NCBI GenBank assembly: GCA_003003615.1
Contig: PVWD01000018.1
Coordinates: forward strand, 1 to 42,948
Reading direction: 5' to 3'
DNA: 42,948 nt
Source of the DNA: a filamentous cyanobacterium CCP2
GTDB taxonomy: Bacteria > Cyanobacteriota > Cyanobacteriia > Elainellales > Elainellaceae
The translations under genes and the position numbers were made by a program. Positions 1 through 42,948 of the stretch are shown here, piece by piece. The stretch's first letter is position 1; each line of letters begins with the position of its first letter. The notes below the pieces were generated by a model that worked only from the letters and a program-made list of their open reading frames with translations, was not told the DNA's origin and ran no database searches.

Positions 1-78
1 GGATTAACGAGGGTTTAACAATTCGTTACGATGAATACAGTTAGAATGAAAAGGTTTACAGCCAGGGAGGTCGAAAGT

Positions 79-1203
79 ATGAACGGCAACCTGCGCGTCG
101 GCAGCTTATTCGGTATTCCATTTTATGTGAACCTATCGTGGTTCCTGGTTTTAGGCTTAGTGGTCTGGAATTACGGTAGTGAGTTGGGATATGCGTTTCC
201 TCAGTTAGGTGGTGCGGCCTGGTTTTTTGGCTTAGTTGCTGCTTTACTGTTGTTTGCTTCAGTGCTGGCGCATGAGTTAGGTCATAGCTTTGTTGCGTTG
301 CGTCAAGGCATTCCAGTTAATTCAATTACATTATTTCTGTTTGGTGGCTTAGCCAGCCTGGAGGAAGAGTCAAAAACTCCGGCAGAAGCATTTTGGGTCG
401 CCATTTCGGGGCCGTTGGTCAGCATTGTGCTGTTTGGGGTCTTCACTGCCATCAATCTGTTCACGGGAATTAGCGGCCCCCTTGCAGCGATCGTTAATTT
501 ATTAGCGTACATTAATTTAATCCTGGCAGCGTTTAACTTGCTCCCTGGCTTACCTTTGGACGGTGGTAATGTTCTAAAGGCGATCGTTTGGAAGGTGACG
601 GGCAAACCTTACAAAGGAATTGCTTTTGCTAGCCGAGTGGGTCAGCTACTGGGTTGGACTGGAATTACCCTAGGCTTTTTGAATGTGTTAGGCGTTTCAA
701 ACCTTGGCAGCATTTGGACGTTGTTAATTGGGTTCTTCCTGCTGCAAAACGCCTCTCGCTATCTCCAAGCAGCAACCATTCAAGAAAAGCTAAGTGGTTT
801 AACCGCGGCCGATGCTGTGCTTCCTAATAGCCCGATCGTTTCTGCAAATATCTCCTTACGAGAGTTTGCCAACAATTACATCATCGGGAATCCAGCAAAC
901 TGGCGGAAGTATTTAGTCACCGATGAAGAGGGACAGCTCATTGGTGAAATTGCAGTTGAAGCCTTGAAAACCATCCCGACAAATGACTGGTGGGATATTC
1001 AAGTCCGCGAGTTGGCAAAACCGCCTGAAGCTCTTGAAACGGTTAATTCCAATGAGCCGTTATTAGACGTTGTTAATCTGCTGGAGCGCAAACAACTTCC
1101 AAGCTTGGTGGTTTTACAGGAAAGCGGCATGTTGGTGGGTCTGTTGGAGAAAACCTCTATTATTCAGCTTCTCCAAAAGCGCACCGAAACGAAAGCAGCA
1201 TAA
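79..1203 (+). CDS. Site-2 protease family zinc metalloprotease with C-terminal CBS-like region
   Basis: Membrane-embedded M50-family protease, expected to cut transmembrane substrates such as anti-sigma factors. The zinc motif HELGH lies at about residues 65-69 in a hydrophobic helix, and the third ligand motif NLLPGLPLDGG at about 153-163 (Asp near 161). Several hydrophobic helices fill the first ~230 residues; the last ~130 residues are soluble and look like a pair of CBS domains, the usual layout of this subfamily. I chose the ATG at 79 because AGGGAGG lies about 10 bases upstream and the protein then begins MNGNLRVGSLFGIPFYVN, the usual family start; an in-frame ATG at 31 would add 16 residues without a good ribosome site. 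The substrate is unknown. The gene is followed by a palindromic repeat that may act as a terminator. Confidence 0.88.
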   Translation: MNGNLRVGSLFGIPFYVNLSWFLVLGLVVWNYGSELGYAFPQLGGAAWFFGLVAALLLFASVLAHELGHSFVALRQGIPVNSITLFLFGGLASLEEESKTPAEAFWVAISGPLVSIVLFGVFTAINLFTGISGPLAAIVNLLAYINLILAAFNLLPGLPLDGGNVLKAIVWKVTGKPYKGIAFASRVGQLLGWTGITLGFLNVLGVSNLGSIWTLLIGFFLLQNASRYLQAATIQEKLSGLTAADAVLPNSPIVSANISLREFANNYIIGNPANWRKYLVTDEEGQLIGEIAVEALKTIPTNDWWDIQVRELAKPPEALETVNSNEPLLDVVNLLERKQLPSLVVLQESGMLVGLLEKTSIIQLLQKRTETKAA

Positions 1204-1228
1204 CTCAAGAGAATCTCTTTTCAAACCA

Positions 1229-1257
1229 AGTAGGGGCATTGCACTGCGATGCCCCCT
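1229..1257 (+). repeat. Palindromic GTAGGGGC..GCCCC repeat, possible terminator
   Basis: A GGGGCATTGCA arm and a GCGATGCCCC arm form a near-perfect hairpin just after the metalloprotease gene, followed by TTATTTAT. A closely similar element lies at 28350-28378. It is a small dispersed repeat that could also serve as a factor-independent terminator. Confidence 0.6.
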
Positions 1258-1441
1258 TATTTATGTTTATGCAATGCCTCTCATTAAATGAAGGTATGGC
1301 AACGGATGGAAAGGTTAGGACAATCTCAGGTGACGGAAACCCAAAACGGATAGGTTTGGCATTACGGAACCGTCTTAACGTGCTTGCGTAGGGCTATACG
1401 ATCAATTGCATCAACTGCATCAGCCCTGAGCCTCAAAACCC

Positions 1442-2023
1442 TTACACCCGTGCCAGCGTCACCTGCTCCATTTGATCTTGATATTTGCCGCGTCGGGTTT
1501 CATAGCTGACTGCACAAGGTGCTCCTTCCAAAAACAGCAGTTGGACAATGCCTTCATTGGCGTAGATGCGGCAGTCGGCACTAGAGGAATTAGAAAATTC
1601 TAAGGTCAAATGTCCACGCCATCCAGCTTCGGCAGGAGTCAGGTTGGCAATTAACCCCACACGGGCGTAAGTACTTTTGCCAATGCAAATCACCGTTACA
1701 TATTCTGGAACGGACAACCGCTCCAAGGCCACACCCAACCCGTAGGAATGGGCTGGCAAAACAAAATAACTGCCGCTTTCATCGGTGTGCAATTCCACAG
1801 GCTCAAGATTCGCCGGATTAAAGTTTTTCGGATCAACGACCGTTCCTGGAATATGTCGGAAAATCCGGAATTCTGAAGGAGACAGGCGGAGGTCATAGCC
1901 ATAGCTGCTGAGGCCATAGGAAATGACGGGCAAACTATCGACTTGGCGAATCAAGTGAGGCTCAAAGGGTTCAATCATCCCTTTCGCCGCCATTTCTAAG
2001 ATCCAGGTGTCGTTTTTAATCAT
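1442..2023 (-). CDS. dcd: dCTP deaminase
   Basis: Cytoplasmic enzyme converting dCTP to dUTP and ammonia, feeding dTMP synthesis. The sequence shows the conserved blocks of the family: YGLSSYGYDLRLS near the N-terminus, GKSTYARVGL near the middle and TPAEAGWRGHLTLEFSN, which contains the catalytic glutamate. At about 193 residues it has the usual Dcd length. The start at the ATG giving MIKNDTW is chosen because this is the family N-terminus; the frame is open for 11 further codons upstream. The CobO-like gene lies upstream on the same strand, about 115 bases away. Confidence 0.93.
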   Translation of the reverse strand: MIKNDTWILEMAAKGMIEPFEPHLIRQVDSLPVISYGLSSYGYDLRLSPSEFRIFRHIPGTVVDPKNFNPANLEPVELHTDESGSYFVLPAHSYGLGVALERLSVPEYVTVICIGKSTYARVGLIANLTPAEAGWRGHLTLEFSNSSSADCRIYANEGIVQLLFLEGAPCAVSYETRRGKYQDQMEQVTLARV

Positions 2024-2140
2024 GGTTGAGGATGGGGATAAGGTTGGAGAAGGCACGATCGCTCAAAATCTGAGTTCTGAGTTTAACGCGCTCACCTAAA
2101 ACGCAGCACAAAACATTCAAAACTTTAAACACTCAAATCT

Positions 2141-2677
2141 TTAAGGTCGGTGAGTGCGGCGGAGTTCTGTAATTTGGTCGGCAATGTTGAGGATGGATTC
2201 TGGCATATCGGGGCCCGTCAAGATGACATCCACCTGGGAAGGGCGGCTTTTCAAAAAGTTTAGGACTTCTGCCTCCGAGATTAGCCCAAAGTTCATAACC
2301 AGGCTCAGTTCATCCAGCACGACCATTGAATATTTACCTTGAGCAACGGCAGCTTGCATATATCGCCACAACTCTCGAAGGGCGATCGTCTCCTCCTCCT
2401 CCAAGTCTGGTGTATTGATACATCGGGGCAGGTCGCAGCGAATCCAGTCCAAATTTTGCCCTAGTTGCACCGGATTGTTGGAGCCTTGCCGGATGCCGCC
2501 TTTGAGGAATTGCACAATCAAAACGGAGGTTCCCTGTCCGGCAATGCGTAAGGCTTGTGCCATCACGCTGGTAAAGAAGCTGCGATGGGGACAGGTGAAA
2601 ACTTGTAGCAATCCTTCAACAGAGTAAGGCAGGGAATGGCTGCTGTCGCGGAGGGGCGCGTCGAGTTGGGAAACCAT
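2141..2677 (-). CDS. CobO/BtuR-like P-loop-fold protein with degenerate Walker A
   Basis: About 178 residues resembling cob(I)alamin adenosyltransferase of the CobO/BtuR type. The segment AGQGTSVLIVQFLKGG matches the CobO core after the P-loop, and MVVLDELSLVMNFGLI matches its Walker B region. Where true CobO proteins have GxGKGKT, this protein reads FTCPHRSFFTS, so the phosphate-binding glycines and lysine are missing. I recall a conserved cyanobacterial family with this CPHRSFF-type sequence, so it is probably a functional divergent paralogue rather than a pseudogene. A role in cobalamin adenosylation is therefore doubtful. The ATG at 2677 is used; a TTG at 2689 is a weaker alternative. Neither has a clear ribosome site. 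Confidence 0.72.
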   Translation of the reverse strand: MVSQLDAPLRDSSHSLPYSVEGLLQVFTCPHRSFFTSVMAQALRIAGQGTSVLIVQFLKGGIRQGSNNPVQLGQNLDWIRCDLPRCINTPDLEEEETIALRELWRYMQAAVAQGKYSMVVLDELSLVMNFGLISEAEVLNFLKSRPSQVDVILTGPDMPESILNIADQITELRRTHRP

Positions 2678-2827
2678 TGGTGAGTTCAATCTATATCAGT
2701 ACATAAGGGAACGAAGAGACGATCGTAGATTTGCACCGCTTAACGTTTTCTTTATTTATACCGCAGTCCGACGGTGTAGTAGTACATTCGTGCGATCGAT
2801 CGTCTGTGCAGGAATAGTCTAAACAAA

Positions 2828-2872
2828 ATATAGCGTGGTAGAGCAAAACTTTCTGCTTAGGTAACGCTATAT
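2828..2872. repeat. Inverted repeat ATATAGCGT...ACGCTATAT
   Basis: Perfect 9-bp arms separated by 27 bases, with a second inner pairing AGCA/TGCT. It could be a hairpin or the remnant of a small miniature element; there is no T-run to suggest a terminator. Confidence 0.55.
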
Positions 2873-2877
2873 GTATG

Positions 2878-2906
2878 AGGGGGAGTGGGGAGTAGGGAGT
2901 AGGGAA
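2878..2906. repeat. Short tandem heptamer repeat (GGGAGTR)
   Basis: Successive GGGAGTG/GGGAGTA units, the kind of short tandem repeat seen in cyanobacterial intergenic DNA. A reverse-orientation relative (CACTCCCCACTCCCC) occurs near 37885-37920. Confidence 0.6.
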
Positions 2907-2910
2907 AAAT

Positions 2911-2949
2911 TCTTGTGGGATGGGCATCTTGCCCGTCCAGTCAATCAAA
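2911..2949. repeat. Dispersed repeat, GTGGGATGGGCATCTTGCCC family
   Basis: Reads TCTTGTGGGATGGGCATCTT then GCCCGTCCAGTCAATCAAA. The core GGGCATCTTGCCC is palindromic. Other copies lie near 8850, 36060, 37164, 38998, 40968 and 41016. Confidence 0.8.
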
Positions 2950-3355
2950 GCTCAGGTCAGTCAAGACACCTACTCCCCAAGCCAAGAACATTACCAGAAA
3001 GCCCAGCAAAAAATTATGAAAAAGTATAGGAAAAAGTATCTAGATACGCTTGTATTGCAGGGGCGTATCCTTTATGCTGTTTCGATGCTGGTTTTTTCTA
3101 CCCAGAAGGAGCCAGTCTAAACCAATCCGGCTTAAGGTGAGGTGTAACGCTGATTAGGGAAGCGACCAACAACCCTAACCAGCTAACCTAACTCTCTGGA
3201 AGGATCAGAGAGCAAGGCTGTCTGATTTTAGATCATGGCATCTAGAATTGGCGGCTTCGCTGATGAACCAAGAAGTTTGGGGGGCTTTTCCTCGTGAATA
3301 ACTCCCCACGCCTTAAGCTTTTCTTCTCCAATACTCATCAGCGAGGAAATTCAAT

Positions 3356-3556
3356 ATGTCATCAGAGTTCAACGAACTGCTGCCCGTTTCTTCAGAGGAG
3401 CGGGTACAAATTTGGATTATCGGTACGCGCGATCAGGTCGTTTTCACCATGAATGAGTTTTATGTGCGGAGACTGGCATCCGATCGCGTCCAATTCACCC
3501 CGATCGTCCCCGCGCCCTTTGCCTCTGGGAAATATATGACGGTCTTGGTGCGGTAA
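3356..3556 (+). CDS. Small conserved cyanobacterial protein, unknown function
   Basis: 66 residues, soluble, with no membrane segment. The ribosome site AGCGAGGAAAT lies close upstream of the ATG. I recall similar short cyanobacterial proteins ending in a block like FYVRRLASDRVQFTPIVPAPF, which is present here in full, so this is likely a real gene. No function can be assigned. A palindromic repeat follows at 3587-3613. Confidence 0.6.
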   Translation: MSSEFNELLPVSSEERVQIWIIGTRDQVVFTMNEFYVRRLASDRVQFTPIVPAPFASGKYMTVLVR

Positions 3557-3586
3557 CGATATCCTGATCCTGGATAGAAATTTTAT

Positions 3587-3613
3587 GATGGCAATTTGCG
3601 AATTGCCCCTACT
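3587..3613. repeat. Palindromic repeat GGCAATTTGCGAATTGCCCC
   Basis: Self-complementary element (GGCAATTTGCGAATTGCC) ending CCCCTAC, related to the GTAGGGGC..GCCCCTAC repeats at 1229, 7892 and 28350. It lies between the 66-residue gene and the convergent aldo/keto reductase stop. Confidence 0.6.
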
Positions 3614-4790
3614 GTTGGGATAACCGCTTTACTGCGCTTCCGCCCAATAATCGATCGGTTTCTTGTAAAAGCTCAGGAATGCGATCGGCGTGGGGGCTGT
3701 TGGCAAGGCATTGGCGGAGTTGGGCTGGCTCAAACCCATTGGCTTTGGCTCCAGGAAACCAGTGTCCAGCATTAGTGAGCAGGTTGTATCGCGCTTTAGC
3801 ATAGTCCACCAAGTCATAGGCGAGGGCTAGATTTCTCAACCACAAAATCGCTGGAATATTAATGTTTCCAGGGGTTTCTGTGTAATTGGGTAAACCAATG
3901 TGCCAGGTGCGATACCATTCCTCGCCCAATGCTTCGATCGCAGCTTGCTCTAGCCGTTGCAGAATGGGCGGCAAAATTTCATCAGCCCGATCGAGCCAGG
4001 TGAGCGTTTTCAAGTGTTCATCAAAATCCTGCGGCCGGGATGCCCCAATGCTAAGGGTGTGAACCTGAGAATGGCTGAGGCAAAACAAATCGTTGAACAC
4101 AATTGGGCTGAGGGGATGGCACAACTCCACAAGCTTTGGGGGCGGGTTATATAGCCTTCCCCCTTTGTCGGAAGGGCTGATGATGAACACCCCCATGTCT
4201 CTGGCGGTGGCGGCTTCAATGGCGGCCCAGTTGTCTTGAAAAATGTAGTACCAGTGCAAATTGACATAATCAAACTGGTTCGTTTCGATCGCCTTCAGAA
4301 TCGTCTCTGTGGAACCGTGAGTCGAAAACCCAATAAACCTGGCTTTCCCTTGAGATTGAAGCCGTTTGGCAACCTCCAGGCATCCTCCCGATCGAGTACT
4401 ATAGTGAAGAAGTTCAGGTGTGTTGACCCCATGCAGCCCCAACAGGTCAACATAATCCAGCCTGAGGTTAGACAACGATCGCTCAAAAGTCTGCTGGAAT
4501 TCTCTAGCATCTGCCACAGGAGCCACTTTTGTTTGTACAATAAGTTTTTCCCTCGGTAGCGTTGGCAAAATTTTCCCTAATTGCACTTCGGATGTGCCAT
4601 ATCCCCTGGCCGTTTCGATATGATGAATGCCAACCTCAAGCGATCGGCGGATTGTGGCTTCCAAGTTCACCTGGTTGTCTGATGGAATCTCTTGCTCTGG
4701 AATGTCTTGCCATTTATATTGGTAGCGCATCCCACCGCAGGAAAATACTGGCATTGTTAATTCTGTGCGACCAAATCTTCGGTATTGCAT
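3609..4790 (-). CDS. Aldo/keto reductase with a degenerate C-terminal ferredoxin domain
   Basis: NADPH-dependent oxidoreductase of the large (COG1453-like) aldo/keto reductase group, about 393 residues, cytoplasmic. The N-terminal half has the TIM-barrel signatures MQYRRFGRTELTMPVFSCGG, HHIETARGYGTSE (containing the conserved Tyr) and KLIVQTKV (containing the Lys). Relatives carry a C-terminal two-cluster 4Fe-4S domain. Here the corresponding segment keeps the NINIPAILWLRNL and RIPELLQ framework, but the cysteine clusters are replaced (YTETPGN; one Cys remains in RQCLANSPHAD). The ATG at 4790 gives the usual family start; the frame is open 28 codons further upstream. Substrate unknown. Confidence 0.85.
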   Translation of the reverse strand: MQYRRFGRTELTMPVFSCGGMRYQYKWQDIPEQEIPSDNQVNLEATIRRSLEVGIHHIETARGYGTSEVQLGKILPTLPREKLIVQTKVAPVADAREFQQTFERSLSNLRLDYVDLLGLHGVNTPELLHYSTRSGGCLEVAKRLQSQGKARFIGFSTHGSTETILKAIETNQFDYVNLHWYYIFQDNWAAIEAATARDMGVFIISPSDKGGRLYNPPPKLVELCHPLSPIVFNDLFCLSHSQVHTLSIGASRPQDFDEHLKTLTWLDRADEILPPILQRLEQAAIEALGEEWYRTWHIGLPNYTETPGNINIPAILWLRNLALAYDLVDYAKARYNLLTNAGHWFPGAKANGFEPAQLRQCLANSPHADRIPELLQETDRLLGGSAVKRLSQQ

Positions 4791-4993
4791 GGAGACACGC
4801 TCGTAAGTTGACTCATCAGATAAATAGGGTGAGTCTTTCGTGATAAATCGCTCAACCCTTAACAAAACTCGCAATAATAAAATTAACTAATCTATACCAA
4901 TATCAGCAAATGCCGCCAAGTGAACTTTCCAGTGCGGTAGTTTGTCTAACTTACGGTTTGTTACATCATAGTCCCACTACTTCAGCACCTCTT

Positions 4994-6034
4994 ATGGATA
5001 TCTCAGAACTCGATGATTTGGAAAATTCTGTCCAAGATCTACTATCCCTGGCAAAAATAGAACTCGAAGAGAAACGATTACAGCAACAACGAGATGAACA
5101 AATTCAGCAAGAAATAGTCCGAATTAAGGAACGCCTCGAACCTCTATTGGCCCAGGTTGAACAAATGCTTGCCCAACTCACCTCTGAGGATTTTGTGGAC
5201 AGCGTTACCCGCCAAAAGCTGGAAGCCAAAGCAGAAGACCTACGAAAACGGTTGGCAGATGCCCCCATGCTGGCCGCCCAAGCGATCGATCGACAGTTGA
5301 TTCTTAACGAAGAACGCCTCTTAGATGAACGGGTCACGGAGCAAACAAATCGCTGGCGGCAGGCCCTTCGAGCCGACTTGCTCGAAATGATCACTGAACA
5401 GGAAGACTTTTATAGTGCCACTGATGCCTCGATCGCCATTCGCGGCTATGCCCATGACCTGAAAGCGATCGGAGCACTAGAAGAAATCGTAGATGCCCTA
5501 ATTCATCAAATTAATACCCACAGCGAGGAAGGCCCAGTCGCTCGCCTGCGGGGAAGCCACGAACAGACTCTAAATTTTATCTATAACAAGGCCCTAGAAA
5601 ACCGTTCTCGTGTTGAACGGGCCCCCGATGTTCAGCCGAGGGTTCGCCACCGTACTAGCGAAAAGCGTCCTAATCCCTACTCCATTCTGGAAGGCAAAGT
5701 GGTCATCTTTGGGGGACACGATCGCCTGGAAAGTGCAGTCCGAAACCGTCTACGCGACTCGGAAGTTGATCTCGTCTGGTGTACAGCCCAGGCCGGCCCC
5801 CAAATTGCTGAACAAACTGAAAGCCATATTGCCAATGCTGACTTGATCTTAGTGGTGACGGGATACACGAGCCACAAGCTTACGGATAAGGCGGTTCAGG
5901 CAGCCCAACGAGCAGGTAAGAGTATTGAAATGGTCAATACTACTGGCGTTGTCCGAGTCTTAGAGGCGATCGAATATGGACTGAAGACGAAGCAGTTAGC
6001 CAAACACCTGAATCAGTTTTCCAAGCCAGCCTAA
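4994..6034 (+). CDS. Coiled-coil protein with C-terminal DUF2325 domain
   Basis: About 346 residues. The first ~120 residues are charged, rich in Glu, Gln, Arg and Leu, and read as a coiled coil (IELEEKRLQQQRDEQIQQEI and similar). The last ~100 residues form a Rossmann-like DUF2325 domain beginning KVVIFGGHDRLESAVRNRL, with ADLILVVTGYTSHKL and a GKSIEMVNTTGV block. DUF2325 proteins are of uncertain function and are often proposed to bind a nucleotide or ligand. I chose MDISELDDLENS as the start because family-like sequence begins there; the ATG at 4910 would add 28 unconvincing residues. Confidence 0.78.
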   Translation: MDISELDDLENSVQDLLSLAKIELEEKRLQQQRDEQIQQEIVRIKERLEPLLAQVEQMLAQLTSEDFVDSVTRQKLEAKAEDLRKRLADAPMLAAQAIDRQLILNEERLLDERVTEQTNRWRQALRADLLEMITEQEDFYSATDASIAIRGYAHDLKAIGALEEIVDALIHQINTHSEEGPVARLRGSHEQTLNFIYNKALENRSRVERAPDVQPRVRHRTSEKRPNPYSILEGKVVIFGGHDRLESAVRNRLRDSEVDLVWCTAQAGPQIAEQTESHIANADLILVVTGYTSHKLTDKAVQAAQRAGKSIEMVNTTGVVRVLEAIEYGLKTKQLAKHLNQFSKPA

Positions 6035-6081
6035 TCCGCCTATCGACAGAACGTGTCCCTCAATATTCTAGAGATTAAACT

Positions 6082-6792
6082 CTAGTAGGATATTCCTCGA
6101 TAGATGCGTTGAGACTGGGCTGTCTGTGAAGCGTCCTTCTCTGGGTGTGCAGGTTGTTTGGGTGAAGAGGGAGGAGAAGTATTTTTTCCCGGACTAATTG
6201 GGTAGGTGATTCCACGATAAACCCGTTGATGTTGAGTTAATTGCGGGGAGTTCTTCTCAGCAGGAGTGGGCTGTTTTGCCAGAAAGGGGAGAGATACATC
6301 TGCTGGTTGGGCGGTTTGCTCCTTTGAATCTGGTTGCATTGGCGAATGTTGATGGGTTGGAGCAGCTTTGCTCTGGACATTTGAGAACTGAGAGGCTCTT
6401 CCTGATGGGGAAGATCTTGAGGAAGATTGAGGCTGATGACCTGGTGTTGCCCCAGAGCGTCGGAACTCTGCCTTGATATCGTTATAGTTCAAGGGGCGAG
6501 TACGGCGATATGGTTGGGATGGATTTGCTTGGGTGTTGACCTTCTGCCTTGAAGGGTTCGGAGAGCTTTCTTGCCAAATTGTAAAGCAGGTGTCTTCTTC
6601 AACCAGGAAACACATTTGTCCTTGTTTCTGGCAATGTTGAATGCAAATCTGTTTGAATAACTTACCCAGGGAAAGATGCTTATGGAACCGCCGACCTTGT
6701 ACGACCAGTTCCGTCATAGAACTGTTGTAGGAATTTCCTTGGGACTGTAGCTCTTCAACTGTGATGATGAGCTTTTCAAACGGACTGTTCAT
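6082..6792 (-). CDS. Disordered Pro/Ser/Gln-rich protein ending in two YRG(I)(T/S)Y motifs
   Basis: 236 residues. The first ~75 residues look folded and contain paired cysteines (CIQHCQKQGQMC, EEDTC). The remainder is low complexity, rich in Pro, Ser, Gln and Thr. Near the end are two copies of a short motif, RVYRGITYPI and RIYRGISY, the second being the C-terminus. The motif matches the YRGvsY box of cyanobacterial DUF4278-type small proteins. Two nearby segments (KQPTPAEKNSPQ and KQPAHPEKDASQ) show that the motif and its linker were duplicated as a unit. A good ribosome site (GGAGATGAGAA) precedes the ATG. Function unknown. Confidence 0.65.
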   Translation of the reverse strand: MNSPFEKLIITVEELQSQGNSYNSSMTELVVQGRRFHKHLSLGKLFKQICIQHCQKQGQMCFLVEEDTCFTIWQESSPNPSRQKVNTQANPSQPYRRTRPLNYNDIKAEFRRSGATPGHQPQSSSRSSPSGRASQFSNVQSKAAPTHQHSPMQPDSKEQTAQPADVSLPFLAKQPTPAEKNSPQLTQHQRVYRGITYPISPGKNTSPPSSPKQPAHPEKDASQTAQSQRIYRGISY

Positions 6793-7102
6793 TTCTCATC
6801 TCCTAGCCCAATGCTTCATGCAGAATACAACGACATTTCCGTCTAAAGCGAGGGAGCTAAGCCTTTGGCATCAACAGGATTACACTGCCCTTGGGTATGA
6901 GCGTTGCTAAAGGTCGTTAGTCCCCTCACTCACAAGAAATGTGAACTATTGTTAATAGTTCTATTAATAACTCTATACGTCTCCAGATGGGTTTCTCCGG
7001 AGAGTCAATTTAGCGATCGGTGCTTGGGAAACCGTAGCCGACAGTGGAGTGCCACCAAAAACCTGCCATGCTCCATGCCCAGAGGTCTGGCACTTAGTTG
7101 TT
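6793..7102. other. Intergenic region with inverted repeats
   Basis: No gene seen. It holds an AT-rich inverted repeat (6943-6961) and a nested hairpin next to the end of rpiA (7037-7125). Confidence 0.5.
6943..6961. repeat. Perfect inverted repeat GAACTATT-GTT-AATAGTTC
   Basis: 8-bp arms and a 3-base loop, followed by a further TATTAATAACT. There is no T-run, so an operator-like site or a cruciform is more likely than a terminator. Confidence 0.5.
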
Positions 7103-7125
7103 CTACATCTCTCTCACACTCGGCT
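7037..7125. terminator. Nested hairpin overlapping the 3' end of rpiA
   Basis: On the plus strand AGTGCCA (7048-7054) pairs with TGGCACT (7088-7094). Inside it ACCT pairs with AGGT, and CATG pairs with CATG. Outside it AGCCG..AGTG (7037-7046) can pair with CACTCGGCT (7117-7125), which lies inside rpiA. It may terminate or stabilise the rpiA transcript; an unnamed structured RNA is possible. Confidence 0.4.
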
Positions 7126-7813
7126 GATTGTTTTTAATTTCACCGATCAGTACCGTAGTGGCAACACCAACAAATAACCCGTTTTCCAAAATGCCGGGAA
7201 TATTATTGAGGGTTTTCTCTAGTTCGGCTGGATTGTCGATCGCACCAAAGGTCACATCCAGGATCATATTGCCTTGATCGGTAATGACTGGCCCATCTTT
7301 TTTGACTCCCATCCGCAATTCAGGCTCGCCGCCCAGCTTTTCGAGGGCCTTCATTACGGGTGAAACCGCCATTGGTAGCACCTCGATCGGCAAGGGGAAG
7401 GTAGAACCGAGGCGATCGACCAGTTTGGAGCTATCGACTACCACAATGAACTCTTTAGCCAGAGAATCCACAATCTTTTCACGGGTATGGGCCGCTCCAC
7501 CCCCTTTGATCAAGTTTTTCTGAGGGTCAACTTCGTCTGCACCGTCAATGGCAATATCAATTCTGTCAATTTCATCGAGCGTAGTCAGGGGAATGCCATA
7601 CTGCTTGGCCAACACCGAAGCCTGAAACGAAGTCGGAACGCCCTTAATATCGGTTAACTCACCCGACTTCAGCCGATCGCCCAAAAACTGAATGGCAAAT
7701 GCAGTGGTTGAACCCGTACCCAGTCCTACAATAGAGCCAGACTTGACGCGATTTGCCGCTGCCCTGCCCACTTCCTGCTTCATCACTTTTACGGGATCAA
7801 GTCCTGCTGTCAT
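7103..7813 (-). CDS. rpiA: Ribose-5-phosphate isomerase A
   Basis: Interconverts ribose-5-phosphate and ribulose-5-phosphate in the Calvin cycle and pentose phosphate pathway. About 236 residues, the usual length. Signature blocks are [11 protein letters not shown] (phosphate binding), [11 protein letters not shown] (catalytic Asp), [16 protein letters not shown] (catalytic Glu and Lys region) and LPIEVLPMA. The start at 7813 ([16 protein letters not shown]) is supported by GAGGAGATT a few bases upstream; the frame is open 12 codons beyond. It lies about 2 kb from prs, which uses its product, but they are separated by a plus-strand gene and are not an operon. Confidence 0.96.
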
Positions 7814-7891
7814 TACTGAATCTCCTCTAAATTGACCACTACTTAGCATGACGTAAAGTGGTTCGGATGGGTAGAGGGAGGGAATGGAATG

Positions 7892-7920
7892 GGTAGGGGC
7901 GATTCGCGAATCACCCGTAC
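7892..7920. repeat. Palindromic repeat GTAGGGGCGATTCGCGAATC
   Basis: Near-complete palindrome GTAGGGGCGATT/CGCGAATCACCCGTAC upstream of rpiA, related to the repeats at 1229, 3587 and 28350. Confidence 0.6.
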
Positions 7921-7979
7921 TAAGGAGTGAGGAGTGATGCTGAATGGGTCATTCAAAACCTGATATTTTCGATTTCCCC

Positions 7980-8004
7980 CGTAGCGCAGGCATCTTGCCT
8001 GCTT
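7980..8004. repeat. Dispersed repeat GTAGCGCAGGCATCTTGCCTGC
   Basis: Reverse-orientation copy of the element CAGGCAAGATGCCTGCGCTA found at 41143 and 42894. It lies between rpiA and the MOSC gene. Confidence 0.7.
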
Positions 8005-8043
8005 TCTCCAAATTACTTTCTCCACACAGGAGTGATTAGATTC

Positions 8044-8883
8044 ATGCCGCATCTTGCCAAGATTTTGATTTACCCAATTAAGTCCTTGAGTGGAATAGAG
8101 GTGACGGAGGCTCGGTTATTGGAAGGGGGAGCGTTGGCGCACGATCGCGAGTTTGTCATGGTGGATGAGCAGGGGCGATTTGTTAATGGTAAGCGGACGG
8201 CAAAGGTTCATTTGCTGCGATCGACCTATGATTTGGCAAATCGAGGGGTCACGCTGGAGGTGCAAGGAGATACTCAAACCGCTTCATTTCATTTGGATGA
8301 CGATCGGGCTGCCCTAGAAACCTGGCTGAGTGAATATTTTGGCTACCCAGTCACGCTTCAGCAAAACCTGCACATGGGCTTTCCCGATGACACTGAGGCA
8401 TCTGGCCCAACGGTGGTTAGTACGACCACCTTAGAGACGATCGCTTCCTGGTTTCCTGACCTCAGCACCGATGAGATTCGCCATCGCTTTCGGGCCAATT
8501 TAGAAATTGCTGATGTTCCTGCCTTTTGGGAAGATCAGCTATTTGGGCAAGCCGGAGAACTCGTCCCGTTTCAAATTGGCGATGTCACGCTTTGGGGTAG
8601 TCATCCCTGTCAGCGTTGTGTCGTTGTCACAAGGGATCATTTGACTGGAGAGTCATATCAGGGCTTCCAAAAAGCATTTACTACCCAGCGCAAAGCCACC
8701 TTACCCTCCTGGGCAAACCCTTCCCGCTTCAACCACTTTTATCGCCTTACCCTGAATACGATCGTCTATCCTTCGGAGGCAGGGAAGGTTTTGCGGGTGG
8801 GTAGAGACGTGAATTTTCCCATCTGTGAGGAGTCGGATCGCAGTTCAAGACGGGACGGGCAAGATGCCCATCCCACAGGATAG
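8044..8883 (+). CDS. MOSC domain-containing protein (YcbX/mARC-like)
   Basis: About 279 residues with an N-terminal beta-barrel (MPHLAKILIYPIKSLSGIEV) followed by a MOSC domain. The conserved Cys that ligates molybdenum cofactor in this family lies in GSHPCQRCVVVTRD, followed by the usual TGE. Proteins of this type carry a molybdenum cofactor and reduce N-hydroxylated compounds, or act in cofactor sulfuration. ATG at 8044 is preceded by AGGAG, slightly far. The last ~15 codons (ending GQDAHPTG) are read from a dispersed repeat at 8850-8880, so the native C-terminus has been replaced or extended by repeat DNA. Confidence 0.85.
   Translation: MPHLAKILIYPIKSLSGIEVTEARLLEGGALAHDREFVMVDEQGRFVNGKRTAKVHLLRSTYDLANRGVTLEVQGDTQTASFHLDDDRAALETWLSEYFGYPVTLQQNLHMGFPDDTEASGPTVVSTTTLETIASWFPDLSTDEIRHRFRANLEIADVPAFWEDQLFGQAGELVPFQIGDVTLWGSHPCQRCVVVTRDHLTGESYQGFQKAFTTQRKATLPSWANPSRFNHFYRLTLNTIVYPSEAGKVLRVGRDVNFPICEESDRSSRRDGQDAHPTG
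8850..8880. repeat. Dispersed repeat inside the end of the MOSC gene
   Basis: GACGGGCAAGATGCCCATCC followed by CACAGGA, reverse orientation of the copy at 2911. It encodes the C-terminal GQDAHPTG of the MOSC protein. Confidence 0.8.
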
Positions 8884-8942
8884 AGTTATCTCCTAAGTGA
8901 AGGGACAGGGTATGCCCCGCTCAATTCCCACCAAAACCTGTC

Positions 8943-9935
8943 TTACCGAAACATGCTGCTCACTGAACTATCCTCGTGAATTCGCCAGATGGCTTCACCG
9001 AGCAGATTGGCCACTGAAAGCACCGTTAGTTGGTCAAACTGCTTCTCTTCAGGCACAGGAATCGTGTTGGTGATAATCACCTCTTCAAACAAGCCCGCAG
9101 CGAGGCGTTCAACCGCAGGAGGAGAGAAGACAGCGTGGGTGGCACAGGCATAAACTGCTTTGGCTCCTGTGTCTCGGAGGAGTTTGGCCCCTTCACAGAT
9201 GGTTCCAGCAGTGTCAATCATGTCATCCACCAAGACAGCCGTTTTACCCTCTACATCGCCGATGACGTTGAGGACTTCAGCAACGTTGTGGGCTTGGCGG
9301 CGTTTGTCGATGATGGCAAGAGGGGCATCATTTAGCTTTTTGGCGAAGGCTCTAGCGCGAGCAACCCCCCCAACGTCTGGCGAGACTACCACAATGTCAG
9401 TGAGATTCTTACTGAGCAAGTAATCTAGAATCACAGGTGACCCATAAACATGGTCAAAGGGAATGTCAAAATATCCCTGAATCTGAGCCGAGTGTAAGTC
9501 CATTGCCAAAATCCGGCTGGCTCCGGCCTGAGTAATCAGGTTTGCCACCAGCTTGGCAGTAATGGATTCTCGTCCAGCAGTTTTGCGATCGGCCCTAGCA
9601 TAGCCGTAATAGGGAATCACTGCCGTAATCTGGCGTGCCGAAGCCCGACGGCAGGCATCTACCATAATCAACAGTTCCATTAAATGGTCGTTGACCGGAT
9701 AGCAGCTTGGCTGCATGAGGTAGACATCGCAACCCCGGATGGACTCTTGAATTTGGACATAAATTTCTCCATCAGCAAATCGCTTGCGAACCATTGGGCC
9801 CAAATCCATCCCTAGGTAGCGAGCGACTTCTTGAGAGAGCGGTACGTTAGCGGAACCAGAGAATAACCGAAGGCGGCTATTGTCAGGAATATGAGTTAAA
9901 GGATGCTGAAGAGGCAGAGTTGCAGAGCGGATCAC
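8943..9935 (-). CDS. prs: Ribose-phosphate pyrophosphokinase (PRPP synthetase)
   Basis: Makes phosphoribosyl pyrophosphate from ribose-5-phosphate and ATP for nucleotide, histidine and tryptophan synthesis. 330 residues. Visible blocks are LRLFSGSANVPLSQEVARYL, RFADGEIYVQI, the flexible-loop region YYGYARADRK, the divalent-metal site MDLHSAQIQGYF and the PRPP loop VLVDDMIDTAGT. The start codon is GTG at 9935, giving MIRSATLPLQ; cyanobacterial relatives have a similar N-terminal extension before the LRLFSG block. The gene is convergent with the MOSC gene and downstream of psb30, from which a terminator separates it. Confidence 0.95.
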   Translation of the reverse strand: MIRSATLPLQHPLTHIPDNSRLRLFSGSANVPLSQEVARYLGMDLGPMVRKRFADGEIYVQIQESIRGCDVYLMQPSCYPVNDHLMELLIMVDACRRASARQITAVIPYYGYARADRKTAGRESITAKLVANLITQAGASRILAMDLHSAQIQGYFDIPFDHVYGSPVILDYLLSKNLTDIVVVSPDVGGVARARAFAKKLNDAPLAIIDKRRQAHNVAEVLNVIGDVEGKTAVLVDDMIDTAGTICEGAKLLRDTGAKAVYACATHAVFSPPAVERLAAGLFEEVIITNTIPVPEEKQFDQLTVLSVANLLGEAIWRIHEDSSVSSMFR

Positions 9936-10338
9936 GACAGTCCCTCGACACTACAGTCACCGAAATCTTAACACCACAGACATAAAAACATCTCTTGTTG
10001 TTTTCTCGGATACTAAAAGGCGGGTTAAAGAAAAATAAAAGGGGGTGACTCTTGGATTACTCTCATTAAAAAATGAGGACAATCAAACAGTCCTCATATT
10101 ATCAATACTCTGAGAAGCTTAACATTTGAAAATATCTCTACACACATCAATATCTACTGATGAATGATTGATCAACGATAGATGATTCACTTTGCAAGGA
10201 TGAGTAGATATACTTATCAAATGCATTCATTAAGATAAGGGGGTCGCACAAAGACGTTTGTACCGTACTTTATACGAATCCCCTTGTTTCAAGCTTGGTT
10301 TTATCAACAAGTTGTTGCTCAAAATTCGAGTTCCAACT
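9936..10338. other. Intergenic region between prs and psb30
   Basis: About 400 bases with no gene seen. It holds a minus-strand terminator (10065-10097) and presumably the prs promoter, which I could not pinpoint. Confidence 0.5.
10065..10097 (-). terminator. Factor-independent terminator, minus strand
   Basis: On the minus strand ATGAGGAC pairs with GTCCTCAT around a 9-base loop and is followed at once by TTTTTAAT. It would end transcription from psb30 before prs. Confidence 0.75.
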
Positions 10339-10470
10339 TTAGAGGTCGCCACCGCGAAAGGCCAACACGAAGATAACAGCTGGCCCCGCAACCACGATCA
10401 AAGCCAGCATTGTAAGCTGTGCAATCACTTCCCAGTTAATGCCGCCAACTAAACCTGTCAGAAAATCCAT
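10339..10470 (-). CDS. psb30: Photosystem II protein Psb30 (Ycf12)
   Basis: A 43-residue single-span thylakoid membrane protein of photosystem II, located at the periphery near cytochrome b559. Reading the minus strand gives [10 protein letters not shown], then [10 protein letters not shown], then [14 protein letters not shown] and VLAFRGGDL. The blocks [18 protein letters not shown] and the LAxRGGxL ending are the hallmark of Psb30/Ycf12. The transmembrane helix spans about residues 15-38. A strong ribosome site (GGGAGGAAAA) sits directly before the ATG. The N-terminus is about ten residues longer than the shortest homologues. The gene appears monocistronic, with a terminator about 240 bases downstream. 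Confidence 0.9.
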
Positions 10471-10639
10471 TTTTCCTCCCAAATAGCCCAATTCTTACTA
10501 AGCGTTGTTAAGGGTTGTATCGACAATTGATGTCTGACTCATATTTTACCTGCAAGCGGTTCGTGGTTTTCAGGTGTTATTACAGGAATTTGTGGGGGGA
10601 AAGCAAGAGATGCAAAATTTTGCGTCTGTACGGAAGGGA

Positions 10640-10675
10640 AGAATCCAAAATCCAAAATCTAAAATCCAAAATCGG
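10640..10675. repeat. Tandem AATCCAAA-type octamer repeat
   Basis: Four to five units of the form ATCCAAAA/ATCTAAAA upstream of the cysteine-cluster gene, a common cyanobacterial intergenic short tandem repeat. Confidence 0.6.
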
Positions 10676-10686
10676 CTGGAGCGTTT

Positions 10687-11046
10687 ATGGGAACTTGGCA
10701 GTGTACGAAATGTGGAGCGTGTTGTCATCTTGATCCGATCGATCGTCCTGATTTAGATCAATATCTGGAGCCGGAAGAGTTGGCACTTTACCTGAGTTTA
10801 GTGGGTGAAGATGGTTGGTGCATTCACTATGACCAGGAGACGCGGGAATGTCAGATTTATGAGACTCGTCCGCGATTTTGCCGGGTTGAGGCAGAGGTAT
10901 TTCACGATCTCTATGGGGTTGAGCCGCCGGAGCTAAATGACTTTGCGATCGAGTGCTGTCGGCAGCAAATTGAAGGGGTGTATGGCGATCGAAGTTTGGA
11001 AATGCTGCGGTTCGATCGGGAGGTGGGAGAAATTCGGGAAGGGTAG
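10687..11046 (+). CDS. YkgJ-type cysteine-cluster protein
   Basis: 119 residues of the YkgJ zinc/iron-chelating family. The N-terminus WQCTKCGACCHLDP holds the CxxCxxCC cluster, followed by GWCIHYDQETRECQIYETRP and RFCR, then a final ECC, giving the eight or more conserved cysteines of the family. Function in the cell is not established; metal binding is presumed. GGAG lies five bases before the ATG. It lies upstream of the two UPF0016 genes on the same strand, with about 90 bases between them. Confidence 0.82.
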   Translation: MGTWQCTKCGACCHLDPIDRPDLDQYLEPEELALYLSLVGEDGWCIHYDQETRECQIYETRPRFCRVEAEVFHDLYGVEPPELNDFAIECCRQQIEGVYGDRSLEMLRFDREVGEIREG

Positions 11047-11131
11047 AGAGTAGAGAGACGCGACAATGGCTTGCCTTTCTGAGGGAAGTTGGCGAAAATG
11101 AAAAGAATGTGAAAAGTGGAGTTGTATCAAT

Positions 11132-11584
11132 TTGGTCTCAGTGAAATCTTCCATCTCCTTCGTAACGCCACCCTCGGAACCCTCTACGTTTGCCAACTGT
11201 CCTTCACCAGAAGCGGAATCCTCCATTGAAGCCCCGCCTGAGCGACAGTCCGAAAATTCCTCTCAAGAGTTGCCGTCTGAATCGCCGCCTGAAGTGAGTT
11301 TGGCCAAAGAGCTTCAAATTTTCTTCTCTACTTTCATCACAATCTTTTTGGCAGAATTGGGCGATAAAACTCAGGTGACAACGCTGCTCATGAGTGCGGA
11401 ATCTCATGCCCCCTGGGTCGTGTTTGCTGGGGCAGGAGCGGCATTAGTGGCAACGAGTTTACTCGGAGTTTTAGTGGGGCACTGGTTGTCGAAGCGGGTA
11501 TCTCAACGCACTTTAGAGGTTGCAGCCGCAATGATGCTGTTAACAGTGTCGCTGCTGTTGGTTTGGGATGTGGTACAGGCTTAG
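11132..11584 (+). CDS. Half-size UPF0016/GDT1 cation transporter, first subunit
   Basis: One half of a TMEM165/GDT1-type manganese/calcium transporter. After a Ser/Pro/Glu-rich N-terminal tail of ~55 residues come three hydrophobic helices; the first carries the family motif ELGDKT (in FITIFLAELGDKTQVTTLL). Full-length members have two such motifs; here each half is a separate gene. Similar split pairs in cyanobacteria have, as I recall, been called hemi manganese exchangers (Hmx1/Hmx2). The start is uncertain: TTG at 11132, GTG at 11141 or GTG at 11294, the last of which would remove the low-complexity tail. The partner gene begins 18 bases after the stop. Confidence 0.8.
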   Translation: MVSVKSSISFVTPPSEPSTFANCPSPEAESSIEAPPERQSENSSQELPSESPPEVSLAKELQIFFSTFITIFLAELGDKTQVTTLLMSAESHAPWVVFAGAGAALVATSLLGVLVGHWLSKRVSQRTLEVAAAMMLLTVSLLLVWDVVQA

Positions 11585-11601
11585 GGATTGAGGGAGAACG
11601 A

Positions 11602-11898
11602 ATGGATTGGCATTTATTGGGATTGAGTTTTGCGACAGTGTTTTTGTCGGAACTGGGGGACAAAAGCCAGTTAGCGGCGATCGCCCTGAGCGGCAGTGGC
11701 AAGTCTCTCCGAGCGATTTTTCTAGGAGCTTCGGCTGCGTTGCTATTGGCCAGCTTTTTGGGGGTTATTTTAGGCGAAGGAGCTTCTCAGCTATTGCCAA
11801 CGGAATGGGTAAAGACGATCGCGGCGATCGGGTTTGCCGGAATTGCAATTAAGCTGCTGTGGTTTGGAGAACAGGAAGCAGAATCAGAACAAACTTAA
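11602..11898 (+). CDS. Half-size UPF0016/GDT1 cation transporter, second subunit
   Basis: 98 residues with three hydrophobic helices and one ELGDKS motif in the first (FATVFLSELGDKSQLAAIAL). It is the partner of the upstream gene; two inverted halves would together form one six-helix transporter in the membrane, probably for Mn2+ in or out of the cytoplasm. The ATG at 11602 is preceded by GAGGGAGAAC. The stop codon sits in the first unit of a 12-bp tandem repeat shared with the convergent DUF72 gene. Confidence 0.85.
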   Translation: MDWHLLGLSFATVFLSELGDKSQLAAIALSGSGKSLRAIFLGASAALLLASFLGVILGEGASQLLPTEWVKTIAAIGFAGIAIKLLWFGEQEAESEQT

Positions 11899-11927
11899 AA
11901 CCAAACTTAAAACCAGACTTAAAACAA
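11892..11927. repeat. Three 12-bp tandem repeats (AACTTAAAACCA)
   Basis: Units at 11892, 11904 and 11916, the third diverged to GACTTAAAACAA. The first unit contains the plus-strand TAA of the transporter, and the third contains the minus-strand TAA of the DUF72 gene. Confidence 0.85.
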
Positions 11928-12776
11928 ACTGAGCTGTTCTGGCTGGTCGATCGTATTCCAGGGCAGGGGCGGAACGGAAACCTGTTGCTGGTCTAGCATT
12001 TGCTGGAAAGAACGGGCGTTGATTGGGGAATACCGCTCGACGGGGCAATGCACAAAGAAATAGACTTGCGTTCCTTGATGCAGCCATTGATTTACTAAGC
12101 CAGCCCATTCCTTCAGGTAAGGCTGATTGAAGTTTGGGTCAGGGTGGCTGATGTAGCGGATCAGGGTGAACGGTGCAGTGACGATCGGCTGTAGCGGAAT
12201 CTGGGGCTTGCGGCGTTCGGAATAAAGTTGGGGGTCATCAGGGCATTCATAAATCGGGCGGGTGTCGAGCAGGACACGTCCAATGCTGAGGTCAGATAGG
12301 CGATCGGTGAGTTGACTGGCATAGGGTTCTTGAAACCAGTCGGGATGGCGGACTTCCAGGGCTAAAGGAAATTCACTGTGGGGAAAAGCCTGGAGAAAGT
12401 GGGTCAGATCACCGATTTGGGCAGGACTGTAGCTGGGAGGCAGTTGGGCAAAGCAGGGGCCAAGCCGATCGCCCAGTCCAGCAATTTGCTTGAGGAAAGC
12501 CAGCGTTTCTGGAATGACGGGGGTGAGGAGTCCGGCGTGGGTAATGCTGCGGGGCAATTTGAGGCAGAACTGAAATCCTTCAGGCGTTTCGGTTGCCCAA
12601 CGGTGAATGGTGTCCGCATCGGGGATGGAATAAAAAGTGGTGTTGCCCTCTACCGTAGTGAAGCGGCGGCTGTAGAGAGACAGAAAATCCTTTGCTTGGC
12701 TGCCTGCCGGAAATAAGCTGCCTATCCACTCCTTGTATGCCCAAACTGCACAGCCCAGTCGAAAATTAAAGTTCAT
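11919..12776 (-). CDS. DUF72 domain protein
   Basis: 285 residues, TIM-barrel-like DUF72 (YecE) family of unknown function. Recognisable blocks are FRLGCAVWAYKEWIGSLFP at the N-terminus, FTTVEGNTTFYSIPDADTIHRWA, FQFCLKLPRSITH, LALEVRHPDWF and a C-terminal segment VYFFVHCPVERYSPINARSF. Its ATG overlaps the stop of the upstream histidine kinase by four bases (ATGA type), so the two are co-transcribed and probably translationally coupled. DUF72 proteins have been suspected of acting on nucleic acids or sugars, but nothing here proves a role. Confidence 0.85.
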   Translation of the reverse strand: MNFNFRLGCAVWAYKEWIGSLFPAGSQAKDFLSLYSRRFTTVEGNTTFYSIPDADTIHRWATETPEGFQFCLKLPRSITHAGLLTPVIPETLAFLKQIAGLGDRLGPCFAQLPPSYSPAQIGDLTHFLQAFPHSEFPLALEVRHPDWFQEPYASQLTDRLSDLSIGRVLLDTRPIYECPDDPQLYSERRKPQIPLQPIVTAPFTLIRYISHPDPNFNQPYLKEWAGLVNQWLHQGTQVYFFVHCPVERYSPINARSFQQMLDQQQVSVPPLPWNTIDQPEQLSLF

Positions 12777-14401
12777 GCTTCAATCTTATAGCCCAACCAC
12801 TTGTCTGAAGCGGATGGCTCGATCGGAGACTGCTCAACCGTAGATGGCTCAGCCGCAGGGGACTTGTGCTGGATGGGAAGCTCAATCCAAAATTCGGTGC
12901 CTTCTCCTGGCTGGGAATAGCATTCTAACGAGCCATTGTGTCGCTCCACAATAATTTGCTGGCTAATAGACAGACCCAACCCCGTGCCCTTACCAGCGGG
13001 TTTAGTGGTAAAAAATGGCTCAAATAGCTTGGCTTGAATCGCTTCTGGAATGCCCAAGGCATTATCGGCAATCCGGATGATCACGCGGGAACTGTTGGTT
13101 TGAGAATCGGGAATTAGCCCGGTGCGGATGGTAATTTGGGGGAATTGTTCGCCTGTTCCCAGCCGATCGCCCACTTCTGCGGCTTCCTCTAGGGCATCAA
13201 TCGCATTGCTGAGGATATTCATAAAGACTTGGTTTAGCTGGCTAGCGTAGCACTCCACCGGCGGCAGTTCACCATATTCTTTGACAATTTTGATGCCAGC
13301 AGCATTCGATCGCGACTTAAAGCGGTGTTGCAAAATCAGCAAGGTATTGTCCAGCCCTTCATGGATGTCTACCGGCTTCATGCCCGCCTCATCTAGCCGC
13401 GAGAAGTTCCGCAATGACAGCACAATCTGCCGAATGCGATCGGCTCCTAACTGCATTGAGGCTAGAATTTTAGGAAAATCCGCCATCAAAAATTCCAAAT
13501 CCAGCTCTTCCATGCGTTCAGCTAATTCAGGGCTGCGCGAGGAATGTTCCTGCTGAAAGAGGGTCAACACTTCCAGTAAATCCTGGGCGTACTGGCTGGC
13601 GTGGGACAAATTGCCGTAGATGAAGTTAACCGGATTATTGATTTCATGGGCAATTCCAGCAACAAGCTGCCCCAAACTCGACATTTTTTCGCTTTGAATC
13701 AGTTGGGTGCGGCTGCGCTTTAGGTCTTCTACAGTCTGAGCCAGAACCTCTGCTTGGCGTTGCGTTTGGGCTAAAAGCTCTGCCTGCTGAATGGCAACGG
13801 CCAAATGGTCAGCAATTTGTTCAACAAACTGAATTTCGTCAGGCTGCCACTCGCGAGGAGCCGAACATTGGTGAATGCAAAGCAGCCCCCATAAACGGTT
13901 CTCTGGACGGAGAGGAACCACCAAATTGGCGCGAATTTGAAATCGCCGCAGGATGTCAACATGGCAATCACGCAGCCCAGCTTGATGGATATCTGAGATC
14001 GCCTGAATGCGTCCAGCCTGGTAGTGAACGGCATACTGTTCGCCAAAGCAATGATCATGCACTCTGGCATTTAATGCAGAATGAAATCCGGGCAGCACAT
14101 CTTCTGAAACAAACTCGCCATCATCCCAATTAGAGTCTGGGTAAAAGCGAAACAGTCCCACGCGATCGGCATTCAGGAGTTGGCGCACTTCTGTGGCGGT
14201 CGTTTGAAAGAGCGAATCGAGATCAAGGGAGGCTCGAATGTTGGTAATAACCCTCAGGAGTGCTTGCTGGCGATGATTCTCTAAGCTTTGCTCTGCGGTC
14301 ATAGGAACCTGATTTGCGTTCACCAGGATTTGCTTCATCCGTTCAAAGGCTGACTCATCGCGGCAACAGTCTCTCAGTCGATCCAGATTATCAAAATTCA
14401 T
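12773..14401 (-). CDS. DXCF-type cyanobacteriochrome histidine kinase
   Basis: About 542 residues: GAF (about 45-205), coiled-coil linker, HisKA and HATPase. The kinase has MSSLGQLVAGIAHEINNPVN with the phospho-accepting His near 252, and a GTGLGLSISQQI ATP lid region. The GAF domain carries both marks of a bilin photoreceptor: DHCF (Cys about 118, the DXCF second cysteine) and AGLRDCHVDILRRFQ (canonical Cys-His about 146-147), followed by IRANLVVPLRPENRLWGLLC. DXCF cyanobacteriochromes bind phycocyanobilin or phycoviolobilin and usually sense blue/violet versus green/teal light. ATG at 14401 is used; a TTG two codons earlier is possible. No response regulator lies directly beside it; DUF72 is its operon partner. 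Confidence 0.85.
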   Translation of the reverse strand: MNFDNLDRLRDCCRDESAFERMKQILVNANQVPMTAEQSLENHRQQALLRVITNIRASLDLDSLFQTTATEVRQLLNADRVGLFRFYPDSNWDDGEFVSEDVLPGFHSALNARVHDHCFGEQYAVHYQAGRIQAISDIHQAGLRDCHVDILRRFQIRANLVVPLRPENRLWGLLCIHQCSAPREWQPDEIQFVEQIADHLAVAIQQAELLAQTQRQAEVLAQTVEDLKRSRTQLIQSEKMSSLGQLVAGIAHEINNPVNFIYGNLSHASQYAQDLLEVLTLFQQEHSSRSPELAERMEELDLEFLMADFPKILASMQLGADRIRQIVLSLRNFSRLDEAGMKPVDIHEGLDNTLLILQHRFKSRSNAAGIKIVKEYGELPPVECYASQLNQVFMNILSNAIDALEEAAEVGDRLGTGEQFPQITIRTGLIPDSQTNSSRVIIRIADNALGIPEAIQAKLFEPFFTTKPAGKGTGLGLSISQQIIVERHNGSLECYSQPGEGTEFWIELPIQHKSPAAEPSTVEQSPIEPSASDKWLGYKIEA

Positions 14402-14803
14402 AAACAATCCAAGACGGTTGAGGGGTTAACCAGAAAGGGGGCTTTAACGATAAACGCTACAACTCTAATTTTTTGGAATAAATTGAGTGTGTGTAAATAA
14501 TTGGTAAGGCCCTCAGTAAATTTGGGGGCTAATTAATGTAAGTTAAAGAATGCTCTAATGCACATTTTAGAATTTTAGCTTTGGGTTTGGCATCACAAAG
14601 TGCCTGTTAAATGTGCGTTTCAGCATTTTAGCTAGCGGAGTTCTGCCGTGAATTGTGGATGAGTAGATCTGAACAGGTGACTTTAACGTTTAAGTATGAC
14701 AAATTAGTTGCAGTCGGGAAATGAGTTAAAACCCGTAAGTCTTCATCATCTATAAACACAAAGCGATCCGTAGAAATAGGGAAAGCCCCTTGGTAATTCA
14801 GGG
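14402..14803. other. Intergenic region with imperfect direct repeats
   Basis: About 400 bases without a visible gene. It contains two 22-base imperfect direct repeats (14559-14580 and 14612-14633, five mismatches) and, at the right end, a weak hairpin after recD2. Confidence 0.45.
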
Positions 14804-14805
14804 CT
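14787..14805 (-). terminator. Possible terminator of recD2
   Basis: On the minus strand AGCCC, immediately after the stop, can pair with GGGCT, followed by TTCCCTATTTCT. The stem is short and the T-run broken, so this is weak. Confidence 0.3.
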
Positions 14806-17164
14806 AAATCTCGTTAAAAACACGGAGAAGCCGATCGGCTAACAGGGTATAGCGATGTTGGTCTTTGATTTGCTTCACCGCAAAACCGATCGCCCTTTGG
14901 GGCCCCACTAAAATAGCCAATTTGCGGGCGCGGGTCAGTCCGGTGTAAATCAAATTTCGCGAAAGCAAAAGGTAGTGCTGCATATAAACCGGAATGAGCA
15001 CAACGGGATACTCGCTGCCCTGGGATTTGTGTATCGTTACGGCCCATGCCAGAGCAATTTCATTGAGATCAGCGTAGTCATAAGTGACAAACCGTTCCGC
15101 AAATTTCACCGTCACCGCCTGCTCATCTAAATCCATTTCTGCAATGACACCAAGATCTCCATTGAAAACTTCACGGTTGTAATCGTTTACTTTCTGAATG
15201 ATGCGATCGCCCACCCGCAAGGTCATGCCACCCCGTGTTAGTTCGGCTTTGTGGGCTGCTGGCGGATTCACCAACTGTTGTAAAACTTGATTCAAATTCC
15301 GAGTTCCGGTTTCACTGCGGGTCATGGGGCAAAGGATTTGCACATCTTCTGCCGGATTAAAGCCCAAACTGGGAATTAAATCGGCCACCAGATCGCGAAT
15401 TGCCTGGACTCCATGGGCCGGTTCTGGGGCAGCGAGCCAGAGGCAGTCGGTTTGGGGTTGGTTGCTAACGGCTTCTAAGTTAGGAAAGTGTCCCTGGTTA
15501 ATCCGGTGGGCATTGCTAACAATTTGGCTGGTTTGGGCTTGGCGAAAGACTTCCGTGAGGCGCACCACCGGAATTTGGGCAGAGGCAATCAGATCAGCCA
15601 GTACATTGCCCGGCCCCACACTCGGCAACTGATCAATATCGCCCACCAGCAGCAGTTGTGAGTCAGGCGAAATGGCTTTGACCAGGGAATTTGCCAGAAA
15701 CAAATCCAGCATGGAAGCTTCATCCACAATCACCGCATCCGCTTCGATCGGGTTTTGTCCATCTCGCTTGAATGCCATGGTGCTGGGGTCAAATTCCAGC
15801 AGGCGATGAATGGTTTTGGCTTCTCGTCCGGTCATTTCGCTGAGGCGTTGGGCGGCGCGGCCGGTGGGTGAGGCAAGGGCGATCGTTTTTCCCATGGCCT
15901 TCCAGAGGGCAACGATCGTTTTAGTGGTGAAGGTTTTTCCCGTTCCGGGGCCGCCCGTTAAAATCATTACTCGCTGACTGGCAGCCATTTCCACCGCCGA
16001 TCGCTGTTGGGCGGAAAGTTGAAGTCCGGTCTTTTCAGTAAAGCGATCGATCCAGCGTTGCACACGAGGCAAATCCACAGACAGGTCTTGAATGAGCAAA
16101 CGGCCGAGGCGATCGGCAAGTCCCTGTTCGGCTCCGTAAAAGGGTGGCGAGTAGCAAATAATGTCTTTAGGGCTTTCTGTCAGGGAATTTGTGAGATCTG
16201 GAGTTGTGAGATCTGGATTAATTGGAGGTAGATTGGTTAACGTCGGAGGGGTTGGGTTTGAAATCGATCGCTCTTGCAGTACCAGTTGTCCGTCGGCAGC
16301 CATTTGCAACGTCAAGGCAAGAATTTCTTCTGGATTTGGGGTATGGTCAGCCACAGCCAGCCGCTTTACCACCCGATCGACCAGTTCAGGCTGGGGGAGA
16401 AAACAGTGCCCCTCTTCTGAGGCTTCAGTCAAAACGTGCAAAATACCGCTGCGGTAGCGAAATTCTGACCCTGGAGGAATGCCCAAACTCCGAGCAATGG
16501 CATCTGCCGTAACAAAGCCAATGCCGTAGACATCGGTTGCTAATTGATACGGATTACTCGTAACAACATCGATCGCCTCATCGCCATACTGCTTGTAGAT
16601 TTTGACGGCATAGGTCGTAGAAACGCCATGGCCTTGCAAAAACAGCATCACTTCCTTAATCGCTTTCTGCTCCGCCCATGCCTGCTGAATCATCTTCACC
16701 CGTTTGGCCGCAATGCCAGGGACTTCGCTCAGCCGCTCAATCTGATTTTCAATAATCTCCAGGGTTTCCAAGCCAAAATGCGCCACAATCCGTCTGGCGG
16801 TGACAGGGCCGACCCCCTTAATGAGTCCGCTTCCTAGATATTTTTCCAGTCCCGTTAAGGTGGCAGGCTTGGTTTCCCGATATTTCACCACCTGAAACTG
16901 CTGCCCATATTTAGGATGATCGCGCCACGTCCCTTCTAGATGCAACGTCTGCCCGGCCTGGATGTTGGCAAAATTGCCGACGATCGTAATTAGTTCGCTG
17001 GTGCGGGGAGCTTTGAGGCGAGCCACCGTATAGCCAGATTCCTCAGAATGATAGGTGAGCCGTTCGATTACACCCTGAAGGTCTTCAATGGGCGTAGATG
17101 AAGCAGCGGAATTATAGCGACTGGGTTGATCTGACACGACAGTACGCAGGGATGAGAATTGCAA
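14804..17164 (-). CDS. recD2: RecD2-type ATP-dependent DNA helicase
   Basis: Superfamily 1B 5'-3' helicase for DNA repair and recombination, about 786 residues. The N-terminal domain (IEDLQGVIERLTYHSEESGYTVA) and helix-hairpin-helix region (YLGSGLIKGVGPVTARRIV) precede the motor. Motor motifs seen are Walker A MILTGGPGTGKTFTTKTIV, Walker B AVIVDEASMLD, LLLVGDIDQLPSVG and, near the C-terminus, AWAVTIHKSQGSEYPVV and YTGLTRARKL. A low-complexity Thr/Pro/Asn insert lies near residues 300-330. The start is unsure: TTG at 17164 or GTG at 17137, neither with a clear ribosome site. Confidence 0.93.
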   Translation of the reverse strand: MQFSSLRTVVSDQPSRYNSAASSTPIEDLQGVIERLTYHSEESGYTVARLKAPRTSELITIVGNFANIQAGQTLHLEGTWRDHPKYGQQFQVVKYRETKPATLTGLEKYLGSGLIKGVGPVTARRIVAHFGLETLEIIENQIERLSEVPGIAAKRVKMIQQAWAEQKAIKEVMLFLQGHGVSTTYAVKIYKQYGDEAIDVVTSNPYQLATDVYGIGFVTADAIARSLGIPPGSEFRYRSGILHVLTEASEEGHCFLPQPELVDRVVKRLAVADHTPNPEEILALTLQMAADGQLVLQERSISNPTPPTLTNLPPINPDLTTPDLTNSLTESPKDIICYSPPFYGAEQGLADRLGRLLIQDLSVDLPRVQRWIDRFTEKTGLQLSAQQRSAVEMAASQRVMILTGGPGTGKTFTTKTIVALWKAMGKTIALASPTGRAAQRLSEMTGREAKTIHRLLEFDPSTMAFKRDGQNPIEADAVIVDEASMLDLFLANSLVKAISPDSQLLLVGDIDQLPSVGPGNVLADLIASAQIPVVRLTEVFRQAQTSQIVSNAHRINQGHFPNLEAVSNQPQTDCLWLAAPEPAHGVQAIRDLVADLIPSLGFNPAEDVQILCPMTRSETGTRNLNQVLQQLVNPPAAHKAELTRGGMTLRVGDRIIQKVNDYNREVFNGDLGVIAEMDLDEQAVTVKFAERFVTYDYADLNEIALAWAVTIHKSQGSEYPVVLIPVYMQHYLLLSRNLIYTGLTRARKLAILVGPQRAIGFAVKQIKDQHRYTLLADRLLRVFNEI

Positions 17165-17402
17165 TAGTTCCAGTGTGCCAAGAAGTGGGGGCTTCGGAAA
17201 AATCTTATGTTCAAGTTTAAAACTTGCCCCTGATTCGGGAACCTTTGCTAAATTTGCTAAAGTCCAACATGATGAGTTCTAACGTCAGACCCTTCACCAA
17301 ACCCTTGAAATTTCGTCTTGCGTTAGTTTGATTTGAACTGTTTAGTTTGAACTGTTTTTACTCTTTGTACTTCTTAAAGAACCCATTCGCCAAGGCAAAC
17401 TC

Positions 17403-19679
17403 ATGCTAAAGCCGGAACCCACACAACAGCAGCCCTCCCGATCGCCCCTCTCCACAGCAGAAGCTCCTAGAAGACGGTGGTTGCCTCGTTCTAAACGGGC
17501 ATGGGCGTTTGCCGGAATGGGGTTGGGTGGCCTCGTTTTGGGCGGTGCAACGGCGGCTGTTTTGCTAACGGGCCCCCTTCGGATACCGTTTTTACCAGGA
17601 ACGGATTCAGAATCAGGTTTAACGGATAACTTAAACGAAGAAACCTCAGCCCTAGCGTTGGCTGCCTTGTCACCAGGACAGCGATCGGCTCAGCTAGAAG
17701 CCATTGCTCAGGGGGCACCATCCCTTGATCGAAATCGGGCCCGCTATCTGTTGGCGGTTGACCTGATTGAGCAAGACCGGGGCGGCAGTGCGTTACCCTG
17801 GCTGGAAGGTTTGGAGAATGACTATCCAGAACTAGCGGCATCTATTCTGACCCGACGGGCCCAAGCCTATGCGGCAACCGGAAATGCTGCCCAAGCCGAG
17901 GAAACCTGGAAAGCGGTGGTTGAGCAATATGGTGAGCAACCCATCGCGGCAGAAGCTCTGTTTCACCTGGGGCGATCGAACCCGCAATATCAAGATCAAC
18001 TCCTTGCCCAGTTTCCGGCCCATCCTCGCAGTGTCGAAGTTGCCTTAACACGGCTTCAGCAAAACCCTAACCAGCCCAACTTGATGCTGTTATTGGCAAG
18101 GCATGGACATTATTTATCTGATATTGGCTCCGTTCTCGATCGCCTTAGAACCGAATTTGCCGGACAGCTCACCCCAAGTGACTGGGAAGCGATCGCCTTT
18201 GCCTACTGGGAAATTCAACGCTATGGCAGTGCGGCCGAAGCCTACACCAGAGCCGAACCAACTGCCCTGAATTTGTATCGAACGGCACGAGGAGCGCAGT
18301 TAGATCAGCGGGGTAGAGTTGCCAGAGAGCGATATCAAGCTTTGATGCAAGCCTTTCCAGAGGAAGAAGAGTCTGGGTTAACACTGTTGCGGTTGGCGGA
18401 ATTAGCAGAAACCTCGGCTCAAGCCATCCCATTTTTAGACCGGGCGATCGAACAGTTTCCTGAACGGGCGGCAGAAGCCCTCAAAGCCAAGGCAGATGCC
18501 TTTTTACAACTGAATAGCCCTGATACAGCCCTGATCATTCAACAGCAAGTATTGACCGAGTACAGCAACTCTGAGGCGGCGGCAGAACTGCGTTGGCAGC
18601 AGGTCGAACAGCATGTTCGGGCAAATAACCTCCAGTCGGCATGGGAGTGGGCGTGGCAGTTGGTGGAGGAAAATCCAGACCATGAAAACGCTCCTAGAGC
18701 CGGTTTCTGGGTGGGTAAGTGGGCTTCACAGCTAGAAAAACCGGATGATGCGCGGCAGGCGTTTGAATACGTTTTAGCGGAATATCCTGAGTCTTATTAT
18801 GCGTGGCGATCGGCAACGTTTTTGGGCTGGGATGTGGGCAACTTTGGCACCGTGCGGGACAAGCTACCCGATGTGGCAAAACCGGGAACCCAGCCGGACG
18901 TGTTGGCCGGTTCAAATACGTTGCGCGAACTTCACCGTTTAGGCCAGAGCCGCGATGCCTGGAGCCTGTGGCAAGTGGAATTTACAAACCGGGTTGAGCC
19001 GACGGTGGCAGAACAATACACGGACGGGCTGATGCGATTGGGGGTAAACGACAATTTAGACGGGATTTTCATGTTGGCAAGCCTGGATTTTCGCGATCGA
19101 CCGGAAGAGATGGAGGAAGTGGCGCAGCTTCAACAGCAGGCAGGCTATTGGCAGGCTCTTTACCCCTTTCCCTATGCGGAGTCGATCGAGCAATGGTCGC
19201 AGCAAAGACAGCTTAACCCGATGCTGGTAATGGCTCTGATTCGTCAGGAGTCGCGGTTTGAACCCAAAATTCGATCGGTTGTGGGGGCAACGGGTTTAAT
19301 GCAGGTGATGCCAGAAACCGCAGATTGGGTGGCTAATCAAATTAGCTTGCCGCAATACAACCTGGAAGACCCCAACGACAACATTAATTTAGGAACCTGG
19401 TATCTAGACTATACCCACCGAGAGTATGCGAATAATTCGTTGTTTGCTGTTGCCAGCTACAACGCCGGTCCCGGTAGCGTAGCAGATTGGATCGGACGAT
19501 TTGACTATAGCGATCCCGATCAATTTATTGAGCAGATTCCTTTTAATGAAACCAAAGGATACGTAAAGGCCGTTTTTGAAAATTACTGGAATTATTTGCG
19601 GTTGTACAACCCTGAACTTTCTCAACAGTTAGCCAATCATTCTCAAACTCATTCTAAAATTGCTAGCTCAAGACGGTAA
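17403..19679 (+). CDS. Membrane-anchored TPR-repeat soluble lytic transglycosylase
   Basis: 758 residues, Slt70-like peptidoglycan lytic transglycosylase in the periplasm. A basic N-terminus (PRRRWLPRSKRAW) precedes one hydrophobic segment at about 35-57, so it is probably inner-membrane anchored. Residues ~80-580 are alpha-helical repeats (TPR/superhelical). The C-terminal SLT domain has MALIRQESRFEP with the catalytic Glu, GATGLMQVMPETADWVA and FAVASYNAGPGSVADW. It is divergent from recD2, and the 238-base gap contains a doubled TTTGAACTGTTT. The likely role is cell-wall turnover during growth or filament division. Confidence 0.92.
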   Translation: MLKPEPTQQQPSRSPLSTAEAPRRRWLPRSKRAWAFAGMGLGGLVLGGATAAVLLTGPLRIPFLPGTDSESGLTDNLNEETSALALAALSPGQRSAQLEAIAQGAPSLDRNRARYLLAVDLIEQDRGGSALPWLEGLENDYPELAASILTRRAQAYAATGNAAQAEETWKAVVEQYGEQPIAAEALFHLGRSNPQYQDQLLAQFPAHPRSVEVALTRLQQNPNQPNLMLLLARHGHYLSDIGSVLDRLRTEFAGQLTPSDWEAIAFAYWEIQRYGSAAEAYTRAEPTALNLYRTARGAQLDQRGRVARERYQALMQAFPEEEESGLTLLRLAELAETSAQAIPFLDRAIEQFPERAAEALKAKADAFLQLNSPDTALIIQQQVLTEYSNSEAAAELRWQQVEQHVRANNLQSAWEWAWQLVEENPDHENAPRAGFWVGKWASQLEKPDDARQAFEYVLAEYPESYYAWRSATFLGWDVGNFGTVRDKLPDVAKPGTQPDVLAGSNTLRELHRLGQSRDAWSLWQVEFTNRVEPTVAEQYTDGLMRLGVNDNLDGIFMLASLDFRDRPEEMEEVAQLQQQAGYWQALYPFPYAESIEQWSQQRQLNPMLVMALIRQESRFEPKIRSVVGATGLMQVMPETADWVANQISLPQYNLEDPNDNINLGTWYLDYTHREYANNSLFAVASYNAGPGSVADWIGRFDYSDPDQFIEQIPFNETKGYVKAVFENYWNYLRLYNPELSQQLANHSQTHSKIASSRR

Positions 19680-19803
19680 GGGTTCTGCCTCAAAAGAAGT
19701 AGAAGGGGGTCTGTCTTTGAGAAGATGATGTAAACAAGCGATCTTGATACGGTAAATACAGTTGAATTTACCTCTTAACCCATTCAAGGAGGATATAGAA
19801 TCC

Positions 19804-19986
19804 ATGAGTATTGAAGATCGCATGAAAGCAACGGCTAAAAATATTGAAGGTAAGATTCAGGAAGCGGCTGGTGAAATTACTGGCGATCCCAAGGATAAGT
19901 CTGAAGGTCGGGCAAAGCAGGCCGAAGCGAAAGTTCGCCACTCTGTGGAAAACGTTAAGGATGATGTGAAGCGGGCGATCGACTAA
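19804..19986 (+). CDS. CsbD-family stress protein
   Basis: 60 residues, very hydrophilic and predicted helical, matching the CsbD family: KNIEGKIQEAAGEITGD followed by KSEGRAKQAEAKVRHSVENV. CsbD proteins are induced by general stress; their biochemical role is unknown. A strong ribosome site (AAGGAGG) precedes the ATG at 19804; a longer frame from 19762 would include that site and is less likely. A hairpin downstream may end the transcript, making this a single-gene unit. Confidence 0.9.
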   Translation: MSIEDRMKATAKNIEGKIQEAAGEITGDPKDKSEGRAKQAEAKVRHSVENVKDDVKRAID

Positions 19987-20038
19987 TCCCTGAATCGTAC
20001 CTGTGAATTGTGCATCACCAAATCAGTGAATGAATATG

Positions 20039-20064
20039 GGGTGGGTTTTAACTCACCCTCTTTC
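20039..20064 (+). terminator. Possible terminator after the CsbD gene
   Basis: GGGTG and CACCC arms around a GGTTTTAACT loop, then TCTTTCGTT. Short stem, moderate support. Confidence 0.45.
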
Positions 20065-20138
20065 GTTGTGAACCGAACAGCATGAACTGGACTAGGAAGA
20101 AATTTAGCCCAGCGCAGACCTACAAAAAGAGCAGCAAA

Positions 20139-21278
20139 CTACATTGGTAAGCGAACTGTAAACAGACTCCCTTTACCCAATTCCGACTCAGCCTGAATCG
20201 TTCCTCCATGGCCTTCAACAATACACCGAGAGAGATAAAGACCTAACCCACTGTCAGCCCGCTTGTGTTTCCCTTTACGGAATCGCTTAAACAAATTTGC
20301 TTTATCTTCTTGAGAGATGCCTGAACCTGTATCTTCAACTTCCAGAACCATCCAGGACATTGGCTTTGCCCCCACCTGAGAGACATAGTTCTCTGAATGT
20401 TCATAGATCCGAACATGAATCGTTCCGGTATCCGTAAACTTCAGGGCATTGCCAATTAAATTCATCAATACTCGCCTGAGTTCTAGTCGATCGCCCAACA
20501 CAACTGCTTCTTTTTTCCCAGAAGAATTCGGCTCTAATTTTGTCACCAATTGCAAATCAATTCCTTTTTCCTGGGCTAGAGGCTGCAACTCTTGAAAGAT
20601 TTCATGGGCAATTTCATGTAAATCGCAGGGAGCAAACGTTAGCTTTTTTTGGCCGGCTTCATGGCGGTAGACCTCTAACAACGTATTGACCATTTGTAAG
20701 AGGTTGTGGTTGCTGCGAATCATTGCCTCGATCGCCTCTTTCATATCTAGCGAAATTGGACAAAATGTTTCATCTTGAAACAAATGCAGCATGCGATCGG
20801 CCGCGACCAATGGCGTTCTTAAATCGTGCGTTAGCCGAGACACAAAATCTTCTCGTTGGCGAGCCATTGCTTCCCGCTCATCAATACTATGCTTCAAGCG
20901 AAGGAGCGATCGAACTCGCGCTAATAGTTCATCCGTGTCGAATGGTTTGCGAATAAAATCGTCTGCTCCTGCATCCAGTCCTTCGACGACGCTAGACTGC
21001 TCATGGGCCGTGATCAGTAGAATCGGGATGTAGGGTAAAGTAGGGTTTTGTCGAATTCGCCGCGTCACCTCATAGCCATCCATTCCAGGCATCATGATGT
21101 CGAGTAGAATCAAGTCGGGTGGCGACTTTTTGATTTCAGCTAGGGCCTCAGTGCCGTCCTTTGACAGATTAACCTCGTAGCCCTCATCCCCCAAAATTGC
21201 CTCAATCAGGAATAAGTTATCTGGTGTGTCATCGACAGCGAGAACACGACTAGTCCTAGTCATTTGGGCGTGAGGCAT
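20139..21278 (-). CDS. Response regulator-histidine kinase fusion
   Basis: 379 residues: an N-terminal receiver domain (RVLAVDDTPDNLFLIEAIL, phospho-accepting Asp in LILLDIMMPGMDGYEVT, Lys in FIRKPFD), then HisKA with DFVSRLTHDLRTPLVAADRML and a C-terminal ATPase domain with VLEVEDTGSGIS and DSGLGLYLSRCIVEGHGG. There is no membrane segment or sensory domain, so it works inside the cell, taking phosphate or signal through its receiver domain. Start at the first ATG (21278) or the ATG five codons later; neither has a ribosome site. The gap to the next kinase gene, on the same strand, is about 270 bases. Confidence 0.9.
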   Translation of the reverse strand: MPHAQMTRTSRVLAVDDTPDNLFLIEAILGDEGYEVNLSKDGTEALAEIKKSPPDLILLDIMMPGMDGYEVTRRIRQNPTLPYIPILLITAHEQSSVVEGLDAGADDFIRKPFDTDELLARVRSLLRLKHSIDEREAMARQREDFVSRLTHDLRTPLVAADRMLHLFQDETFCPISLDMKEAIEAMIRSNHNLLQMVNTLLEVYRHEAGQKKLTFAPCDLHEIAHEIFQELQPLAQEKGIDLQLVTKLEPNSSGKKEAVVLGDRLELRRVLMNLIGNALKFTDTGTIHVRIYEHSENYVSQVGAKPMSWMVLEVEDTGSGISQEDKANLFKRFRKGKHKRADSGLGLYLSRCIVEGHGGTIQAESELGKGSLFTVRLPM

Positions 21279-21546
21279 GGTTTGTAAACTACTATTTCTA
21301 TGGACTACAGCAAATGCGTTTTATCCTTTTATCTGCCGAATGCAGGATAAGAGGAGACTTTGAAGAAGATATTATTTGTCTATGTTAATATTTTATTCAT
21401 ATTTACCATCTCCCCCATAAGGTAGATTGCCTTTTTATTCTTTGCAAAGTTAAGCGGAACAATCAACCGACATAAAATAGTTATTCTAATAATATAAGTC
21501 TAAATAATCGCAAGGATTTGGTCAGCTTAAGGCTTATACCAACGGT

Positions 21547-22818
21547 TCAGCTTACTTCAGAAGAATCATTTACGTTCAGGTTAAACAGGGTTTCTGAAGC
21601 CATTGGAGGGCAGGGAAATGCGAGTTGGCGAGGGAGATCAACGCGAAAGGTAGAACCTTTACCCACTTGGCTTTCAACCGAAATTTTACCCTGCATCATC
21701 TGTACCAATGAATCTGTAATTGCTAATCCTAATCCTGTTCCGGGATGCTTACGAGTTGTTGTTTGATCAACCTGCCGGAAGGGTTCAAAAATTTGCTTAA
21801 GCTGCTCTTGGGCAATCCCAATCCCAGTATCTCGAACGATGATAGTAATCCGATCGGAAGAGAACAGGCTAACATTTACCCAAACGCCCCCCGCTTCTGT
21901 AAATTTGATTGCGTTAGAAAGCAAATTCACTAACACTTGGCGAAGACGGCTAGGGTCATTCACTACCTGCACATCGGGCGGTTCAACTTTGACCTGAAGC
22001 GACAAATGCTTTTCATCCGCAAGCGATCGTAGCTCCTCGACTGTCGCATTGACAATATGGTTCAAGTTGAATGGTTCCGGCTTAAGTTCTAACCGACCCG
22101 CCTCAATTTTGGAGAGGTCTAAAATATCATTTAAAAGCTCTAATAGATGTTTACCATTATTAAGAATGCGCTCTACCATATCCATTTGGCTTGTGGTTAA
22201 AGTTCCTTTACTGCGCCGTAATAGCAGTTGAGAAAACCCAATAATGGCATTTAAAGGCGTTCGCAATTCATGGGACATCGTAGCTAAAAATTGAGACTTA
22301 AGCTGTGAAGCTTCGATTAACTTTAGGTTTTGCAGTTGAATTTGCTGACGCTGTAGTTCTAACTCCCGATTTTGGCGTTTTAATAGTTCATTACTTTCTC
22401 GAAGCTGTTGATTTGCCACGACTACTTTCATTTCAGCCCGGTAAACCCGAATGGCATTTCGTAACACCTGCTCCAATCGTTCTGGCGTGATTCTAGACTT
22501 AGAAAGATAATCTGTAGCTCCTGCCTTCATTAACTCAACTGCAATTTGTTCATCCCCCTGACCCGTTAGCACAACGAGCGGCACCAACAATCCAAGCTGT
22601 CTTGCATCACGTACCAGAATTAACCCGTCCTGATCAGGCAGTTGATAGTCTAAAAATACACAATCAAATGGGTTGGTTTTCAGCAGTGCGATCGCCTCTG
22701 CATAATTCACTGCTTCAGAAAGTTCCATTGGCAGACTTGCCTTCTTTAAGGCCCGTCGTACCGCCATGCGATCGACTTCATCATCATCAACAACGAGAAC
22801 CCGTAGCGTTTCTTCCAT
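21547..22818 (-). CDS. Response regulator-histidine kinase fusion with coiled coil
   Basis: About 423 residues: receiver domain (RVLVVDDDEVDRMAVRRAL, Asp in CVFLDYQLPDQDGL, Lys in DYLSKSRIT), a coiled-coil linker rich in Glu, Gln and Leu (about 140-185), HisKA with FLATMSHELRTPLNAIIGFS, and a HATPase domain with IIVRDTGIGI and HPGTGLGLAITDSLVQMM. Soluble, with no sensory domain. The ATG at 22818 is chosen; a TTG four codons upstream is possible. Together with the kinase at 20139 and the response regulator at 24310 it forms a signalling neighbourhood whose input is not visible. Confidence 0.9.
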   Translation of the reverse strand: MEETLRVLVVDDDEVDRMAVRRALKKASLPMELSEAVNYAEAIALLKTNPFDCVFLDYQLPDQDGLILVRDARQLGLLVPLVVLTGQGDEQIAVELMKAGATDYLSKSRITPERLEQVLRNAIRVYRAEMKVVVANQQLRESNELLKRQNRELELQRQQIQLQNLKLIEASQLKSQFLATMSHELRTPLNAIIGFSQLLLRRSKGTLTTSQMDMVERILNNGKHLLELLNDILDLSKIEAGRLELKPEPFNLNHIVNATVEELRSLADEKHLSLQVKVEPPDVQVVNDPSRLRQVLVNLLSNAIKFTEAGGVWVNVSLFSSDRITIIVRDTGIGIAQEQLKQIFEPFRQVDQTTTRKHPGTGLGLAITDSLVQMMQGKISVESQVGKGSTFRVDLPRQLAFPCPPMASETLFNLNVNDSSEVS

Positions 22819-23366
22819 AAGTAGGTTCAAAGAATCAGGAGTGCTTCAATCCTATCGTTAACCTTAAATTCATCAGGTCACCACTCCGACATAGAATTCA
22901 GGCAATAAAGGCAAGGTGAGCCACCCGCTACAGATAATTGCTCACGGAAGATCCACCTACTCATGAGCGAGGATATGCGGGAATGACTGCTCAACCCCTA
23001 TATCTAACGTTAGATCTTTCTGGGAAATTATTAATTAATTCTTAAGCCAAAAGGAGGATGCATGATTTTATCAATCCTCTACCTCTAGAGAGGGATTTTA
23101 CAGAAATATGAAAATACACCATTGGATGAATGCTCTCAAACTGTACTAGCAGATAGCTTTGAAACTAGTGTACAACTTATTATTCAAGAAGCTGAAAAAT
23201 GCACTGCTATCATCAACCCTGGAGGTTGCTTACCGAGACAGCTTACCAACAATTGCTCACTCACACGATCGTCTAATCGTTTGAAGGATGCCATTGGTGA
23301 AAGCTTATACGAGGAGAAGATTTCCAGCTTGCTGATAGCGGTCTATTTTTCAGGGAGGCAACTTGT
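22819..23366. other. Intergenic region upstream of the DUF2294 pair
   Basis: About 550 bases. An AAGGAGG motif at about 23050 precedes a tiny frame (MILSILYL) that stops at TAG, and other very short frames overlap one another. A longer frame at 23122-23370 has only a TTG start and I do not accept it as a gene. Confidence 0.4.
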
Positions 23367-23789
23367 ATGACGACATCAATTCCAACACGCGGACAGTTAG
23401 AAAGAACACTTTCACAGAGAATTCAGGCACTCTATCGGGAACAGCTTGGACACCGACCCGGAAAAGTGACATGCCAGTTCTTTGGTGAACAGTTGGCCAT
23501 TGTGATCGAAGATTCCATTACTCAACCAGAGCAAGTACTCGCGAACGAAGGACAAAGCAGCTTAGCCCAAGAAGTTCGCAGTGAGTTAGACAGTGCCCTT
23601 CAACCACAGCTCAAAACCTTGATTGAAGAAATTGTCGGAGTTGGTGTTGTCGATCTACTCAGTGACGCAACGCTGGAAAGCGGCCGAACTGGAATGATTG
23701 TCGTTTTGGATAATCCGCCAGAGGTTCGTAGCTCAAATTCTAAAAAGCCTCAGACTGCTTCTATGTCTGTTCAAGATGGTAATGAATAG
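23367..23789 (+). CDS. DUF2294 protein, first of a tandem pair
   Basis: 140 residues matching DUF2294: an N-terminal helix (LERTLSQRIQALYREQLGHRP), a strand pair (KVTCQFFGEQLAIVIEDSIT) with Cys, a helix (AQEVRSELDSALQPQLKTLI) and GVGVVDLLSDATLESGRTGMIVVL. No biochemical function is known for the family. GGGAGG lies eight bases before the ATG. The second copy follows 99 bases downstream, and the pair faces a stand-alone response regulator. Confidence 0.82.
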   Translation: MTTSIPTRGQLERTLSQRIQALYREQLGHRPGKVTCQFFGEQLAIVIEDSITQPEQVLANEGQSSLAQEVRSELDSALQPQLKTLIEEIVGVGVVDLLSDATLESGRTGMIVVLDNPPEVRSSNSKKPQTASMSVQDGNE

Positions 23790-23888
23790 CAACACTACCC
23801 TTTAAATCAACAATTTATTTCAACAAATTGCTACAACTTGATAACTCTGAAGCACATCCCCATGAATCGATGAATTCCCTCTCGAATA

Positions 23889-24332
23889 ATGAGCTATCCC
23901 ATTGAACTACGCCAGCAGCTAACGCACCCTTTGCAGGAAAAGCTTCAAGCTCTCTACCAAACCCAGCTTGGACATCAGCCCAGCAAAATTACCTGCCAAT
24001 TATTTGATAAAACGCTGGCAATTGTTATCAAAGATCCTGTAACTCAACTGGAGAAGCTTCTCCTTGCCAACGGACAGCAAGATTTGGCTCAACGAGTCCG
24101 CACCAGCCTGGAGAAGCTACTACGCCCACAGCTCAAGTCTATGATTGAGCAGGTTGTTCATGTAGATGTTGTGGATTTAATGGTAGATACGCATCTGCAC
24201 ACAAACCATACAAGCATCATTGCAGTTTTCGCAGATGCACCGCAGTTTCCTACACCGAATGGCTCTTCGCCCAACCGGGTTGAACCGTTCCCGTCTCCAA
24301 ATGCCGCTTTTAACGGAGATGACGACGAATAG
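23889..24332 (+). CDS. DUF2294 protein, second of a tandem pair
   Basis: 147 residues, clearly a duplicate of the gene before it: KLQALYQTQLGHQPSKITCQ aligns with the first copy, as do TLAIVIKDPVTQ and RPQLKSMIEQVV. It differs in its disordered C-terminus, which ends in an acidic GDDDE tail. It has no strong ribosome site, so it may depend on translation of the first copy. Its last 23 bases overlap the convergent response-regulator gene. Function unknown. Confidence 0.8.
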   Translation: MSYPIELRQQLTHPLQEKLQALYQTQLGHQPSKITCQLFDKTLAIVIKDPVTQLEKLLLANGQQDLAQRVRTSLEKLLRPQLKSMIEQVVHVDVVDLMVDTHLHTNHTSIIAVFADAPQFPTPNGSSPNRVEPFPSPNAAFNGDDDE

Positions 24333-24747
24333 CTGCTTCCAAATCATCTAGCATATACGGCTTGCTAACGTAATCGACGAAACCAGCCAGGAGCAGATTT
24401 TCTCGATCTTCTAGCTTGGCAAGGGCCGTTACTGCAATCACCGGGATGTCCCTGGTTGCTTCGTCCTGCTTCAGGTGCTGAACAAGCTGAATACCATCAA
24501 CATTCGGCAACAAAATATCCATCAAAATTAGATCGGGCTTACACTCTTTTGCAGTGTGTAACGCATTACGACTGTCTTCTTGTCCCACAAAGCGGCAACC
24601 AAATGACTCCAGCGCATAGCGAATGAGCAGGAGATTATCGTCGTCATCTTCGACAACTAGAATGAGCGGATGCGTGGTAGCGGGCTGGTGTACACAGCAA
24701 GAATCAGATTGGTGTACCAAGTAAGGCAATGGGAGTGCCGAGTCCAT
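24310..24747 (-). CDS. Stand-alone CheY-like response regulator
   Basis: About 145 residues with a single receiver domain from about residue 28: LILVVEDDDDNLLLIRYALE (acidic pocket), LILMDILLPNVDGIQL (phospho-accepting Asp), VIAVTALAK (Thr) and YVSKPYM (Lys). No output domain. The ATG at 24747 is chosen because GGAGG lies about 11 bases upstream; ATG 24765 and GTG 24804 are alternatives that lengthen an unstructured N-terminus. The end overlaps the second DUF2294 gene tail-to-tail by 23 bases. It may be the partner of one of the nearby receiver-kinase fusions. Confidence 0.87.
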   Translation of the reverse strand: MDSALPLPYLVHQSDSCCVHQPATTHPLILVVEDDDDNLLLIRYALESFGCRFVGQEDSRNALHTAKECKPDLILMDILLPNVDGIQLVQHLKQDEATRDIPVIAVTALAKLEDRENLLLAGFVDYVSKPYMLDDLEAAIRRHLR

Positions 24748-25180
24748 GTGCCTCAGAACCTCCATATTACAATGCTGTTCGGTGAATTGAGACGGACGAG
24801 GCACTCTTGAAGCGGTCGAAGCGCTAGGAACAGACTGGCTCGTATCTTGTTGGCTCCAGGTTGTTCAAATCTGCCCGCGAAACAAAGAGAGGAAGAATGA
24901 AGCAAGCTGGATAAGGACAAGCGATTCGCCAATTATACAGAAAAGGGGCGAGAAATTAATATTAGTTTAATAATTGTGAACAACTCCCAGTTTACCGGAT
25001 TTTCAGCGAAGTGCAAGTTCAACTGAGCATTGTCCGTCGATCGCAGAATCGCTCTTAATAAAGATGCAGACCATGACTCAATTTTTTTCTTAAATTTCAT
25101 TTTCAGTCCGTTGGGCAGTCAATCAGGTTAGCATCGGTACGAAGGGGGTAAAGCCCCTTGTGATTGCGAAGGAACGTTAC
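24748..25180. other. Intergenic region upstream of queD
   Basis: About 430 bases without a visible gene. A hairpin sits just before the queD ribosome site (25142-25159). I looked for a preQ1-I riboswitch and did not find its A-rich tail or loop. Confidence 0.45.
25142..25159 (+). promoter_or_regulatory. Hairpin in the queD leader
   Basis: AAGGGG-GTAAAG-CCCCTT, a perfect 6-bp stem with a 6-base loop, ending about 12 bases before the GAAGGA ribosome site of queD. It may influence translation of the operon; not a recognised riboswitch. Confidence 0.4.
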
Positions 25181-25570
25181 ATGCCGACGTGGAAACTTTC
25201 AACAGAATTTAGCTTTGATGCGGCTCACTTTATTCGAGATTATGACGGGCCCTGCGGACGAATGCATGGTCACACCTACAAAGTGCGAATTGAAGCCACG
25301 GCTCACCAGCTTCATGGCTCGGCTTACTGTCCACATCCGGTGATGGTGACAGACTTTAGGACGCTGCGTTGGGCAAAGCAGGATGCGCTGAAAGGTGGGT
25401 TAGACCACTGCGTTTTAAATGAGGTTTTGCCTGAAGGCTATGAAACAACGGCAGAAATGATCGCGCAATATATTTATGAAAAGACCAAGAAGCAGGTTCC
25501 AGAGGGTGTGAGGCTGAAGGTGGCTGTGTCAGAAACGCCAAATTCTTGGGTGGAATATACAGATGACTAG
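25181..25570 (+). CDS. queD: 6-carboxytetrahydropterin synthase
   Basis: Second step of preQ0 synthesis, turning dihydroneopterin triphosphate into 6-carboxy-tetrahydropterin. About 130 residues. The zinc ligands are the His in FSFDAAHF and the two in CGRMHGHTYKVRIEA, whose Cys is the catalytic residue; LDHCVLNEVLP and a late Glu (VSETPNSWVEY) complete the usual motifs. ATG 25181 is chosen because GAAGGA lies just upstream. First gene of queD-queE-queC, all on one strand with gaps of a few bases. Confidence 0.93.
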   Translation: MPTWKLSTEFSFDAAHFIRDYDGPCGRMHGHTYKVRIEATAHQLHGSAYCPHPVMVTDFRTLRWAKQDALKGGLDHCVLNEVLPEGYETTAEMIAQYIYEKTKKQVPEGVRLKVAVSETPNSWVEYTDD

Positions 25571-25589
25571 AATTCGATGACTAGAATTA
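25562..25589. repeat. 14-bp tandem duplication at the queD/queE junction
   Basis: GATGACTAGAATTC followed directly by GATGACTAGAATTA. The first copy holds the queD stop (TAG) and the second holds the queE start (ATG). Confidence 0.85.
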
Positions 25590-26227
25590 GCAACTCAGTA
25601 GCAAAAAATGCAGTGGGCTTAAACCAAAGTGAGCCAAGTTTGCCGATCGTGGAAACGTTTCATTCGGTGCAGGGGGAAGGAGCCTGGACGGGAACCAGTG
25701 CTTTTTTCATTCGGCTGGCTGGCTGTGATGTGGGTTGCCCCTGGTGTGACACGAAGGAATCCTGGAATGTGCGTCGTCATGCCGATCGATCGATCGCAGA
25801 TTTGGTTTCGGAGGCGGTTCAGGTGCAGCCTGCGATCGTGGTGATTACGGGAGGTGAGCCGCTCATGCATGATTTAACTGATCTCACTCGATCGCTTCAT
25901 ACTGCAAAGCTCAGAGTTCATTTAGAAACATCAGGTGCATATCCCCTCAGCGGCACGTTTGACTGGATCACGGTTTCCCCCAAGCGGCACAAACCACCCC
26001 AGCCAAGCATTTATAATCATGCCAACGAGCTAAAAATTGTCGTGGCTGAAGCACTTGATTTGGAATGGGCCGAACAACAGGCAGTTTATGTTTCTCCTGA
26101 TACCCTCAAACTGCTGCAACCGGAATGGAACACCCCTGACAGCACAGCTTTAGTGTTTGACTATGTGCTGCGGCATCCGGCTTGGCGTGTGAGTTTGCAA
26201 ACCCACAAGTTTTTGGGAGTGCGATAA
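25577..26227 (+). CDS. queE: 7-carboxy-7-deazaguanine synthase
   Basis: Radical SAM enzyme contracting 6-carboxytetrahydropterin to 7-carboxy-7-deazaguanine. 216 residues. [20 protein letters not shown] is the family N-terminus, followed by the radical SAM triad in [15 protein letters not shown] (a normal CxxxCxxC spacing) and the SAM-binding ITGGEPLMH. Later blocks LETSGAYPL and [11 protein letters not shown] are also typical. It starts six bases after queD stops, and the start lies in a 14-bp tandem duplication of the queD end. Confidence 0.94.
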
Positions 26228-26231
26228 GGTG

Positions 26232-27017
26232 ATGAATTCTGGCAGCCCAAATTCTGGCGGCGTAAATCCTGGTGGCGTAAATCCTGGCAGCCCAAATTCT
26301 AAAGGGAAAAATGCAAAAGCGGTGGTGCTGCTTTCGGGTGGGTTAGATTCGGCAACGGCAGCGGCCCAAGCGATCGCCGATGGCTATGATCTGATTGCGC
26401 TTTCCTTTCGCTATGGACAACGCCATGAACGAGAACTGCAAGCGGCCCAGCAAGTGGCTCAGCACCTTGGGATTGCAGAACACCACACCATTGCAGTGAA
26501 CTTGGCGCAGTGGGGCGGCTCCACCTTAACGGAGGACTCCGGAGAGATTCCGCTGGATGGGGTTAAGCCAAACCAGATTCCATCAACCTATGTGCCAGGA
26601 CGGAATACGGTGTTTATTGCGATCGCCCTGTCGTTGGCTGAAGCAAAACAGGCAGAAGCGATTTATTTGGGCATTAATGCAGTGGATTACTCTGGCTATC
26701 CCGATTGTCGCCCGGAATACCTGGAAGCGTTTCAGCATTTGGCTTCTCTTTCGTCTAAGGCGGGGCTAAACGGGCAGGCTCCGGTGTTAGTGGCTCCGTT
26801 GGTAACGGATTCTAAAGTGGATATTGTGCATCGGGCGTTGCGGTTGAATGTGCCGATTCCCTTAACCTGGTCGTGCTATCAGGGGCAGGCTGAACCGTGT
26901 GGATTATGTGATTCTTGCCGAATTCGCGATCGGGCTTTGATTGAAGCGGGTAAACCTGAATGGGCGACCTCTATCGGACGAGACTTATATTTTCGTGAAA
27001 CGCAATACACAACTTAA
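26232..27017 (+). CDS. queC: 7-cyano-7-deazaguanine (preQ0) synthase
   Basis: ATP-dependent conversion of 7-carboxy-7-deazaguanine and ammonia to preQ0. About 261 residues. The PP-loop [17 protein letters not shown] and the family block [14 protein letters not shown] are present, as are [20 protein letters not shown] and the C-terminal zinc site [22 protein letters not shown]. The unusual part is the N-terminus: about 27 residues built from four NSGSP-like pentapeptides encoded by 15-bp tandem repeats (26235-26294), which normal QueC lacks. ATG 26232 lies four bases after the queE stop; a GTG directly before it is possible. Confidence 0.93.
26235..26294 (+). repeat. Four 15-bp in-frame tandem repeats in queC
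   Basis: Units such as AATTCTGGCAGCCCA and AATCCTGGTGGCGTA encode [20 protein letters not shown]. In-frame minisatellite, expected to vary in copy number. Confidence 0.85.
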
Positions 27018-27122
27018 TGATTTGCCTGATCCCGATCGCTTCACCCGTGATCCCGCTATTCCCTACAATGAACCAAGAGCGTTTTTTGATTCCGACTTAA
27101 TCTCTACTTGGTTCCTATCGAT

Positions 27123-27590
27123 ATGTCCACAACTGTTGCTGATATTATGACCCGCGACCCGATCGTGGTGTCTCCGGAAACTCCTCTGAATGAAGCGATC
27201 AAAATTTTGGCAGAGCAGCGCATCAGTGGTCTACCTGTTGTTGATGCCGAGGGTAAGCTGGCTGGGGTAATTTCAGAAACAGATCTGATGTGGCGGGAAA
27301 CGGGGATCACTCCACCTGCCTATCTGATGATTCTTGACAGCGTGATTTATCTGGAAAACCCTGCTAAATACGATCGTGACTTACATAAAGCTTTGGGGCA
27401 AACCGTTGGGGAGGTAATGACGAAAAAAGACATTGTGACAATCACGCCGGATAAGTCTGTTCGGAATGCAGCCCAACTGATGAACGAACGCAAAGTTCAT
27501 CGCCTGATTGTGGTGGATGCAGCAAAACAGGTGATTGGTGTCTTAACTCGTGGTGATGTGGTTCGCTTTATGGCTGCGAATCAAGAATGA
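27123..27590 (+). CDS. CBS-pair domain protein
   Basis: 155 residues made of two CBS domains: VADIMTRDPIVVSPETPLNE to LAGVISETDLM, and VGEVMTKKDIVTITPDKSV to VIGVLTRGDVVRFM. CBS pairs bind adenosine nucleotides (ATP, AMP, SAM) and act as energy sensors; stand-alone versions regulate partner proteins. ATG 27123 is chosen because it gives the usual MxxTVADIMT start. The next gene (NblB-like) starts 70 bases downstream on the same strand. Confidence 0.88.
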   Translation: MSTTVADIMTRDPIVVSPETPLNEAIKILAEQRISGLPVVDAEGKLAGVISETDLMWRETGITPPAYLMILDSVIYLENPAKYDRDLHKALGQTVGEVMTKKDIVTITPDKSVRNAAQLMNERKVHRLIVVDAAKQVIGVLTRGDVVRFMAANQE

Positions 27591-27660
27591 AATTGCTTTC
27601 TGCCTCAAAAAATCCATTCAAAATAATCATTCAACTGTTGTAGAAGACGAGATAACGAAA

Positions 27661-28323
27661 ATGAGTATTACGCCTGAATCGGTTCAAGAATTACTCAGTT
27701 CAGATGATTTTGGTCAACGTCTGAGTGCTGTTAACCAACTGCGGCAACTTGATCCTAAAATTGCGTTTGAAATGATTCAGTCGGCGATCGTCGATCCGAG
27801 TGTTCGAGTGCGCTATGCTGCGGTCAGCCAAATGTCTACCCTGGGGCAGCAGAACCCAACTTTAGCCCTGGAATTATTACGGCGAAGCTTATTGGAAGAT
27901 CCAGAAACCGATGTGCAGGCAGCAGCAGCAGATTCATTGGGAGCACTCAAGCTAACTGAAGCGTATGAGGATATGGAAAGGCTGTATCACCAAACCTCGG
28001 AATGGCTGGTTCAGTTTAGCATCGTGGCTGCCCTTGGAGAACTGGGTGATCCTCGCGCCTTCAGCTTATTATCTACAGCTTTGGAATCAGAGAATGAATT
28101 GGTTAAAACCGCTGCGATCGGTTCTTTGGGAGAACTAGGAGACGATCGAGCATTACCTTTGCTCCTGCCGTTTGTTTCCCATCAAGATTGGCAAATTCGC
28201 CATCGCGTTGCCCAAGCTCTCAGCCATTTTGACAGTTCCGAATCCCACGCTGCACTGGAACAGCTAGCCCATGACGAGATGGAACCTGTTGCCCATGAAG
28301 CAAAAGCTTATTTGAATCAGTAA
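27661..28323 (+). CDS. nblB: HEAT-repeat protein, likely phycobilisome degradation protein NblB
   Basis: 220 residues built of about five to six HEAT/PBS-lyase repeats (VRVRYAAVSQMSTLG, VQAAAADSLGALKL, VQFSIVAALGELGDPRA, VKTAAIGSLGELGDDRA, QIRHRVAQALSHF). The length and the opening MSITPESVQELLSSDDFGQR agree with what I recall of NblB, a CpcE-related protein needed for phycobilisome breakdown during nutrient starvation and proposed to detach bilins. Other HEAT-repeat proteins of the CpcE/F type are the alternative. It is followed by a strong terminator-like palindromic repeat at 28350. Confidence 0.65.
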   Translation: MSITPESVQELLSSDDFGQRLSAVNQLRQLDPKIAFEMIQSAIVDPSVRVRYAAVSQMSTLGQQNPTLALELLRRSLLEDPETDVQAAAADSLGALKLTEAYEDMERLYHQTSEWLVQFSIVAALGELGDPRAFSLLSTALESENELVKTAAIGSLGELGDDRALPLLLPFVSHQDWQIRHRVAQALSHFDSSESHAALEQLAHDEMEPVAHEAKAYLNQ

Positions 28324-28349
28324 GCCCAGCACAAACCATTTAAATTTAA

Positions 28350-28385
28350 GTAGGGGCGTTGCACTGCAATACCCCTACCTTTTTT
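28350..28385 (+). terminator. Terminator formed by the GTAGGGGC palindromic repeat
   Basis: GTAGGGGCGTTGC pairs with GCAATACCCCTAC and is followed by CTTTTTT. It is the same repeat family as at 1229, here with a clear T-run downstream of nblB. Confidence 0.7.
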
Positions 28386-28504
28386 GCAAACATTCATCGC
28401 TTTGGTGACTCATCCTCAGCGTCAATGTTCAACCCGATCGAATGAATATTAGTGAGAACGGCATCCGTCTCAGCTAAGATCATCTTTCTCACTCGCTTAA
28501 GAAC

Positions 28505-29095
28505 CTACTCAGAGGCACTGCTCCGCTTCCGTCCTCGGCTGGAGGTTGACCGCGAAGGGGTTGTTTTGGCTCTGGAGGTTGGCTTGGCCTTGGCAGCTGT
28601 TTTGGTTTTTGTTGCAGGTGTTGTTGCGGTTTTAGACGCAGTTGCTGTCCGACTGGTGGTTCTCCGTCGCTTTGGTGTTTCGGTGGGAACCGGATCAGCA
28701 GAAGCATCTGATGCAGGAATTTCAGACGGGGGCGAGGCAGCACTGGACAAGTCTTCAGACTGTCTTATCAACTGCGCTTTGCGAGAACGATTGGCGGTTT
28801 GGCGGGTGCGCTTTGGTTTGTCAGCAACTTCCTTTCTGGCGGCTGCAAGATAACGTTTTAAGGATGCAACAGTGATTGAAACTCCCTGAGTGGAAAGAAT
28901 CTCTACGACTTCCTCGTAGCTGTAACCTCGATTGAGCGCATCAGTAATGGATTCATGTAACTCACCGATCGCTTCTCGCAAAGAAAGGTTTTCTTTGGGT
29001 TTCTCTGGCAGTTCGCTCAAGGTTGAACGAACCGTCTCGATCGCAGGCTTTGAAATTGATGCAGAAGCGGACGAACGCTTTCTCGTTGTAGCCAT
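28505..29095 (-). CDS. Histone H1-like basic DNA-binding protein
   Basis: About 196 residues. The central part (about 30-85) reads as helices with a helix-turn-helix look: LSLREAIGELHESITDALNR, YSYEEVVEILSTQGVSIT, VASLKRYLAAARKEV. The last ~75 residues are almost only Lys, Arg, Thr, Ser, Ala and Pro (KRRRTTSRTATASKTATTPA, then TKTKTAAKAKPTSRAK), like a eukaryotic H1 tail. It probably binds DNA or RNA non-specifically through the tail. ATG 29095 (MATTRKRSS) has AGGA ten bases upstream. The long opposite-strand frame over the tail is a codon-bias artefact. Confidence 0.65.
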   Translation of the reverse strand: MATTRKRSSASASISKPAIETVRSTLSELPEKPKENLSLREAIGELHESITDALNRGYSYEEVVEILSTQGVSITVASLKRYLAAARKEVADKPKRTRQTANRSRKAQLIRQSEDLSSAASPPSEIPASDASADPVPTETPKRRRTTSRTATASKTATTPATKTKTAAKAKPTSRAKTTPSRSTSSRGRKRSSASE

Positions 29096-29682
29096 ATTGT
29101 AAGTTCCTACAAGTACAAGATAACCTGGGTCACTGAATGAACAGACTGGAAGATACTTAGTGTGCATTTAACGTTCAGTACTCAACGTTCAGCATCTTTA
29201 AAGCTGCGTATACTCCCAATCATTCTTAGGAGTTAAACCATATTGTTGCTGTTGGCTGATATCTGGTAGCAAAATGCATACTTTCTATTACATTACCAAT
29301 TTATCTTTCCCATAAAACAATTCATTCCTCCAGTTAGGAGAAAAATGCAAAATTGATACGAAAATATAGCAATAACTGATACAAAATTCGGTGGTTAGCG
29401 CGTGTCATTCGATAATTTTCTGAGATGCGATCGACAATTTATGACTCCGGCAATATTTGAGAAGGCATTCCTGTCGGGTGGGAAATGCCCACCAAAACGC
29501 TGTCGTTTTGTCCGTTGAATCGCTATAGGCGATGCCCACCCAACGAAATTCTATCCATTTTGCATTTCCTAAAGTTGCCAGGTTAATAGTGAGGCGTTCT
29601 GGGTAAAGAGAGAACAACGCAGGTCGTCAACCATTCATTTTGATTGCTGCGAATGATTGCACCCTGCATTGCATGATGTTGT
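29096..29682. other. Intergenic region with dispersed repeats
   Basis: About 590 bases with no convincing gene. Copies of the GGTGGG..CCCACC repeat lie at 29472-29497 and, as a half, 29525-29545; a short minus-strand frame runs through them and is rejected. Confidence 0.5.
29472..29545. repeat. GGTGGGAAATGCCCACC repeat plus a half copy
   Basis: CGGGTGGGAAATGCCCACCA at 29475, with a second GCGATGCCCACCCAAC at about 29528. Same family as 33604, 36135, 39792 and 42860. Confidence 0.7.
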
Positions 29683-32600
29683 TCACGAAGCATTCGATCT
29701 GAATTCGGTTTTAGCTCCGAGGGATTGGAGAGCTTGCATTTGCGCCTCAGAAAGTCCGATCGCATTGGCAATACACATTCCCTCATAGGGGCGAGGAAGT
29801 CTCAGCGTTTGGCAGTGAGACGTTTCAAGCCGGTCTGCATCCAAGTTCCAAACCCGAATTGTGGCATCCTGACCACAGCTAATCAACGGGTTTCCTTGGG
29901 GGTGAAACGCCAGCGATCGCACCCACTTTTGATGACCCATAAGCGTCTGACGACAGGTGAACGTATTTACATCCCAAAGCTTTACAGTACGATCACCACT
30001 ACAAGTTGCAAGGGTCTGGCCATCGGGGCTAAAGGCCACAGCCAGCAGTAAACTATTGTGCGCCTCCCAGGATTGATGCGTCTGCTGTTGCAGATCCCAA
30101 AGTTTAACCTGTCCGTTTGAGCCGCCGCTAGCCAGATAGCGTCCGTTTGGGCTGAAGGCTAGACCACGAATCCAACAATTATGCCCAGTCAGCACTTGTT
30201 GACATTCTCCCGTTGCCACATCCCAAAGCCGAATGGTGCGATCCTGGCTGCCACTGGCAAGAGTACGTCCATCGGGACTGACGGTAATCGCCCAAATGCC
30301 GCGAGTGTGTCCAGTGAGCGATCGGAAACTGTGATTGGTTGTGAAATTCCAAAACTTAATGGTGCCATCTAGGCTGCCGCTAGCTACCCATTCCCCTTGG
30401 GGGTCGATCGCCACTGACCAGACTTCATGCTGATGCTCATCCCAAATTCTTTGCAGTTCTCCCGTTTGCCCATCCCATAGTCGCACAGTGCGATCTTCAC
30501 TGCCGCTCACCAACCAGCGACCATCTGCACTGAATGCCACCGACAACACCCAGCCATCATGTCCGGGAAGCGCGTTTTGCAAAACTCCAGTTGTTAAATC
30601 CCAAAACCGCAAACAGCGATCCTGTCCACCACTCACCAGAGTCCGACCATCGGGACTGAGTGCCACCGACCACACGCCATTATTATGTCCCTGCAAGACT
30701 TTCAAAACCTGCTGAGTTTGGCTATCCCACAGCCGAACAGACTGATCTTCGCTGCCGCTAGCGAGAGTTTGCCCATCTGGACTGAAGGCTAAGCTAGAAA
30801 TCCAACTGCTGTGTCCGGTGAGGGTGCTGATCAGTTGACCAGAAGCCGCATCCCAGAGGCAAATCATCGGATCATCACTGCCACTGGCCAGGGTGCGACC
30901 ATTGGGGCTAAAGGCAACCGTGCGAACTTGCTGCTGATGCCCAGTCAAAACGTGGCGGCATTCTCTGGTAGACATCTCCCACAGGCGAACGGTGCGATCG
31001 CGGCTGCCGCTGGCTAGGGTTTGGCCATCGGGGCTAAAGGCAACCGACAACACCGGAGCCGTTCCCGTTGACCAGGTATCCAGACAAGTCCCGGTTGTTA
31101 AATCCCACAATTTGAGGCGACCATCATGACTACCGCTAACGAGTTGATGCCCTTCACTGGGGGATGGGGGAAATGGAGAGGCAAGCCGAGGAGTTTGATA
31201 ATTTTGGGGAGCAAAGGCAACGGTTCTCACCTCGTCAGAATGTCCTGCCAATTGCCAGACCAGCCTTCCGGTACGAACTTCCCAAACGCGGATCTGGTGA
31301 TCTTCGCAGCCGCTGGCCAGATAGCATCCGTCTGGGCTAAAAGACAAGGCAAACACCCGCCCTTCGGAGCCGCGCAGTTCACCCTGAGATTCGCCCGTCG
31401 CCAAATCCCAGAGATGTACCACCCCATTTGCACTGCCTGCCAATGTGCGGCCGTTGGGGCTAATGGCGATCGCCCAACACCAACCATCTTTAGCATTAAA
31501 CGTGCGGAACGGCTGGGTTTCAGCTCCGCGCCAAACATGAATTTCATAGCTGATATCGCTTGCCACTAAATACTCACCATCTGGGCTGAAGGCAACCGAA
31601 AGCACCTGACTAAACGTTTCCTTGAAAACCGATCGATTCAGGTCAGAGCCGCTAAAGTTGACCCTTTGCAGCGAGGCATGGCGGAGATCGGCTTGCCAAA
31701 TGCGTAGCTCGGAAAAGTCCCAGCCCTGAAGGTCAGTGGGAATCTGTTGCAGCAGATTGATCACATTTCCGCCACTGTAACCCTGTTCCTTGAGGGGTTG
31801 CTGTCGCCAAGCGGTGAGGAGGTGCTGACATCCGGCGGCAATGGCTGCGGGGCGATGCTGTTGCAAAAGTTGCTGTACGATCGGTTGCAGAATCAGCCGT
31901 TTTTGGGTGTGGCAAAGATAGTCTTTTGTTTGGGTTTGAATTAGCCCATAGTGGTGCAGGCTGGGAGGTAAGGTCGGTGAGGGTTCGGGCGTGAGGGCTG
32001 GGGCAGAAACGGCAGGCGGCCAGGCTAATTGATGCGTCGAGACGACTGTCTGGTGAATCCACTGGCTCAATTCTTGGCTGACCTGAGCCACCAATCGATC
32101 GGTGACATATTCCATGACCGCAGGCTGAAGGGTAAACCGACCCCGATATTTTTCAATCAGCGATCGGCGTTCTAAAGCGGTGAGAGCTTCGAGCAAATGC
32201 CCTAGGGGTAAAGGTGGCAGCAGGGCAGCCCGGAGTTGGTTGAGCGAAATCGGCTCTCGGTGAATGGCTAACCAGGTCATCACCTGCTGTTCTAAAGGCG
32301 AAAGGCGATCGAACTGACCCGCCAACAGATCTTGAATATCGCCAAAAATCGAGTTTCCCTGCTGTAAAACCTCCAGGAATGGGGCAATATGCCCTTCAAA
32401 GCAATCTTGAATCACAGGAGCCACCAGCTTCAACGCCAGCGGATTTCCGGCATAGTGAGCCACTAGCTCTGCCCAATCATCATGCAACCCCGTGAAAGTG
32501 CCTTTCGCATGGCAAAGGGCTTGTCCGGCATCAGGGTCTAACCCACTTAACCGCAACGATCGCACAGGCAGCAGAATTCCCTCATGGGCAACCAGTTCCT

Positions 32601-33447
32601 TCGGCTTTTCGCGGCTGGTCAAAATGACAATACTCTGATGCGGCATTGCCCCTAAATGGTGGAGTAGCTGGCCATATTCCTCATAACCTGGCTGATAATG
32701 CCCCGTCCGATCGCCCGCTTGCAAAATCGCCTCCAGGTTATCCAAGATCAGCAACAGCCGCCGTTGTCGCAGGTGGGCCAGGAAGTGACGCAATTGATCG
32801 GCAAACGAGAGGGAACGTTCATTGGAATGGGGCTGCAAAACCTGTAGGACATCTGCCAAAAAGACCTCCGGGAGCGGAGCATGACGAATCGATCGCCAAA
32901 TCACCCCCTCAAACTGAGGTTGCAGCTGCTGGGCCAGCTTCACCGAAAGCGTTGTTTTCCCCATTCCCCCCATCGCAAAAATCCCAACCAGCCGACAGCG
33001 ATCGGTTAAAACCCAATGATTCAAGACTTGCAACTCTTCGCTGCGACCATAGAAAACCGAAACGTCTGGTGCTTCCCCCCAATCCACCGGATTGCTAAAC
33101 GTTAGTGGCACTGTTGCAGGCGGGTGATTCGGCTTGAAAGGCGACGAACTCGCGCTCTCTTGATAATGCTGTTCTAAAACGCGATGCAAATTTCGTTTCG
33201 TTACCTTTTGCCCCAACGCCTCAGAAAGCTGCTGCCACAGCCCCGACCCCGTTTGCTTAACATAGCTCACCTCATATCCCGCTGTTTTAGCAATCTCCTG
33301 ATAGGAACGATCGCCCCAGGACTGCTCAAACACAAGCACCTGAAGCGGACTAAGACGACTCGCAAGAATTTGCTCCACAAAGCGCAAGGCGGATTGGGCA
33401 TCCAAGGAAAACTGATGGGGGAGAGGCTGAATAACAAAATGGCTCAT
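29683..33447 (-). CDS. NB-ARC (STAND) ATPase with 14 WD40 repeats
   Basis: About 1254 residues. Order: an N-terminal helical domain with HTH look (SYQEIAKTAGYEVSYVKQT, about 1-95), NB-ARC ATPase with Walker A IFAMGGMGKTTLSVKLAQQ (about 157-174), Walker B LLLILDNLEAI (about 231-241) and GNPLALK (about 334-340), a winged-helix/helical arm, a short pentapeptide-like stretch (about 572-611), then 14 WD40 repeats (about 613-1210), enough for two seven-blade propellers, and the tail RPYEGMCIANAIGL. STAND ATPases act as switches that oligomerise when the sensor (here WD40) meets a ligand; in cyanobacteria the targets are mostly unknown, with signalling, cell death or phage defence suggested. ATG 33447 is chosen by family start; no ribosome site. 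Confidence 0.9.
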   Translation of the reverse strand: MSHFVIQPLPHQFSLDAQSALRFVEQILASRLSPLQVLVFEQSWGDRSYQEIAKTAGYEVSYVKQTGSGLWQQLSEALGQKVTKRNLHRVLEQHYQESASSSPFKPNHPPATVPLTFSNPVDWGEAPDVSVFYGRSEELQVLNHWVLTDRCRLVGIFAMGGMGKTTLSVKLAQQLQPQFEGVIWRSIRHAPLPEVFLADVLQVLQPHSNERSLSFADQLRHFLAHLRQRRLLLILDNLEAILQAGDRTGHYQPGYEEYGQLLHHLGAMPHQSIVILTSREKPKELVAHEGILLPVRSLRLSGLDPDAGQALCHAKGTFTGLHDDWAELVAHYAGNPLALKLVAPVIQDCFEGHIAPFLEVLQQGNSIFGDIQDLLAGQFDRLSPLEQQVMTWLAIHREPISLNQLRAALLPPLPLGHLLEALTALERRSLIEKYRGRFTLQPAVMEYVTDRLVAQVSQELSQWIHQTVVSTHQLAWPPAVSAPALTPEPSPTLPPSLHHYGLIQTQTKDYLCHTQKRLILQPIVQQLLQQHRPAAIAAGCQHLLTAWRQQPLKEQGYSGGNVINLLQQIPTDLQGWDFSELRIWQADLRHASLQRVNFSGSDLNRSVFKETFSQVLSVAFSPDGEYLVASDISYEIHVWRGAETQPFRTFNAKDGWCWAIAISPNGRTLAGSANGVVHLWDLATGESQGELRGSEGRVFALSFSPDGCYLASGCEDHQIRVWEVRTGRLVWQLAGHSDEVRTVAFAPQNYQTPRLASPFPPSPSEGHQLVSGSHDGRLKLWDLTTGTCLDTWSTGTAPVLSVAFSPDGQTLASGSRDRTVRLWEMSTRECRHVLTGHQQQVRTVAFSPNGRTLASGSDDPMICLWDAASGQLISTLTGHSSWISSLAFSPDGQTLASGSEDQSVRLWDSQTQQVLKVLQGHNNGVWSVALSPDGRTLVSGGQDRCLRFWDLTTGVLQNALPGHDGWVLSVAFSADGRWLVSGSEDRTVRLWDGQTGELQRIWDEHQHEVWSVAIDPQGEWVASGSLDGTIKFWNFTTNHSFRSLTGHTRGIWAITVSPDGRTLASGSQDRTIRLWDVATGECQQVLTGHNCWIRGLAFSPNGRYLASGGSNGQVKLWDLQQQTHQSWEAHNSLLLAVAFSPDGQTLATCSGDRTVKLWDVNTFTCRQTLMGHQKWVRSLAFHPQGNPLISCGQDATIRVWNLDADRLETSHCQTLRLPRPYEGMCIANAIGLSEAQMQALQSLGAKTEFRSNAS

Positions 33448-33603
33448 TGCGTGGATTCTAGCGATCGCTGTAACGCAACTTTGTAGCCAGCACAACACTT
33501 TTCCGAAGAGCAACACCGAATTTCGCACCTCGATCGCACCTCGATCGCACCTTGAGCCAGAGGCAATCCCATTACTCTGACATTAATCAAAATCAAAAGA
33601 TTG

Positions 33604-33630
33604 GCAGGTGGGCAATACCCACCCTACTTA
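33604..33630. repeat. GGTGGGCAATACCCACCCTAC repeat
   Basis: Palindromic element between the NB-ARC gene and the BMP-family gene, same family as 29472, 36135, 39792 and 42860. Confidence 0.7.
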
Positions 33631-33734
33631 AACCTACTAAGCCCATTCCGGATCACCAACCCCATCCGTTCGATTGGACTCATTTACCTTGAACTGTCTT
33701 AACTTATCCATCCGTTGCCAAGGAGGTTGTTCCA

Positions 33735-34904
33735 ATGAGGACACGCCCACCATTTCCGCTTTCTCGTCGTCAAGTCTTACGCGGTCTGCTGGCCACCAGC
33801 GCCTTTGGGTTGACCGTAAAACTCGGAGCCTGCGCTGATTCCTCTGCTGGCGGTGGAGGAGGTAGTGCCGATAATCTCGTCATGGGCTTTGTTTACGTCG
33901 GCCCCCGCGATGATTATGGTTACAACCAGGCCCATGCTGAAGGTCATGATCATGCTTCGACGCTGGAGGGAGTCACGACTGTTGAAGAAGCGAACGTACC
34001 CGAAACCACTGCCGTTCAAGAATCGATTCGCAGCATGATTGATTTGGACGGAGCATCGGTGATTTTTGCCACCTCCTTTGGCTACTTTGATCCCCATGTG
34101 CTGGCTCTGGCAGAGGAATATCCTGATGTGCAGTTCTTTCACTGCGGCGGACTGTACCAAGAGGGCGTTCATCCTGAAAATGTGGGCAGCTACTTTGGCT
34201 ACATTGACGAAGCCCAGTACATTGCAGGCATTGTGGCGGCCCATGCTTCCAATAGCAAGCGACTCGGCTTCATTGCCGCTAAACCGATTCCCCAAGTGCT
34301 CCGCAATATTAACAGCTTCACGTTAGGGGCACGCAGCATTGATCCTAGCGTGACGACCCAGGTGATTTTCACAGGCGATTGGTCGTTGCCGGTGCGGGAA
34401 GCAGAAGCCGCCAACAGTATGGCCGATCAAGGAGTGGATGTTCTGACTTGCCATGTGGACAGTCCCAAGGTAGTGGTTGAAACGGCAGAACGTCGGGGCA
34501 TTTTCTCATCGGGATACCACGCCAATCAGGTGGATCTGGCTCCGACTGGATATTTAACTGGAGCAGAGTGGAACTGGGCTGGCGTGTATGAGCAGTATGT
34601 CCAGATGATTCAGGAGGGCAAAACCTTGATGAATGGCGGCATTCCCCATCTGGTGCGGGGCGGACTCCAGGAAGAATTTCTCAAGCTGTCGCCCTATGGT
34701 TCTGCGGTGAGTGAAGAGGCGAAAAAAGCGGCGGATGCAGCCAAAGCGCAGATCGTGTCGGGGGAATTGGTAATTTATGACGGTGAAATCAAAGATAACC
34801 AGGGCACTGTGGTGATTGAAAACGGGAAGAAATTAGAGCAGACGGCCCTAGAACTGGAGCAAATGGATTGGCTGGTGGAAGGCGTGTCCGGCAGCGTTGG
34901 GTAA
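33735..34904 (+). CDS. BMP-family ABC transporter substrate-binding lipoprotein
   Basis: 389 residues, extracytoplasmic binding protein of the Med/PnrA/BMP family, whose members bind nucleosides, purines or related heterocycles. The N-terminus has a twin-arginine motif (SRRQVLRG) and a lipobox-like LGAC with Cys about 33. Family blocks include NLVMGFVYVGPRDDYGYNQA, SVIFATSFGYFDP, FFHCGG, VGSYFGYIDEAQYIAGIVAA and KRLGFIAAKP. Strong ribosome site AAGGAGG. First of nine plus-strand genes; followed after 63 bases by its permeases. The usual double ATPase of this importer class is not next to it. Confidence 0.9.
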   Translation: MRTRPPFPLSRRQVLRGLLATSAFGLTVKLGACADSSAGGGGGSADNLVMGFVYVGPRDDYGYNQAHAEGHDHASTLEGVTTVEEANVPETTAVQESIRSMIDLDGASVIFATSFGYFDPHVLALAEEYPDVQFFHCGGLYQEGVHPENVGSYFGYIDEAQYIAGIVAAHASNSKRLGFIAAKPIPQVLRNINSFTLGARSIDPSVTTQVIFTGDWSLPVREAEAANSMADQGVDVLTCHVDSPKVVVETAERRGIFSSGYHANQVDLAPTGYLTGAEWNWAGVYEQYVQMIQEGKTLMNGGIPHLVRGGLQEEFLKLSPYGSAVSEEAKKAADAAKAQIVSGELVIYDGEIKDNQGTVVIENGKKLEQTALELEQMDWLVEGVSGSVG

Positions 34905-34967
34905 TTACTGGAGTAAAACGCGGGTGAAACGCGGGTGAAATACTGGGTCAATTACTGGTAAATTACA

Positions 34968-36059
34968 ATGACAATTTCCTGGCGCAGTCAATTAGAAAAA
35001 GTTTGTATCCCGATCGGCGCGCTTTTGGTTTCGTTGATCATTTTCGGAGTATTTTGTGCGTTTGCTGGAGCCAATCCGTTTGGGGTATATCATTCGATCT
35101 ACCGCGCGGCTTTTGGCACGTGGGGGTCATTTCAAAATACGCTGATTCGGGCGGCTCCGCTAATGCTGAGTTCCCTCTGTACCCTGCTGCCTGCTCGATT
35201 AGGACTGGTGATTATTGGCAATGAAGGGGCGATCGTGATTGGCGGTGTGGCGGCTGTGGCGGCGGGATTAACCCTGGCAGATTTTGGTTTGCCCACTCTG
35301 ATGATTCAACTGGGCATGGCCCTTGCTGGAATGCTGATTGGCGGATTGTGGATTGGAGCGGTCGGAGCATTGCGCCATTATCGAGCGGTGAACGAAACGA
35401 TTAGCAGCTTGTTGCTGAACTATATTGCGATCGCCTTGATGAATCATCTGGTGAATGGCCCGATGCGCGATCCCAGTTCGCTGAATAAACCATCGAGTTT
35501 CCCAATTCCCGATGTACATATGCTGGGAAATTTACCCGGTACGCGAGTCCATTATGGCTTGCTCTATGGCATCATTGCTTGCGCGATCGCCTATTTCTTG
35601 ATTCAGCGCACCACCTTTGGTTTTGCGGCTCGTACGGCAGGAGGCAATATTCGGGCTGCCCGGTTGGCAGGATTACCCGTCGGCAAGTTAACTATGGCGA
35701 TTTGCTTCCTGGCGGGTTCCTGTGCGGGGTTAGCGGGTATGGTGGAAGTGGCGGCGGTTCACGGCCGGGCTAATGAGTCCCTGAATGCGAACTATGGCTA
35801 TGGTGGGGTGCTGGTGGCTTTCATCGCCCGGCAAAATCCCTTGGCAGCAAGCCTGGTTTCCCTACTGTTGGGTGGCATTCTGGCTAGTGGCGGCATTCTC
35901 CAACGATCGCATAACTTACCCGATGCAACGGTTCTGGTGTTTCAAGGCATTGTCTTTTTGGTGGTGCTGTTTAGCGATTCTCTCTACGGCAAGCTAGCCA
36001 TTTTTCAAGCGCGATCGGTTTCTTTGCCTCCTGCTGCTCCTGCTGCCACCAGCGTTTAG
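34968..36059 (+). CDS. ABC permease, purine/nucleoside type (YufP-like)
   Basis: 363 residues with about nine hydrophobic helices, first permease of a BMP-type importer. Recognisable segments are MLSSLCTLLPARLGLVIIGNEGAIVIGG, AVNETISSLLLNYIAIALMN (the conserved NETI block) and GGNIRAARLAGLPVGK followed by GSCAGLAGMVEVAAVHGRAN. The leader has a doubled ACGCGGGTGAA. No strong ribosome site. The stop codon is directly followed by a dispersed repeat. Works with the permease at 36216 and the binding protein at 33735. Confidence 0.9.
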   Translation: MTISWRSQLEKVCIPIGALLVSLIIFGVFCAFAGANPFGVYHSIYRAAFGTWGSFQNTLIRAAPLMLSSLCTLLPARLGLVIIGNEGAIVIGGVAAVAAGLTLADFGLPTLMIQLGMALAGMLIGGLWIGAVGALRHYRAVNETISSLLLNYIAIALMNHLVNGPMRDPSSLNKPSSFPIPDVHMLGNLPGTRVHYGLLYGIIACAIAYFLIQRTTFGFAARTAGGNIRAARLAGLPVGKLTMAICFLAGSCAGLAGMVEVAAVHGRANESLNANYGYGGVLVAFIARQNPLAASLVSLLLGGILASGGILQRSHNLPDATVLVFQGIVFLVVLFSDSLYGKLAIFQARSVSLPPAAPAATSV

Positions 36060-36160
36060 GGACGGGCAAGATGCCCATCCCACAAGAGCCAGAAGGACGG
36101 GCAAAAGAGGCCTATCCCACGAGAGTTCTAGTCAGTAGGGTGGGCACTGCCCACCAAAAT
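36060..36160. repeat. Cluster of three dispersed repeats between the permease genes
   Basis: Reverse copy of the GGGCATCTTGCCC family at 36060-36086 directly after the permease stop, a diverged copy at 36095-36125, and a GTAGGGTGGGCACTGCCCACC element at 36135-36158. Confidence 0.75.
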
Positions 36161-36215
36161 TCAGTGTCAACTGAGTGTCGTTCACCGCATTAAAAATTTT
36201 TCATGGAGAATTGCG

Positions 36216-37142
36216 ATGAGTGCAGATTTGGGTTGGTGGGGTGTTCCCCTTGCCATTCTGGCCGGAACCTTACGCGGCAGTGCTCCGTTTCTGTTTGTCA
36301 GTTTGGGCGAATGTTTGACGGAAAAGAGCGGCAAAATCAACCTGGGCTTAGAAGGCTCCTTGCTGATGGGAGCCATGAGTGCCTATGCCATTTCCTATTT
36401 GACGGGTTCTCCCTGGACAGGAGTAATTGTGGCGGGGATTGCTGGAATGGCTTTAGGGGGCATCCACGGCTGGCTGGCTCAACAACCTCGCGTCAACGAT
36501 GTGGCCGTCGGCATCGCTATGATCATTTTTGGCAGCGGCCTCGCCTTTTTCCTGGGTAAGCCGTTTATTCAACCTGTCGCACCTCAACTTCCCTCGATCG
36601 CCTTTGGCAGTTGGAGTAGCAGTCCCCAGCTTGAGTCCGCCCTGCGCGTGTCGCCATTGTTCATTCTAGGAGTCCTGATTGCGCCCTTGATGCAGTGGTT
36701 TTTCCGTTCCACTCGCTGGGGTTTACTCGTTCGGGCCGTGGGAGACAGTCCCGATGCGGCCAGAGCAATGGGCATTTCCATCTTCAAAGTGCGGCTACTT
36801 AGCATTATGGTGGGCAGTGCGTTGGCGGGAGTTGGTGGAGCGTTTCTCTCGCTGTATTACCCGGGCAGTTGGACAGAGCGGATTTCCAGTGGACAGGGTT
36901 TGATGGCGGTAGCATTAGTCATTTTCGCCCGATGGAACCCCATGCAGTGTCTTTATGCTTCCCTACTGTTTGGCGGTGCCCAGGCGATCGGCCCTGCGTT
37001 GCAATCCGTTGGGGTAGATGCTTACTACTACCTGTTCAACGCCTCACCCTACATCCTGACCCTACTGATCATGATTATCACCTGTTCACCTAAACGCACC
37101 CTAACCGGAGTTCCTGGTGCATTGGGTCAAACCCAAGAGTGA
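36216..37142 (+). CDS. ABC permease, purine/nucleoside type (YufQ-like)
   Basis: 308 residues, about eight to nine hydrophobic helices, second permease of the BMP-type importer. Segments LRGSAPFLFVSLGECLTEKS, GKINLGLEGSLLMGAMSAY (the conserved NLGLEG block) and RAVGDSPDAARAMGISIFKV, then GVGGAFLSLYYPGSW, are typical. Ribosome site TGGAGAA before the ATG. Separated from the first permease by about 155 bases filled with dispersed repeats, so the operon may have been stretched by repeat insertion. Confidence 0.9.
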   Translation: MSADLGWWGVPLAILAGTLRGSAPFLFVSLGECLTEKSGKINLGLEGSLLMGAMSAYAISYLTGSPWTGVIVAGIAGMALGGIHGWLAQQPRVNDVAVGIAMIIFGSGLAFFLGKPFIQPVAPQLPSIAFGSWSSSPQLESALRVSPLFILGVLIAPLMQWFFRSTRWGLLVRAVGDSPDAARAMGISIFKVRLLSIMVGSALAGVGGAFLSLYYPGSWTERISSGQGLMAVALVIFARWNPMQCLYASLLFGGAQAIGPALQSVGVDAYYYLFNASPYILTLLIMIITCSPKRTLTGVPGALGQTQE

Positions 37143-37163
37143 TTCATCAGAACATTCCAAAAC

Positions 37164-37199
37164 TCTTGTGGAGTGGGCATCTTGCCCCCCAGTCCATCC
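37164..37199. repeat. Dispersed repeat, GTGGAGTGGGCATCTTGCCC copy
   Basis: Forward copy just after the second permease. It lies inside an open frame that would extend the following gene upstream, a reason to reject that longer start. Confidence 0.75.
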
Positions 37200-37260
37200 A
37201 GCTTCACCCTGTTCAAACGATCGAATTCCATCATCCCAAGCTGTAAACCAAGCAAAGACG

Positions 37261-37755
37261 GTGATTCAACCTATTTCCTCTCAAAATCTATCTTCTCAAA
37301 ATCCATCCTCTCAAACCCGATCGACTCCTGCTCCGGTTGCCCCTACCCATCTGCATTTAGCCGTGAATGGAACCCTCATGCGCGGACTTGCTCTAAACGG
37401 CAACCTGAAAGCGATCGGAGCCACCTATCTCCGAGAAGCGAAAACGGCTCCTGTATATCGGCTCTGGTCTATTCAAGACTGCTATCCAGCGATGTTGCGA
37501 GTGGCAGAAGGGGGAGCGGCGATCGATTTAGAAATTTGGGCGATTCCCGCGATCGGTTTAGGAACTTTATTGCTTCAGGAACCGCCTGGACTGTGTATTG
37601 GCAAAGTTGAATTAGAGAATGGTGAACAAGTGCTCGGTGTCCTGGGTGAGCCTTACTGCTGTGAAGCGGGGCAGGAAATTACTCAGTGGGGGGGATGGCG
37701 TGCCTACTGCCAATCTCGTGAAATGCCTGTAACTGTTCAGGTGGGTGAAAACTGA
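37261..37755 (+). CDS. Stand-alone allophanate hydrolase C-terminal (AtzF-C) domain protein
   Basis: About 164 residues. After a low-complexity Ser/Gln/Asn head (15-bp repeats encoding NLSSQ, NPSSQ) comes a domain matching the C-terminal part of allophanate hydrolase: HLAVNGTLMRGLALNGNLKA, a TAPVYRLWSI block, then AIDLEIWAIPAIGLGTLLLQ and GLCIGKVELENGEQVLGVLG. In AtzF this domain handles the N-carboxycarbamate made by the amidase half. No amidase half is encoded nearby. The GTG at 37261 is a guess; a GTG at 37117 would read through a dispersed repeat, and ATG 37378 is too short. Neighbours are a formamidase and a biuret-hydrolase-like gene. Confidence 0.72.
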   Translation: MIQPISSQNLSSQNPSSQTRSTPAPVAPTHLHLAVNGTLMRGLALNGNLKAIGATYLREAKTAPVYRLWSIQDCYPAMLRVAEGGAAIDLEIWAIPAIGLGTLLLQEPPGLCIGKVELENGEQVLGVLGEPYCCEAGQEITQWGGWRAYCQSREMPVTVQVGEN

Positions 37756-37882
37756 AAGAATGCCGATACCGTAAAATCGATAACTTTTCTCATCTCCTTT
37801 CTCTCCGAAAATTAGGTTCAAATCATGTAAATCAGCAATCATTCCTCTATCTTCCTTCTTTTTAATTTTCATTGCTCTATCC

Positions 37883-37920
37883 GCACTCCCCACTCCCCAT
37901 TCCCTATTTCCTAATCCCCT
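37883..37920. repeat. Short tandem CACTCCC repeat
   Basis: CACTCCCCACTCCCCATTCC then CTATTTCCTAATCCCC, reverse-orientation relative of the heptamers at 2878. Confidence 0.55.
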
Positions 37921-37951
37921 CTCTTTCCCAGTCGTTTACTAGAAAATTCCT

Positions 37952-38989
37952 ATGTCAGGACTTGGTGGATTAAATAAATCTCCTCAAGGTGTTGTACTTG
38001 GATTAGTGCAGTTGCAAAATCCGATCGTTGTAACACCTGATGACCTTGCAGCCCAGACTCAACGGGTTGTTGAGTTGGTTGGTAAGGCGCGGCGCAATTT
38101 ACCCAGTATGGATCTGGTAGTGTTTCCTGAATATGCTCTGCATGGGCTGTCGATGGACACGAATCCAGAAATTATGTGTCGGTTGGATGGGCCGGAGGTG
38201 ATTGCTTTTCAAACTGCCTGTCGGGATAATCAAATCTGGGGTTGCTTTTCCATCATGGAGTACAACCCTCATGGGAATCCTTACAACAGTGGGTTGATCA
38301 TCGATAATCACGGTGAGTTGAAGCTTTACTATCGCAAACTTCATCCCTGGGTTCCGGTTGAACCGTGGGAGCCGGGTAATCTGGGTATTCCTGTCTGCGA
38401 AGGGCCCAATGGCAGCACGATCGCTCTGATTATCTGCCACGATGGGATGTTTCCTGAAATGGCGCGAGAATGCGCCTACAAGGGGGCGGAAATTATGATT
38501 CGCACGGCGGGTTACACAGCACCGATTCGTCATGCCTGGCAGATCACCAATCAGGCGAATGCTTTCTGTAATTTAATGGACACAGCTTCTGTCTGTCTCT
38601 GCGGCAGCGATGGCACCTTTGATTCGATGGGCGAAGGAATGTTTGTTCGATTTGATGGTACGCCTTTAGTCATGGGTAGCCACCGTCCTGATGAAATTAT
38701 TACGGCTGAATTGCGTCCCGATTTAGTCCGGGAAGCTCGTCACCATTGGGGCGTTGAAAATAATCCTTACCAGTTTGGGCATCGGGGCTATGTAGCAGTA
38801 AAAGGTGGAGCGCAAGATTGTCCCTACACCTACATGCAGGATTTGGTCAACGGTCATTATCACCTGCCCTGGGAAGCAGAAGTGATCCACACCGATGGCA
38901 CTTCCTGCGGGTTTCCCCCTCCCACTCGCCTTTATCGTGGCGAAGAATTACCCACGATTCCCGCTTCCCTCACCACTAAACCATCCTGA
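37952..38989 (+). CDS. Formamidase-type nitrilase-superfamily amidase
   Basis: 345 residues. Hydrolyses a short amide (formamide in the closest known enzyme, AmiF) to acid and ammonia. The Glu-Lys-Cys triad is visible: LVVFPEYALHGL (Glu 60), LYYRKLHPW (Lys 129) and LIICHDGMFPEMA (Cys 162). Blocks SIMEYNPHGNPYNSGLIID and VPVEPWEPGNLGIPVCEGP closely resemble Helicobacter AmiF as I remember it, more than aliphatic amidase AmiE. No clear ribosome site precedes the ATG. It follows the AtzF-C gene by about 200 bases and precedes the biuret-hydrolase-like gene. Confidence 0.88.
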   Translation: MSGLGGLNKSPQGVVLGLVQLQNPIVVTPDDLAAQTQRVVELVGKARRNLPSMDLVVFPEYALHGLSMDTNPEIMCRLDGPEVIAFQTACRDNQIWGCFSIMEYNPHGNPYNSGLIIDNHGELKLYYRKLHPWVPVEPWEPGNLGIPVCEGPNGSTIALIICHDGMFPEMARECAYKGAEIMIRTAGYTAPIRHAWQITNQANAFCNLMDTASVCLCGSDGTFDSMGEGMFVRFDGTPLVMGSHRPDEIITAELRPDLVREARHHWGVENNPYQFGHRGYVAVKGGAQDCPYTYMQDLVNGHYHLPWEAEVIHTDGTSCGFPPPTRLYRGEELPTIPASLTTKPS

Positions 38990-38997
38990 ATCATCAC

Positions 38998-39030
38998 TCT
39001 TGTGGGGTGGGCATCTTGCCCGCCCAGTCC
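38998..39030. repeat. Dispersed repeat, GTGGGGTGGGCATCTTGCCC copy
   Basis: Forward copy (CTTGTGGGGTGGGCATCTTG then CCCGCCCAGTCC) in the gap between the formamidase and the cysteine hydrolase. Confidence 0.8.
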
Positions 39031-39055
39031 CCCTATCCCCTCATGGAGGTAACAT

Positions 39056-39742
39056 ATGGGATGTTTTATTGAAGCTGATCCCTATCCCTATCCCTACAAC
39101 GGAGATTTGCGCCCAGAAAATACGGCTCTGATCATCATCGACATGCAGACGGACTTCTGCGGCATTGGTGGCTATGTGGATAAAATGGGCTATGACCTGA
39201 GCCTGACCCGTGCCCCGATCGAACCAATTCAGAAAGTGCTGAGTTTAATGCGCGATCGAGGGTTTCACATTATTCATACCCGTGAGGGCCATCGCCCAGA
39301 TTTATCGGATCTCCCCGAAAACAAGCAGTGGCGATCGCAGCAAATTGGTGCAGGGATTGGTGATGTGGGCCCCTGTGGGCGGATTCTGGTGCGGGGTGAA
39401 CCCGGTTGGGAAATTATTCCTGAACTTCAGCCCCTTCCTGGAGAAGTAGTGATCGACAAACCCGGCAAAGGTTCCTTCTACGCCACTGATCTTGATTTAA
39501 TTTTAAAGCGCAAAAACATTCAAAATATTATCCTGACTGGCATCACAACTGATGTTTGTGTCCATACCACCATGCGAGATGCCAACGATCGCGGTTACGA
39601 GTGTCTGTTGTTATCAGACTGTACTGGAGCGACGGATTATGGGAACTATCTCGCTGCACTGAAAATGATCAAAATGCAGGGTGGGGTTTTTGGCGCGGTG
39701 GCTGACTCCCATGCATTGATTGAGGCTCTGATCACGGGATGA
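39056..39742 (+). CDS. Biuret hydrolase-type cysteine hydrolase (isochorismatase family)
   Basis: 228 residues. Matches biuret amidohydrolase (BiuH), which turns biuret into allophanate and ammonia. The triad is visible as Asp 29 ([13 protein letters not shown]), Lys 135 ([11 protein letters not shown]) and Cys 168 ([14 protein letters not shown]), a constant seven-residue offset from the Asp36/Lys142/Cys175 I recall for the Rhizobium enzyme. [20 protein letters not shown] and [17 protein letters not shown] are nearly family-invariant. RutB-type ureidoacrylate hydrolase is less similar. A good ribosome site (TGGAGG) precedes the ATG. The product allophanate would be a substrate for allophanate hydrolase, whose C-terminal domain is encoded two genes upstream. 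Confidence 0.85.
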
Positions 39743-39791
39743 GCGATCGTTTTGCGGGGTAGTACTCACTCTATCCTGCTGCTATTTTTGA

Positions 39792-39815
39792 TGGTGGGCA
39801 GTGCTTACCCTACTT
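39792..39815. repeat. GGTGGGCAGTGCTTACCCTAC repeat
   Basis: Copy of the GGTGGG..CCCACC family between the cysteine hydrolase and the second binding protein. Confidence 0.65.
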
Positions 39816-39875
39816 CTATTTATTATTCCGATTTTTCTCCTTTATCTATTCTTAATCTACCCCAGAAACTTTACC

Positions 39876-40916
39876 ATGAACATTCGTCGTCGCTTCTTTT
39901 TACAACTCGGTGCCGGAGCAGCCCTCTCAACGGCATTGCACGCCTGTGCCAATTCGGGACAGTCTACGACTCAAGCAGAAGACGCTTCCAGTTCAGCCTC
40001 CAGTTCTAGCGGTGCAGATCCAGGAAAAATTTCGATCGGTTTTTGGCCTGTCGCAGCGGGATTACCGTTGTTTCTGGCGGTGGAAAAGGGTTATTTCAGA
40101 GAAGTGGGGCTGGATGTGGAAGCGGTGCAGTTTGCCTCGGCGCAACAAGTAGCAGAGGGCATTATTGCGGGACGTTTGCAGGGTTCGGGAAATGGCACGG
40201 CATCGGGTGCATTAGGTCTGGCGGAAATTGCTTCCCCTGGGTTGTTCAAGATTCTGGCATCTAACCCCAGCAATGAAGATCTGAAGCTGGAACAGTTTAT
40301 TGTGGCCAAGGATAGCCCGGTTCAGTCGATCGCCGATCTGGCGGGAATGCGAGTCGCCAGTGGCCCCGGTGCCCAAAATAAAGTGATTGCAGAGGCGGTA
40401 CTCAAGGCAAACGGCATTGAAGATATTGAAGTACTGCAACTGGAAATTCGGCAGCACGTCGCTGCTATAGAATCTGGACAAATTGATGCCGCTTACACCC
40501 TGGAGCCAACCGGCACAGTCGGCGAAATGAATGGCTTGACCCGCATTTTAGAAAACGGCGTGGTGTCAACCTATATTCTGGGTAATCCGAAAGCCCCCTG
40601 GTTTGGTGGTTCGGCCACTTTATCAACTCAGTTTATTGAAGCCTATCCAGAGGCCGCCGCAACCTATGCAGAAGCCTATCGACGGGCGATCGAAGAAATT
40701 CGCACCAATCCTGATGATGTTCGGCAATATCTGGTCGGCTACACCGCCATTGAAGGGGAACTGGTGGAACGAGTACCGCTGGTGGGTTACACCATGTTTG
40801 ATGAATTTACTCCTGAAGATGTGGAGTATTTTCAGGCATTTTTCGACTTTATGACGGAATCGGATGTGTTCTCAAAACGGGTAGAAGTTGCACCATTGAT
40901 TTACAGCCCAGCATGA
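39876..40916 (+). CDS. NMT1/TauA-type ABC substrate-binding lipoprotein
   Basis: 346 residues. The N-terminus MNIRRRFFLQLGAGAAL with the lipobox LHAC-A (Cys about 24) indicates a Tat- or Sec-exported lipoprotein, followed by a Ser/Ala linker. The fold is the THI5/NMT1/SsuA type: ISIGFWPVAAGLPLFLAVEK, GYFREVGLDVEAVQF, MRVASGPGAQNKVIAEAVLK and IESGQIDAAYTLEP. Relatives bind nitrate, taurine, sulfonates, formylaminopyrimidine or similar small molecules; the ligand is not readable here. The ATG at 39876 is preferred over 39801, which would put a hydrophobic stretch before the signal. Partners are the ATPase at 41235 and permease at 42023. Confidence 0.88.
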   Translation: MNIRRRFFLQLGAGAALSTALHACANSGQSTTQAEDASSSASSSSGADPGKISIGFWPVAAGLPLFLAVEKGYFREVGLDVEAVQFASAQQVAEGIIAGRLQGSGNGTASGALGLAEIASPGLFKILASNPSNEDLKLEQFIVAKDSPVQSIADLAGMRVASGPGAQNKVIAEAVLKANGIEDIEVLQLEIRQHVAAIESGQIDAAYTLEPTGTVGEMNGLTRILENGVVSTYILGNPKAPWFGGSATLSTQFIEAYPEAAATYAEAYRRAIEEIRTNPDDVRQYLVGYTAIEGELVERVPLVGYTMFDEFTPEDVEYFQAFFDFMTESDVFSKRVEVAPLIYSPA

Positions 40917-40967
40917 TTGGGGAAGGCTGAGGATTGAATCCAGCATGAAAATGGCTTGAACTAAAGC

Positions 40968-41054
40968 TCTTGTGGGGTGAGCATCTTGCCCGCCCAGCCA
41001 ATCAAGTCTTATCAGTTCTTGTGGGGTGGGCATCTTGCCCGCCCAGTCAATCAA
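40968..41054. repeat. Two tandem copies of the GTGGGGTGGGCATCTTGCCC repeat
   Basis: Both read CTTGTGGGGTG(A/G)GCATC then TTGCCCGCCCAG(C/T)CAATCAA, 11 bases apart, nearly identical, suggesting recent duplication. Confidence 0.85.
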
Positions 41055-41142
41055 ACTTTAACCTGATTCGCTATTTTGTCAGCCTCAGTAGTTCATAGCA
41101 AGAAAAAACTAATTCGGTGTTGCGATCGATCGAGTGTCTTAC

Positions 41143-41186
41143 TGGCAGGCAAGATGCCTGCGCTATGGATGATCTGATTAAATTCT
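41143..41186. repeat. 44-bp direct repeat, left copy
   Basis: TGGCAGGCAAGATGCCTGCG then CTATGGATGATCTGATTAAATTCT. Matches 42894-42937 at 40 of 44 positions, so the ATPase and permease genes lie between direct repeats. Confidence 0.85.
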
Positions 41187-41234
41187 ACAGCTACTCTCAA
41201 TTGTTCAAATCACTATCCGTCGTTCAGAAGACTT

Positions 41235-42026
41235 ATGTTTCAACTAGATTCCCAACAAAGTATTGCTCCCCCTGAAACCTGTATCGAAATTGAGGGTTTG
41301 TCTAAGTCGTTTGGTGGTCAATCACTGTACGATAACTTTGATCTATCATTGCCCATCGGACAGTTTATTTCCATCTTTGGCCCAAATGGCTGTGGTAAGT
41401 CTACGTTAATCAACATGATTAGCGGATTGATCCCGATCGATTCAGGTCGTATTTCCATTAATGGTAAGCCGATTCGTCGATCGCGGATTGGCTACGTGTT
41501 CCAGAACTATCGGGATTCTCTGTTTCCCTGGATGAGCGCCTTTGATAATATTGCTTACCCACTGAAGGTGAAAGGCATGAAGGAGCGAGAATGCCGCGAT
41601 CGGGTGGAGCAACTGATCGCTACTTTCAACATTCGGCTGGATCTAAAGCGGTATCCTTACAGCTTTTCTGGGGGGCAACAGCAATTGATCTCAATTTTGC
41701 GGGCATTAGTCGCCGATCCGGAAGTGCTGTTTCTTGATGAGCCTTTCTCCGCTCTGGATTTTGAAACGACGCTGTTTGTCCGGGACAAGCTGCAAGAAAT
41801 TTTTATGACCGCTCAATTACCCATGCTGATGGTGGTTCATAACCTGGAAGAAGCGGTATATCTAGCGGATACCGTACTGCTGTTGAGCAAACGCCCCACC
41901 CATTTGGTAGCGAAAGTCCCCTTTAAGGCCCCTCGTCCCCGCACCCCAGATACATTGTCATCGCCGGAGTTTGTCCAAGTGAGCCGTCACTGTCTCGATA
42001 TCTTCCAGGAGGAAATGCGGAAATGA
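41235..42026 (+). CDS. ABC transporter ATPase (SsuB/TauB/NrtD type)
   Basis: 263 residues, cytoplasmic ATPase of the NMT1-type importer. Walker A FGPNGCGKSTLINM, Q-loop region YVFQNYRDSLFPWMSAFDNI, signature YSFSGGQQQLISILRAL, Walker B VLFLDEPFSALDFETT and the His switch MVVHNLEEAVYLAD are all intact. The gene ends with an ATGA overlap with the permease start, so the two are translationally coupled. Its partner binding protein lies 318 bases upstream, across repeats. It might also power the ATPase-less BMP-type permeases, but that would be unusual. Confidence 0.92.
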   Translation: MFQLDSQQSIAPPETCIEIEGLSKSFGGQSLYDNFDLSLPIGQFISIFGPNGCGKSTLINMISGLIPIDSGRISINGKPIRRSRIGYVFQNYRDSLFPWMSAFDNIAYPLKVKGMKERECRDRVEQLIATFNIRLDLKRYPYSFSGGQQQLISILRALVADPEVLFLDEPFSALDFETTLFVRDKLQEIFMTAQLPMLMVVHNLEEAVYLADTVLLLSKRPTHLVAKVPFKAPRPRTPDTLSSPEFVQVSRHCLDIFQEEMRK

Positions 42027-42826
42027 TCACCCAAACCAGAGTGTCTGATCCACCTCGCTCGGTTTCTATGGAAGTATGGCTCGATCGCCTTTTACCTTTA
42101 ATTGGAGTCCTGCTGTTGTTCGTTATCTGGTGGTTGATTGCGGTTTCTGGATGGGTTAATCCCGTTCTGTTACCGACTCCTTGGGCAACCCTAGGACAGC
42201 TCTTTTCAGCCATCTTTACCGGAAATATGATGGTGGATTTTAATGCCACTGTTTTACGTACTTTTCAATCATTTTTATTAGCAGCAATTGTCGGTGTTCC
42301 GTTGGGCGTAGCATTAGGAAGTTCAGAAAGAGTTTATCGCAGCGTTGAGTTTTTAATTGACTTTTTTCGATCGACTCCCGCCAGTGCTTTAATTCCGATG
42401 TTCATTCTGTTCTTTGGGATTTCCGACATCTCTAAGGTAATCATTGCTGCCTTCAGTGCCCTGCTCCTGATTTTGTTCAACAGTGCCTATGGTGTAATCA
42501 ACGCCAAACGATCGCGCATTTTAGCCGCCAGGGTGATGGGAGCGAATCAATGGCAAACCTTTAAGGATGTTTTGCTGTGGGAAAGTATGCCCCAAACCTT
42601 TATCGGTTTACGCAGCGGCATTAGCATTGCTTTGGTGATTGTCATTGTTGCAGAAATGTTCATTGGAACACAGCAAGGACTCGGTAAACGAATCATTGAT
42701 GCCCAACAGGTGTTGAACGTTAAGGACATGTATGCCTCAATTCTAATCACCGGCATTCTTGGTTATGTCTTGAATATGTTATTTCTCATGTTCGAGAAAC
42801 GATTCATTCACTGGAGCAGTAAGTAA
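42023..42826 (+). CDS. ABC transporter permease (SsuC/TauC type)
   Basis: 267 residues with about six hydrophobic helices; inner-membrane partner of the ATPase before it, with which it overlaps by four bases. LLPTPWATLGQLFSAIFTGN and TVLRTFQSFLLAAIVGVPLG are typical, and the ATPase-docking loop is ARVMGANQWQTFKDVLLWES, matching the EAA-like loop of this family. The last helix ends in FLMFEKRFIHWSSK. Last complete gene of the nine-gene run. Confidence 0.92.
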   Translation: MITQTRVSDPPRSVSMEVWLDRLLPLIGVLLLFVIWWLIAVSGWVNPVLLPTPWATLGQLFSAIFTGNMMVDFNATVLRTFQSFLLAAIVGVPLGVALGSSERVYRSVEFLIDFFRSTPASALIPMFILFFGISDISKVIIAAFSALLLILFNSAYGVINAKRSRILAARVMGANQWQTFKDVLLWESMPQTFIGLRSGISIALVIVIVAEMFIGTQQGLGKRIIDAQQVLNVKDMYASILITGILGYVLNMLFLMFEKRFIHWSSK

Positions 42827-42859
42827 TTGATTCACTGATCTGATTTGGAGTTTTGCTCC

Positions 42860-42888
42860 TGACGGGTGAGAAATGCCCACCCTACTTC
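42860..42888. repeat. GGTGAGAAATGCCCACCCTAC repeat
   Basis: Copy of the GGTGGG..CCCACC family after the permease gene, ending CCCTACTTCTA like the copies at 33604 and 39792. Confidence 0.7.
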
Positions 42889-42893
42889 TAATT

Positions 42894-42937
42894 TGACAGG
42901 CAAGATGCCTGCGCTACGGATTATCTGATTAAATCCT
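42894..42937. repeat. 44-bp direct repeat, right copy
   Basis: TGACAGGCAAGATGCCTGCG then CTACGGATTATCTGATTAAATCCT; four mismatches from 41143-41186. Confidence 0.85.
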
Positions 42938-42948
42938 TAACTTACATC

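Follow-up and report, generated by a model that had tools for sequence, protein, structure and literature searches.

The locus comprises two co-directional genes on the minus strand of the window (the whole 42,948-nucleotide stretch of DNA analyzed here), a histidine kinase gene and, immediately downstream, a gene for a DUF72 (YecE-type) protein (table 1). The 4-bp overlap that the first-pass annotation reported between them is exact: the kinase stop codon (TGA, 12775-12773) and the DUF72 start codon (ATG, 12776-12774) interlock as ATGA. The kinase reading frame opens with an ATG at 14401, which a TTG precedes at a distance of six bases. Its product has the makeup of a two-component histidine kinase, with a phosphoacceptor histidine in HisKA and N, G1, F, and G2 boxes in HATPase_c; kinase competence is not certain, because the G1 box is atypical (DNALGIP vs. 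the usual DNGxGIP). The downstream protein belongs to DUF72 by both profile score (198.8 bits against a curated cut-off of 25.3) and TIM-barrel fold, and its gene is the single DUF72 match in its own genome.

Table 1. Features of the kinase-DUF72 locus, with positions in the window.
Feature	Position	Strand	Evidence
Histidine kinase gene, 542 aa (N-terminal extension, GAF (CBCR), HisKA, HATPase_c)	12773..14401	-	ORF, Pfam
GAF domain, cyanobacteriochrome type, residues 60-204	13790..14224	-	Pfam PF01590 1.3e-25; best PDB relatives all CBCR GAFs
DHCF motif, residues 116-119, second Cys C118	14045..14056	-	DHCF/DRCF/DYCF in 12/12 linked kinases with readable GAF
Canonical Cys146-His147, expected bilin A-ring attachment	13961..13966	-	Aligned with Cys-His of 6oap
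HisKA dimerization/phosphoacceptor domain, residues 243-338, H-box GIAHEINNP, His252	13388..13675	-	Pfam PF00512 1.2e-8
HATPase_c catalytic domain, residues 387-511, N-box NQVFMNILSNAID, F-box FEPFFTTK, G2-box GKGTGLGL	12869..13243	-	Pfam PF02518 9.6e-25
4-bp ATGA overlap, kinase stop/DUF72 start	12773..12776	-	Sequence
DUF72 (YecE-type) TIM-barrel protein, 285 aa	11919..12776	-	Pfam PF01904 1.6e-58; AF2 model pLDDT 82.7; best solved matches 1vpy/1ztv/1vpq

Within the window, no response regulator gene adjoins the kinase, and the partner regulator is therefore taken to be unlinked. Two response-regulator/histidine-kinase fusions (20139-22830, minus strand) and a lone response regulator (24310-24804, minus strand), about 6 to 12 kb away, are possible partners. 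Elsewhere, the window encodes a protein of 1281 aa in which 13 or more WD40 repeats follow a probable NTPase region (29683-33528, minus strand) and, on the plus strand at 33735-42826, a BMP-type binding protein, two permeases, an allophanate-hydrolase C-terminal domain protein, a carbon-nitrogen hydrolase, an isochorismatase-fold hydrolase, an NMT1-like binding protein and an ABC ATPase, a cluster that looks like one for amide-nitrogen scavenging.

The GAF Domain and Its Two Cysteines

The first-pass annotation read the GAF domain as a cyanobacteriochrome (CBCR) of the DXCF class, with both a DHCF motif and the canonical Cys-His, and both are indeed in place, C118 and C146 being separated by 28 residues. 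The same spacing separates C494 and C522, the bilin-bound cysteines of TePixJ (PMC6955287). Across all six reading frames of the window there are four D-x-C-F strings, and only the one in the kinase GAF has a Cys-His/Tyr at the right distance. Among the DUF72-linked kinases, the 12 whose GAF can be read (the window's own among them) all carry both cysteines, with Cys-Tyr in locus L043, which argues that they are not there by chance. The leading PDB relatives of the domain in a single-sequence search are all CBCR GAFs or fluorescent proteins derived from them, namely 6oap (4.7e-43), 8k9o, miRFP670nano, RcaE, and chains that we take to be TePixJ and AnPixJ-type; a profile built from ten DUF72-linked GAFs matches 6oap at 3.2e-55. 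A single-sequence AlphaFold model of the GAF (pLDDT 40.5) was too poor and was set aside. The domain is homologous to solved CBCR GAFs and carries the second and canonical cysteines at homologous positions. With CBCR-only solved relatives, the motif, the spacing, and the conservation of both cysteines all in agreement, the DXCF assignment is well supported at the level of sequence, and a short-wavelength CBCR with two thioether links is very likely.

The GAF domain of TePixJ (DXCF, PDB 4glq) and its relatives likewise combine a DXCF second cysteine and a canonical cysteine in a lone GAF with 28-residue spacing, although TePixJ is a membrane-bound chemotaxis-type protein and the window protein is a soluble histidine kinase. 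The closest solved GAF by sequence, that of the dual sensor histidine kinase 6oap, aligns at the canonical Cys-His but reads DQYF at the DXCF position, with no second cysteine there, where the window reads DHCF. The extended red/green (XRG) CBCRs, such as AnPixJ-type GAFs (3w2z), share the GAF superfamily and the canonical cysteine with the window domain. Their lineage is defined by a WXDXXL motif (PMC11284453), however, and the window GAF reads VHDHCF in its place, with a second cysteine; it therefore fits the DXCF class and not the XRG class.

A CBCR-like domain that has given up photochemistry and serves as an apo or redox sensor would accord with the loss of one or both cysteines in some unlinked relatives (L115, L122, L124, and L125). 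We regard this as most improbable for the window protein, in which, as in all linked kinases whose GAF can be read, both cysteines, the DXCF aspartate, and the spacing are intact, and whose genome encodes a member of the ferredoxin-dependent bilin reductase family (Fe_bilin_red, PF05996, 1.9e-78), a family that covers PcyA and its sister reductases.

We hypothesize that the product of the upstream gene is a two-component photoreceptor kinase, soluble and equipped with one DXCF CBCR GAF domain. By analogy with TePixJ, for which the mechanism is established, and with the wider family, C146 would attach phycocyanobilin, probably isomerized to phycoviolobilin, and C118 would form a reversible adduct at C10, so that the dark state would absorb violet/blue light and the photoproduct would be of the green (or teal) type. 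Autophosphorylation of His252 and phosphotransfer to the unlinked response regulator would then change on photoconversion.

Distribution and Decay of the Gene Pair

The first-pass annotation proposed looking for the pair in other genomes and held that a lack of conservation would refute the link. Each protein was accordingly searched against 98 genomes, those of the window and of its relatives, and 60 loci around DUF72 and the 36 genomes of the window's family were examined (L, G, and g numbers denote loci, genomes, and genera, respectively). Counting the window (g1), 13 genomes from nine genera of the family have the kinase immediately upstream of DUF72 and in the same orientation (the other 12 are L038 in G007, L039 in G006, L040 in G023, L043 in G025, L044 in G002, L045 in G011, L049 in G031, L053 in G012, L054 in G033, L056 in G004, L094 in G019, and L096 in G028, the last counted though cut by a contig end). 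Two further loci hold decayed kinase remnants beside DUF72 (L052 in G030, with the GAF deleted, and L069 in G022, with 201 aa and no H-box), and a kinase or remnant accompanies DUF72 in 14 of the 32 other family DUF72 loci (corrected from a raw 15, which took in the non-adjacent kinase of L077; G026:C684, a probable contamination that differs very little from the kinase of G033, was left out of the counts). At the junctions the two genes overlap or are separated by up to about 110 bp, and ATGA also occurs at those of L039, L052, and L094. One linked kinase (L053, 710 aa) has two DXCF GAF domains in tandem and is similar in length to the unlinked orthologs L105, L107, L111, L119, and L123 (707-751 aa).

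DUF72 itself is found in 34 of the 36 family genomes and is also common outside the family, mostly without a kinase. No paired locus occurs among the 28 outside loci examined, which argues against a pan-cyanobacterial pair, and a scan of named genomes with P0002 returned eight DUF72 relatives, none beside a kinase. Other window neighbors of DUF72 are retained less often than the kinase in the 32 other family loci (GDT1b in seven, GDT1a in four, CxxCxxCC in three, and recD2 in one), a comparison that concerns near neighbors only, as the fetched flanks limit more distant genes; RecD2 is thereby ruled out as part of a conserved unit. The second most frequent neighbor is an ABC transporter of ~666 aa (ABC_membrane_2/SbmA_BacA-like), found at 11 family loci (including L039:4595-6646), which starts roughly 1 kb past the DUF72 start on the downstream side and is missing there in the window.

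The linked kinases fall within one well-supported clade of 22 rows (98/95), which also holds unlinked family orthologs. Genus g5 displays stepwise loss of the kinase beside DUF72: it is intact in G004 and G033, GAF-less in G030, and reduced to a remnant in G022, and in G035 none was found next to DUF72. No kinase was found beside DUF72 in L037 or L075, and it is missing from G005 though present in the congener G023. In L044 the kinase half of the protein is degraded, with loss of the N-box and F-box, and the DRCF/Cys-His GAF is retained; judged from its motifs, the protein is possibly a light sensor without kinase activity. Since the kinase decays stepwise beside a near-universal DUF72, it looks like an accessory to DUF72 and not a requirement. 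DUF72 linkage does not account for retention of the cysteines, because unlinked family orthologs mostly keep both (in the unlinked g17 pair L115/L122 both motifs are lost).

These data allow for a pairing that has no functional meaning, one that arose when an ancestor of the family placed the kinase before DUF72 and that was then simply inherited, with repeated losses. The restriction of the pair to one family among the genomes examined, the repeated decay of the kinase, the unrelated neighbors of DUF72 elsewhere, and the seven changes in linkage (remnants included) on the DUF72 tree, where deep support is weak, against a shuffled mean of 12.1, are all as this would predict; however, the other near neighbors in the window have been reshuffled more, and the junctions have stayed tight or overlapping in different genera. 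We consider pairing by descent a serious possibility, a little short of even. The reading that we favor, with some confidence, is that the DXCF CBCR kinase acts as a soluble photoreceptor and the overlapping DUF72 protein as its light-linked effector or companion. The overlapping genes would probably be co-transcribed and translationally coupled, and the dosage or activity of DUF72 in this role would most likely be adjusted jointly with the sensor.

The coupling of kinase to DUF72 proposed in the first-pass annotation thus stands as a conserved co-directional, sometimes overlapping arrangement across nine genera of a single family. It is not an obligatory link, the kinase having been lost repeatedly. 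Functional coupling is plausible, but the pairing does no more than suggest it, because DUF72 is mostly found on its own and several times a kinase beside it has been lost or degraded.

What the DUF72 Protein May Do

The AF2 model of the window DUF72 protein matches the solved DUF72/YecE structures (Tm1631, 1vpq; EF0366, 1vpy and 1ztv) at Z 21-22. Among the matches listed, the next-best folds are sugar epimerases and related isomerases at Z 14-15 (8z1i 14.9, 2ou4 14.6, and 8xiv 14.5), and no endonuclease IV appears among the 50 structure matches listed. Such a ranking, drawn from a model, does not favor a nuclease over a sugar isomerase, and both readings therefore stand. Unlike known DUF72/YecE systems, the window gene overlaps that of a photoreceptor kinase.

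One candidate is a sugar-phosphate isomerase/epimerase-like enzyme, co-expressed with the light sensor to adjust carbon metabolism to light. Besides the fold matches (Z 14.5-14.9), it finds support in the invariant E141, D171, and H243, which lie where strands 5, 6, and 8 are predicted to end, the places of metal ligands in the sugar isomerase/epimerase-like superfamily. Identity to these enzymes is only ~7-11%, however, a TIM barrel in common shows no function, and the DUF72 crystal structures contain no metal (PMC3828134); we judge this candidate unlikely.

Another is light-controlled handling of DNA lesions, with DUF72 as an endonuclease IV/UVDE-like lesion binder raised or modulated by the short-wavelength sensor under damaging near-UV/blue light. 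Published proposals, both computational, are that Tm1631 binds DNA lesions, with pyrimidine dimers suggested (PMC3828134), and that DUF72 is enriched near polB2 and has a fold close to UV-damage endonuclease (PMC11791011). The residues N44, K72, Q114, and R145 of Tm1631, proposed to hold phosphate (PMC3828134), align with N45, K73, Q111, and R143 of the window protein, which are invariant in nine DUF72 sequences, including one from Glaciecola. The model also matches SacUVDE (3tc3), and in the window the kinase is preceded upstream by a gene for a RecD2 helicase. However, the SacUVDE match (Z 12.7) is outscored by the sugar epimerases, the two-tyrosine motif of Tm1631 (Tyr47-Tyr48) is Phe48-Tyr49 in the window protein, nuclease activity has been shown for no DUF72 protein in the literature surveyed, the RecD2 neighborhood is kept in one of the 32 loci, and no DNA-repair gene recurs beside DUF72 in the loci examined. 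A role in lesion handling thus seems improbable, and direct control by the DXCF CBCR kinase of a DUF72 protein acting on light-induced lesions, whereby a bilin photoreceptor would anticipate UV damage through a co-encoded repair factor, is highly doubtful.

A literature search that scarcely covered subscription journals returned no paper naming both cyanobacteriochrome and DUF72, nor any naming both cyanobacteriochrome and UV-damage endonuclease. The CBCR kinase by itself is ordinary, and the pair is a moderately interesting lead on DUF72; present in nine genera of a single family yet often lost, it is a modest, testable clue and no new kind of system. If true, the lesion-repair reading would join bilin photosensing to DNA maintenance. 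DUF72 is widespread without a shown function, and its pairing with a light sensor suggests a condition, violet/blue versus green light, under which a phenotype may be sought, with the naturally paired, decayed, and unpaired genomes as a set for comparison.
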